Below the pieces are notes generated by a model that was not told the origin of the DNA, made no database searches, and saw only the letters and a program-made list of their open reading frames with translations. Both the position numbers and the translations under genes were made by a program. Below are positions 1 through 47,627 of a DNA stretch of 47,627 nucleotides, in pieces (positions within the stretch are counted from its first letter, which is position 1; each line of letters begins with the position of its first letter). The DNA is from Verrucomicrobiota bacterium (lineage in GTDB: Bacteria; Verrucomicrobiota; Verrucomicrobiia; Chthoniobacterales; UBA10450): positions 1-47,627 of the forward strand of contig QHQA01000009.1 of assembly GCA_003219695.1 (NCBI GenBank). The letters run 5' to 3'.

Positions 1-1
1 A

Positions 2-394
2 TTCGTCTCAGGCAACTACGCCTACATCGCTGAGGGCGCGGGAACGACCAACGCATTCCAAATCTTCGACGTGTCCAACCCGTCGGCCCCGGTTTTGGCA
101 GGCCAGGCCGACCTTGCCCACGCGGGCAGCATTGACACGGGCGGCGGCGACGCTATCTGGGTCAGGCACGGCTTCGCTTACATAGTGGAGGGCGCGGGAA
201 CGACCAAAGCGTTCGAGATATTCGACGTCTCGAACCCGGCCACTCCTTCGCGCGTAAGCCAGAGCCCGCTTGCCAACAGCGGCCAGCCGGACGACATCTT
301 CGTCTCGGGCAACTACGCTTACATCGTTGAAGGCGGCGGCACCACGAACGCTTTCGAGATATTCGACATCTCAAGGGTTCGCGCCGCCCGATAA
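2..394 (+). CDS. LVIVD-repeat protein, 3' fragment
   Basis: The frame is open from the window edge, so the true start lies upstream. The visible ~130 residues hold three repeats of about 45-50 residues, each with a core like GNYAYIVEGGGTTNAFEIFD followed by a turn such as VSNPATP. This is the LVIVD beta-propeller repeat, common in large exported proteins of environmental bacteria and often used as a binding scaffold. The protein stops with the short tail SRVRAAR just after the last repeat, so no C-terminal sorting domain is seen. The ligand cannot be told. The repeat assignment is fairly sure; the role is unknown. Confidence 0.75.
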   Translation, partial: FVSGNYAYIAEGAGTTNAFQIFDVSNPSAPVLAGQADLAHAGSIDTGGGDAIWVRHGFAYIVEGAGTTKAFEIFDVSNPATPSRVSQSPLANSGQPDDIFVSGNYAYIVEGGGTTNAFEIFDISRVRAAR

Positions 395-592
395 TCTCTA
401 ATCTAAAGTCTGCTAAAACAAAAATTCCGCCCAAATGCCGAAAACGTACGGCGCAATAGGTACATCTGATCACAAAATGCGTCATTTTTTAGATTTCAGC
501 CAGCCGCCGTATCCGGGGTACACAAAATCTACATCAAGAAACACGTTCATGGATCGAAGATTTCTCAATCTGCCCGGGCCTCACATTTATAT

Positions 593-687
593 GACATATA
601 GTTTTTTACCGAAATCTTGACCCGGAATAAGGCTTTGACGTGCTGCAGTGTTTCCGGCAAACTGCCTCTGTGGAGGCATAGATTCGG
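593..687. repeat. Intergenic element, copy 1
   Basis: It begins with gacatatagttttttaccga, the motif that also opens the copies at 1572, 1775, 2407 and 3138. Its second half (ccggaataaggct...ggcatagattcgg) matches 1611-1683, so copies 1 and 2 share a longer unit. It ends directly before the start codon at 689. The stretch 395-592 upstream holds nothing I can recognise. Confidence 0.6.
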
Positions 688-688
688 C

Positions 689-1546
689 ATGAAACCAAGA
701 AGCGCCGTTATTTTTGCAATCGTGGCTTTTGCGACCTGTGGTGACCGCGCGCCAGCCCAGTTTTCCGGCTGTGCATATATCACACTGTTCAATCCCTGCC
801 CAGTCAACATCGAAGCACAAGGAGATTGCGAACCCATCATCGATCGACAAGAAGCGTGCAAGGGCTGCGAACCGGGTGCAGCAGCCTGGTGGGTCGTGAA
901 CGATCGCAGAGATGGAGAAGTCAAGGTCACCATTCGCGTCACTCTCGGGGATGCCGTACTGGGCACCAGCACATTCACGGACCAGATGCTCACCCTTGCA
1001 GCCGGCGAGCGACGAAAGCTCGGATGTTCTCTCCCCACGGGGCAGACGCGATACACATGGAGTGTTGAAGACTGTCAGCCACGATCAGCACAGGCCTACG
1101 CAGAGAAGCAACTGACTCCTACCGAGAAGAAGTTCGCCGACGCCCAAGACGCCTTTTTCGATCATATAGGAAAGGTTTGGTACGAGAACATGGAATCACA
1201 CTATCGCCAGCTTGTTCCGGGTACTGCTCGCGTTCAATTGAGCATTTCGCCGGAAGGGGAACTGGTGAACACCCGCGTTTTATCGAACACCTCTAACGAA
1301 TTGGCAGCGCAGCTCATCATCGATGCAATCCGACCCGCCATACGCTTGTTGGCGACTGGTAAATCGTCCGAAATATCGGCCGAAATCACGGCGTTCGCTG
1401 GCGAAGGATCTGACTTGGATCCTCGGGATAAGCGTCCATCGGCCATGATCAGGGTGTCTCAGGGAGGGCTAGGCTATCCATATGAGTCGAGCGCTTCTTT
1501 CAGTGTCCATGATGCCTCGAAACTCAACCGGTTCGGTCCCAAATGA
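689..1546 (+). CDS. Exported protein with TonB C-terminal-like domain
   Basis: The ATG at 689 is chosen because it opens a signal peptide (MKPRSAVIFAIVAFATC, cleavage near APAQ); the in-frame codons upstream belong to the repeat. The mature part is rich in cysteine (about eight between residues 17 and 75) and has a beta-rich middle. Around residues 180-225 the pattern VQLSISPEGELVNTRVLSNT...IIDAIRPA is that of the C-terminal domain of TonB-family proteins, in which a strand carries the 'SxxGxV' turn. There is no N-terminal anchor or proline-rich spacer as in a real TonB, so it is probably a periplasmic protein that reuses this fold. No partner genes are nearby. Confidence 0.55.
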   Translation: MKPRSAVIFAIVAFATCGDRAPAQFSGCAYITLFNPCPVNIEAQGDCEPIIDRQEACKGCEPGAAAWWVVNDRRDGEVKVTIRVTLGDAVLGTSTFTDQMLTLAAGERRKLGCSLPTGQTRYTWSVEDCQPRSAQAYAEKQLTPTEKKFADAQDAFFDHIGKVWYENMESHYRQLVPGTARVQLSISPEGELVNTRVLSNTSNELAAQLIIDAIRPAIRLLATGKSSEISAEITAFAGEGSDLDPRDKRPSAMIRVSQGGLGYPYESSASFSVHDASKLNRFGPK

Positions 1547-1571
1547 GCGTAACGGCATAAACACGATTTTT

Positions 1572-1683
1572 TCTGACCTCGTTTTTTGCGGAATTTTTAT
1601 GGCGGGCGGACCCCGGAATCGCGGTTGACTCCTGCAGTATTTCCCCGGCAAAACTACCTCTGTGTAGGCCGCATAGATTACGG
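1572..1683. repeat. Intergenic element, copy 2
   Basis: It opens with tctgacctcgttttttgcgg and continues with ccccggaatcgcggttgact and tgtaggccgcatagattacg, which parallel copy 1. The gttaggc heptamer follows at 1701-1707. Confidence 0.55.
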
Positions 1684-1774
1684 GTTGCAGTCTAATTGTA
1701 GTTAGGCCTGACATCGTGTCATGAACTGGACAGCCTGGGCCTTAACCAATCGGATTAAGCCAACGCCAACTTTA

Positions 1775-1939
1775 TCTGACATATAGTTTTTACGGAATTT
1801 TGGGCAGAGGATTTTGGCCGGTTTACACTTGAGATTGCGTCATTCCGTTTTTATCGGAGCGTTCCGAGGTGAGGGAGCGAATTAGACGGAATAATTCCGT
1901 AAGACATTACTGGAAAATTTCATCCATTTCTCGTTAGGC
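1775..1939. repeat. Intergenic element, copy 3 (about 165 bp, ends in ctcgttaggc)
   Basis: It aligns over its whole length with 3138-3304: same opening motif, same central imperfect palindrome (attccgttttt...cgttcc gaggtgag ggagcg...agacggaat) and same end ctcgttaggc. The next gene starts 30 bases later. The size, imperfect palindrome and GTTRRRY end recall an integron attC site, but the matching RYYYAAC box at the left end is not found. Confidence 0.6.
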
Positions 1940-1968
1940 GTCATGCCTGCCGCGGAAAACTTCAAGTT

Positions 1969-2385
1969 ATGCTATCGAGCATCAATACTATCGCAGATGT
2001 TGAAACACTCTACGCACGTTTAGGCGAACGCGACTACGAAGCAGTGATGTCGTATTTGGCTGACGACATTGTCTGGATCGTGGCTGACAATTCGCCGTTG
2101 GCGGACCGCAGCCCTTATAACGGGATAGGTGAGGTGCGCTCAGGCGTTTTCGAACGCCTAACGGCGGGTTTCGACAAACTCGTCTTTGACGCGGACGAAA
2201 TCTTTGAGTGCAACGGCGGCGAAAAAGTCGTGGCTCTCGGCTACTATTACTTCAGGTTTCACGGGCAAGCTGAAGAACGCAAAGCACAGGTCGCCCACGT
2301 GTGGACCATCCGCGACGGTCGGGCCGTTAAGTTCCAGCAATACCTCGATACGCTCCGGGTCGCAAGAGACGCGGGAGCGCTCTAA
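1969..2385 (+). CDS. SnoaL-like / NTF2-fold protein
   Basis: This 138-residue protein has the usual length and pattern of the SnoaL-like polyketide cyclase/ketosteroid isomerase-like family: an N-terminal helix with YARLGERDYEAVMSYLADD, then DIVWIV, a central segment ending in FDKLVFDADEIF, and a closing strand HVWTIRDGRAVKFQQYLDT. The fold is a small cone-shaped alpha+beta barrel that binds hydrophobic ligands; many members are not characterised as enzymes. It stands alone between two intergenic elements and is cassette-like in size and setting. The family call is good; the substrate is unknown. Confidence 0.8.
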   Translation: MLSSINTIADVETLYARLGERDYEAVMSYLADDIVWIVADNSPLADRSPYNGIGEVRSGVFERLTAGFDKLVFDADEIFECNGGEKVVALGYYYFRFHGQAEERKAQVAHVWTIRDGRAVKFQQYLDTLRVARDAGAL

Positions 2386-2406
2386 GGCTCCGGGCACTCG
2401 ATTTTG

Positions 2407-2446
2407 TCTGACATATAATATTTTTCGGAAATTTTTTCTCGGGCCG
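2407..2446. repeat. Intergenic element, partial copy 4
   Basis: Only the opening part is clear (tctgacatataatatttttc, then ggaaattttttctcgggcc). It lies 21 bases after the stop codon of the SnoaL-like gene. The rest, up to 2487, does not align well with the longer copies. Confidence 0.5.
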
Positions 2447-2487
2447 GGGGGTCTTTGCTGAGCGTTTTTGGCGCGGCTGATCTTAGT

Positions 2488-3108
2488 TCATGTGCCAACG
2501 GGTTTAATAAATTTATTTTGTATTTTCTGCAGGCTGTTATCGATCTTGTCGCGTTCCATTCGTAGTCGAAGGGATTCAAGTCTGGAATTCCAGAGAAAGA
2601 ACAATCTTAGGAGATTATCGAAGCTGCCACTTCGAAGTAGCATTATTTCGGGTAGGTAACGTTGCACATTGCTGCAATAACTGGCTCCTAGTGCTGAAAA
2701 AGCGAGTTTTTCGTCCGCAACTCCGGAAACAAAAAAAACCGCGAAGGCTTCGATTGCGTTAAATGCCGCCAAGAATTCATAGGCAATGGTTTTTAGCGCA
2801 TCAACGTCAGCTGGTGTTGCGGTCGAAGTCACCTTCACTTGGTCGCCTTTAACTTCGACTTCGGATTTATCAAAGAAAGCGATGTGCTTTGTTTGGATAG
2901 CCTCGTAAAGGGCATTTTGCAGTGGGATAATGTTGTGCATGTAATGGGCACATTGATCGGCAGCCAGTTTCAAAGAATCGCGTTTGGCGCCTATACGCGC
3001 GATTTCCTTGGCCACAGTCAATTGTCGTAGCCCGATCGCGGCTATTACCGTCAAAGCAATTCCGGAAAGAAAGAAGAGGGATTCTAAAACGAAATGAAGG
3101 GAGCTCAT
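2488..3108 (-). CDS. Membrane-anchored protein of unknown function
   Basis: The ATG at 3108 is preferred (MSSLHFVLESLFFLSG); the earlier ATG at 3144 lies in the flanking intergenic element. One N-terminal membrane helix (about residues 5-27) is followed by a largely helical soluble part of about 175 residues with charged and leucine-rich stretches, probably cytoplasmic. The layout resembles small membrane-tethered helical proteins such as the DUF4760 type, but I cannot assign a family. It is the only gene on the minus strand in this cassette-like region and runs opposite to its neighbours. Confidence 0.5.
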   Translation of the reverse strand: MSSLHFVLESLFFLSGIALTVIAAIGLRQLTVAKEIARIGAKRDSLKLAADQCAHYMHNIIPLQNALYEAIQTKHIAFFDKSEVEVKGDQVKVTSTATPADVDALKTIAYEFLAAFNAIEAFAVFFVSGVADEKLAFSALGASYCSNVQRYLPEIMLLRSGSFDNLLRLFFLWNSRLESLRLRMERDKIDNSLQKIQNKFIKPVGT

Positions 3109-3137
3109 TCTTCCACTATGAATCCGACATGTTCGAT

Positions 3138-3304
3138 AGGACATACAGTTTTTTACGGAATTTTTTGGGTGCGGATCTTGTCCAGCATTAGGCCGGAAGT
3201 TGCGTGATTACGCTTTTATCGGACCGTTCGCCGGTGAGGGGGCGAATTAAACGGAATAATCCCGTAGAAAACTGCGGCAAAATTCCATTTATAACTCGTT
3301 AGGC
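3138..3304. repeat. Intergenic element, copy 5 (about 167 bp, ends in ctcgttaggc)
   Basis: This is the full-length partner of copy 3. Its centre contains ttcgcc ggtgag ggggcgaa, a short hairpin that differs in sequence from copy 3 but keeps base pairing, which suggests that structure is maintained. It ends with gttaggc at 3298-3304, 14 bases before the ATG of the next gene. Confidence 0.6.
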
Positions 3305-3317
3305 AGCCTATCGAATT

Positions 3318-3824
3318 ATGGCTCACGACATCGAAGAAACCAGGATCGCGTTGCTTCGAGAAGAACTTAAGTTGGTCAATACCTTGGAGAACTGGGGCGC
3401 AACACTGTTCCTCGGCGCAATAGCGCTTGTTTCGAAACAGCTCGTCGACTGGCAAAGACCACTAGAAGGCGGCAGGTCGGTTAGCCTGAACGAAGTCATT
3501 TTTCTTCTGCCAGCAGTTTTCGGTCTTTTCGCATTCATATTTCTTCGCGTCGTGAACTTCAGGATTCGAGATGTCAGACGCCAACTTTTCGAACTAACTC
3601 AACTAACGCGTCGGCGCAGATTTTCATTTGGGACGCTGGGCTGGTTGATGGCGTTAATGCCCGCGGGCCTCGGTTACATCGCCTCATGGTATTTTTCACT
3701 AGACCATGTGCCCATCCTTAGCAGTTTTCGGATTTTCGTCTGGGTCGGCCTGATTGTTTTTGGCGGTGCCGTTGCCGTTTTTGCACTCTTCAGCCAAGAC
3801 CGACAGCTGTTGACGAGGAATTAG
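3318..3824 (+). CDS. Four-helix membrane protein, unknown function
   Basis: This 168-residue protein begins with a charged amphipathic stretch (ETRIALLREELKLVN). Four likely membrane segments follow: about residues 27-43, 58-80, 105-123 and 136-160. A basic loop, RIRDVRRQLFELTQLTRRRR, lies between the second and third. No catalytic motif is visible. The gene begins 14 bases after the gttaggc end of an intergenic element. The fold family is not recognised. Confidence 0.55.
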   Translation: MAHDIEETRIALLREELKLVNTLENWGATLFLGAIALVSKQLVDWQRPLEGGRSVSLNEVIFLLPAVFGLFAFIFLRVVNFRIRDVRRQLFELTQLTRRRRFSFGTLGWLMALMPAGLGYIASWYFSLDHVPILSSFRIFVWVGLIVFGGAVAVFALFSQDRQLLTRN

Positions 3825-4111
3825 AGCAGGCGAGGGGCGCACAGTGATTCCAGTTGAGGTGTGGAGCTTTAGCCGTAGCTCCCAGAATTTTGAGCGTCCA
3901 GAGCGCCCCGCATCCTCCCAAGAGGTAGGCTAAGAACTTGTTCCCCCCGAACTGCCCAGGGGTTCTGGGGACGCGGCACGAGCGTACCCAGCTGTTGTCC
4001 CAGAGTTTGGAAAATGTCCGTGCCTTGAATGCCGCGTTTAGCACCGAAAAACGATCAGTTTCTGCCTTTTAGATAGTGTGCGCAACGTGTGTAAAAAGTA
4101 TAAATAAATAC
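3825..4111. other. Gene-free stretch
   Basis: I see no gene. The minus-strand frame across 3790-4044 has no recognisable pattern. The last ~60 bases before 4147 become clearly AT-rich compared with the surroundings. Confidence 0.4.
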
Positions 4112-4140
4112 TTGACAGATAGTGATTTATGTGATATTTT
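4112..4140 (+). promoter_or_regulatory. Sigma-70-like promoter before the HUH gene
   Basis: A perfect -35 box TTGACA (4112-4117) is followed after 17 bases by TATTTT (4135-4140), a 4/6 match to the -10 consensus. The ATG at 4147 lies 7 bases further on, so a transcript from here would be nearly leaderless. No Shine-Dalgarno sequence is visible. Confidence 0.45.
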
Positions 4141-4146
4141 GGTAAA

Positions 4147-4764
4147 ATGGGAAATGATGATCTAGTATCGTCCGAAAGAACGACGAAATTCTATGCGGAA
4201 TCGGCGACGGAATGGCAGCTCAAGCTAATCGTTTGGGAATTCTTCTGCACGCTGACTTGGACTTCCCGGGCGCGTAGTTGTGGGCGCAAACGGCAGACTC
4301 ATGTGACGCGTTGGCTGCGTTATTGGGCGCGGACGGTCCGGCCGGGGGTTGCAGATCCGCTGGGCCATCTGGCCTTTGTGGTTCGGTGGGAACGGGGCGA
4401 GATCGGCGGGTTGCCACACTGCCACATTTTGATTTCACGATTTCCGGAGCGATCGATCAATCCAAGTACGTGCTTCGCGATGAAGAACACGTGGAAGCAC
4501 GGGATCGCACAGGTTCGTCTGTATGATCCTTACGCGCCGGGCGACGTGATTAGATATCTTTCGAAGGGGCGTTTCTCGTCAGCGGCAGATTGCGAGGGCG
4601 CCAACACATACGAGCTGCGCAAGTTCAATCGGGCGGACTGGCTTTACATCAGTCCAGGCGCCTGGGCGGAGATGCGACACGCTCGAACGGTGGCCATGAG
4701 AATGCTGCCGCTTTCGCTCGCTCTTGCTCAAGTCAGTCCAGAATTTCCTGCACAACGTCAGTGA
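4147..4764 (+). CDS. HUH-type (Rep-like) single-strand endonuclease
   Basis: Three motifs of rolling-circle Rep proteins appear in order: a motif I-like hydrophobic strand FFCTLTW (residues 32-38), the metal-binding HUH motif LPHCHIL with H91 and H93, and a motif III YxxK in RYLSKG with Y137 as likely nucleophile and K140. Such Y1 HUH enzymes nick one strand and form a 5'-phosphotyrosine link; they serve plasmid, phage or transposon replication. The C-terminal residues from about 185 are translated from sequence that in another frame encodes a sigma factor, so the protein probably ends in foreign sequence. The stop lies 40 bases inside the next candidate frame. The HUH call is moderately sure; the type of element is not known. 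Confidence 0.6.
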   Translation: MGNDDLVSSERTTKFYAESATEWQLKLIVWEFFCTLTWTSRARSCGRKRQTHVTRWLRYWARTVRPGVADPLGHLAFVVRWERGEIGGLPHCHILISRFPERSINPSTCFAMKNTWKHGIAQVRLYDPYAPGDVIRYLSKGRFSSAADCEGANTYELRKFNRADWLYISPGAWAEMRHARTVAMRMLPLSLALAQVSPEFPAQRQ

Positions 4765-5206
4765 CACCAAGCAAACGGTGAAGCGGGGCGGCGCCGTTGA
4801 ATTCGTTTCGTGGGATGCGTGGATGGCAGAAGCGCCTACACAGATTTCGGTTTCGCCTCGTGCGCTCGCCTCGCTTGCACCCGAGCGGCTCTTTGATCTT
4901 CGCTGGGCCGCGACAGTCGTAGAGCAAGCTCTCCGGCGATTGCGTGAGGAATGCGAAGGCAAAGGACGTCTTCGGCTTTTTGAAGGACTGCGCGATTATC
5001 TCGCGGCAGAACACGCCGATATCTCGTATGCGAGGCTGGCCGCCGCATTAGGGGTTGCAGAGACAGTGGTGAAAAAACAACTGCATAATTTGCGCGAGCG
5101 TTATCGATGGCTCTTGCGCGATGAAGTCGCTCACACGGTCGCGAATCCGGCCGACGTGGATGACGAGATCCGCCATTTGTGCGCGGCATTGGCCGCAACA
5201 GCTTGA
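4700..5206 (+). pseudogene. Truncated ECF-like sigma factor (region 4 kept, region 2 lost)
   Basis: Similarity to the intact sigma factor at 34163-34921 begins abruptly at 4700, where the frame reads E-C-C-RFRS against E-K-G-RFRS, and continues through the conserved KRGG (4780-4790 area) to the end. The helix-turn-helix of region 4 (YARLAAALGVAETVVKKQL) and the tail VDDEIRHL are kept. An in-frame stop at 4697-4699 and the HUH gene lie directly upstream, so the first ~85 residues, including region 2 for core RNA polymerase and the -10 element, are missing. The first possible start is TTG at 4724. The last codon overlaps the kinase ATG (TGATG). It may still be translated as a DNA-binding fragment. 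Confidence 0.7.
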
Positions 5207-8091
5207 TGAACAAAGCAGCCGACGCTTCTGATTTCGCCATAGAAGGAAACGAGAATCTGCCGAAATGCCCACGATGCGGCGCGACAACTCGACTTGACCA
5301 CGGCACATGCATCAACTGTTTCCTGCGCGAGGGACTTGAAGTAAAAGGGGAGGGGTCGCGTGAAGCGTTCGAGAGTGTCCTCGTAGAAGACGACGTGACC
5401 GATACCGAGTGGCGCCTCGGTCACTACGAAATTCTGGAAGAAATCGGCCGCGGCGGTATGGGAGTCATTTATCGCGCGCGCCAGCAGCACTCTCGTCGGA
5501 TCGTCGCAGTCAAGCGCATCCTCGCTCATCAGGTGAACTCGCATGAGTCACTCGTGCGCTTTCGCCGCGAAGCCGAAGCGGTGGCTAGTCTCGATCATCC
5601 AAACATTCTTCCCATTCACGAGGTAAGTGAAAGCGAAGAAGGATTGCCGTATTTCAGCATGAAATACGCGACAGGCGGAAGCCTTCGTGCTGCAGCACCG
5701 GCGCTCCGTACTAAACCGCGCGAGTGTGTGCGGGTGATGGCCAAGGTGGCGCGCGCCATTGCCTACGCCCATAGCAAGGGAGTAATCCATCGCGATCTTC
5801 AGCCGGGAAACATCCTGCTTGATGAAAACGGAGAGCCGATGGTGAGCGACTTTGGTCTGGCAAAATGGCTCGATCAAACTAGCAACCTAACAAGAACTTT
5901 AGAAACACTCGGAACACCCGGCTACATCGCACCCGAGCAGGCTGAGTGCCGGGCAACCCATCTTACGGGGCCTGCTGACATTTACAGTCTTGGCGCGATT
6001 CTGTTTTACCTCATCACTGGCAGACCTCCCTTCGTAGGTCCGAATGTTCTTCATGTTATTCATCAAGCCGCTGCAACTCCGGCGCCGTGGTTGCGTTCAC
6101 TTGTGCCGTCACTCGACCGCGATTTGGAAACAATCGTCGCGCGTTGTCTGGAGAGCGATCCCAAAGCGCGCTATCAATCCGCCGGGACACTAGCCGAGGA
6201 TCTTGAACATTGGCTGCGGCACGAGCCGATTCAGGCCCGGCACGTTGGAATTCTCACTCGCGGACGAAAATGGGTGCGACGTAACTCAACTTCGACGGTG
6301 CTGGTAGCATCGCTAATCGCACTTGGAGCGGCGGTGGCCGTGATGTTTTCGGAGAGAGGATCACTGCGCCAGTTGCCGATCAGTACTGCGCTCATTCCTG
6401 ACAAGAGCATTGCCGTCCTTCCGTTTGAGAATCTGAGCGCCGATCCTGAAAATGCATTTTTCGCTGACGGTGTGCAGGACGAAATCTTGAACGGCCTGGC
6501 GAAAATTGCTGATTTAAAGACCATCAGCCGAACACCGGTAACGCAATACAAAGCCGGTGCGAAGCGAAACCTGCGTCAGATTGCGAATGAACTCGGTGTC
6601 GCCCATGTGGTCGAGGGGACGGTGCAACGCGACGCAAATCGCGTCCGAGTCAGCGCGAAGCTGATTGACGCAAGAACAAACAGGGATTTGTGGCAAGAGC
6701 GTTATGATCAGCCGCTTGATAACGTCTTTGCAATTCAGAGTGAGATTGCTCAGGCAATTGCGGCTCAGCTTCAAGCCAGGCTGTCTCCAAAAGAGAACGC
6801 GGCGATCGAGGAGCGCCCGACGCCTGATCTAGCTGCATACGATCTCTACTTAAAAGCGAAAGAGCTCCAGTACAACGCTCGCTTTAATCCCGGTCGCCGA
6901 GAAAGAGGATTATTTAGAGCGGTACAGCTTCTTGACGAAGCGGTAGCACGCGATCCTGCGTTTCTACTCGCTCACTGTCTTCTGGCCTTCGCGAACGATC
7001 AAATATATTTCGATGAATACGATCACACTGAAACTCGCCGGGCATTAGCCGAGAGCAGTGTAGAAGCTGCGGTTCGTCTTCAGCCTGATTCGGGGGAGAC
7101 ACATCTCGCGCAGGCAAATCACTTTTTTTGGGGTTATTTGGATTTTCCTCGGGCGCGCGAGCATTTGGCCAAGGCTCAAGGCGAACTTCCTAACAATGCA
7201 GAAGTCTTTCGGACTTTCGGCCAAATGAATCGGTGGGAGGGACACTGGGAGGAAGCCAGGCAAAATCTTGAACGTGCAGCGGAGCTCGATCCTCGGAATA
7301 CGAGAACGCTCACCGATCTTGGGTGGGTCTATTCGGCCTTACGCAAATACGAAGAAGCAGATACGGTAGCCGCTCGGCTGCAATCGCTGGAGCCGCGCAG
7401 CCCTATCGTGCGAACCGGTCGAGCATGGATTGGGCTCGAAGCGCGGGCGGACATGGCGTCTTTGCGTGCCGTCCTAAATACGATTGAAGCAGAAGGCTGG
7501 CCTTCAGCAACCGCAGTGTCTGATCTCTCCTTCCGACTCGCTCTTTATGAGCGCAACTCCGCCGCAGCGGCTCGTGCTCTGGCTAACATGCCCCGCGAAG
7601 GAAAAATCGATATGGACGGCATCCCATTCCCGTATGCCTGGTATGAGGGGTTATTGGCGAAGCTGCGAGAAGACGCGGCTGCCGCGCATTCCGCTTTTAC
7701 CGCCGCGCGCGCTGAAACTGAGAAACTCGTCCACGCTCAACCGGAAAATGTACGACCGCTAGACGTGCTAGCACTTATTGATGCCCAGTTAGGAGACAAA
7801 GAGAAAGCTATCCGCGAAGGGCGTACCGCGTGTGACATGCTTCCTCCTACAAAGAATGCCCTCGTTGGCCTTTGGCTAATGACTAACCTTGCACGCATCT
7901 ATGCGCTAACTGGCGAGCATGATCTCGCGCTGGAGCAGTTGGAGGTGCTGAGCAAACTTCCATCCGCCTGGTTCGGACTATCATATGGTGACCTGCGTCT
8001 AAATGCCGAATGGGATCGGCTGCGCAGCGACCCGCGTTTTGAAAAACTCTTGGAGGAGGCGAAGAAACCAGTTGCTTTGAAGACACTGTAG
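5206..8091 (+). CDS. Membrane Ser/Thr protein kinase with TPR sensor region
   Basis: The ATG at 5206 overlaps the stop of the sigma remnant (TGATG), which indicates coupling. Domains in order (961 residues): a zinc-ribbon-like cluster C21/C24/C35/C38; a Hanks-type kinase with glycine loop GRGGMG (81-86), K103 in AVKRI, the catalytic loop starting H195-R-D, D215 in DFG, and GTPGYIAPEQ; one membrane helix (about 364-383); a FlgO/TolB-like domain starting SIAVLPFENLS (about 400-530); then TPR repeats to the end. Oddly, the catalytic loop reads HRDLQPGN, with Gln199 in place of the usual Lys, while the paralogue at 34924 keeps Lys. The kinase probably acts on proteins in response to an envelope signal. 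Activity is uncertain because of Q199. Confidence 0.88.
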   Translation: MNKAADASDFAIEGNENLPKCPRCGATTRLDHGTCINCFLREGLEVKGEGSREAFESVLVEDDVTDTEWRLGHYEILEEIGRGGMGVIYRARQQHSRRIVAVKRILAHQVNSHESLVRFRREAEAVASLDHPNILPIHEVSESEEGLPYFSMKYATGGSLRAAAPALRTKPRECVRVMAKVARAIAYAHSKGVIHRDLQPGNILLDENGEPMVSDFGLAKWLDQTSNLTRTLETLGTPGYIAPEQAECRATHLTGPADIYSLGAILFYLITGRPPFVGPNVLHVIHQAAATPAPWLRSLVPSLDRDLETIVARCLESDPKARYQSAGTLAEDLEHWLRHEPIQARHVGILTRGRKWVRRNSTSTVLVASLIALGAAVAVMFSERGSLRQLPISTALIPDKSIAVLPFENLSADPENAFFADGVQDEILNGLAKIADLKTISRTPVTQYKAGAKRNLRQIANELGVAHVVEGTVQRDANRVRVSAKLIDARTNRDLWQERYDQPLDNVFAIQSEIAQAIAAQLQARLSPKENAAIEERPTPDLAAYDLYLKAKELQYNARFNPGRRERGLFRAVQLLDEAVARDPAFLLAHCLLAFANDQIYFDEYDHTETRRALAESSVEAAVRLQPDSGETHLAQANHFFWGYLDFPRAREHLAKAQGELPNNAEVFRTFGQMNRWEGHWEEARQNLERAAELDPRNTRTLTDLGWVYSALRKYEEADTVAARLQSLEPRSPIVRTGRAWIGLEARADMASLRAVLNTIEAEGWPSATAVSDLSFRLALYERNSAAAARALANMPREGKIDMDGIPFPYAWYEGLLAKLREDAAAAHSAFTAARAETEKLVHAQPENVRPLDVLALIDAQLGDKEKAIREGRTACDMLPPTKNALVGLWLMTNLARIYALTGEHDLALEQLEVLSKLPSAWFGLSYGDLRLNAEWDRLRSDPRFEKLLEEAKKPVALKTL

Positions 8092-8120
8092 GTCAACCGC
8101 TCCGGTTGCCGAAGGAAACC

Positions 8121-8139
8121 GGCAGGCGATGCGCCTGCC
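8121..8139. terminator. Hairpin between convergent genes
   Basis: The sequence ggcaggcgatgcgcctgcc forms an 8-bp stem and is followed on the plus strand by ctacaattttt. It lies between the kinase stop (8091) and the stop of the convergent nucleotidyltransferase gene (8140), so it may terminate the kinase transcript. Confidence 0.45.
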
Positions 8140-8865
8140 CTACAATTTTTGTGCGTTTAGCCGCGCCAACACTTCCGGGTCGCGGACGTCTGCCCATTCG
8201 CCGGTGAGCTCGAGCGCTTTCACCTTTTTCCCTGACTGTGCGAGGTCGCGAATGGCATCCGTGAGCTCGTATTCGCCGCGCGGGGACGGTTTCAGTTTCG
8301 CGGTGAATTCAAAAATGCTCGGACAAAATGCGTAAATGCCAGCGTTATACCATGGGCTTTCGATCACTGCGGGCCGCGATTTTTCGCGGATATCGACGAG
8401 TTCCATTTGCTCATTCAAGAAAACCGCGCCGCCTTTGCTTACGTCTTCACCCCGCGTCACCGTGACGATTGCTTCAACGTTGTCCGGAAGATCGGCAACG
8501 CGTTTGTAATTCGTCGGATCGATCAAGATGTCGCCGTAACTTAGGACGAAGGGAGAATTGCCGACGAAATCGCGGGCTAGATCGACAACGCGACCGGTGC
8601 CGTCCTGCACTGTCTGCGTTGCATATTGGATATCGATGTTATAGCGGGACCCATTGGCGAAAAAATTCTGCACAGCGTCGGCGTGGTAACCAACGATGAT
8701 CAGGAATTTGCGTATTCCCGCCTCATGCAGTCCCTCCACAATGTGCTGCAAAACCGGCTTGCCGCGCACCTCGATCATCGGTTTGGGAAGCTCACTGGTG
8801 AGCTCGCGCATGCGCGTGCCACGTCCGGCTGCGAGTACGACAGCCTTTTCGATCTGCGTTGTCAT
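8140..8865 (-). CDS. Sugar-phosphate nucleotidyltransferase
   Basis: The protein of about 241 residues has the signature of NDP-sugar pyrophosphorylases: AVVLAAGRGTRM near the start (nucleotide-binding loop), then LPKPMIEVRGKPVLQHIVE, the SYGDILID segment in the place of the metal-binding Asp, and GGAVFLNE and WYNAGIYAF later. It joins a sugar 1-phosphate to an NTP, giving an activated sugar for surface polysaccharide. Sugar and base cannot be told from sequence. It lacks the C-terminal left-handed helix seen in GlmU. The ATG at 8865 lies in the arm of an inverted-repeat element, so the 11 codons upstream (MSRDVSASLD) are repeat sequence. No Shine-Dalgarno is seen. Confidence 0.85.
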   Translation of the reverse strand: MTTQIEKAVVLAAGRGTRMRELTSELPKPMIEVRGKPVLQHIVEGLHEAGIRKFLIIVGYHADAVQNFFANGSRYNIDIQYATQTVQDGTGRVVDLARDFVGNSPFVLSYGDILIDPTNYKRVADLPDNVEAIVTVTRGEDVSKGGAVFLNEQMELVDIREKSRPAVIESPWYNAGIYAFCPSIFEFTAKLKPSPRGEYELTDAIRDLAQSGKKVKALELTGEWADVRDPEVLARLNAQKL

Positions 8866-8964
8866 GTCGAGTGAAGCCGAGACATCTCTAGACATTTCTA
8901 AGCATCGTTAGCGCTGGAAAAGCAGAAACACTAAGAGATTCCTCCACTCCGGTCGGAATGGCAG
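8861..8964. repeat. Paired inverted-repeat element, copy A
   Basis: One arm is gtcatgtcgagtgaagccga followed by gacatctct; the other is aagagattcctccactccgg followed by tcggaatggcaga. A unique ~50-bp spacer separates them. The same arms recur at 18705, 29321, 33147 and 37771. The first arm contains the start codon (read on the minus strand) of the nucleotidyltransferase gene. Confidence 0.75.
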
Positions 8965-8969
8965 AAATG

Positions 8970-9011
8970 TTCGCGGCAAGCTGCCGCGAACTACCCCGAA
9001 AGCTTTCGGGG
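8970..9011. terminator. Two adjacent perfect palindromes
   Basis: ttcgcggcaagctgccgcgaa (8970-8990; first and last 9 bases pair) is followed by ccccgaaagctttcgggg (8994-9011). They lie downstream of the stop codon of the minus-strand BNR gene (9037) and could end its transcript, although no T-run follows on that strand. Confidence 0.35.
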
Positions 9012-9036
9012 TGCTCCCGAGAATCACTGGTCATGA

Positions 9037-12000
9037 TTAGGTCTTCTTCGGCTGCGTGATAATCAGCGCCGGCAAATTGGCTTGCTTGATCAAATCGCTC
9101 ACCTTCGGCAAGTCTTCGTTCTTAAGCTGGGTCCATTTTTTTAACTGCTCGTCGAGCTGGGTGCTCAGCATTTGAAACACGTCGAGTTGCGGTGTGGTCG
9201 GCTCCTTGTCGCTGTACTCAATGACGTGGCTAAACGTATCAAAGCGCTCGTTCAACATGTCGGGGAACGCGAGGTTCGCTTCCGAGCCTTTCATGTTTAC
9301 CTGAATGAGCTTCTGCTCGACTTCGGATATTTTGTGCTCGAGATCGTCGGCCGCCGAGAGTGCCGGTTTCAAACGCTGATCGTCGCCGAAACGTTTGTGC
9401 AGGTTTTGGATTTGTGAGCGCAAATCGCGGATTTCATTGACGGCTTGATGCAACTGCGAAATGCGGTCGGTCACCTGCATCGTGAGGGTCAATTGTTTTT
9501 GTAACCCCGCTTCCTGTCCCTTTGTCCGCGGATCGATCGCCAAGTGCAGCGGGGCAGTCTGCGATTTGCTGCCAACGGTTAGTTTCACCTGGTAATCTCC
9601 AGGTGGCGCAAGTGGGCCTTTTGGGCCACTCCCGGAATAAAACGCGCCCGGGATTTGAATCGGATCATCGTAGCGCAGGTCCCATGCAAACCGGTTCATC
9701 CCTTCGTTGGCTGGAATTGTTTTCGCGCGTTCGACGCGGTCCGGCCATTCGGGCGGTTGCTCGCCTTCTTTCTTTTCCTTGCTGGAAAGATGTCGGACAA
9801 CTTTGCCCGAAGCATCGAGGATCTCCAGCGAGACCTCCTCTTTCGGCGCGGTCTTGAAATAATAATCAATGATTGCGCCCTACGGTGGATTATCGCCCAC
9901 TGGCTGGCGTTTATCGACCTCCTCCGGGTAATGCAACCGCAACGCGGTTTGAGGTTGATATAGGATGACGTCCGGCTGCACGGATTGCGCGTTCACCTGA
10001 CGCAGCGGCGTCACGTCGTCGAGTATCCAGAATGAACGCCCATGCGTCGCTACGACCAGATCGTCATCCTTCACCACCAGATCGTGGATCGGCGATTGCG
10101 GCAGATTCAACTGCAACGGCTGCCAGTGCGCGCCGTCATCGAACGAAACGAAGACACCGAGCTCCGTTCCTGCATAGAGCAGACCTTTGCGCTTGGGGTC
10201 TTCGCGCACCGCATGCACGTACGCGCCATCGGGAATTCCGCGGACGATCGCGGTCCAGCTTTTCCCGAGATCAGTCGTCTTAAAAATGTACGGCTTAAAG
10301 TCATCGAGTTTGTGCCGATCCACGGCCACATAGGCGGTGTTGCCATCGTGCGGCGAAGGATCGATGAGATCGACAGTGCTCCACTCCGGCATTTTCGGCG
10401 TGACGTTCGACCAATGCTGGCCGTCGTCAGTTGTAAGCTGCACCAGTCCGTCGTCCGTGCCTGCCCACAGCGTTCCCTGTTTTACCAGTGATTCCGCGAG
10501 CGCGAAGACCGTGTCGTAATATTCGACTGACGTGATGTCCTTGGTAAGCGGACCTCCGCTTGGCTGCTGCTTCGACTTATCGTTGCGCGTCAAATCACCG
10601 CTGATCTGCGTCCAGCTCTGTCCGTGATCGGTTGATTTGAAAACGCTCTCGCCCGCAGTGTAGATCACATCGGGATTATGCGGCGAAAGCATCAGCGGCG
10701 TGACCCATTGAAACCGATGCACAAGATCGGCGGCGCCGTGTCCTGAGTTATCAAGAGGCCAGACACTAACGTCCTGCCGTTCCCCTTTACTTTTATCGTA
10801 GCGAGTAATCTCGGCTTCGTTGTTTGAATAAATGATGTGCCAGTCGCGCGGATCAGGCACCACGAAGCCGCATTCGCCGCCGGCGGCCTCGAACCAATCC
10901 TGCCGCCCGATCGCGCCCCAGTCGGCGCGGCTGGCTATGCCAACGTTGGAGTTGTCCTGTTGCGCGCCATAAATGTGGTAGGGAAACGCATTGTCTACGG
11001 CCACGTGGTAAAACTGTGCCGTGGGCTGATTGTTTTGCGTGGTCCAACTCTTGCCGCCGTCAGTAGTGATGCTGGCGCCGCCGTCATTCACATTGGCGAT
11101 GCGATTTGGGTTCGTCGGATCAATCCACAGCCCGTGATGATCGCCGTGACGCGCGGGCAAGAGATTGAAAGTTTTTCCGCCATCGACCGACCGAAAGAGC
11201 CCGGTGTTCACAAGGTACACGGTGTCCGGTGATTTCGGATCAGCATAAACCTTGCTGAAATACCAGGCGCGCTGCCGAAAGCGGCCGTCGTCATTCACGC
11301 GGGTCCAATGCTGTCCCGCATCATCGGACCGGTAGAGACCGCCTTCCTTTGCCTCAATGATTGCATAGACGCGATTGGAATCGGCTCCGGAAACGGCGAT
11401 GCCGATCCTGCCGAGAATGCCTTCGGGAAGCCCGTTTCCCTCGAGATGTTTCCAAGTCACGCCGTTGTCTTCCGAACGGTAAAGCCCGCTGCCCGGGCCG
11501 CCGCTTGAAAAAAACCAAGGCTGCCGCCGCGCCTGCCAAAGTGATGCGAACACGATGTTGGGATTATGCGGATCGAAAACGACGTCGATCCCACCAGTGT
11601 TCTCATCTTTCCATAAAACTTTCGTCCACGTTTTCCCGCCGTCGGTTGTGCGAAAAATCCCGCGTTCCTGATTCGAACCGAACGCATGACCCAACGCCGC
11701 AACGAGAACGACGTTCTCATTCCTTGGATCAACGATCAGCGCGCCGATCTGATGGGTATCTTTCAAACCAACATTTTCCCATGTCTTTCCGCCGTCCACC
11801 GATTTGAAGACTCCGGTGCCGTAAGTGGTATTGCCGCGGATCGCTGCTTCGCCCGTGCCTGCGTAAATGACGTTGTGGTCCGATGGGGCAACCGCAATGG
11901 CGCCAATCGAGGAAATCGGTTCTTTATCAAAAAGCGGCATCCAGTTCGCGCCGCCATCAATCGTTTTCCAAACTCCGCCCGCGACCGCACCGAAATAATA

Positions 12001-12222
12001 CGAGTCCGGTTCGCCGACGACACCTTCGATCGCCAGCGCGCGGCCGCCCTGGAACGGTCCGATCTGTCGCCATTGCATGCCCTTGAACAATTTTTCATCG
12101 ATTGTGCCCGGTGGCGTTGGGGTGGGGGATGGAGCAGGTCGAAGAGAAGCTGGGAAAAGAAATACAGACATCGCGAAAATGATGCGAACCAGTCTGATAA
12201 AAGGACAATTCGGCGTGATCAT
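9037..12222 (-). pseudogene. BNR/sortilin-like repeat exported protein with in-frame amber codon
   Basis: The frame is open over 1,061 codons except for one TAG at 9880-9882. Before it are 780 residues: a signal peptide (hydrophobic stretch from about residue 10) and many BNR/Asp-box repeats (SVDGGKTW, STDHGQSW, TTDLGKSW), the pattern of VPS10/sortilin- and xyloglucanase-like beta-propellers. After the TAG the frame continues with GAIIDYYFKTAPKEEVSLEI and then a C-terminal part with MNRFAWDLRYDDP, PPGDYQVKLTV and a long helical region. That is the usual C-terminal half of these secreted proteins, so the two halves are one gene. A single AAG-to-TAG change, a base-call error or readthrough could explain it. 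If translation stops, the product lacks its last ~280 residues. Confidence 0.85.
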
Positions 12223-12329
12223 CCGCCTAAAGTGAAAAGTTTGCGGCTTCGTTCAACTGGATTTGCGCGAAATCGGCCACGGTAGGCGCGCTGCGCCGAA
12301 TCTCGAAGGCTTTTGCCCAGCCGCGTCTG

Positions 12330-13328
12330 CTAAGCGTTGATCGCAGCCATGCGCGGCGGAGGGGCTTCAAGCGCGCCCGCATCGGGCGGGCCACCACCAA
12401 AGCGACGTGCGGCGTAATATGAGCCGATCACCAGTACTGCGGCAATAAGCTGCGCAACGAGCGTTTCGACCGTTGGAAAAACCGCAAACCAGAGACCCAT
12501 CCACGGTGGCAGGTAATTTTTCAGAGAATTGATTTCAGTTGTGGAAATCCAATGCGCCAGCTGCATTTCCTGCGCTTGCTCCCCAACCATGACGAGCAAC
12601 ACCACTCCCAAAAGAATACCGGTGGTGATTAACATTTTGCGGTACGGCAGCCGCTGCTGGAGAACAAAGGTCAGCACGGCCACCATTGCTGTCAGCACGA
12701 TTCCCAGCAGCGCCCCTTTCAGCACCACGCCGCCGCCGAGCCGCAGATGATAGCTCTGCAGAAAAAGGACAACTTCAAATCCTTCGCGGTACAACGAGGT
12801 AAATCCGAGCAGGACCAATCCAAACCAGAGACGCCACTGCGAAATCTCCGCGGCGCGCGCATTTTCCAGCAACGTTTTACGTCGGCGACTATGGGCGCGA
12901 ATCCAGCCGCCCCAATAAATTTTGTGGAAAAACCAATTCATGATCACCAGCAGAACGATCACGGCCAGCAGTCCGGTGGCGGCCTGAAGATCGAGCGCCG
13001 ACATATTGTCGCTGAGCGAACCGACAATTCCCACAGCGATAGACCACGTGATCAGGCTGGCGATAAATGCCAGGCCCGCGCCGAGCGCCACCGGGCGACG
13101 ATAGCCGCGTTTAGGGCCGGTCATGCTGGCCGTGATCGCAGCCAGCACAAGAATGCATTCTAATCCCTCGCGGAAAACAAGAACGCCGATGTCGAGCAGC
13201 GCAACGGTCGCGCTTGTATTGGGCTGGATCGGGTCAGGCGCGCCATGTGCGGTTAGCCCTTGCCATACAAGCACCGCGAGCACACAGAATACGCCTGCCA
13301 GAATGCCGATGCGCAAGGCGAGCTTCAT
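12330..13328 (-). CDS. FTR1-family iron permease
   Basis: The protein of 332 residues has about seven membrane helices and both REGxE motifs that define FTR1/EfeU permeases: REGLE at residues 53-57 and REGFE at 181-185. The glutamates bind iron during transport across the inner membrane. A short basic cytoplasmic loop (RAHSRRRKTLLE) lies in the middle. EfeO and EfeB partners are not adjacent, so this is a single-gene version. A TTAGGG-like ribosome site lies just upstream of the ATG. The C-terminal 20 residues are proline- and alanine-rich and variable. Confidence 0.88.
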   Translation of the reverse strand: MKLALRIGILAGVFCVLAVLVWQGLTAHGAPDPIQPNTSATVALLDIGVLVFREGLECILVLAAITASMTGPKRGYRRPVALGAGLAFIASLITWSIAVGIVGSLSDNMSALDLQAATGLLAVIVLLVIMNWFFHKIYWGGWIRAHSRRRKTLLENARAAEISQWRLWFGLVLLGFTSLYREGFEVVLFLQSYHLRLGGGVVLKGALLGIVLTAMVAVLTFVLQQRLPYRKMLITTGILLGVVLLVMVGEQAQEMQLAHWISTTEINSLKNYLPPWMGLWFAVFPTVETLVAQLIAAVLVIGSYYAARRFGGGPPDAGALEAPPPRMAAINA

Positions 13329-13464
13329 TTTGCCCTAAGAGCTTATCATAGAGACACGAGAAGTGCTGCTGATGGATTGCGTTTTTTTAGCGGCCGCTTG
13401 CGCGCGCGGACTCTTCAGCGAGCCGTTTGCCGCTTGTGTCTGATTGACTTACGATGGCCGCCGC

Positions 13465-14241
13465 ATGCCGGAATACGTTTTGGGTCATCATCTGAAAGGC
13501 GAGGGGACGCGCCTGGCGTTGATGTCGCAGTTGCTCGATCCCATGCATCGCCGGTACATCGACGCGCTGAATGTCGTTAGGCCGGGAGCGCAAACGCTTG
13601 AGGTCGGTTGCGGCAACGGATCGATCTCCGCATGGCTTGCTGAACGCGTGGACCCTGGCGGAAGAGCGGTCGCATTCGATCTGGATCTGTCCCTGATCAA
13701 AGTGCGCGCGCCAAATCTTGAACTGCGCCAGGGCGACATCGTTGCTGGTGCGGTCGAACCCGGCACCTTCGATTTAGTCACTGCGCGTGCGGTGCTCCAT
13801 CACGTTGCAGATGCCGAAGCCGCAATGCGAAATCTCGTCGCAAGCCTGCGACCGGGCGGCGCGCTTCTGCTGATTGAACCTGATTTCCTTCCAGTCAGCG
13901 TCGCTGAGCCGGCAGAAGTGCGAGCCTTCTGGGGTGGATGGGTTGCGTGGTCGCGTGAACGCGGAATCGATTATCACATCGGGCGCGCCCTTGCGCCCCG
14001 GCTTGCAGCGATCGGCCTAACTGAAATCGGTGGCGCAGCTGAAACGGCGATTTACAACGGCGCCTCGCCATGGGCTGATTACTGGACGCAGACGATCACC
14101 GAACTGCGCGATGGTCTGCTAAGTTCCGGCAAACTTAACAACGCGCTGGTGGACACATTTCGCGCCTGTTGCGCCGATTCCAATTGGTGGACTCAAACGA
14201 TTGCTTGCACCGCAGTGCACGGATGGAATCCCGGCGTGTAG
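13465..14241 (+). CDS. Class I SAM-dependent methyltransferase
   Basis: The ATG at 13465 (MPEYVLGHHLKGEG) is chosen over the upstream TTG. Motif I is LEVGCGNGSIS (about residues 46-56), the acidic end of strand beta-2 is FDLD, motif II/III follow as GTFDLVTARAVLHHV, and LRPGGALLLIEPDF is the post-III loop. These are typical of the UbiE/COQ5-like methyltransferase 11/25 group, 258 residues long. The substrate is unknown. It sits directly upstream of the T2SS genes but separated by 54 bases, and need not be linked to them. Confidence 0.85.
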   Translation: MPEYVLGHHLKGEGTRLALMSQLLDPMHRRYIDALNVVRPGAQTLEVGCGNGSISAWLAERVDPGGRAVAFDLDLSLIKVRAPNLELRQGDIVAGAVEPGTFDLVTARAVLHHVADAEAAMRNLVASLRPGGALLLIEPDFLPVSVAEPAEVRAFWGGWVAWSRERGIDYHIGRALAPRLAAIGLTEIGGAAETAIYNGASPWADYWTQTITELRDGLLSSGKLNNALVDTFRACCADSNWWTQTIACTAVHGWNPGV

Positions 14242-14295
14242 AGTTTTAACTCCCGGCGTCGGTTGTGATTTTGCGTCGATCGAGTAACTTCGACG

Positions 14296-14769
14296 GTGCA
14301 ACGTTTCCGGGCCTTTACTTTAATCGAGATTGCCCTGGCCATTTTCATACTGATGCTGCTGCTGCTGTTGGCGGTGCCCAGCTTGACCGGCGTGTTCGCA
14401 AGCAGGCGGCTGAAGCAATCCCTGGACGGGTTTAACAGTCTCGTGCACCAGGCGCAGGAGCGAAGTGTGACGGAGCGCCGGGCATACCTGATCGCTTGGA
14501 GGAAGGATGGCGTGGTGCTGCTTCCGGAAGTTTTCGCAGAAGGTGAGGAAGCCAAACCGGTGGCGGAACTTCGCCTCAGCAAGGGAACAATGCTAAGGCT
14601 TTCCTTGCCGGCAGCCTTGACGGAAAAACATCCGTGGGAATGGATATTTTGGCCATCGGGAAACTGCGAACCGGCGATTGTCCAGTTCAAGGGCTCCGCT
14701 GGCCTATGGACCGCGAATTACTCGCCGCTGACAGCGCAGGCCGAGATTACCCAGTATGCAGCGAGGTGA
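14296..14769 (+). CDS. gspH: Type II secretion minor pseudopilin GspH-like
   Basis: A GTG start gives MQRFRA then FTLIEIALAIFILMLLLL, a prepilin N-terminus with Glu5 and a long hydrophobic helix. The residue before the cleavage point is Ala rather than the usual Gly, which prepilin peptidase can accept less well. The rest (157 residues in total) fits the GspH/FimT globular domain: SLTGVFASRRLKQSLDGF and HQAQERSVTERR. It is the first gene of the run gspH-I-J-K-L-M and would form part of the pseudopilus tip. The GspH name rests on order and on the N-terminal helix; the globular part is weakly conserved. Confidence 0.75.
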   Translation: MQRFRAFTLIEIALAIFILMLLLLLAVPSLTGVFASRRLKQSLDGFNSLVHQAQERSVTERRAYLIAWRKDGVVLLPEVFAEGEEAKPVAELRLSKGTMLRLSLPAALTEKHPWEWIFWPSGNCEPAIVQFKGSAGLWTANYSPLTAQAEITQYAAR

Positions 14770-14780
14770 ACGGCAACGGA

Positions 14781-14850
14781 GTTATGGAGCAATGGAGAGA
14801 TGGAGTAATGAAATTTTCAACACTCCAGCACTCCAGCACTCCAATACTCC
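14781..14850. repeat. Short imperfect inverted repeat between gspH and gspI
   Basis: The plus strand reads gttatggagcaatggagaga then gagtaatg, a 15-base gap, and cactccagcactccagcact followed by ccaatactcc. The ggag/ctcc-rich arms are imperfect complements, so the unit can fold as a hairpin. It supplies the sequence directly before the gspI start. Confidence 0.45.
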
Positions 14851-14854
14851 AATC

Positions 14855-15271
14855 ATGACTGCGACAAGGATTCGGACACCCGCAAGGCCGGTGTGCGGCT
14901 TTGCGTTGTACGAGGTGTTGCTTGGCGTGATGATCTTTGCAGTTGGCGTGATCGCACTGGGGCGCGCGGTCGAGAATTGTCTCAATGCGAGCACGATCAG
15001 CGCCGAAGAGAGCGTTGTGCGACAGATTTTATCCGATCGGATGGCGGTAATTCAAGCAGCGCCGGTAGTGCCGGATGCTGAGAAAGAGTTCAAGATCGAC
15101 AGCAGTTATGGCAAGATAACGTTGATCCAGACAAGCGCGCCAGCGGAATTGACCGAACCGGATAATACGCTGGTAAGCGGAATCAACCTGGTGACGTTGA
15201 CTGCTCGATGGCAGCACGGCGGCGCCCCGCAGTCGAAACAGATTCAGTTTTATGTTTATCGGTCCGGATAA
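14855..15271 (+). CDS. gspI: Type II secretion minor pseudopilin GspI
   Basis: The ATG at 14855 gives a 15-residue leader (MTATRIRTPARPVCG) followed by FALYEVLLGVMIFAVGVIAL: Gly at the cleavage point, Glu5 and the hydrophobic helix of a pseudopilin. The pattern FAVGVIALGRAVENC with later SAEESVVRQILSDRMAVIQA is typical of GspI (138 residues). GspI nucleates the tip complex with GspJ and GspK. Earlier in-frame codons would translate the preceding repeat and are not used. The 3' end overlaps gspJ by 20 bases. Confidence 0.75.
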   Translation: MTATRIRTPARPVCGFALYEVLLGVMIFAVGVIALGRAVENCLNASTISAEESVVRQILSDRMAVIQAAPVVPDAEKEFKIDSSYGKITLIQTSAPAELTEPDNTLVSGINLVTLTARWQHGGAPQSKQIQFYVYRSG

Positions 15272-15914
15272 GTGCGCACTTCAAATTCGAAATTCGAAAT
15301 TCGAAATTCGAAATTTTCGGGGTGCCTTCACATTGCTCGAGATCATGCTGGCAGTGGGGATTCTGGGAATGATGTCGCTTGCGATTTTTCGCTTTGTGCA
15401 ATCGAATATGACCGCGCTGCAGCTCTCAACGGATACAGCCGCAACGGAAGCGCAATACGAGGGATTGCGCGAACTGCTCACGGCGGAATGGCAAAGCTTG
15501 AGTCCATTCCGAGCCGCCATGACTGGCGAGCCAATCAAGTTAAATGACCGAGAGCGCGACGAGATAAAGTGGAGTTGCGGCGCGGGCCCCGGCCTTCTTA
15601 CACGCTATGCGCCGGGCGACTTTATCGTCAGGCTGCGGTTGCAGCCGGAAAAGGAAAATGGGGACCGACTGGATCTCGGTTTCTTGCGAAAGTCGAAGGA
15701 GGATTCCGACATTGGCGAAGGGCACGAGACATGGGTGCCATTGGTCAAGAACGTAGCGAGTCTCGAGATCCGTTATTTCAGCGCTCAGGCCAACACCTGG
15801 GTGGATAGCTGGCCAGGAGGTCAGTTGCCCGGGCTTATCAAAATCACCTTGGGACGTGCCGATGCAGCCGTGCCGTGGGAAGCAATTATTCCACTGAGAC
15901 GAACACCGTATTGA
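15252..15914 (+). CDS. gspJ: Type II secretion minor pseudopilin GspJ
   Basis: The prepilin motif is GA then FTLLEIMLAVGILGMMSLAIF, with Glu5 and with Ala at the cleavage point. The globular part (RYAPGDFIVRLRLQPEKENG, WVPLVKNVASLEIRYF) has the usual GspJ strand order. The leader is about 25 residues because it runs through a 7-bp tandem repeat (15283-15316) and reads NSKFEIRNF. The start ATG lies inside gspI. GspJ joins GspI and GspK at the pseudopilus tip. The exact start is uncertain. Confidence 0.75.
   Translation: MFIGPDKCALQIRNSKFEIRNFRGAFTLLEIMLAVGILGMMSLAIFRFVQSNMTALQLSTDTAATEAQYEGLRELLTAEWQSLSPFRAAMTGEPIKLNDRERDEIKWSCGAGPGLLTRYAPGDFIVRLRLQPEKENGDRLDLGFLRKSKEDSDIGEGHETWVPLVKNVASLEIRYFSAQANTWVDSWPGGQLPGLIKITLGRADAAVPWEAIIPLRRTPY
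15283..15316. repeat. Tandem 7-bp repeat (aattcga) in the gspJ leader
   Basis: Four and a half copies of aattcga are found in a row. They lie within the coding frame and encode part of the GspJ leader peptide, which is removed on maturation and so tolerates such insertions. Confidence 0.7.
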
Positions 15915-15917
15915 GCG

Positions 15918-16907
15918 ATGTCGATGTTATCCAGAAGTCGGAAGTCAGAGGTCAGCCGCCTTCGCCGGACTACGGCGAGCCAAGGAGGTCGGAGGAACCG
16001 CGGGGCTGCCTTGCTGTTAGCACTTTGGGCGCTATTTTTGCTCAGCGCCATGGTAATAGGATGGGCGCTCAACATTAATTCGCGCCTTGTGGTTTCCAGC
16101 AATGCAAACCGCGTGCTGGAGGCCGAAGCGATGGCGTCTTCCGGCGCAGACGTTGCCTTAAGCCAGGAGATCACACCGAGCTCGCCAAACTTGCACAGGC
16201 AAATGGGTGACGGGGAAGGCTACGACGTGCGGATTACCGGCGAATGTGGTCGTTTAAACTTGAACTTTCTTGTCCAGGGAGAAGACCCTAACAAGCTGCG
16301 AATTCTCCGCCAATATCTTAGCCTCAAAGGCATAGACCTGAACGACCTCGACGGCATGATGGATTCTCTGCTCGACTGGGTGTCGCCAAACAGAGGACTT
16401 CATCACTTGAATGCCTGCCCGGAGACCGACAATTACCATCCCGCACACGCGCCCCTGGCTTCCGTGGATGAGCTCAAGAAAATTTGTGGATGGGCTGGAT
16501 TCACTTCCAAGCCCGGCTGGGACAACGATTTTACTGTTGTAGGCGCTTGCGGGGCGATTGACCTCGCCTATGCGTCGCGCGACGTGTTGCGTGCTTTGGG
16601 AATACCGGACGATTTTGTGGATCGCTTCCTGCAACTGCGCCAGGGTCCCGATGGAATCGATGGGACAGCCGATGACACTCCGTTGGATCAACAGACTGCA
16701 TTCATAACGCTTGGTCTCGCAGCGGCGCAATCGCAGCAGGCCAACCCGATTCAAAATTTGATCGTATTTAAGAGTCCCATCGCTGTATTCCGCGTCCTAA
16801 GCGCGGGAAAATCACGTGACGTTACGCGCTCTGTGGAGATGGTTGTGCAAAAACAGGGACAACAAGGTATTGGTCGTCCGCGAGTGTTCAGTTGGAAGGA
16901 GCTTTGA
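15918..16907 (+). CDS. gspK: Type II secretion pseudopilin-tip protein GspK
   Basis: After a 30-residue basic leader comes GAALLLALWALFLLSAMVIG, the helix typical of GspK (no Glu5 is needed in this family). The middle, with ITGECGRLNLNFLV, LNDLDGMMDSLLDWV and DELKKICGW, matches the helical domain of GspK with its helix-hairpin-helix-like parts. The length, 329 residues, is normal. GspK caps the pseudopilus. The leader (MSMLSRSRKSEVSRLRRT) appears to be repeat-derived. It follows gspJ after 3 bases, which points to one transcript. Confidence 0.8.
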   Translation: MSMLSRSRKSEVSRLRRTTASQGGRRNRGAALLLALWALFLLSAMVIGWALNINSRLVVSSNANRVLEAEAMASSGADVALSQEITPSSPNLHRQMGDGEGYDVRITGECGRLNLNFLVQGEDPNKLRILRQYLSLKGIDLNDLDGMMDSLLDWVSPNRGLHHLNACPETDNYHPAHAPLASVDELKKICGWAGFTSKPGWDNDFTVVGACGAIDLAYASRDVLRALGIPDDFVDRFLQLRQGPDGIDGTADDTPLDQQTAFITLGLAAAQSQQANPIQNLIVFKSPIAVFRVLSAGKSRDVTRSVEMVVQKQGQQGIGRPRVFSWKEL

Positions 16908-16920
16908 TATCGAGCCCGGA

Positions 16921-18144
16921 ATGCCATCCATTTTCATAATTCCAACTGCGCATGGTTGGAACTTTGTCCGGTCCGCTGAGGAGAATGGCTCGTGGACGGT
17001 GCGCAAACTGCAAACGCTGGAAGAAGCGGTGCCCCTGCTGGCTGCGACCGATGATTTTGTCCTGGGCTTGCCTGTTTCAGCCGTGCTCGCCCAACGATTT
17101 CGCTTGCCGAGCACCGATCCGGCGGAGTTTCCAGAAATGATCCGGATTCAGATCGAAAAACTGCTTCCGTTCGCGGCCGATGAGGTGACGACCGATTTTG
17201 AACTGATCGAGCAAAACGAGAACGAAAGCGTTGTCTCGGCTGTTGCAGTCAGGAACCAGCAACTTGCCGAGGTGGCTTCGCCACTGTTAGAGCGCGGTTA
17301 CATCCCACGGCAGGTGACCGTGTACGCGGCGCAGCGCGCCAGCACGCATGCGCCCAAGGGTAACGCGGTTCTTATTTACCCGGAAGGCGAGACACTCGTT
17401 TACGCCATGACCGAGAACGGCAAGCTCAGCCTGGCCCGAGCGTTTGAAGGCGGTAATGGCGAGCAACTGCAACTTGAATTGCCACAGTTGCGATTGAGCG
17501 CCGAGCTACAGGGGATAGACGCTTCCTCGCCAAATGTCTTGCTGGACGAAACCTGTTATGAGATGCGCGCTACAGTGCAGGGAATTCTGGCCAGCTCCAC
17601 CGAGATCGTTGGCATCGAGCTACCGCCCGCGCCGGTTAAACTGAATCTTTTGCCAGAAAGCTGGCGACGCCGCCGGTTGCAATTGACAAGGCAGGCAGAA
17701 TGGCGAAAACGACTCCTCTGGGCAGGCGGCGCCTACGCCGCGTTTCTCTTGCTCTTGCTGGCGTATCTTGGCCTGTTGCATTTTCAAATAGGGTGGCTCG
17801 GCCGGCGCATCGCGCACGACGCGCCCGCAACCGAGTTCGTGCGCGCGACCGAAGCAAAGTGGAAAGCGCTGGCGCCGGCAATCGATCCGCATTATTCCCC
17901 GGTGGAAATCCTGCTGCATCTTTTCGACAGCCTGCCCGCGACCGACGTGCAGATTACTGCTTACAACCAGTCTGCCCGCCAAATTTCGGTCGATGGTGAA
18001 GCGAGCACAGCTGCTTTGGCTTACCAGTTCATCGACAAGATCAAGAAAAACCCGGAGTTGAGCGGCTTTCAGTTTGACATGCCTGCGCCGCGGATTTTGC
18101 CAAACAATCATGCGCAATTTCGATTGGAGGGAAAACCAAAATGA
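16921..18144 (+). CDS. gspL: Type II secretion GspL-like / PilM-like protein
   Basis: The ATG at 16921 is chosen as the first start after the gspK stop. Residues 1-240 have the actin-like ATPase-fold pattern seen in the cytoplasmic part of GspL (PSTDPAEFPEMIRIQIEKLL, ESVVSAVAVRNQQLAEVA). They are followed by a membrane helix (about 276-297; AGGAYAAFLLLLLAYLGLLH) and a periplasmic domain, PilN-like, with LLHLFDSLPATDVQITAYN. This puts the two parts that link the secretion ATPase to GspM in one protein. Its stop overlaps the gspM start by 4 bases (ATGA). Confidence 0.75.
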   Translation: MPSIFIIPTAHGWNFVRSAEENGSWTVRKLQTLEEAVPLLAATDDFVLGLPVSAVLAQRFRLPSTDPAEFPEMIRIQIEKLLPFAADEVTTDFELIEQNENESVVSAVAVRNQQLAEVASPLLERGYIPRQVTVYAAQRASTHAPKGNAVLIYPEGETLVYAMTENGKLSLARAFEGGNGEQLQLELPQLRLSAELQGIDASSPNVLLDETCYEMRATVQGILASSTEIVGIELPPAPVKLNLLPESWRRRRLQLTRQAEWRKRLLWAGGAYAAFLLLLLAYLGLLHFQIGWLGRRIAHDAPATEFVRATEAKWKALAPAIDPHYSPVEILLHLFDSLPATDVQITAYNQSARQISVDGEASTAALAYQFIDKIKKNPELSGFQFDMPAPRILPNNHAQFRLEGKPK

Positions 18145-18692
18145 TGCCGGCGTGGTACCAACGAATGAGCCGGCGTGAGCGCCTGCTCGCATGGATTGTG
18201 GCCGGAACCGCGTTCGCGCTAATCAATCTTTGGATGTTGAGCTGGATCTTCGGCGCGCTCGGCGCTGCGGAGAGGGACCTTGCGGCGCACAGGGGAACGA
18301 TGGCCGCGCAGTCTCTCTACGTGAAGGAGCGCGACACCTGGACAAAACGCGAAGAATGGATCCGGCAACATCAGCCCGTGCTCAAGGATCCTGCGGAAGC
18401 CTCCGCGCTGCTTGATCGCATCAAGGAAGTGGCCGGCAAGTACAACATTCTGGTCGAAAATCCCGCGATCGGGAGCGGCGAAACTACGCCGTACCATCAG
18501 ACTGTGTTCGCGTCCATTGAAACGAAAAGCCCGTGGCCGCCGCTGGTGCATTTCCTTTACGATGTGCAACGGCCGGAGGCGTTCATCGTGTTCGAAAATG
18601 TGAATCTCGCCATCGATGGCAGCGATCCCACAATGATGCGCGGCAAATTTAAAATCGCCCGCTGGTTTGCGCCGGCGCAAAAACCCAAGTAA
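18141..18692 (+). CDS. gspM: Type II secretion GspM-like protein
   Basis: The start overlaps the gspL stop as ATGA. An N-terminal membrane helix (about residues 18-40, LLAWIVAGTAFALINLWMLS) is followed by a coiled region and a periplasmic domain with HQPVLKDPAEASALLDRIKE and KSPWPPLVHFLYDVQRPEAF. This is the anchor/coil/ferredoxin-like layout of GspM or PilO. It would form a dimer with GspL at the inner membrane. Name from position and layout rather than strong motifs. Confidence 0.65.
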   Translation: MMPAWYQRMSRRERLLAWIVAGTAFALINLWMLSWIFGALGAAERDLAAHRGTMAAQSLYVKERDTWTKREEWIRQHQPVLKDPAEASALLDRIKEVAGKYNILVENPAIGSGETTPYHQTVFASIETKSPWPPLVHFLYDVQRPEAFIVFENVNLAIDGSDPTMMRGKFKIARWFAPAQKPK

Positions 18693-18704
18693 TAATACGG
18701 CACT

Positions 18705-18800
18705 GTCATGTTGAGCGAAGCGAAACATTTCTGGCCTATCGCCGTGCGCGACACAAATCTGAAATTGATCCGAGATTCTTCGCTCCGCTCAGAATGACAT
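18705..18800. repeat. Paired inverted-repeat element, copy B
   Basis: The arms gtcatgttgagcgaagcgaa and gattcttcgctccgctcaga-atgac flank a unique spacer. This copy lies between gspM and the gspC-like gene and ends 17 bases before the ATG of the latter. Confidence 0.7.
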
Positions 18801-18817
18801 CTGTGGAGGTCGCTCGT

Positions 18818-19462
18818 ATGAAATATCCGCTCACGTTCGCATCGATTCTCGCTCTTCTCGCAGCGGCCTACAGTCAGGCCGAGGATGTGCTCCCGCCGCA
18901 GTTTAATTTCGATCGCTACTCAAAAATGGTGGATCGCTCGCCATTCGCAGTAGCCACCGCGATGGCGCTGCCTGCTGCCACGCCCGATTTCGCCAAAGAC
19001 CTTTACGTCGCCAACGCGGCGCGATCATCGGAAGGCGATATGGTGACGATTGCCTCCACCGCCGACCACAACTTCAAGAAATATCTTACTACCAGGGAGC
19101 CTGTGGACGGTTACAGCGTCGCCAACATCGAATGGTCCGACAAAGTGGGTGCTACCAAGGTGACAATCAGCAAGGACGGAAATTTTGCGACTCTCACGTT
19201 TAACCAGGCGCTCTTGTCAAACTCCGGGCCGGGCGCGGGCGCCGCTTCTAGGGTGTTCACGCCGCCCATGCCTGCTGCGCCGGTCTCTAACCCTGCCAGC
19301 ATTCCGCAGCAACTCTCACCGAAATTACCGCCTGAGTTACCGCCAGAAATGCAGCAGTTAATTCCATCGCGAGAGGCCACACGACCACATGCGCGTGGCT
19401 TGATTCAGCGGAACCCGAGAGGATCACAAAAGACGTCTTCTCAAGTGCCCGCCGGGCAGTAG
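18818..19462 (+). CDS. Exported T2SS-associated protein, GspC-like
   Basis: GGAGG at 18805-18809 sits 8 bases before the ATG at 18818, which fixes the start. A signal peptide (MKYPLTFASILALLAAAYSQA) is followed by FNFDRYSKMVDRSPFAVA, a motif I associate with small periplasmic T2SS partners (the R-x-x-x-M/I-x-x-R-x-x-F/L box resembles the homology region of GspC). A small beta-rich domain and a proline-rich C-terminal tail (LPPELPPEMQQ) follow. Position at the end of the gsp run supports a role in the secretion system. No PDZ domain is seen. The GspC equation is tentative. Confidence 0.5.
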   Translation: MKYPLTFASILALLAAAYSQAEDVLPPQFNFDRYSKMVDRSPFAVATAMALPAATPDFAKDLYVANAARSSEGDMVTIASTADHNFKKYLTTREPVDGYSVANIEWSDKVGATKVTISKDGNFATLTFNQALLSNSGPGAGAASRVFTPPMPAAPVSNPASIPQQLSPKLPPELPPEMQQLIPSREATRPHARGLIQRNPRGSQKTSSQVPAGQ

Positions 19463-19563
19463 GCTGTAGCTGGTTCTTCCCTGGAGGGGCCGCGTAAATG
19501 CGGAACTCCGAACGTTGACAAAGTCCGTTTTCCAACGGCCTGCTACACGACCCCCCACAACGC

Positions 19564-19983
19564 TCAACCGCCGCCCCAATCGTCGTCTGCAGTATCGGGT
19601 TGCCGGTCTGGCCCTGCGGAAAACAGATCGTAGCCGCTGGCATTTTTCAGACCGGGATTACGATAAACATAATCGCTGCCCCAGGGATCTTTTGGCAGTT
19701 CCCTGAATAACTGATACCAGCGAGTGGGCCGCGGGTCGTTCTGCGGTTGGGTGACCAGCGCCTGCAATCCTTGTTCGGTGCTTGGATAAAAGCCGTTCAT
19801 GCTTTCGTAAAGCTGGAGTTGCGTCTTGATGGCCTGAACGTCGGCTTGAACCCGCATGGTTTTGGCGATAGCAGTCGTGTTACCGAGTTTTGAAATCGCT
19901 ACTCCCAATATGATCACGATAATGCTCACCACGAGCATGATCTCCAGTAGCGTGAAGCCCTGCTGCTTTCGTTTTGTTCTCAT
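19564..19983 (-). CDS. gspG: Type II secretion major pseudopilin GspG
   Basis: The leader MRTKRKQQG is followed by FTLLEIMLVVSIIVIILGVA, with Gly at the cleavage point and Glu5. The body shows all GspG hallmarks: QADVQAIKTQLQLYESMNGFYPSTEQGLQAL, then LPKDPWGSDYVYRNPG, and a C-terminal SAGPDRQPDTADDD with the aspartates of the calcium site. Its 139 residues are the usual length. It polymerises into the pseudopilus. It is on the minus strand, convergent with the gspH-M run. Confidence 0.92.
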   Translation of the reverse strand: MRTKRKQQGFTLLEIMLVVSIIVIILGVAISKLGNTTAIAKTMRVQADVQAIKTQLQLYESMNGFYPSTEQGLQALVTQPQNDPRPTRWYQLFRELPKDPWGSDYVYRNPGLKNASGYDLFSAGPDRQPDTADDDWGGG

Positions 19984-20047
19984 CTCAAATTTAAGGAATA
20001 ACCCTCCGTCCTGTGCGCGACTACATTACCCCGGTCTTCAAGAATTG

Positions 20048-21112
20048 CTAGTGGCCGGTGTGCAGAAGGTAATCCGACTTATCCCAGATATACTTTAACT
20101 GAATCTGCGTGGCGCGGATCGCGGAAGCTCCGCCGCCGGTTCCATTGGCAACGACGAGATCGTTCGCGCCGACTTTCAAGGCCGTAGCCGGCACAATTTT
20201 CTGAGCGCGCAGCCAGCCGGTGTAATTAAAATGCATTTGCGTGGTCAGCGGTTGGGCTTCCCCGCGATATCCGGGATCAGCGAGATCTGGCAACGTCAGA
20301 GAAACTGGCCCGATGTCCTCGCCGTTGAGATAAACTTCCGGTGGCGCATCAATGCGCGGGTTGGCGATCTCGAATGTTAACAGCGCAGTGAGCGGTTGTG
20401 CTTCAATTGGAAATTGAAACATAGCGCTTTCCTGAGTCTGTGCGTCGATCCGAATCGGTTCGGGCGCGAGAGTCGCAGTGACAGTTCCAAAGTTCTCAAC
20501 ATCATCCGGCGGCGCGTGCAGCGTCGGGAGCGATGAGAATGGCTCGGGAATTACATCGCGATGTTCCGCGTTCACAGGGTGCACCACCTCGCTCCCCGTC
20601 ATCCAATCGAGATACGCTGCGCGAATTGATTTTCCATCGCCGGGCACCTCGATATCGATCGCGGAAGCGCCGGTCATCGGGATAAGGACCGAATCTGAGC
20701 TAGGCAGATTCATTCCCACACCGAGCGTGCCGGAGCGCAAAATGTGGCTGCCGGATTCATCCCACGCAATCAATTGCGGTTGTTGATTCGGTTTGTCATC
20801 GAAGAACAACCGGAAAAACAGAATCCGATAATCCGGGCCGGGTTGCGTTACCCGAATGCGAAAAACGCTCTTGGACGCCCCGCCGCCTTCAGTCGCTTCC
20901 CCGGGCAAAAGTGTGAGCGCTTCGACCCAGGCAGGCGCATCTTGGGTTTTCGAATTTTGCGGTGCGGTTTGGCGCAGGTCCAACCAGGCGCTGTCGGGGA
21001 TTGGCTGCGCGGTCGCGTCAGGCGGCGCGGGCAGGGTATCAGTCAACGCTTCCTGAGCGCATACGCGGCACACCGCAGCCAGAAAGATCGCAAACGCAGC
21101 CCGGACTAACAT
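20048..21112 (-). CDS. Exported protein of unknown function in the gsp locus
   Basis: The ATG at 21112 opens a signal peptide (MLVRAAFAIFLAAVCRVCAQ); an upstream TTG would add 13 residues with no signal character. The mature ~335 residues are beta-rich, with two domains that look like carbohydrate-binding or jelly-roll modules: RILFFRLFFDDKPNQQPQLI near residues 90-110 and ALLTFEIANPRIDAPPEVYL near 240-260, followed by YTGWLRAQKIVPATALKVG and NDLVVAN. It lies between gspF and gspG, on the same strand, and is probably co-transcribed. It could be a secretin partner or a substrate; I cannot assign it. Confidence 0.6.
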   Translation of the reverse strand: MLVRAAFAIFLAAVCRVCAQEALTDTLPAPPDATAQPIPDSAWLDLRQTAPQNSKTQDAPAWVEALTLLPGEATEGGGASKSVFRIRVTQPGPDYRILFFRLFFDDKPNQQPQLIAWDESGSHILRSGTLGVGMNLPSSDSVLIPMTGASAIDIEVPGDGKSIRAAYLDWMTGSEVVHPVNAEHRDVIPEPFSSLPTLHAPPDDVENFGTVTATLAPEPIRIDAQTQESAMFQFPIEAQPLTALLTFEIANPRIDAPPEVYLNGEDIGPVSLTLPDLADPGYRGEAQPLTTQMHFNYTGWLRAQKIVPATALKVGANDLVVANGTGGGASAIRATQIQLKYIWDKSDYLLHTGH

Positions 21113-21161
21113 TAAGTTGGCGAGATTATTCGTGTCGAGGATGCTTTGCAAGCCTTCACTT

Positions 21162-22445
21162 TCAGTGCGGTCTGATTTGGAGGCTGTGCGTCATTTCAAA
21201 TACGGCCGACAAGATGCTGAACACAACGAGGCCGACCAGACCAGCGATTATCACGATAATTATTGGCGGAATCAATTGGGAGATCACGTCGACTGATCGG
21301 TCAAGCTCACGCTCATAAACGTCGGCGATGGCTTGCATCGTTTCGGCGAAATGCCCGGTCTGTTCGCCTACGGCCATCATGTCGGTGAACAAATCAGGAA
21401 ACAACTTTTGTTCTTGCAAAGCGGCGGATAGCGTGGCGCCATCGATGACAGCTTTGCGCACCTCGCCCAGTTTCGTTTCAAGAAAACGGTTGCCGGCGAT
21501 TTCCGTTACCAAATCAAGTGAGCGCAGGAGAGGAACGCCATTCTCCATCAAAGTTCCCAGTGTCCGCGCGAACTGCGAGTAATAGCGGTGGCGGATCACT
21601 CGTCCGTACCCGGGGATCAGCAACCGGAAACGGTCCCATCCGATGCGCCCTTCCTGCGTGCGGACAAGCGCGCGGAACCCGATGATCGCGCCAATCACCA
21701 TCAGCCCGCCGACCCACCAGTAGCCCGTGATGGCATGATGAATTTGCAGCAAAATCCGCGTGGGCAATGGGAGCGCGCCGCCGGTTTGCGCCATGAACCC
21801 GGTCAACTGCGGCACCATGAAGGTGATGAAAATCGTGACCAGAACGGCGCCGGCCAGCGCGAGAAACGCCGGATAAATCAAAGCCTGCTGCACGCGATCG
21901 CGCAGTGCCTTCGCCTGCGTCAAATGTTTCACCAAGCGAAGCAGAATTTGCGGCAACGCGCCGCTGGCCTCCCCCGCAGCGACGAGATTTACATAGAGCG
22001 GCGGGAAAATTCGCGGCAGTTCGCTCAGCGCCTGTGAAAAACTGCGGCCATCGATGAGCGCCTGATGCAGCGAGTGGGTCATTTGCTGGACACGCGGCTG
22101 TTTCAAGCGTTTTTCCAAAACCGATAACGCTTCGTCCAGCGTCATTCCCGCTTGCAGCAAATGCGCAAGTTGCTCAGTGAAAATGAGCAATTGGCCGTGG
22201 GGAATTTTCAGGTTCTGCGTGGGCGTTGCAGGCTCAGGAGAGCGTAGCGGTCGCAATTTTTTTTGCGGCGGCGGCGCTCCTTGTTTTTGCGATGGTGGCT
22301 TTGCCCCATCCACCATGTCGATCCGGATCGGCACGTAGTGCTGCGATTCAATTTGCCGAATCGCGATCGCGCGATCGGCGCAGTCGAGGACCCCTTCAAC
22401 CAAACCGCCCTGCGCGTCGCGGGCGCGATAAGCAAACTGTGGCAT
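21162..22445 (-). CDS. gspF: Type II secretion inner-membrane protein GspF
   Basis: The protein of 427 residues has the GspF/PilC layout: an N-terminal YRARDAQGGLVEGVLD segment, two repeated cytoplasmic four-helix domains (LLIFTEQLAHLLQAGMTLDEA and YSQFARTLGTLMENGVPLLR), each followed by conserved GxxFS/GATLSAAL turns, and three membrane helices (about 210-230, 255-275, 400-420). The ending LIPPIIIVIIAGLVGLVVF is typical. It links the ATPase GspE, not in this window, to the pseudopilus. A basic proline-rich insert (PPSQKQGAPPPQKKLR) lies near residues 50-65. Confidence 0.92.
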   Translation of the reverse strand: MPQFAYRARDAQGGLVEGVLDCADRAIAIRQIESQHYVPIRIDMVDGAKPPSQKQGAPPPQKKLRPLRSPEPATPTQNLKIPHGQLLIFTEQLAHLLQAGMTLDEALSVLEKRLKQPRVQQMTHSLHQALIDGRSFSQALSELPRIFPPLYVNLVAAGEASGALPQILLRLVKHLTQAKALRDRVQQALIYPAFLALAGAVLVTIFITFMVPQLTGFMAQTGGALPLPTRILLQIHHAITGYWWVGGLMVIGAIIGFRALVRTQEGRIGWDRFRLLIPGYGRVIRHRYYSQFARTLGTLMENGVPLLRSLDLVTEIAGNRFLETKLGEVRKAVIDGATLSAALQEQKLFPDLFTDMMAVGEQTGHFAETMQAIADVYERELDRSVDVISQLIPPIIIVIIAGLVGLVVFSILSAVFEMTHSLQIRPH

Positions 22446-22593
22446 CGGCTTGGAACAATAATCGGAAACTCACAATCGGAAACTGGAAATTGGCTGAACC
22501 AGAATGAATTCGTTGCGTTCCTCGTCGGTAATTATCGCGATCATGCGAAAATTCTTCTTGCCAGGCGTTTGGAATTTGCTAAGAGCGCCCACC

Positions 22594-22773
22594 ATGAAAT
22601 GTGCAGCAGCGATTGCAATCGTTTCCATTGCGTTTGTTTCGCAGGCGTTTGCGGTCTTACGACCGCTCTTTCCGGAGAAACCGGCGCCACCATTTAATGG
22701 CGAGCTGATTATGATGAGAAACGACTCGATCCAGCATTCTGCCAACAAAATGCCTGTGATCGCGCCAAGGTAA
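22594..22773 (+). CDS. Small exported protein, unknown function
   Basis: The ATG at 22594 opens a clear signal peptide (MKCAAAIAIVSIAFVSQAFA). The mature part is about 39 residues, beginning VLRPLFPEKPAPPFNGEL. No family is recognised. The combination of a good signal peptide and a short proline-rich mature part makes a real gene plausible, but the frame is short. Confidence 0.45.
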   Translation: MKCAAAIAIVSIAFVSQAFAVLRPLFPEKPAPPFNGELIMMRNDSIQHSANKMPVIAPR

Positions 22774-22879
22774 GGCCTGTATTCAGCCGCGACACGCAGC
22801 CGCCTGGCCTGCGTGACAGGAGGGGTCTCTACCTCTGTATCTAGCTTCCGATCACTGCGACACGACTTGCTCTTAGTCG

Positions 22880-22910
22880 AAACAGGCGGGGAGAGAGTTG
22901 AACCCGCGAA
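22880..22910. other. tRNA-Cys 3'-end copy (possible attachment site)
   Basis: aaacaggcgggg (22880-22891) and gaacccgcgaa (22900-22910) match the 3' acceptor end, its flank and the T-arm of the tRNA-Cys gene at 27786-27797 and 27807-27817, with spacing that differs by one base. The T-stem between them no longer pairs, and no other tRNA parts are present. This is what a left att site of an island inserted at the tRNA 3' end looks like after decay. Confidence 0.4.
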
Positions 22911-23129
22911 CAGAGGCCATTAGCGGGTAAAACCTAATTTTTCCTGACAAGGGAACGTCTGGAAGCGTCTTTGAGAAGTCTCCACAGGGGGATCCATCGG
23001 CGTCCAATTTTACGACAACGGCTGCGCTGGTTGCAGCGCAAAACCGTCGAACCATGAGACTCACTTGTGGTGGCAGCAAGTTGCCCTCGTAAGCGCGCGA
23101 GATGTGAGCGACCTTATCGGTTCTTCCGG

Positions 23130-23732
23130 TCAGGCTAAGTCATTTCGAAATCGCAAACTGCTGTTTTTGAGCTTCTCCTGCTTCTCCGGAAGCCACGAGG
23201 AGAGATGGTAATTGATGGTTGGCTCATGCGCGCTCGTCGATTGTGGCGCCGCGTTGTGGAGATAAAGAGCAAGATTGTAGCCGCGACCGCTCGGATAGCA
23301 GTTTCCATTTGGTTTGAATCCATGGGCAGACGCAAAGCGCATCGCTCGGTCATCTAAGCGGGTCGTCGCGAAAATATTCTCATTCTTGGCCAAAGCCAGT
23401 AACTCACCGATGATGCGAGCCGAAAGTCCTCGCCCCTGGTGCGATTTGGCGACGACTACCCAGCCCAACTCAACACGGTATCTATTTGGTGGGACGGTTG
23501 CTCGCGCTTTCGCGAACACCCTGGCGCGATAGCCGGATCTAGGGTGTTTTAACGCACCTACTCCGACAAGTTGCCCATCTGGCTCCCGGAGAAACAACAA
23601 TCGAGAGGCATTGCGAATGCGCCGCGTTAAGCCTTCTGCCTCGACGGCACCGCCTTCGACCACTAGCTTCTCAAAATCGGCTAAGGTCCGAGCCGAGCAA
23701 TCCGAGGGGGAGAGTATTGACGAACTCAGCAT
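23130..23732 (-). CDS. GNAT-family N-acetyltransferase
   Basis: The protein of 200 residues has the acetyl-CoA-binding core of GNAT enzymes: LLFLREPDGQLVGVGALKHP (strands 2-3), then VELGWVVVAKSHQGRGLS, where Q-x-x-G-x-G/A (QGRGLS) binds the pyrophosphate, and the following helix RIIGELLALAKN. RFASAHGFKPNG is the usual C-terminal strand motif. The acceptor substrate cannot be predicted. The last ~35 residues are not part of the domain. It is the first gene inside the putative island. Confidence 0.85.
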   Translation of the reverse strand: MLSSSILSPSDCSARTLADFEKLVVEGGAVEAEGLTRRIRNASRLLFLREPDGQLVGVGALKHPRSGYRARVFAKARATVPPNRYRVELGWVVVAKSHQGRGLSARIIGELLALAKNENIFATTRLDDRAMRFASAHGFKPNGNCYPSGRGYNLALYLHNAAPQSTSAHEPTINYHLSSWLPEKQEKLKNSSLRFRNDLA

Positions 23733-24060
23733 CGCAGTGCCATAAGGAGATGAACGTCGGCAATCGTGAACGGCGCATAGCTCATATGCAAGCCTTCATT
23801 GTCACTTTGTCATTCCCGCCTGGAGAGCAAAAGAACACTCCGGCGCGCGACGTCACCGATAAATAATGAAGGCATCGCGCCCACGGGTCACCGAGTCTGG
23901 TCTTGAAAGCCGGGGGGGCGGGAATGGAGCCGACGGGAGTCGAGCGAGATGGACGAAGCCCACAAGGTGAGCTGTCGGGCGGCAGCGAATCAATCGCCGT
24001 TGGAGCGTACCGCAACCTTGATTTTCCAATGCAGCTCTGGTGGCCCGTAAGCCTCGCGTA
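23733..24060. other. Gene-free stretch
   Basis: I see no supported gene here. The minus-strand frame at 23782-24015 has no recognisable motif and reads across a GC-rich low-complexity patch near 23909 (gggggggcggg). Confidence 0.4.
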
Positions 24061-24470
24061 CGTTTAATTAAGGATGTCCCATTCTTATTTTCACCTTGAT
24101 CGAACGAACCTTACGATGCTACGCTGCGATTCGATGAAGCTGGTACCGTTGTTGGCCGTTGTTCTTTTGGCTGTCAGTTGCGCGTCGGAAAGCAAGAAAA
24201 TTCAATCCATGTCCACGCCGGAATTGAAATTGCGACACGCGCAGCTTGTTGAGGAAGTTGCGCAGCCGCCAACAGAAAAAGAACAGATTGAATTTGAGTT
24301 GCTGTGGAGATGGCAAGCTGGTGACAAAGCCGCTTACCTGCCGGTGTTTTCCCTTTAATCACCTCGCAAAGGTCGGCTTCGCGGTGGTAGCATCGTGACA
24401 ATCACAGCCTGCTGTTCGTCAGGCGCGGAAATTTCCATCGGTCGCCCGATAATCCGCAGGTCATGGAACG
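24061..24470. repeat. Direct repeat of about 410 bp, copy 1
   Basis: It is nearly identical to 25329-25737, in the same orientation and 1,268 bases away. The lipoprotein frame is identical in both; differences collect in the last ~100 bases. Both copies end with ggtcatggaacg. Confidence 0.85.
24134..24358 (+). CDS. Small lipoprotein (copy 1)
   Basis: The ATG at 24134 gives MKLVPLLAVVLLAVSC, a type II signal peptide with lipobox LAVSC and the acylated Cys at residue 16. The mature ~58 residues are hydrophilic and helical (TPELKLRHAQLVEEVAQPPT, then EKEQIEFELLWRW), perhaps a short coiled coil on the membrane surface. The function is unknown. An identical protein is encoded at 25402. Earlier in-frame ATG codons exist but would put 14-20 residues before the signal. 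Confidence 0.65.
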   Translation: MKLVPLLAVVLLAVSCASESKKIQSMSTPELKLRHAQLVEEVAQPPTEKEQIEFELLWRWQAGDKAAYLPVFSL

Positions 24471-24906
24471 ATTACTGTATGTGACAATCCAACGCAGCAA
24501 CAACACTACAGTCGTTAAGGCGAAAGCAGAGCATTCGATCAAAAGCGAAGCAACCAAAGCGCTGCCGAGCCAATGTTCGTACACGAACCGGTCAGTAGCG
24601 ACTGATCCCTGCGCCGAACGATTCGAGTGACAATCGTGCGTTCGGACTAAGGAATAGCCGCTTTTGAGTCTTTGGTTCGCTTGCCGGTTCGTATTGCACC
24701 AGCCCCTCGGCTAGTTTTCTAGCGTATCGAAAATGTCTAATCATCTGAAAGCATGAACGCGCGCTTTGGGGGCCGTTGGCTCGTGGGTTGGTTAGATCGG
24801 CTAAAAGACACCTCGGAACGCGTACCGGTAACAGCATCGTTACCATCCTGTGATGGAGACTTGTCGCTTCTCGTGTTACGCCTCAGGCAGGAGGCGAAAA
24901 AGATAT
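24471..24906. other. Gene-free stretch between the duplicated units
   Basis: I see no convincing gene. Minus-strand frames at 24402-24584 and 24592-24846 contain a hydrophobic stretch and a basic stretch, but without motif or ribosome site. They might be remnants of one decayed gene. Confidence 0.35.
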
Positions 24907-25158
24907 ATGTATATGACAATGATCATCCCTCGCCGTGTGAAGAGGAAAATAGGCAGAATCGGGCGGATGAAGTATTGGAACGCCGACAATCTGAAGAAGG
25001 CCGGATGGAGTTGGGACTGCGTCGCAACTGTTGATTACGAAGGGCAAAGAATCTGGACTGTGGACGCGCATCGCGACGACGGGAAGCGTCACATTGTGCG
25101 CGCGTATGAGCTGTCGACCGCGCTTAGGGAGTTAGAGCGCGCTGTTCATCAAAGCTAA
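24907..25158 (+). CDS. Small conserved-looking protein, unknown function
   Basis: AGGAGG at 24889-24894 precedes the ATG at 24907 by 12 bases, supporting this start; ATG codons at 24913 and 24967 are alternatives. The 83 residues begin with a basic stretch (RRVKRKIGRIGRMK). The core MKYWNADNLKKAGWSWDCVA, then RIWTVDAHRDDGKRHIVRA, looks like a small strand-turn-strand domain. The D-A-H-R-D-D-G-K-R segment suggests nucleic acid or phosphate binding, but this is a guess. It lies between the two copies of the 0.4-kb repeat. Confidence 0.5.
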   Translation: MYMTMIIPRRVKRKIGRIGRMKYWNADNLKKAGWSWDCVATVDYEGQRIWTVDAHRDDGKRHIVRAYELSTALRELERAVHQS

Positions 25159-25328
25159 AAGCAGGCACGTAAAACCTGAGTGCATTACACGGAATTGCGC
25201 GGTTTTGCAGCGAACAATTTTCAGACCGTAGAAAACGACCGTGAAACGATTAGCCCCGCTTGAATTTCCCCAAGGTGCGTCCCGCAAGCTCGCTTTGCCA
25301 ATTGTTTCCTCCATCCGGGCGCGGTTCG

Positions 25329-25737
25329 CGTTTAATAAAGGATGTCCCATTCTTATTTTCACCTTGATCGAACGAACCTTACGATGCTACGCTGCGATTC
25401 GATGAAGCTGGTACCGTTGTTGGCCGTTGTTCTTTTGGCTGTCAGTTGCGCGTCGGAAAGCAAGAAAATTCAATCCATGTCCACGCCGGAATTGAAATTG
25501 CGACACGCGCAGCTTGTTGAGGAAGTTGCGCAGCCGCCAACAGAAAAAGAACAGATTGAATTTGAGTTGCTGTGGAGATGGCAAGCTGGTGACAAAGCCG
25601 CTTACCTGCCGGTGTTTTCCCTTTAATCACCTCGCAAAGGTCGGCTTCACGGTGGTAGCATCGTAAGGATCACAGCCTGCTGTTCGTCAGACGCGGAATT
25701 TCCATCGGTCGCCCGATTATCCGCAGGTCATGGAACG
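25329..25737. repeat. Direct repeat of about 410 bp, copy 2
   Basis: Copy of 24061-24470. Its right end coincides with the 3' end of the truncated HTH gene on the other strand, so this border is a rearrangement point. Confidence 0.85.
25402..25626 (+). CDS. Small lipoprotein (copy 2)
   Basis: Residue-for-residue identical to the lipoprotein at 24134 (lipobox LAVSC, 74 residues). That there are no differences in the gene while the flank has begun to differ suggests a recent duplication or gene conversion. Confidence 0.65.
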   Translation: MKLVPLLAVVLLAVSCASESKKIQSMSTPELKLRHAQLVEEVAQPPTEKEQIEFELLWRWQAGDKAAYLPVFSL

Positions 25738-26087
25738 CGGCACAGTCTTTCCACGATGTTTGCCATTCGCCCTACCTGACGCTCGCCGCATTGCTGCATT
25801 GACGCGCTCACTGCTTCAAGCGGAGTGACAGCGATTGATGTGTGCTCGCGCTTTACGAGCGCTTTCGCTTTTTGAATCTCGCGTGTCCAACCGTCGCGGT
25901 GCGGGCGGGAGGGCACCGTGTTCTCTGAAATGTCCATATTGCGGGCAATCTCACGCAGGCCGATGGCACTTGCGTAGGCTGTACGAATTTGCTCCCAAAC
26001 ATCTGCGGAAATTCTACTGCACACTGCTCGCTTCGGTAGCGGCAATTGGCCGTTTTCTCGCTCGTCCATGTTCAAACGAACAGTCAT
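25728..26087 (-). pseudogene. Truncated helix-turn-helix protein, terminase-small-subunit-like
   Basis: The ATG at 26087 starts a protein of about 119 residues. SRISADVWEQIRTAYASAIG then LREIARNMDISENTVPSRPH form a helix-turn-helix in which a wing-like GWTREIQKAKALVKRE follows. This is like phage small terminase or recombinase-type DNA-binding domains. The C-terminal part (SASMQQCGERQVGRMANIVE) runs straight into the border of the 0.4-kb repeat and ends there (RLCRVP), so the original gene was probably longer. DNA binding is likely; role unknown. Confidence 0.5.
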
Positions 26088-26414
26088 TCCGCTTTGGGAA
26101 CAAAACAAGCCGAAGTGCTGCTGGAATATTTTTTGAAGTGCCGGGAGACCACGTATTACCGCCCTGCAGCCTGGGCGGCTTGAGGACAGGCTCAATCACT
26201 ATTCAGCTTTTCTCGTGAACTTCGTTCCTTCGTTTCCGTAGAAGAATAATAAAAGAACATATCTTATCCAACCCGAATCGATGTCTGCGGACTATTAGGC
26301 CTTCCAAACGGTGAGTCGGGGGGCCAGCAAATACTGCGATGTTCGATCTATCGGATACGACCAATGTTTCCATCTCTGCAAACACCGACCTGAACAGTGA
26401 AAGAAACACACAAA
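26088..26414. other. Gene-free stretch
   Basis: No supported gene. The minus-strand extension of the HTH frame to 26195 and the short frame at 26203-26409 have no recognisable pattern. Confidence 0.35.
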
Positions 26415-26903
26415 ATGAAAAAAATAATAGTACTCCTTGCCCTTAGCGCCTGCGTCGCGCAAGCTCGAGTAATTGATCTAACTCCTGGAGGCTACAATCC
26501 AGATGGACCTTTGCCACCAGCCTTCTATCAACTAATCAGGCAAACTTTTTTCGATGACGCCGCTCATGGATGGTTCGATACGCCGGAAGGCCGTCAGTAC
26601 ATCAATGGTTGGGTTAGTCTCTATGGCACCCTAAATGGTGGCACATACTTCTTTACCAATATCTTTAGCCTGCCGGGAAATACTCCGAGCGCATTGATCT
26701 GGTGGGATTTTACCGGAGAACCGGATGGATATTACTTGACCGGCATTCTAGTCGAAGGCTTTCAAGCCGATGGACAAACACCGTGGGCCAATATCTACGC
26801 CGTGCAAGGCATGGAGCGAATGCAGAGCCTCGGGGAGCACCTAATCACGCTGAACGGAATGGCGTCAATCAGTGATATTTCCTTCTACGGCCGCAACAGA
26901 TGA
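26415..26903 (+). CDS. Exported protein of unknown function
   Basis: The ATG at 26415 gives the signal peptide MKKIIVLLALSACVAQA. The mature part (about 145 residues) is aromatic- and glycine-rich and beta-type: WWDFTGEPDGYYLTGILVEG and the closing MASISDISFYGRN. Proteins with this ending often carry a C-terminal sorting tail (PEP-CTERM type). Here the frame stops right after FYGRNR, and passenger-domain sequence begins, so the tail may have been lost in the same rearrangement. Confidence 0.55.
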   Translation: MKKIIVLLALSACVAQARVIDLTPGGYNPDGPLPPAFYQLIRQTFFDDAAHGWFDTPEGRQYINGWVSLYGTLNGGTYFFTNIFSLPGNTPSALIWWDFTGEPDGYYLTGILVEGFQADGQTPWANIYAVQGMERMQSLGEHLITLNGMASISDISFYGRNR

Positions 26904-27382
26904 CAATAAATGGTATCGCCATCTGACCGTAGACAGCAATAACCTTAGCACTACCTTCTCTGGCGTGATCGAAGATGGCGGCTTCGGCGGGTCGCTGACC
27001 AAGATCGGTACCGGAATGCTCGCCTTGGAGAGAAGAAAATACCTACACCGGCGCGACCAATATTATCGGTGGCGTACTGCAGGTTGATGGCACCATTTCA
27101 AGCAACACATTCGTCAATCATGGCGGCGCGCTCGGCGCGGGCCAGGTCAGTGTGCTCAGTGTTCTTGGCAACGCTAATCTAAATGGATGCATCGATCCCG
27201 TGCTTGTAAACGGTTTTGTCCCCGAGATCGGTCAATCCTTCGCCTTTCTCGACTATGCGTCCTTCACTGGCTTTTTCCACCATATTCGGAACCCGGTTTT
27301 CGATCACGGTAGGAAACGTTGGTTATTAGCCTATAACCCGACGAGTGCTGTGCTGATCGTGATAAAGAACGGTGCCCATTAG
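26904..27382 (+). pseudogene. Passenger-domain (autotransporter beta-strand repeat) gene remnant
   Basis: The first frame (to about 27030) reads DSNNLSTTFSGVIEDGG, then GGSLTKIGTGMLALE. The next frame continues with ENTYTGATNIIGGVLQVDGT, SSNTFVNHGGALGAG and later YASFTGFFHHI. Together they give a passenger-associated transport repeat (PATR) and the usual C-terminal end of such a protein, joined by a +1 frameshift near 27025-27035. There is no start or signal peptide, so the 5' part is missing. It is a decayed gene end. Confidence 0.7.
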
Positions 27383-27789
27383 GGTCCGACAATTCTGCTC
27401 CTGCCCTTGAGCTTGGTCGGTTTGGTGACGTACCGGCAGAAATGCTGGCAATAGTTGATTCCCTGTAGTGTTTTACGGCTCTTTGAAAGCGCTCACGTGC
27501 GATACCCAAAGCGTAAGCCGTGCGGATTTCCGCCCATGTCGATGCGGGGATCGTCCTTATCTAAACCGTGCGCGCCCGTTTCCGCCCCCACCGGCCCTTT
27601 CCGGCGTTGTGATTGCCGCTCGCCAGAAACGGAATCCTTTTTGCCCTTCTTCATGCTGCACGGTGCGACCAGCAGAATACTAGACTGAACGTTAGCGAAC
27701 AACGCAGGACATCAGCAAAATTTGTTGTGACTTTTGTTGTGACTCAGCCACTTTTCGGGGGGATGTCGGACGCTTTTACCTATGAAAAC
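27383..27789. other. Gene-free stretch beside tRNA-Cys
   Basis: No supported gene. A 10-11-bp tandem (ttgttgtgact, twice) lies at about 27721-27743. If the island entered at the tRNA, an integrase gene would be expected here, but no recombinase motif is visible. Confidence 0.4.
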
Positions 27790-27861
27790 AGGCGGGGGCG
27801 GGAATCGAACCCGCGAATAGCGGTTTTGCAGACCGCGACCTTACCACTTGGCTACCCCGCC
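27790..27861 (-). tRNA. tRNA-Cys (anticodon GCA)
   Basis: Read on the minus strand, the 7-bp acceptor stem GGCGGGG/CCCCGCC, a short D-arm, the anticodon stem GCGGT/ACCGC with loop CTGCAAA (anticodon GCA) and the T-arm GCGGG-TTCGATT-CCCGC all pair. The discriminator base is U, the identity base for cysteine. CCA is not encoded. Confidence 0.96.
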
Positions 27862-27985
27862 GGTTGTGTGAGAAATGAGCGTAACGTTGGAGCACACCGT
27901 GTCAACGCGGCGAAGCGATTCGTGCCGACGAATATGATCGGTAAGCGATTTAGCGATTTGACCATTTAGCGATTATGTTCGGCGG

Positions 27986-29266
27986 GTGACCTCGCGTTCT
28001 TCCGAACTTGTCGCGCGGGCGCAGAAACGCATTCCCGGCGGCGTCAATTCACCGGTGCGCGCATTTCGCAATGTGGGTGGGGAGCTGTTTTTCGTAGCGC
28101 GCGGGGAAGGCGCGCGGATTTGGGATGTCGACGGAAATGAATACATCGATTACGTCGGCAGCTGGGGAGCAGCGATTCTCGGTCATGCGCCGAAAGTCGT
28201 CGTCGAAGCGGTGCGCGACGCTGCCATACGCGGATTGAGTTTTGGAATTCCCAATCCGCTCGAAGTCGAAATGGCAGAATTGATCTGCGAATGGATGCCG
28301 TCGATCGATAAGGTGCGGATGGTGAATAGCGGCACCGAGGCCACGATGTCGTGCATCCGCCTCGCTCGCGCGTTCACCGGACGCGATAAGATCATCAAGT
28401 TCGATGGCTGTTATCACGGGCATGCGGATCCACTCCTAGTCAAAACCGGCAGCGGTGCCCTCACACACGGCCGTCCGAGCAGCGCAGGTGTGCCGCGCGC
28501 GTTTGCCGATCTCACAATCTCGCTGCCATTCAATAACGCCGACTTGGTGAGAAAAACGTTTCAGAAAAATAAAAATGGAATCGCAGCAGTAATTCTTGAA
28601 GCGATTCCCGCAAACGCCGGTCTTTATTTTCCGAGAGAGAATTTTTTGTCTGCGTTGCGAGAGGAATGCACGACAAACGGTGCGCTTTTAATTTTCGACG
28701 AGGTGATTACTGGATTCCGTGTTGCGCGCGGCGGTGCGCAGGAAATTTACGGAGTTAAACCTGATCTGACTGCGCTCGGAAAAATAATCGGTGGCGGATT
28801 ACCGGTTGGCGCATTCGGCGGGCGCGCCGAAATCATGGATCAGCTTTCGCCAGATGGTCCGGTTTATCAGGCCGGGACGTTGTCAGGCAATCCGCTCGCG
28901 CTCGCTGCCGGTCTGACGCAGCTGCGCGAGCTTGCGCGAATCAACGGCTGGAAATTGCTCGAAGAAATAGGCGCGCAATTTGAAGAGTTCGCGCAGGCCG
29001 CAATCAAAGACGCGACCCTCAACATCACGTTTCACCGGCTCGGTTCGTTGTTTTGTTTGTTCTTTGCAGAAGGACCAATTGTCGATCTCGCAGGCGCGCA
29101 GCGAAGCGATCTAAAAATGTTCGCCAGATTTTTCCAGGGATGTCTGAAACGCGGCATTTATTTCGCGCCGTCGCAATTCGAGACTGGATTCATCTCGACT
29201 GCGCACACGCCGGAAGATATCGAGCGGACTGGCGCGGCAATGCGCGAAGCGCTGGGCGAACTATAG
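27986..29266 (+). CDS. hemL: Glutamate-1-semialdehyde 2,1-aminomutase
   Basis: A GTG start gives a 426-residue protein with hallmarks of HemL: IPGGVNSPVRAF near residue 18, MVNSGTEATMSCIRLARAFT, FDGCYHGHADPLLVKTGSGA, LIFDEVITGFRVA with the Asp that contacts the PLP ring, and LGKIIGGGLPVGAFGG with the PLP lysine at about residue 266. It makes 5-aminolevulinate from glutamate-1-semialdehyde in the C5 route to haem. It stands alone here, 124 bases after the tRNA gene, and has no visible Shine-Dalgarno. Confidence 0.95.
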   Translation: MTSRSSELVARAQKRIPGGVNSPVRAFRNVGGELFFVARGEGARIWDVDGNEYIDYVGSWGAAILGHAPKVVVEAVRDAAIRGLSFGIPNPLEVEMAELICEWMPSIDKVRMVNSGTEATMSCIRLARAFTGRDKIIKFDGCYHGHADPLLVKTGSGALTHGRPSSAGVPRAFADLTISLPFNNADLVRKTFQKNKNGIAAVILEAIPANAGLYFPRENFLSALREECTTNGALLIFDEVITGFRVARGGAQEIYGVKPDLTALGKIIGGGLPVGAFGGRAEIMDQLSPDGPVYQAGTLSGNPLALAAGLTQLRELARINGWKLLEEIGAQFEEFAQAAIKDATLNITFHRLGSLFCLFFAEGPIVDLAGAQRSDLKMFARFFQGCLKRGIYFAPSQFETGFISTAHTPEDIERTGAAMREALGEL

Positions 29267-29320
29267 TGGCAGGCGTGCCGCCTGCAATCTTGGTTTGCTG
29301 CAACCCGGCATTTCCCTTTT

Positions 29321-29402
29321 GTCATTCCGAGCGAAGTCGAGGAATCTCTTGATTGAATCCCATCAAACGCCGAGAGATGTCTCGGCTTCGCCCGACATGA
29401 CA
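29321..29402. repeat. Paired inverted-repeat element, copy C
   Basis: Left arm gtcattccgagcgaagtcga then ggaatctct; right arm gagatgtctcggcttcgccc then gacatgaca; the spacer is only ~20 bases. The ATG of the glycosyltransferase gene (29397) is in the right arm. Confidence 0.75.
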
Positions 29403-31991
29403 ACCATAGCCAACTCGCGAGTTCGCCCTGCTGCGAAATTTTTTTCCGACGGCGACCGGAAGTTTTTTGTCAAAGGCGTTACGTACGGGCCTTTCAAGCC
29501 GGATGCGGAAGGCAACTATCTTGGCCGACCGGAGCAGGTCGATATTGATCTGGCTCTCATGCGGCGGGCTGGTCTGAATGTTGTGCGGATTTATCATGCG
29601 CCGCCCCGCTGGTTCCTGGAGCGTTGCGCTGCTGCCGGGATGCGCGTGCTGGTGACGCTGCCTTGGGAAAAACATATCGAGTTCCTGCGTGAACGATCCA
29701 TCCGCAAGCAAATTGTGGAGAACGTTCGCACAGCCGTTAAGGCGCACGCGGGACATCCGGCAATTTTCGGTTACCTCGTTGGGAACGAAATCTGCAGCAC
29801 CATGGCACGCTGGCTCGGGGCGCGTCGCGTGATTGAATTTGTAGAGGAGTTGATTCGGATTGGCCGGGCAATTGATCCGGAGGCGCTCTTTTCCTATGCC
29901 ACGTATCCGCCAACGGAATATCTCCTGCCGCAGAACGCCGACTTCTGCTGTTTCAATGTTTACCTGCACAACCAGCGCGATTTCGAGGGTTACCTGCTGC
30001 GGCTGCAAAATCTCACCGGCGAACGTCCGCTGATCCTGGGCGAATTCGGCATGGACACCATCCGGCATTCGCATAACGAGCAGGCGGAGATGCTCGGCTG
30101 GCATATCGACAGCGTGGTCAAGTGCGGCCTTGCCGGAACCATTCTGTTTACGTGGACGGACGAATGGTTCACTGGCGGCCAGGAAATCAGCGATTGGGCA
30201 TTTGGCATCGTCACGCGCGAGCGCGAACCAAAGAAAGCATTCTACACGCTCGAAGAAAAACTGGGGCGCAACGATTCCGCTTTGCCGCGTCGCCCGCTAC
30301 CCCGGACGCCGTTCGTCTCAGTAATTGTCTGTTCGTACAACGGCGCGGCTACACTGGCGAGCTGCCTCGATTCGTTAGGCAAACTCAATTATCCCGAGTA
30401 TGAAGTGATTCTGGTCGATGATGGTTCGACCGATGATACGGCATACATTGCCGCGCAGTTTCCCCGGGTGCGCTACATTCATCAGAGCAATCACGGACTA
30501 AGTCACGCCCGCAACACCGGAGCCGCCGCGGCCAAAGGCGACGTGGTGGCGTACACCGATTCCGACTGCATGGCGGACGTGGACTGGCTCTATTATTTGA
30601 TCGGCGCGCTTGTAAGCGGCGATTACGCCGGAGTGGGTGGACCGAACATCACTCCACCGGCACAAAATTGGATTCAGGCATGCGTTGCAGCAGCGCCCGG
30701 CGGCCCTAGTCATGTGTTGCTTACCGACACAATCGCCGAGCACATCCCGGGCTGTAACATGGCGTTTTATCGCTGGGCATACGAAGGCGTAGGCGGTTTC
30801 GATCCCGAGTACCACAAGGCCGGGGACGATGTTGATTTTTGCTGGCGAATTCAACAGGCTGGTTGGGTCATCGGTTTCAGTCCAACCGCAATCGTCTGGC
30901 ATTATCGGCGGTTTACGCTTCGTGCTTTCTTGAAACAGCAGGATGGCTACGGCGAAGCGGAATCTTTGCTGCGTTTCAAACATTTGATTTTTTTCGGCCC
31001 GACCGGCACCGCGAAATGGCGCGGCCAAATTTATGGGACGCCGCGCTTCAGCTGGTTCATTAATCGTCCGGTGATTTATCACGGAATTTTCGGTGAAGGA
31101 TTTTTCCAGTCGATTTATCCAGCGCCGCAATCAGACGTCGCCGCGTACCTGAGCAGCATTGAGTGGATCGCGCTGACGATCTTTCTTTTTGGCCTGGGAA
31201 TTTTTCTGCCCGCGCTGCGCATCGTCCCTTACCTCATGTTGGGGGGAACTCTTTGCGTGGCGCTTTCGTACATGGTGCGGGCGCAAATCGAGCCGAAATT
31301 CGATACCGTCGGCGCACGACTGCTGGTGATGCTGCTGGCATTTGCGCAGCCGCTTGTCCGCGGGTTTTCGCGCTATTTTACCTGGCTGCGTTTCAAGCGC
31401 ACGCCGGCAAGCGTGATTCGACGGCATGAGCATCTGCCGGAACGCGCCCGCCTAGCAGGGAGCCTGAGTCGCCGAATTTTTTGGAGCGAGCAGGGGAGGG
31501 ACCGCCACTATTTGCTTGGCGCCATGTTTCAGTTACTCGACGAAGAAGGCTGGCGCTACTCGACCGACAGCGGATGGAACGAGTGGGACATTCAAATCTA
31601 CGGCAATTTCTGGTGGAGCATTACGCTTCAAACGGTCACCGAATACCACGGCAGCGGGAAATGTTTAACGCGGGTAAGGCTTCGGGACCGATTGGTGACT
31701 ACCACCGTGATTTTGAATCTCATTGCATTGGCGCTGTTAGTGTATCGGCAGATCAATATTTCCCATGTCGATCTATGGTTCATGGTTCCCTACGCGCTTT
31801 TTCTCGTGTTTCTTGCGACGCGCGCGCGCGCATTAAAATCGCGAGTTACCGAGTTGGTTGATCTTGCGGCCCAGCGCGCAGGTCTGGAGCGGGTCCTGCG
31901 CAAAAGGAAAGTCGCTGCTCCAACAGCAGTGCCAGAGGCCCAAGTTCCAGTGAACGCGACCGATCCCGCGTCGCCGCAGTTGCCTGGGTAG
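29397..31991 (+). CDS. Bifunctional GH-like / GT2 membrane glycosyltransferase
   Basis: The ATG at 29397 is preferred; the frame upstream translates the repeat (FRAKSRNLLI...SASPD). Residues ~15-290 form a TIM-barrel like GH2/GH5 enzymes (FFVKGVTYGPF, HPAIFGYLVGNE with the acid/base Glu, LILGEFGMDT with the nucleophile Glu). Residues ~300-560 are a family 2 glycosyltransferase: VSVIVCSYNGAATL, VDDGSTDDT, then AYTDSDC (DxD-like) and HKAGDDVDFCWRIQQAGW. Several membrane helices follow (about 580-640, 780-810). It likely makes, and perhaps trims, a surface polysaccharide. The stop codon TAG lies in the first bases of a 132-bp palindromic element. Confidence 0.85.
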   Translation: MTTIANSRVRPAAKFFSDGDRKFFVKGVTYGPFKPDAEGNYLGRPEQVDIDLALMRRAGLNVVRIYHAPPRWFLERCAAAGMRVLVTLPWEKHIEFLRERSIRKQIVENVRTAVKAHAGHPAIFGYLVGNEICSTMARWLGARRVIEFVEELIRIGRAIDPEALFSYATYPPTEYLLPQNADFCCFNVYLHNQRDFEGYLLRLQNLTGERPLILGEFGMDTIRHSHNEQAEMLGWHIDSVVKCGLAGTILFTWTDEWFTGGQEISDWAFGIVTREREPKKAFYTLEEKLGRNDSALPRRPLPRTPFVSVIVCSYNGAATLASCLDSLGKLNYPEYEVILVDDGSTDDTAYIAAQFPRVRYIHQSNHGLSHARNTGAAAAKGDVVAYTDSDCMADVDWLYYLIGALVSGDYAGVGGPNITPPAQNWIQACVAAAPGGPSHVLLTDTIAEHIPGCNMAFYRWAYEGVGGFDPEYHKAGDDVDFCWRIQQAGWVIGFSPTAIVWHYRRFTLRAFLKQQDGYGEAESLLRFKHLIFFGPTGTAKWRGQIYGTPRFSWFINRPVIYHGIFGEGFFQSIYPAPQSDVAAYLSSIEWIALTIFLFGLGIFLPALRIVPYLMLGGTLCVALSYMVRAQIEPKFDTVGARLLVMLLAFAQPLVRGFSRYFTWLRFKRTPASVIRRHEHLPERARLAGSLSRRIFWSEQGRDRHYLLGAMFQLLDEEGWRYSTDSGWNEWDIQIYGNFWWSITLQTVTEYHGSGKCLTRVRLRDRLVTTTVILNLIALALLVYRQINISHVDLWFMVPYALFLVFLATRARALKSRVTELVDLAAQRAGLERVLRKRKVAAPTAVPEAQVPVNATDPASPQLPG

Positions 31992-32119
31992 CGCACGCGT
32001 CCCGCCTGTTGGCGATTGCGTCCTCGCGATCGCGGACTTTCGCGGGCGCTCAGGTCCCCCTCAAAGGAAAGACTGTTTCGGCGCGACGCCGAAACCAACA
32101 CGCGAGACGCGTGCGCTAC
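31988..32119. repeat. 132-bp palindromic element, relative of the purL inserts
   Basis: The termini gtagcgcacgcgtc and gacgcgtgcgctac are perfect 14-bp inverted repeats, and the outer bases gtagcgca/gcatgcgtccc are shared with the 89-bp elements in purL. It lies between the glycosyltransferase and the 3' end of purM and supplies the glycosyltransferase stop codon (TAG at 31989-31991). Confidence 0.75.
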
Positions 32120-32128
32120 CCCTCAGCC

Positions 32129-33151
32129 TCAGAACAACAAACGCGCTATTCCTGATCCGCGCTCGATGCGGCCAATTCGTTTTGCCCTCAAGAGCGACAT
32201 CGCGCGCTGTGCATTTTGCTCCGCGACAATCGCCGCCATCCCAATGCCCATGTTGAAGACCTGATACATTTCCCGACGATCGACGTTTCCGTTTTGTTGC
32301 AGGATTTGGAAGATCCGCGGGACGCGCCAGCTTTTAGTTTCAATTATTGCATCGCAATTCGGCGGGAGAATCCGCGGCAGATTGTCGATGAGACCGCCGC
32401 CAGTGATATGGGCGAGACCTTTGATTACGCCGCTAGGAACTTTTGCCACGAGCGGCTGATAATTTTTGTGCACGCGCAGCAATTCTTGGCCAACGCCGAT
32501 TGCAGATCCTGGGAGACGTGAAGTGACTTTCAGCCGCATTTTGTCGAATAGGATCTTTCGCGCTAGCGAGTAACCGTTTGTGTGAAGACCGTTTGAAGTG
32601 AGACCGAGAATGACGTCGCCCGGCTGGATTTTACTGCCATCGATGATTTTCGCTCGATCGACGACGCCTACGATGCAACCGGCAAGATCGTATTCGCCTT
32701 TGCGATACATCCCAGGCAGCTGCGCGGTCTCGCCACCGAGCAAGACGCAACCGGCCGATCGGCACGCTCGCGAAAGTCCACGTAACAGTTCGCGGAAAAC
32801 TTTCGGTTCGAGTTTTGCGCAGCCGATGTAATCCAAAAAGAAAAGTGGACGCGCGCCAACAACCGCGATGTCGTTGACACAATGATTCACCATGTCGGCC
32901 CCGACGGTATCGTGTCGATCCAACGCGAATGCGATCTTCAGTTTGGTGCCGACGCTGTCGATGCTTGAAACCAAAACCGGCTCGCGCATTCCGGAAAAAT
33001 TCGCGCGCAACAATCCGCCGAACCCGCCGATCTTGCCGAGCACAGACGGCCCGTGCGTTTGCCTAACGAGCGATTGGATCTGCCGCTTGAGTTTATTCGC
33101 GAGATCGACATCAACGCCCGCGCGCGCATAAGCCTTTTTCGTTTTTGTCAT
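32129..33151 (-). CDS. purM: Phosphoribosylformylglycinamidine cyclo-ligase
   Basis: The protein of 340 residues has the PurM hallmarks: SSIDSVGTKLKIAF near residue 62, MVNHCVNDIAVVGARPLFFLDYIG, LLGGETAQLPGMY, GLTSNGLHTNGYSLARKI and LAHITGGGLIDNLPRIL. PurM closes the imidazole ring to give AIR in purine synthesis. The ATG at 33151 lies in the arm of an inverted-repeat element and there is no Shine-Dalgarno. purL and purF are 5 kb away on the same strand, so the purine genes are dispersed. Confidence 0.95.
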   Translation of the reverse strand: MTKTKKAYARAGVDVDLANKLKRQIQSLVRQTHGPSVLGKIGGFGGLLRANFSGMREPVLVSSIDSVGTKLKIAFALDRHDTVGADMVNHCVNDIAVVGARPLFFLDYIGCAKLEPKVFRELLRGLSRACRSAGCVLLGGETAQLPGMYRKGEYDLAGCIVGVVDRAKIIDGSKIQPGDVILGLTSNGLHTNGYSLARKILFDKMRLKVTSRLPGSAIGVGQELLRVHKNYQPLVAKVPSGVIKGLAHITGGGLIDNLPRILPPNCDAIIETKSWRVPRIFQILQQNGNVDRREMYQVFNMGIGMAAIVAEQNAQRAMSLLRAKRIGRIERGSGIARLLF

Positions 33152-33207
33152 GTCGAGCGAAGTCGAGACATCTCTGTTTTTGATCTAAACGGCAAGAGAT
33201 TTCTCCA
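33147..33207. repeat. Paired inverted-repeat element, copy D
   Basis: The arm gtcatgtcgagcgaagtcga then gacatctct is complete; the second arm is only partly kept (aagagatttctccag). It contains the purM start codon at its edge (33149-33151). Confidence 0.7.
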
Positions 33208-33449
33208 GCCCAGGCAACCGCTCCGGTTGCCAATCGTTTTCAGCGCGCTCGGCGGCCTGCTATGAGGTCGTGAAGCCATCGCCGCCAAAATTTCCTGAAA
33301 CTTTTGCGCGGCAATCTGGAGAGAAGAGGAAATGAACGGCCAAAAATATGACTCCTCCCGGGCGCGCCGGAGCTCCGCGAGTGCGGGACGCAAAAGGCGC
33401 ACGATGAGAAGTCACCGAAGGCCAAAACAATGAAAGAAAACCAACACTT

Positions 33450-33935
33450 ATGAAAACAAAATTAGTTAAGAACATGCTGGCTCCCTTAGTGCTCGCGTGT
33501 GCGTTAGTTGCCATGGTTGCCACAACGGCAGCCGGGCAGGGCACGCAAGGCGGACGACTTCAAGGGACCTGGGAGATGCAGATAACTCTAAACGATTGCG
33601 CCGGTCACGTGATTAGGAGTTTCCCGTCACTAGTAGAATTTGCGGCGGGAGGCACGGTAGTGGAGTCGAACGCAGGGACACCGCAGGCTCTGAAGACGCC
33701 TGGAGAAGGTGTTTGGCGCCATACCACCGATAACAACTATGCGTTTAGCTTCAAATTCTTCACGTTTGATACTCAAAACGTCTTTACAGGCTGTACGATC
33801 ATTGCGGGGGAAACAACCGTGGATTCGACAGGAAATGCCAATACGGGGTCCGCAACCGTCAGCGTCTATGACGTAAACGGCAACTTGCTTGTAACTCTAT
33901 GTGCTGACACTGCTGGCACGAGATACCAGCTCTGA
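33450..33935 (+). CDS. Exported protein of unknown function
   Basis: Signal peptide: residues 1-29 (MLAPLVLACALVAMVATTAAG from residue 9). The mature part of ~130 residues is beta-rich: RLQGTWEMQITLNDCAGHVI, FAAGGTVVESNAGTP, GEGVWRHTTDNNYAFSFKF. It has the feel of a small lipocalin-like or calycin barrel common in soil acidobacteria and verrucomicrobia. No catalytic residues can be named. It is followed by a strong hairpin at 33946. Confidence 0.65.
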   Translation: MKTKLVKNMLAPLVLACALVAMVATTAAGQGTQGGRLQGTWEMQITLNDCAGHVIRSFPSLVEFAAGGTVVESNAGTPQALKTPGEGVWRHTTDNNYAFSFKFFTFDTQNVFTGCTIIAGETTVDSTGNANTGSATVSVYDVNGNLLVTLCADTAGTRYQL

Positions 33936-33945
33936 CCGTGATTAC

Positions 33946-33978
33946 GGGGTTTGGCGCGTCACGTGTGCGCCAAACCCC
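33946..33978 (+). terminator. Strong hairpin after the exported-protein gene
   Basis: ggggtttggcgc (33946-33957) and gcgccaaacccc (33967-33978) pair perfectly over 12 bases around a 9-base loop, 11 bases after the stop codon at 33935. No T-run follows, so termination strength is uncertain. Confidence 0.5.
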
Positions 33979-34162
33979 AGGTCAACCTCGTCAATGTTGG
34001 CGTAGCAAACGGTATGCTCGTTAACCGAAGCTGTTTGTTTAGGATTTTTTTGAAGAATGGCGGCTCGCGTTTTAATGCTGATGGCGTCCTTCGTGATCGT
34101 CGATTCTCGAATAGCCGGACAAGCTTGTCGCGCGACTTCAGATTTATGCGTAAGATGCGGAC

Positions 34163-34921
34163 ATGGTCCCACCCAGTGTGTCCGACGCGACGGACGAGCG
34201 ATTCACGGAAACTGCGTGGAGCATCGTCATCGCCGCCGGAGCAGCGACCCCGGCGCGTGCACACACGGCGATGGCCGAGTTGTGCCGAATCTATTGGCGA
34301 CCCATTTACGCTTACCTGCGCCGCAGTGGCCACCCGAGGCACGACGCCGAGGATTTAACCCAATCATTTTTTCAGCACCTGTTGGAAAACCAGACGCTCC
34401 AGCGCGCTTCGCGGGAGAAGGGGCGGTTCCGCAGTTTCCTCCTTGGAACGCTAAAGCGCTGCCTGGCGGACGAACACATGCAGCGGCATACATTGAAACG
34501 CGGCGGGGGGATGCGATTCATCTCGACCGACGAGCTCGAGGCCGAGGAACTGCATCACCTGCGCACGGATCGTGAAGCGGCGCCGGATGAAGTGCTCGAT
34601 GCTCGTTGGGCGGGCGTGGTGCTGGAGCGCGCACTCGATAAGGTTCGCGCAGACTGCGCCGCGGAAGGCAAGGCGAATCTCTTCGAAGCGTTGTCGCCTT
34701 TTCTTGGAGGAATGAAACCATACGCCAGCTACCAGGAAGTGGCGGACCAGATGAATCTCGGTCTGGGCGCAGTGAAGACACTGATCTACCGGTTGCGACA
34801 GCAATTTGCGAGCGCGGTCCGGCGCGAGATCATGCAGACGGTGAGCGCACCGCATGAGGTGGATGACGAACTGCGCCGGCTGCGCAGCGTCTTCGCGCGC
34901 GCGGGGCAACAGGCCTTTTGA
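34163..34921 (+). CDS. ECF-like sigma factor paired with a Ser/Thr kinase
   Basis: The protein has 252 residues. Region 2 is visible as LCRIYWRPIYAYLRRSGHPR and DAEDLTQSFFQHLLE (residues ~43-75), followed by GRFRSFLLGTLKRCLADEH and KRGGG. Region 4 is SYQEVADQMNLGLGAVKTLI then YRLRQQF. This form, with a long linker and the tail VDDELRRLR, belongs to the ECF groups encoded beside membrane Ser/Thr kinases, which are thought to be switched on by phosphorylation. The kinase starts two bases after its stop. It is the intact counterpart of the remnant at 4700-5206. Confidence 0.85.
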   Translation: MVPPSVSDATDERFTETAWSIVIAAGAATPARAHTAMAELCRIYWRPIYAYLRRSGHPRHDAEDLTQSFFQHLLENQTLQRASREKGRFRSFLLGTLKRCLADEHMQRHTLKRGGGMRFISTDELEAEELHHLRTDREAAPDEVLDARWAGVVLERALDKVRADCAAEGKANLFEALSPFLGGMKPYASYQEVADQMNLGLGAVKTLIYRLRQQFASAVRREIMQTVSAPHEVDDELRRLRSVFARAGQQAF

Positions 34922-34923
34922 CC

Positions 34924-37695
34924 ATGGCCACAGGCGCAGCACGCGAAACATGCGAAACTTGCGGGGCGAGTTTGCACGCAGAGTCGCCTGCCGGGTTGTG
35001 CCCGGCATGTTTGTTGACCACGGCGATCGAAGAAGGCGATCTGGAAGAATCCAGCAGCGGCAGTCGCATTCAAGATTACGAGCTGCTGAACGAAGTGGCG
35101 CGCGGGGGCATGGGAATCGTCTATGGCGCGCGCCAGCGTGTGCCGCTGCGCGTTGTGGCGTTGAAAATGATTCTGCCGGCGCATGTCGGCTCTTCCGATG
35201 CGCTGAAACGGTTCCGCGCGGAGACGGAAGCGGCGGCGAGTTTGGAACACGAAGGCATTCTGCCGATTTATGCAGTGGGCGAACACGACGGCGCACCGTT
35301 TTATAGCATGAAATTTGCGGAAGGCGGCACGCTTGCGGATCGGTTAGGACAGTATCGAAGAAAACCGCGCGCCGCCGCGGCGCTGGTTGCGGCGTTGGCG
35401 CGCGCCGTCCACTATGCACACGAACGTGGCATTCTGCATCGCGACCTGAAGCCGGGGAACGTGCTTTTCGACGGCGCAGGCAAAGCGTACGTGAGCGATT
35501 TCGGTCTCGCCAAATGGCTGGCACGCAAAAGCAATCTCACTGAGACCTTCGGGATTCTGGGCACGCCGTTCTACATGGCGCCGGAACAGGCGGTCTCGTC
35601 GGATCTTGTGACAGAGGCGGCGGATATCTACAGCCTGGGCGCAATCTTGTATCACCTGCTTACGGGCCATCCGCCATTTAGCGGCGACACACCGATGGAA
35701 GTGCTGCGCCACGCCGCGGAACAACCGGTGCCGCGGCCGCGCCCGGCGAACCGTGGCGTCCCGCCCGATCTCGAAACGATCTGCCTCAAGTGCCTCGAAA
35801 AAGAACCCACCTGGCGCTATCCCTCCGCTGCCGCTCTGGCCGACGATCTCGACCGTTTCTGCACAGGGCGCGCCATTTGTGCGCGGCGCACAGGACTGCT
35901 CAGGCGCTCTGGAAAATGGATGCGACGCAATCCAACCGGCGCGCTACTGGCAGCGGCTCTGATTGCATTCGCTGCGGCAGTTGGATGGAATATTTGGAAA
36001 AGCGAGTTAATCCATCATCCGGTCACGACAGGGATCGCCGTGCTGCCGTTTGAAAGCCTCAGCGAGCAGAAGGAGAACGCGGCCCTGGCTGATGGTATGC
36101 AGGATGACATTTTGACCAGGCTGGCGAAGATCGCCGATCTCAAGGTGATCAGCCGCACCAGTGTCATGGAATACCGTGGCAAGCGAAATATGCGCCAGAT
36201 CGGTACCGAGCTTCGGGTGTCTCATGTTCTGGAGGGCAGCGTCCGTAGGAGCGGCACCCGGCTTTATGTTAACACGCAGTTGATCGACACCCGCACGGAT
36301 ACTCACGTCTGGGCTGAACAATACGATCGCGATGTGACGGGCCTGTTCGCCATCCAAAGCGAGATCGCACAGAAAGTCGCAGAGCGACTCAACGTCAAAG
36401 TCTCAGCCGCTGAGAAACTGGCCATTGAGGAGAAGCCGACCGCTGATGTCATCGCCTTCGATCTCTACGTGCGTGCCAGCAAACTTTTCCGGTTGAATTT
36501 CCCCGGAAGACCGCCGTCGGACGCGGTGGACCTGCTAAACCAGGCTATCGCTCGCGACCCTTCTTTTTTTTGGGCGTATGTCCTACTTGCCCTGATTCAT
36601 GAGGACCTTTATCTGCACGGTTACGACCACACTCCGGCGCGGTTGGCCATGGCGGAGACAGCTATCCAGGAAGCATCTCGCCTTCGTCCGGATGCAGGGG
36701 AAACGCACCTTGCACGAGCGAGATACCTTTATTCGGTACAGGATTACGATGGCGCTCTGGCTGAAGTGAAAATTGCTGAGCCAAAATTACCTAATGACTC
36801 CGAGCTATTCTTCACGAGGGCTTTGATCGAGAGGCGACGGGGACGCTGGGAAGAGTCCACTCGAAACTTCGAGCGGGCATTTGAGCGCGAGCCGCGCGAC
36901 GCCAACATTCTTCGCCAAGCTTCGCTTAGTTATGCAGCTTTAGGACGCTATGCTGAACAAAAATCGGCGGTGGATCGCGCATTGGCCATCGAGCCAAACG
37001 ATCTTGATATGAAGCTAGAGCGTGCATCCGTGGAATTGGATTGGAAGGGCGACGCACGACCGGTCTGTGAATTGATCGATTCAATTCGGGCGACAAATCC
37101 TGCTGCTGTAACGTCGAATGTCGTCCGTAAGTGGCTCGATTGCGCTCTGATCGAACGCGACGCAGCCGCGGTCAAAGACGCCCTGATCACGCTGACTGCA
37201 TTAGGCGAAAGCACGATAGAGGACGAGGTTGTTCAGCTTCCTCGTCTGTTCTTGGAAGGCGTTATCGTTCGGATCACAAACGACGAGCAAAAGGCCCAGG
37301 TGGCTTTTACAGCTGCGCGCGCGCAACAGGAGAAAGTTGTCCAGGCACAGCCAGACTACGGTCCGCCCCGATGCGCGCTGGGTTTGATCGACGCCGCTCT
37401 GGGGCGGAAGGAGGAAGCTTTGCGCGAAGGCCGGCGCGCGGTTGAGCTTCTTCCTGTGGAAAAAGATGCAATTAATGGATCGGTCATGATCAAGTATTTG
37501 GCGATGATTGCTGCGTGGGCTGGCGACAAAGATCTCGCCTGCGAACAGCTCGCCATCGCGGCCCGTCCACCGATTGCCCTCAGCTACGGTCAATTGAAAC
37601 TACTGCCGTTCTGGGATCCGTTGCGCGGCGATCCGCGCTTCGAAAAAATCGTCGCCTCCCTCGCGCCGAAGAAGGAAGTAGTCACCAGCGACTGA
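34924..37695 (+). CDS. Membrane Ser/Thr protein kinase with TPR sensor region
   Basis: The ATG at 34924 is chosen, 2 bases after the sigma gene stop. Domains in order (923 residues): zinc-ribbon-like C10/C13/C26/C29; kinase domain with ARGGMGIVYGA, K81 in VALKMI, the loop beginning H172-R-D-L-K176-PGN, DFGLAKW and GTPFYMAPEQ; a membrane helix (about 336-356); a FlgO/TolB-like domain from IAVLPFESLS; then TPR repeats and a conserved tail (SYGQLKLLPFWDPLRGDPRF). All catalytic residues are present, unlike in the paralogue at 5206. With its sigma factor it probably forms a signal-transduction pair. Confidence 0.9.
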   Translation: MATGAARETCETCGASLHAESPAGLCPACLLTTAIEEGDLEESSSGSRIQDYELLNEVARGGMGIVYGARQRVPLRVVALKMILPAHVGSSDALKRFRAETEAAASLEHEGILPIYAVGEHDGAPFYSMKFAEGGTLADRLGQYRRKPRAAAALVAALARAVHYAHERGILHRDLKPGNVLFDGAGKAYVSDFGLAKWLARKSNLTETFGILGTPFYMAPEQAVSSDLVTEAADIYSLGAILYHLLTGHPPFSGDTPMEVLRHAAEQPVPRPRPANRGVPPDLETICLKCLEKEPTWRYPSAAALADDLDRFCTGRAICARRTGLLRRSGKWMRRNPTGALLAAALIAFAAAVGWNIWKSELIHHPVTTGIAVLPFESLSEQKENAALADGMQDDILTRLAKIADLKVISRTSVMEYRGKRNMRQIGTELRVSHVLEGSVRRSGTRLYVNTQLIDTRTDTHVWAEQYDRDVTGLFAIQSEIAQKVAERLNVKVSAAEKLAIEEKPTADVIAFDLYVRASKLFRLNFPGRPPSDAVDLLNQAIARDPSFFWAYVLLALIHEDLYLHGYDHTPARLAMAETAIQEASRLRPDAGETHLARARYLYSVQDYDGALAEVKIAEPKLPNDSELFFTRALIERRRGRWEESTRNFERAFEREPRDANILRQASLSYAALGRYAEQKSAVDRALAIEPNDLDMKLERASVELDWKGDARPVCELIDSIRATNPAAVTSNVVRKWLDCALIERDAAAVKDALITLTALGESTIEDEVVQLPRLFLEGVIVRITNDEQKAQVAFTAARAQQEKVVQAQPDYGPPRCALGLIDAALGRKEEALREGRRAVELLPVEKDAINGSVMIKYLAMIAAWAGDKDLACEQLAIAARPPIALSYGQLKLLPFWDPLRGDPRFEKIVASLAPKKEVVTSD

Positions 37696-37770
37696 ATTTC
37701 GCGTTTCAATTTGTTGGCCGGATCAACATTTCACATTCGCGCGCGCGGGTAAGCGTTTTTTTCGTTTTTT

Positions 37771-37870
37771 GTCATGTCGAGCGGAGCCGAGACATCTCTG
37801 AATATTTCTGTCCTAACATGTTTTCCAAAACAGAACGAGCAAGAGATTCCTCGCTTCGCTCGGAATGACA
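37771..37870. repeat. Paired inverted-repeat element, copy E
   Basis: The arms gtcatgtcgagcggagccga then gacatctct, and aagagattcctcgcttcgct then cggaatgaca, flank a ~50-bp spacer. It lies between the convergent kinase and purF genes. The ~50 bases on its left also resemble the 5' end of purM (33098-33150). Confidence 0.7.
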
Positions 37871-37877
37871 GAGGAAT

Positions 37878-39413
37878 TTACTTCAAATCCGCGAACAAGG
37901 TCGGATGCACTTCCTGGTCGGCGAGCGCTTTGGCGCGCTGCTCGCGTTTTTCCATGATGAACTTGTCCAGCGCTGGATCGACGGGCAGGGGATAGTCGCC
38001 GGTGAAACAGGCAAGGCAAAAGCTGTTTAACGGTTTTCCGGTGGCGCGCACCATGCCTTCCACATCGAGGTAACCGAGGCTGTCAACGCCGAGATATTTG
38101 CAGATGTCTTCCATAGACATCTGGTTGGCGATCAATTTTTCAGGATCAGGAAAATCGATGCCGTAATGGCAGGCAAACCGATGCGGTGGACAGCTCACCC
38201 GCATGTGCACTTCTTTCGCGCCGGCCTCGCGCAAGTTGACCACACGCGCCCGCGCCGTGGTGCCGCGCACGATCGAATCGTCCACGACCACGACGCGTTT
38301 TCCGGCGACCATTTCCTTGATCAAATTCAATTTCACCCGCACGTCGAAATCGCGGATCAGCTGACTCGGCTGCAAAAATGTGCGCCCAATATAGTGGTTG
38401 CGGACGAACGCGTGAGCGTAAGGGATTTTTAGTTCCTGAGCGAAACCGATCGCGGCGTAATTTCCCGAGTCGGGCACTGGCACGACGATGTCCGCCTCGA
38501 CAGGAAATTTTCTCGCCAACTCGCGTCCCATTTCCATGCGCACTTTTCCCACGTTGACGCCGCCGAGCATGCTGTCGGGGCGCGCGAAATAAACGTATTC
38601 GAACATGCAAAATGCCGGACGTTCCTCTGGGAACGGTCGTTCCGAGCGCAATCCGTTTTCGTCGATGATCAGCACTTCGCCCGGTTCAATTTCGCGGATG
38701 AACTCTGCGTGGATCAAATCAAAAGCACAGGTTTCGGACGCAACGATGTAAGCGCCGTCGAGTTTGCCGAGCGCGAGCGGGCGCCAGCCAAACGGATCGC
38801 GCACCGCAATGAGCTCGCGTTCGCTCATGATCAATAGCGAGAATGCACCCTGAATCCGGCGCAATGCCGCCAGAACGTTGCCGCCGTTTTCCGACGGTTG
38901 CGCCAGCAGATGCAGAATAATCTCGCTATCGGCAGTGGTCTGGAAAATCGAGCCTCTGCGCTCCAGCTCATCGCGCAGAACGTCGGCATTGATTAAATTG
39001 CCGTTATGCGCGATGGCCATCTGCCCGCGCACACAATCGACCACGAAAGGTTGCGCGTTCTTGATCGTGCTCGTGCCGGTGGTCGAGTAGCGCGTGTGCC
39101 CGATCGCGCGCGTTCCTTTCAGTTTCGCCAGTTCTTCTTGCCCGAACACCTGCGACACAAGTCCCATGTCTTTGTGAAAGAGAAATGTCGTTCCCGGCCC
39201 GTTGCTGGTCACAATTCCCGCGCTCTCCTGCCCGCGATGTTGCAGGGCAAACAGACCGTAATAGGTGAGCACAGCGGCGTTCGGGTGCCCGAACACGCCG
39301 AAAAGACCGCACTCGTGCTGGGGGAGCACCGCAGAGTCCGGAGCGTTTTCTACGTCGGGTTTCTCCGAGAGGGAGGTCACACCAAATAATCCATCAGATT
39401 GGCGCGTATTCAA
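37878..39413 (-). CDS. purF: Amidophosphoribosyltransferase
   Basis: The protein has a propeptide of about 34 residues followed by CGLFGVFGHP, in which Cys is the N-terminal nucleophile of the glutaminase domain. YGLFALQHRGQESAGI, GHTRYSTTG and AHNGNL are glutaminase motifs. The second half carries the PRTase loop VVVDDSIVRGTTARARVV and four-cysteine-type surroundings such as SCPPHRFACHYG and NSFCLACFTG, which suggests the iron-sulfur type. It makes phosphoribosylamine, the first step of purine synthesis. The TTG at 39413 is given; GTG at 39380 (MTSLSEKPDV) is an alternative. purL ends 17 bases upstream, so they are co-transcribed. Confidence 0.93.
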   Translation of the reverse strand: MNTRQSDGLFGVTSLSEKPDVENAPDSAVLPQHECGLFGVFGHPNAAVLTYYGLFALQHRGQESAGIVTSNGPGTTFLFHKDMGLVSQVFGQEELAKLKGTRAIGHTRYSTTGTSTIKNAQPFVVDCVRGQMAIAHNGNLINADVLRDELERRGSIFQTTADSEIILHLLAQPSENGGNVLAALRRIQGAFSLLIMSERELIAVRDPFGWRPLALGKLDGAYIVASETCAFDLIHAEFIREIEPGEVLIIDENGLRSERPFPEERPAFCMFEYVYFARPDSMLGGVNVGKVRMEMGRELARKFPVEADIVVPVPDSGNYAAIGFAQELKIPYAHAFVRNHYIGRTFLQPSQLIRDFDVRVKLNLIKEMVAGKRVVVVDDSIVRGTTARARVVNLREAGAKEVHMRVSCPPHRFACHYGIDFPDPEKLIANQMSMEDICKYLGVDSLGYLDVEGMVRATGKPLNSFCLACFTGDYPLPVDPALDKFIMEKREQRAKALADQEVHPTLFADLK

Positions 39414-39430
39414 TCTCGCCTTTTACAACT

Positions 39431-41932
39431 TCACAAGCTCGGAATGCTTTCCTCTTCTTCCACTGCGCGACGGATCGCGTTGAACCAATCATTGTAAAGA
39501 CTGGCGATTGGCCAGCGAAAAACTTCTTCATCGACTCGGATGCAAAGTTCGTCCGTTTTGACTTTTCCCAGTTGCTGAAACGGGACGGCGTGTTCGCGTA
39601 AGATTGCGAGTGTTTTCTCCAAATCGCCAGGCGCGACGGAAATGATGATGCGCGATTGCGACTCGTTAAATAAGGTAGCGCATGCGTCCCGCTTGCGATC
39701 TTCTTCGCCAAGCAAGTCCGCCACCGCGGATTCGTCCACTGGCGAACCAGAGGCATGCGCTACTCTAACATCAGCGCCAAAAAGTTTTTCTTGATTGAAA
39801 CAACATTCGGCCAGCGCGACGGCGAGCCCGCCTTCCGAGCAATCGTGCGCACTTTTTACCAGACTGCTACGAATCAAACCGCGGACGGCGTTTTGAACTT
39901 TGATCTCGTGCGCAAGATCGACGCGTGGCGGCGGCCCGATTTTCAACCCGTGACAAACTTTCAGATAGCGCGAGCCGCCAAGGTTGTAGCCGAGGGCGTT
40001 GACCTCGGCCGCATTGGAATGGCTAGATTTTTGCCCGCCGAGCTCACCGCCCCCGGCTACAGCGCCGCCTGCGGCTACAGCGCCGACGAGAATGATCACG
40101 TCTTCCTCGTCTTTGAACCATTGCGTGGTGGTGTGCTTTTCGTCGTCGATCAAGCCAACCATCGCGATGGTCGGCGTTGGATCCACGACGCCGGCCGGGC
40201 TTTCGTTGTATAACGAGACGTTTCCGCCAGTCACAGGCGTTCCAAATGCGCGGCAGGCTTCGGAGACCCCTTCAACTGCTTCGCGCAACTGCCAGAAGTT
40301 TTCCGGTTTATATGGGTTGCCGAAGTTCAAGCAATCCGTGACCGCCAGAGGGCGCGCGCCGGAGCAGGTGAGATTGCGCGCGGCTTCGGCCACCGCGATT
40401 TTGCCGCCCTCGCGCGGATCAAGCGCGCAATAGAGTGAATTGCAATCGGTGGTCGCGGCCAAGATTTTGTTCGCATACCGAACGAGAAACACGGCCGCGT
40501 CGGAGCCTGGTTTGACGAGCGTGCCGGTGCGCACCGTGTGATCGTACTGGCGATAGACCCAGTTTTTTGACGCGATCGTCGGATCGCGCAGCAGTTGGCG
40601 CAGCGCGTCGTGATTGTCGGTCTGTAGCCGTTGCTCTGTGAGCGACGCGCGCGCGTCCCACAGGGATGCGGCTACAGCAGCTTTCGCTTCACGCGAGTAA
40701 ACTGGCGCCTCTTCAGCCAATACTTTTGCCGGAATCTCAGCAGCAATCGCGCCGTCGTTGCGCACGCGCATCATACCGTCATCGGTCACGCGCCCGATCT
40801 CTGCGCATGGCACATCCCATTTTTCGAAAATTTCGCGGACCAAATTTTCTTTTCCACGCCTGGCGATGATGAGCATTCGTTCCTGTGATTCGCTCAACAG
40901 AATCTCATATGGCGTCATGTCCGGCTCGCGTTTCGGTACTTTGGCTAGATCGATCTCGATTCCGCTGCCAGCGCGGCTCGCGGTCTCGCAGGTCGAGCAG
41001 GTCAGACCGGCTGCGCCCATGTCTTGGATGCCCGCAACTGCATCGCGAGCGATCAGGTCGAGGCACGCTTCGAGCAGCAATTTTTCTTTAAAGGGATCGC
41101 CTACCTGCACTGCGGGACGATCTTCGCGCGATTGCTCGGTCAATTCGCGCGATGCAAAAGCTGCGCCTGCGAGACCGTCACGGCCTGTCTCGGCGCCTAC
41201 GTAAAACACAGGATTGCCACTGCCCTCTGCGGTGCCGCGCGCCAGTTGTTCATGGCGCAACACGCCGAGGCAGAAAACGTTTACCAAAGGATTGCCCTCG
41301 AAGCTTTCGTCGAAATAGATCTCGCCGCCGATTGTTGGGATTCCGACGCAATTTCCATAGTGCGCGATGCCTGAGACCACTCCGGTGAACAGCCGCCGGT
41401 TGGCGGCGGTCGTAGCGCATGCGTCCCGTTTGCCTGGCTCATCTCTGCGCAAGCCGGCCACGGCAGATTCGTCCGCTGGCAAGCCAGAGGCATGCGCTAC
41501 TATTGGCCCGAAGCGCAGCGAGTTTAAACAAAACTCAGGGCGCGCCCCCATGGTAAAAATGTCACGAATGATTCCGCCAACTCCGGTGGCTGCGCCCTGG
41601 AATGGCTCGATCGCGCTGGGATGATTGTGGCTCTCCATCTTGAACGCGATCGCCCAGCCATCGCCGATATCAACCACGCCCGCGTTCTCCTCTCCGGCCT
41701 TGACCAGAATGTTTGGGCCAGCGGTGGGAAATTTTTTCAGTTCTTTTCTGGAATTTTTGTACGAGCAATGCTCGCTCCACATCACGGAGAAAATTCCCAG
41801 CTCGGTAAAGTTTGGCTCGCGTCCGAGGATTTTCTTGATTCGCTCGAATTCTTCCAAGGTGAGGCCGTGCTGTTTGACGACTTCGGATGTAACGACGGGA
41901 TCGGTGGGCGGCATTTTATGGCTCATCGGCAT
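39431..41932 (-). CDS. purL: FGAM synthase, small-type PurL, with repeat-encoded inserts
   Basis: Small-type PurL is usually about 740 residues; this one has 833. Conserved blocks are intact: [78 protein letters not shown] and [14 protein letters not shown]. The extra residues lie in four inserts. Two are 89-bp palindromic elements at residues ~145-174 and ~724-753 (both start VAHASG and end KRDACAT). One lies at ~419-437 ([18 protein letters not shown]) and one at ~614-645 ([15 protein letters not shown]). Each falls between domains or in loops and keeps the frame. It makes FGAM from FGAR with PurQ and PurS, which are not in the window. It is probably functional. Confidence 0.92.
39675..39763 (-). 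repeat. 89-bp palindromic element inside purL (insert 2)
   Basis: Its termini gtagcgcatgc and gcatgcgctac are perfect 11-bp inverted repeats. It is 89 bp long, exactly as the copy at 41412-41500, and similar over its whole length. In purL it encodes [16 protein letters not shown] and, at the end, KRDACAT. Confidence 0.9.
40622..40677 (-). repeat. 56-bp inverted-repeat element inside purL (insert 3)
   Basis: The ends ctgtagccg and cggctacag are 9-bp inverted repeats. It belongs to a different family from the 89-bp elements and encodes about [18 protein letters not shown] in a linker of PurL. A similar cggctacagc unit occurs twice at 40054-40082. Confidence 0.6.
41412..41500 (-). repeat. 89-bp palindromic element inside purL (insert 1)
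   Basis: It has the same termini and length as 39675-39763. In purL it encodes [16 protein letters not shown] and, at the end, KRDACAT. It separates NSLRFGPI from [17 protein letters not shown], which adjoin in other PurL proteins. Confidence 0.9.
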
Positions 41933-42093
41933 CCTACGTTATTGAAGTTGGCAGGCCTGCTCAATCACCCAAATAGCAAATCTTTCGAATAGCGGCTTGG
42001 TGTAGTCAGTCAAAACATTAAATGGACATGAGCGTCCGTTTGACCCCTGAGTCACGAACTTTGGGGTAAAACTAACCATCAGGAGGCATCACA

Positions 42094-42447
42094 GTGAAGA
42101 AAACAATTATTGCCTTGGTCTGCGCGCTGGCTGCGCCGTTGGCGTTTGCGCAAACCAGCACGACAACGACCGAGGAAACAACGACAACAAACAAACCTGC
42201 AACCACAACAGAAACTACCACCACAACTTATACCGCCGGCACCGTCACCACCTATGAGCCGGGGAAAACAATTGTGGTCAGAAGCGATCAAGGCCCGGTC
42301 AGTTTCGCTCTGGGCACTGCCGCACGAATCGTTGACACGACCGGCAAGGTAGTGACCGCTCCGCTGCGACCCGGCGAAAAAGTTCGTGTTTATTACGCGG
42401 GCCCAACTGAGAGCCGGACGGTTGAGCGAGTGGTCGTTGAGCAATAA
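42094..42447 (+). CDS. Small exported protein, tandem paralogue 1
   Basis: AGGAGG at 42081-42086 precedes the GTG start by 7 bases. Signal peptide MKKTIIALVCALAAPLAFA. A Thr-rich low-complexity stretch (residues ~20-48, TTTTEETTTT and so on) follows, then a small beta domain, YTAGTVTTYEPGKTIVVRSD, QGPVSFALG and VRVYYAGPTESRTVERVVVE. The ending resembles small beta-barrel (OB- or KOW-like) domains that bind surface or metal ligands; function unknown. It is the first of three paralogues in a row. Confidence 0.75.
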   Translation: MKKTIIALVCALAAPLAFAQTSTTTTEETTTTNKPATTTETTTTTYTAGTVTTYEPGKTIVVRSDQGPVSFALGTAARIVDTTGKVVTAPLRPGEKVRVYYAGPTESRTVERVVVEQ

Positions 42448-42469
42448 GCAAAACTGGTTCGCAAAACGC

Positions 42470-42507
42470 AAAAGTCGCAGGGTTCTTGTGAATCCTGCGA
42501 CTTTTTT
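42470..42507 (+). terminator. Rho-independent terminator
   Basis: aaaagtcgcagg (42470-42481) and cctgcgactttt (42494-42505) form a perfect 12-bp stem with a 12-base loop, followed by T's to 42507. It lies 23 bases after the stop codon of paralogue 1. Confidence 0.85.
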
Positions 42508-42589
42508 GCAGCGCGTCCCCCGAGGCATCCGAAACAAACACGCGCCGCGAAACAACTAACGGAAGATCAATTCCAAGAAAGGTAACAGT

Positions 42590-42937
42590 ATGAGACGACT
42601 AACTATTATTCTTGTTTGCACGATGATTGCGCCTTTGGCGTTTGCACAAACAAAGAAGACGAAGGTTCAACAAAAGACCGCGACTAAACCAGCAGCGACC
42701 ACACAGACCGCCACCAGTTATTCTGCTGGCACAGTAAGGAAATTCGAGCCTGGTAAGACCATGATGATCGACAGTCCGCAGGGGCCGGTCAGCTTCGCGC
42801 TGGGCACCGGCGCGCAAATCGTAAATACCGCCGGCAACGCGGTCACGTCGGCGCTCAAGCCAGGCCAACGTGTGCGCGTCTATTACACCGGCACCGATCA
42901 GAACCGTGTTGTCGAGCGAGTCGTTGTTGAGGATTGA
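42590..42937 (+). CDS. Small exported protein, tandem paralogue 2
   Basis: Signal peptide MRRLTIILVCTMIAPLAFA. A Lys/Thr-rich spacer (KKTKVQQKTATKPAATTQTA) replaces the Thr stretch of paralogue 1, and the same beta domain follows: SAGTVRKFEPGKTMMIDSPQ, GPVSFALGTGAQIV, VRVYYTGTDQNRVVERVVVE. The two are clearly homologous over the last ~70 residues. The downstream hairpin seen after paralogue 1 is degenerate here (42961-42996), so the duplication took the terminator along. Confidence 0.75.
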   Translation: MRRLTIILVCTMIAPLAFAQTKKTKVQQKTATKPAATTQTATSYSAGTVRKFEPGKTMMIDSPQGPVSFALGTGAQIVNTAGNAVTSALKPGQRVRVYYTGTDQNRVVERVVVED

Positions 42938-43066
42938 GCGAGAATCAGTTCGCAACTGCAAAGTCGGAGGCTTGTTGCGCGGTCCCTGCGACTTTTGTGC
43001 CCGGGCAGGCATCCGAGCGAAGCGCGCCCCGCGAAACACGTTCGGAGAGTGAAAGAAAGGAATCTT

Positions 43067-43450
43067 ATGAGACGAATAAGTGTTGTTCTGGTTTGCTTGA
43101 TGATCGCGCCTTTGGGGTACGCGCAAGGCGTAGCAAAGACGTCCGATGTTGGGCATACGGGCCAGATACAGAAAGCGCCCACGCAGATGACCACCGGCGC
43201 AGTTAAGACTGGAACTGTGATGGCGTTCAACGCCGGCACGAGACCCATTGAGGCTCCCTCGCCGATCGTTGTGCAGTCTTCGCCCGATACCAAGCCGGTG
43301 TCCTATATGCTCGGCAAGAAGGTGCGCTTTGTCGATAAAGACGGCAGAGCTGTTGACCCCCACGTTTGGGTCCGGCCGGGCGCACGCGTGCAGCTTGGTT
43401 TTGACCGGAGGGGCAGGGTCACTCGCGTTACTGTGGTCGAAAAAGAATAA
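43067..43450 (+). CDS. Small exported protein, tandem paralogue 3
   Basis: The ATG at 43067 follows GAAAGG and opens the signal peptide MRRISVVLVCLMIAPLGYA. The mature part keeps the plan (TGAVKTGTVMAFNAGTRPIE, SYMLGKKVRFVD, RVQLGFDRRGRVTRVTVVEK) but is more diverged and lacks the Thr/Lys-rich spacer. It is the last of the three and is followed by a hairpin at 43478-43497 without a T-run. Confidence 0.72.
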   Translation: MRRISVVLVCLMIAPLGYAQGVAKTSDVGHTGQIQKAPTQMTTGAVKTGTVMAFNAGTRPIEAPSPIVVQSSPDTKPVSYMLGKKVRFVDKDGRAVDPHVWVRPGARVQLGFDRRGRVTRVTVVEKE

Positions 43451-43477
43451 GCGAAGCTAATTCGCGAAAGCTTAAGA

Positions 43478-43497
43478 CCGCACGCATTGCCGTGCGG
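43478..43497 (+). terminator. Weak hairpin after paralogue 3
   Basis: ccgcac and gtgcgg pair across an 8-base loop. No T-run follows, so it is only a possible terminator. Confidence 0.3.
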
Positions 43498-43590
43498 CGC
43501 CAGGGAGATCGCACTGCGATGTCCGGGGGCGGCGCAGCGCGCCGTCCCTATCGATTTGCGTTTCGAGCGCAAATCTAGCAAAATTGGGCG

Positions 43591-45006
43591 ATGTCCCTGG
43601 ATATAAAGGAAATTGTTGCCGCGCGGCTCGGCGAGAATTATCAGCTTCACGAGCGACATGTGAACCGCACGCTGGTGGCCGCTCAGCGCGTGATCGGGTT
43701 CGACAAGGTCTATGCGCGGGCGGAAGGCGCCTATCTCTACGACATGGATAACCAGCCGTATCTGGATTTCCTGAGCGGCTATAGCGTTTTCAACATCGGA
43801 CGGAATCATCCTGTCGTGAAGCAGGCGATCCGCGATGTGGTCGATCTCGATCTGCCGAACATGGTGCAGATGGATTGTTCGCTTCTGAGCGGCTTGTTGG
43901 CGGAAGCGCTGGTGAAACGGACGCCGCCGCATCTGGACGCGGTTTTCTTTTGTAACTCCGGCACAGAAGCAATGGAAGGCGCGCTGAAATTTGCGCGCGC
44001 AGCGACGGGCAGGAAACGCGCCGTTTCATTGGCCAGCGCCTTTCATGGCCTCAGTCTTGGGGCCCTGTCGTTGATGGGCTGCGAAAGTTTTACGGACGGT
44101 TTCGGACCGTTGATGGAAGGATTCGACGCGCGCGTGCCGCTGGATGACATCCAAGAATTAGATCGGCAACTTCGCTCGCGCGACGTGGCCGCGTTCGTAA
44201 TCGAGACTGTTCAGGGCAAAGGCTGCCAGACTTCGAAAATCGATTTCTTCCCGCGCGCGCAAGAGCTTTGCCGTAAGTACGGCACACTTTTGATTTGCGA
44301 TGAAGTGCAAACCGGCCTTGGGCGCACGGGAAAGATGTTTGGATTCCAGCATTGGAATTTGGAACCGGACATCATCACGCTGGCGAAAACATTAAGCGGC
44401 GGTTATGTGCCTTGCGGGGCGATCGTGACCCGGCGCGACATTTATCAAAAAACGTTTTCGCGGATGGACCGTTGCGTTGTGCACTCAACAACGTTCGGGC
44501 GCAATAATCTGGCCATGGCGTGCGGACTCGCCGCGCTGGAAGTGATCGATCAGGAAAATCTGGTGGAGCGCGCAGCAAAAATGGGCGCGCTGCTTATGGA
44601 GAAAATCGAAGCGCTGAAAGCGAAACATTCGTTCATCAAAGAAGTGCGCGGCAAAGGGCTCATGATCGGGATCGAGTTTCACGAGCCAAGCGAGTTCAAG
44701 CTGAAGATGGCTTGGAAACTTCTGCACAGAATCGACAAGGTGCTCTTTGCGCAAATGATCGTGACCCAAATGTTGAGCAAGCATCGCATCCTCACGCAGG
44801 TGGCTGGTCACGCGATGGATGTGATGAAAATTCTCCCGCCGCTGATTATCGGGGAAAGCGAAATCGACATGTTCGTCAACGCGCTGGACGACGTGCTGAC
44901 CGAATGCCGCAAATTCCCCGGCCCGATGTGGGAGATTGGAAATAATTTCGTCAAAGCTGCGCTCGGATCGCGTCGCACGCCCGAACCGCGTCCGGTCTCA
45001 GCGTAA
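43591..45006 (+). CDS. Class III aminotransferase
   Basis: The protein has 471 residues with the fold-type I, class III pattern: FLSGYSVFNIGRNHPVVKQA, VFFCNSGTEAMEGALKFARA, SAFHGLSLGALSLMG, LLICDEVQTGLGRTGKMFGF with the ring-binding Asp, and TLAKTLSGGYVPCGAIV with the PLP lysine. A Thr in STTFGRNNLAMA is the usual phosphate contact. It resembles acetylornithine/ornithine and related omega-aminotransferases, with an N-terminal extension of ~35 residues. The substrate cannot be fixed; it is not in an amino-acid operon here. Confidence 0.85.
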   Translation: MSLDIKEIVAARLGENYQLHERHVNRTLVAAQRVIGFDKVYARAEGAYLYDMDNQPYLDFLSGYSVFNIGRNHPVVKQAIRDVVDLDLPNMVQMDCSLLSGLLAEALVKRTPPHLDAVFFCNSGTEAMEGALKFARAATGRKRAVSLASAFHGLSLGALSLMGCESFTDGFGPLMEGFDARVPLDDIQELDRQLRSRDVAAFVIETVQGKGCQTSKIDFFPRAQELCRKYGTLLICDEVQTGLGRTGKMFGFQHWNLEPDIITLAKTLSGGYVPCGAIVTRRDIYQKTFSRMDRCVVHSTTFGRNNLAMACGLAALEVIDQENLVERAAKMGALLMEKIEALKAKHSFIKEVRGKGLMIGIEFHEPSEFKLKMAWKLLHRIDKVLFAQMIVTQMLSKHRILTQVAGHAMDVMKILPPLIIGESEIDMFVNALDDVLTECRKFPGPMWEIGNNFVKAALGSRRTPEPRPVSA

Positions 45007-45071
45007 CGCACCCCACCGCATCTAGGGCCCCCTCGTCCCCAATAGAGCGACGCAAAAATTGCTGCCAGCCA

Positions 45072-45896
45072 ATGAGGATTGAACTGAGCGTTTCAGAATA
45101 TTTTATCATTGGCTTCGCACTGTTGTTATTGGGCCGAACAATTCATTATCTAGCCGTAACCCGCTATTTAAGAGAGCGCGGCGTTTTGCTTGCAGTAGAT
45201 CGCTCACCAATACGCGATTGGAGTGAATGGGCCGCCTACCGAAAGGCGCGGCTGTCTGATCATCAGCCGCTCACGTGGTGGTACGTCCTTTGGACTATTC
45301 AGATTGTTTTATGTTTCTGGATGATCGGTTGGTTCGCGTTTGCGGGCGGAGCGCTCAAGATCGGCAGGACGAGCCACTTCGTGGACACAGTAGCTGATGC
45401 AGATGGCTACAGGACGGTGTTCGATGTTGAGCAAAGCGGCTACCGTCATTGGGGATTCGCGGCATCTGGGCTGATCTTCGTCGCCGTTGGTTTCGCGATG
45501 CCTGCGCTTTTCAGACTGGGCATTGTGGGGAAGCCGGCAGCTTGGATGCAGAAATGGCTGCCGCGGGTTTTTGTTGTCGGCGCAACGTTATGGACGGTGG
45601 CAGTATTCGCAGCGACGTTCGTTGACTACCGAAGAGCTGTGGATGCGCTACACAATGCCAAAGCAAAAGTTGTTGAGGGGCGTGTCGACCACTATTCGCA
45701 AGTACCTACCAAGAGCGAGTCGTTCGACGTTAACGGTGTGAAATTTTGGTATTCCGACAATGTGATAATAGCCGGCTTTAACCATACGGCCTTTCACGGC
45801 GGCCCAATTCGGCAAGGATTGCCCGTAAAGATTTGGTATTGGCGCGGGCAAATCTTGCGATTGCAAATCAAGCCCGGCGAAGCGAACGCGTTATAG
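45072..45896 (+). CDS. Membrane protein of unknown function
   Basis: The protein has 274 residues and about four membrane helices (residues ~9-27, 73-95, 127-149, 168-190). A C-terminal soluble part of ~80 residues (NAKAKVVEGRVDHYSQVPTK, KFWYSDNVI, GLPVKIWYWRGQILRLQI) looks like a small beta domain. The pattern VVEGRVDHY...F...F.YSD and L.VKIWY is shared with short DUF3592-like domains in other membrane proteins. No catalytic residues are seen. It lies alone between the aminotransferase and transaldolase genes. Confidence 0.55.
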   Translation: MRIELSVSEYFIIGFALLLLGRTIHYLAVTRYLRERGVLLAVDRSPIRDWSEWAAYRKARLSDHQPLTWWYVLWTIQIVLCFWMIGWFAFAGGALKIGRTSHFVDTVADADGYRTVFDVEQSGYRHWGFAASGLIFVAVGFAMPALFRLGIVGKPAAWMQKWLPRVFVVGATLWTVAVFAATFVDYRRAVDALHNAKAKVVEGRVDHYSQVPTKSESFDVNGVKFWYSDNVIIAGFNHTAFHGGPIRQGLPVKIWYWRGQILRLQIKPGEANAL

Positions 45897-45965
45897 CACG
45901 CGCTAGCAATTTGGTTTGTCGATCTTTTGTTCGGGCGTACGTTTATTAAAAAAGGAGGAAATATC

Positions 45966-46955
45966 ATGAGCACGGCAGTTGCCGAAGAAACTAAAACAAA
46001 ATTGAATCAGCTCGAGCAACTGAAGAAATTTACCAAAATCGTGGCAGACACGGCGGATTTCGAGTCGGTCAAACAATTCAAGCCGCAGGACGCAACGACG
46101 AACCCGAGTCTCGTATATGCTGCTACGCAAAAACAAGAGTACGCGCATTTGCTTGAGGAAGTGCTGGCTGATCGAAAGAAATCCGGCCTGAGCGGTCACG
46201 AACAGATCGAAGACATTTGCGATCATCTGCTGGTGCAGTTCGGCTGTGACATTTTGGAAATAGTGCCTGGGCGCGTGTCAACCGAGACCGATGCGCGCTT
46301 GTCATTCGACGTGGAAGGTTCAATCAAAAAAGCCCGCCGATTGGTGCAGCTTTACGAAGAACGCAAGATCCCGCGTGAGCGCGTGCTGATCAAAGTCGCT
46401 TCGACATGGGAAGGAATTAACGCCGCCGAGCAACTAACCAAGGAGGGAATCCGTTGCAATTTGACGCTGATGTTTTCGCTGCCGCAGGCGGTGCGTTGCG
46501 CGGAGGCCAAGGTGCAATTGATCTCGCCGTTCGTCGGCCGGATTTACGATTGGTACAAAAAAGAAAACAAACGCGACTATCAAGGCGCAGAAGATCCGGG
46601 CGTGCAATCGGTGACCGAGATCTATACCTACTACAAAAAATTCGATATTCCGACTGAAGTGATGGGCGCCAGTTTTCGAAACGCCGGGCAGATTCTGGAG
46701 CTGGCAGGGTGCGATTGCCTGACGATCAGCCCTGAATTGATGGAGGAACTCTCAAAATCCACCGAGCCGGTCGAGCGTAAATTGGTTCCGGAAAAAGCGA
46801 AACAGGCGAAGATCGAAAAGCTGGAGCTCGACGAGAAAAAGTTCCGCTGGCTGTTGAACGAAAATGCCATGGCCACGGAAAAACTGGCGGAAGGTATTCG
46901 CAAGTTCGCTGCCGACGTGGTGAAGCTGGAGAAATTCGTCGTGTCGAAGCTTTAG
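45966..46955 (+). CDS. tal: Transaldolase
   Basis: AGGAGG at 45953-45958 lies 7 bases before the ATG at 45966. The protein of 329 residues is a class I aldolase with transaldolase hallmarks: [54 protein letters not shown] with the Schiff-base lysine in [38 protein letters not shown] and [20 protein letters not shown]. It moves a dihydroxyacetone unit between sugar phosphates in the pentose phosphate pathway. Length and order fit the TalA/TalB type. Confidence 0.95.
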
Positions 46956-46970
46956 CGAGTCTTCCTCTGC

Positions 46971-47029
46971 CTCTTCCTCTTAATCTCATGTTGGGAGTGT
47001 AAGATTAAGACTAAGCGGAAGAGGAAGAG
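46971..47029 (+). promoter_or_regulatory. Long hairpin over the trmL ribosome site
   Basis: ctcttcctcttaatct (46971-46986) pairs with the outer parts of agattaag...gaagaggaagag (47002-47029), with a bulge in the 3' arm. The arm includes the purine-rich gaagaggaagag, which is the likely Shine-Dalgarno of trmL (ATG at 47033), so it could mask translation. Confidence 0.4.
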
Positions 47030-47032
47030 TTA

Positions 47033-47509
47033 ATGTTCAACGTTGTCCTGGTTGAGCCGGAGATTCCGCCGAATACGGGCAATATCGGCCGGCTTTGCCT
47101 GGCCACGCGATCGAGACTGCATCTCGTCAAGCCGCTGGGGTTCTCACTGGATGATCGACAGCTCAAACGCGCCGGTCTCGATTATTGGGATGAAGTTGAT
47201 GTGCGAGTTTGGGATTCATTTCGCGAATTACAACGCGCGCAAAAAGACACGGTGCGTTATTTTTTCCTGACAACGAAGTCTGACCGGCCGTATTACGACC
47301 TCCGTTTTCGCGATGGAGATTTTCTGGTTTTCGGGCGGGAAACAAAAGGATTGCCCGGAAGTCTGGTGGCGAAGAACTGCGAGGCTTGCCTTACGATCCC
47401 GATGCACGGGACGCGTTCACTGAATCTGGCTACAGCAGTGGCGATTGTGTTATTTGAAGCGGTTCGCCAGCAGCAACAGCCCAGAAACATCGCAACGCCC
47501 TCAGCCTGA
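47033..47509 (+). CDS. trmL: tRNA (cytidine/uridine-34 2'-O)-methyltransferase
   Basis: The protein of 158 residues has the SPOUT (knot) methyltransferase pattern of TrmL: NVVLVEPEIPPNTGNIGRLC with the conserved Asn and Arg, LHLVKPLGFSLDDRQLKRAG, YWDEV, FLVFGRETKGLP and ACLTIPMHGTRSLNLATAVA, which forms the knot and binds SAM. It methylates the wobble base of leucine tRNAs. The start ATG follows a purine-rich GAAGAGGAAGAG. Length is normal. Confidence 0.93.
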   Translation: MFNVVLVEPEIPPNTGNIGRLCLATRSRLHLVKPLGFSLDDRQLKRAGLDYWDEVDVRVWDSFRELQRAQKDTVRYFFLTTKSDRPYYDLRFRDGDFLVFGRETKGLPGSLVAKNCEACLTIPMHGTRSLNLATAVAIVLFEAVRQQQQPRNIATPSA

Positions 47510-47546
47510 CCAGGGTTAAATGAGTGAAAGGAAAGTAGGAAAAATC

Positions 47547-47627
47547 ATGAAACGTTTCGTGTTTTTAACAAGCATTGGAAGCCTTGCGCTTGCGCTGACG
47601 GCGTGGGGTGTTCCACAGAATAAATCG
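47547..47627 (+). CDS. Exported protein, 5' fragment at window edge
   Basis: The frame is open to the window edge. The 27 visible residues are a signal peptide (MKRFVFLTSIGSLALALTAW then GVPQNKS). A GGAAA-type ribosome site (aggaaagtagg) precedes the ATG. The function cannot be seen. Confidence 0.5.
   Translation, partial: MKRFVFLTSIGSLALALTAWGVPQNKS

Follow-up and report, generated by a model that had tools for sequence, protein, structure and literature searches.

A 10-bp microhomology joins an HUH endonuclease gene to a truncated ECF sigma factor gene in a verrucomicrobial draft genome

The described systems closest to the locus studied here are ECF-type sigma factor genes with an adjacent Ser/Thr kinase gene, the HUH Rep family PF23343, sedentary chromosomal integrons and, as regards the joint itself, chimeric contigs and microhomology-mediated rearrangements. 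Nothing specific was found in the literature on integrons in Verrucomicrobia or on sigma-kinase pairs. We analysed a stretch of 47,627 nucleotides (the window) from a Verrucomicrobiota draft genome (G000), in which the reading frame of an HUH endonuclease gene runs into the 3' two-thirds of an ECF-type sigma factor gene (Table 1). This junction is most likely not a new kind of regulator but either a wrong assembly join or a very recent chromosome break.

Table 1. Features at and around the junction. Positions refer to the window, those of orfX to the named loci.
Feature	Position	Strand	Remarks
Integron-cassette-like patchwork of small ORFs	1-3865		Repeats, attC left half
HUH promoter	4112-4140	+	TTGACA-17 bp-TATTTT; -35/-10 spacing same in G030 and G014
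HUH endonuclease (Rep-type) gene	4147-4764	+	PF23343; native up to ~4716, read-through to TGA 4762-4764
Breakpoint, 10-bp microhomology GCCGCTTTCG	4707-4716	+	Common to HUH 3' end and sigma gene
3' two-thirds of ECF-type sigma gene	4709-5206	+	End of region 2, linker, region 4
Ser/Thr kinase gene with TPR repeats, intact	5206-8091	+	Pfam Pkinase, E 2e-49; collinear with G029
orfX	L057 8578-8895; L133 6947-7219; L066 5571-5816; L156 2046-2280; L163 4112-4387		

The HUH ORF matched the Pfam profile PF23343 (REP_ORF2-G2P) with an E-value of 5.6e-8 and 33.4 bits against a gathering cut-off of 27.8, and residues H91, H93, Y137, and K140 of its product were invariant in the alignment of seven homologues. 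Its dN/dS of 0.15 relative to the homologue in G030 indicates that the gene is under purifying selection. The sequence-only reading had pointed to a promoter-like sequence upstream, which is borne out by the relatives: G030 and G014 keep the -35 hexamer, and G024 has the variant GTGACA. An AlphaFold model from the seven-sequence alignment (pLDDT 74) had its best Foldseek matches to AAV Rep (E 7.8e-3), and VIA gave Z-scores of 8.9 to SIRV1 ORF119 and ~8 to parvoviral Rep with unrelated folds just below; the predicted structure is compatible with a Rep fold, but not decisive. Homologues are present in eight of the 83 genomes of the family, several of which keep orfX as neighbour, and no relatives were found in phage, plasmid, and viral contig collections. 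Two identities were considered for the gene and rejected, namely an IS91/IS200-type transposon, given its single copy in G000 and the conserved neighbour orfX near lysC in several genomes, and an integron cassette, given that no attC sites flank the HUH unit and that orfX is a conserved non-cassette neighbour. Between G000 and G030, dS was 0.53 for the HUH gene and 1.1-1.2 for thrC and pdhE, which could reflect transfer or a foreign piece; this does not decide the matter, because between G000 and G029 thrC and pdhE exceed the sigma fragment in dS as well.

Window positions 3866-4716, i.e., the HUH gene and ~280 bp upstream of it, aligned to G030 with 79% nucleotide identity, and the alignment stops at 4716. 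The gene order in G030 is HUH-orfX-GAAREE-lysC-thrC, followed by the fused dehydrogenase gene pdhE, with orfX convergent to HUH and GAAREE being a small gene; the HUH homologue ends there two codons past the breakpoint position (CCGCTTTCGTCGTAA). In G014, where the HUH gene itself is gone, its promoter and orfX have kept their order; G024 has a truncated HUH gene upstream of a GAAREE-like gene, and two other genera (G110, G043) have HUH near orfX, with lysC and thrC further on at the same side. Based on this synteny, the HUH gene is an old inhabitant of the lysC locus. It had been proposed that the HUH gene replaced the 5' part of the sigma gene. Instead, two separate loci are joined at a microhomology and nothing indicates transposition; the HUH gene therefore would not have jumped into the sigma gene. 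The neighbour orfX encodes a protein of ~105 amino acids without Pfam match and lies beside HUH or an HUH remnant in several genera; the two genes form a conserved pair, and lysC is close by in most cases.

Further upstream, the left flank is made up of pieces with counterparts at scattered loci of other species in the genus (92-96% identity), against nucleotide identities of ~77-81% for the chromosomal genes that we compared. Repeats in this flank terminate with CTCGTTAGGC at 1933 and at 3298, and with GTTAGGC at 1701. The left half of an attC is located at 1739-1765; the full attC (~123 nt) was seen only in related arrays and not in the window. Intact integron integrases are encoded in ten of the 35 genomes of the genus, and G000 itself has a broken one on another contig (L106 on C217, 2584-3481 or, in a second delimitation, 2641-3487). 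Positions 1-3865 probably represent an integron cassette array. A copy of the window repeat at 1835-1898 is found ~1.4 kb from the broken integrase gene. An intergenic motif of ~165 nt, TGACATATAGTTTTTTACGGAATTTT...GACGGAATAATTCCGTAAG...CTCGTTAGGC, occupies 1774-1939 and 3136-3304, with further starts at 589, 1574, and 2406; it recurs in cassette regions of many members of the genus, sometimes after an attC left half, and is possibly an ORF-less cassette or an element inserted in attC. Positions 1969-2385 contain a SnoaL-like cassette gene (PF12680) with 92-94% nucleotide identity in several species of the genus, which suggests recent horizontal spread, because it is far closer between species than chromosomal genes. 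No Rfam matches were obtained for window positions 1-5300. Elsewhere in the window, 24061-24470 and 25329-25737 form a 410-bp direct repeat (98% identical, 1.27 kb apart).

Positions 4707-4716 join two chromosomal loci that are separate in the relatives examined. DNA of G029 is collinear with window positions 4704-19856, with collinearity stopping at 4704, and DNA of G009 with 4863 to ~21000. At the joint the HUH gene loses its native stop and gains ~16 out-of-frame codons; an in-frame HUH-sigma fusion protein is ruled out, as the two frames differ. The sigma frame is closed by a TGA at 4697-4699 and open from 4700 to the TGA at 5204-5206. The sequence-only reading had let the sigma gene begin at 4700 with ECCRFRS, which is right for the frame but not for the homology: sigma homology proper begins at 4707-4709, so that 'ECC' is HUH-derived. 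Sigma orthologues carry GCCGCTTYCG, or a sequence near it, at the decamer, and at least nine shared bases occurred in 5e-5 of simulated random joints between both parental sequences. Neither N nor an assembly scar was seen in the sequence of the joint. The same HUH-sigma junction was sought in related genomes, as had been suggested, and no related locus has it; nor was a sigma or kinase neighbour present in the stretches examined at the seven other HUH loci.

The sigma fragment shares 84-88% amino acid identity with orthologues in three other species of the genus (G029, G015, G028), all of which keep a full-length sigma gene before orthologous kinase genes (250 amino acids in G029; open frames of 263 codons including pre-start sequence in G015 and G028). 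Compared with these, ~85 N-terminal residues are absent, confirming the loss of the 5' part; the claim that region 2 was lost is correct for regions 2.1-2.2 and part of 2.3, but the end of region 2 remains. The sigma-kinase operon in the window also lacks its promoter. In Pfam searches, region 2 gave a weak match below the cut-off in the intact G029 orthologue and none in the fragment, and region 4 of the fragment was likewise below the cut-off (E 0.12). Lacking the core-binding part of region 2, the remnant is presumably not a working sigma factor, whether the joint is real or a mis-join. The kinase gene is intact, as had been stated, and its start overlaps the sigma stop in a translationally coupled TGATG (5204-5208). 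Omega of the sigma gene was 0.11-0.14 on the window branch (upper bound ~0.29) versus 0.06-0.12 on the other branches, with overlapping intervals. By this measure the fragment shows no decay or relaxed selection, as expected if the break is not real or very recent; any real truncation would have to be very recent, since omega of the fragment does not differ from that of intact orthologues. On three other contigs of G000, sigma paralogues (L040 on C221, L053/L054 on C97, L041 on C89) are interrupted by stops in frame or by a frameshift, and an intact kinase motif is absent from the 1.5 kb retrieved downstream of them. Other draft contigs have runs of N inside sigma genes, which may be scaffold gaps or masked stretches.

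Our leading explanation, to which we give about even chances, is an assembly mis-join or library chimera; a chimera at 4697-4710 had been named by the sequence-only reading as counting against its own view. The left locus is an integron-flanked HUH gene natively followed by orfX, GAAREE, lysC, and thrC, and the right locus a sigma-kinase operon deprived of its promoter and first ~85 sigma codons; two dead-end contigs would have been bridged over 10 identical bases, which we infer to be more likely than a chromosomal event. The G000 assembly is a draft of 224 contigs, among them C29 with pdhE-thrC, which breaks off in the first few codons of lysC. The remainder of lysC is absent from the assembly, and so are GAAREE and the sigma 5' half; for the latter, the best matches are paralogues at 58-60%. 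Both native continuations, HUH to orfX-lysC and the sigma 5' half, are thus missing, which fits the bridging of two dead-end contigs. Because pdhE, thrC, and the lysC start survive on C29, a deletion running simply from HUH into sigma is ruled out. Against a mis-join, it is rare for De Bruijn assemblers to make a join across no more than 10 bp, and living cells also produce joints at microhomologies. Whether the joint is real or a mis-join, the HUH protein would not have acted on the sigma gene.

A recent illegitimate recombination in vivo, i.e., an inversion or translocation at the 10-bp microhomology that split HUH from lysC and cut the sigma gene, is a serious though less probable alternative. 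It would leave a dead sigma remnant before an intact kinase gene, with the reciprocal joint in an unassembled gap, which is quite possible in a draft of this many contigs. The microhomology far above chance and the contiguous sequence without N agree with such an event, and sigma gene loss would not be unusual in G000, because other sigma paralogues carry stops or frameshifts (C221, C97). However, the reciprocal joint, orfX-lysC beside the sigma 5' half, is absent from the assembly, the lack of decay requires a very recent event, and the two loci share none of the contigs retrieved from relatives (up to 160 kb in G110 and 58 kb in G030).

It is very unlikely that the HUH protein moved its own gene into the sigma gene, or that array and HUH were taken there by one-ended transposition. 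The breakpoint is at the very 3' end of the HUH gene, enzymes of this type are able to cut and join single strands, and the 280-bp upstream segment is conserved; yet the gene is single-copy, its few homologues include several beside orfX, and the unit has no sigma sequence on its other side and no repeated termini. Slighter still is the chance that the fragment was recruited, under the HUH promoter and with the kinase, as a stand-alone DNA-binding protein, as had been suggested, or as an anti-sigma-like decoy. Its frame is open for 168 codons with low dN/dS, the kinase start is coupled, and the HUH promoter is real, but the candidate starts (TTG 4724, GTG 4778, ATG 4823) include no good start codon and none has a ribosome-binding site, and the low omega is inherited from intact ancestors. 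Recruitment is unlikely because there is no Shine-Dalgarno-supported start, related sigma frames are nearly all full length among those listed, and HUH-sigma neighbours are missing from the stretches examined at the seven other HUH loci. Least probable of all is a real joint at which the HUH protein, long kept beside lysC and integron-type arrays, promotes strand exchange near the 3' end of its own gene and fuses the array to new loci.

As a mis-join, the joint would warn against inferring gene fusions or replacements from draft bins of metagenomes; as a real joint, it would be no more than an ordinary gene break of very recent date. The finding of wider use is that a family of soil Verrucomicrobia has a single-copy HUH gene next to lysC and orfX, which in one genus adjoins integron-type cassettes.

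Compared with ECF-type sigma genes adjacent to Ser/Thr kinase genes, the locus has the same overlapping stop/start pair as G029 and as the paralogue at 34163-37695 of the window, but differs in lacking sigma regions 2.1-2.2 and the operon promoter. The HUH protein shares the HCH and Y..K motifs with family PF23343 and has a predicted structure compatible with its Rep-like fold, whereas its gene is a single-copy chromosomal one with the conserved neighbour orfX near lysC and no match in the phage or plasmid collections. The left flank resembles sedentary chromosomal integrons in its cassette-like small genes and attC-type ends, and an integrase is present in the genus, but the HUH gene itself is not bounded by attC sites. 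As in chimeric contigs and microhomology-mediated rearrangements, two unrelated loci are joined in the window at a short shared sequence.
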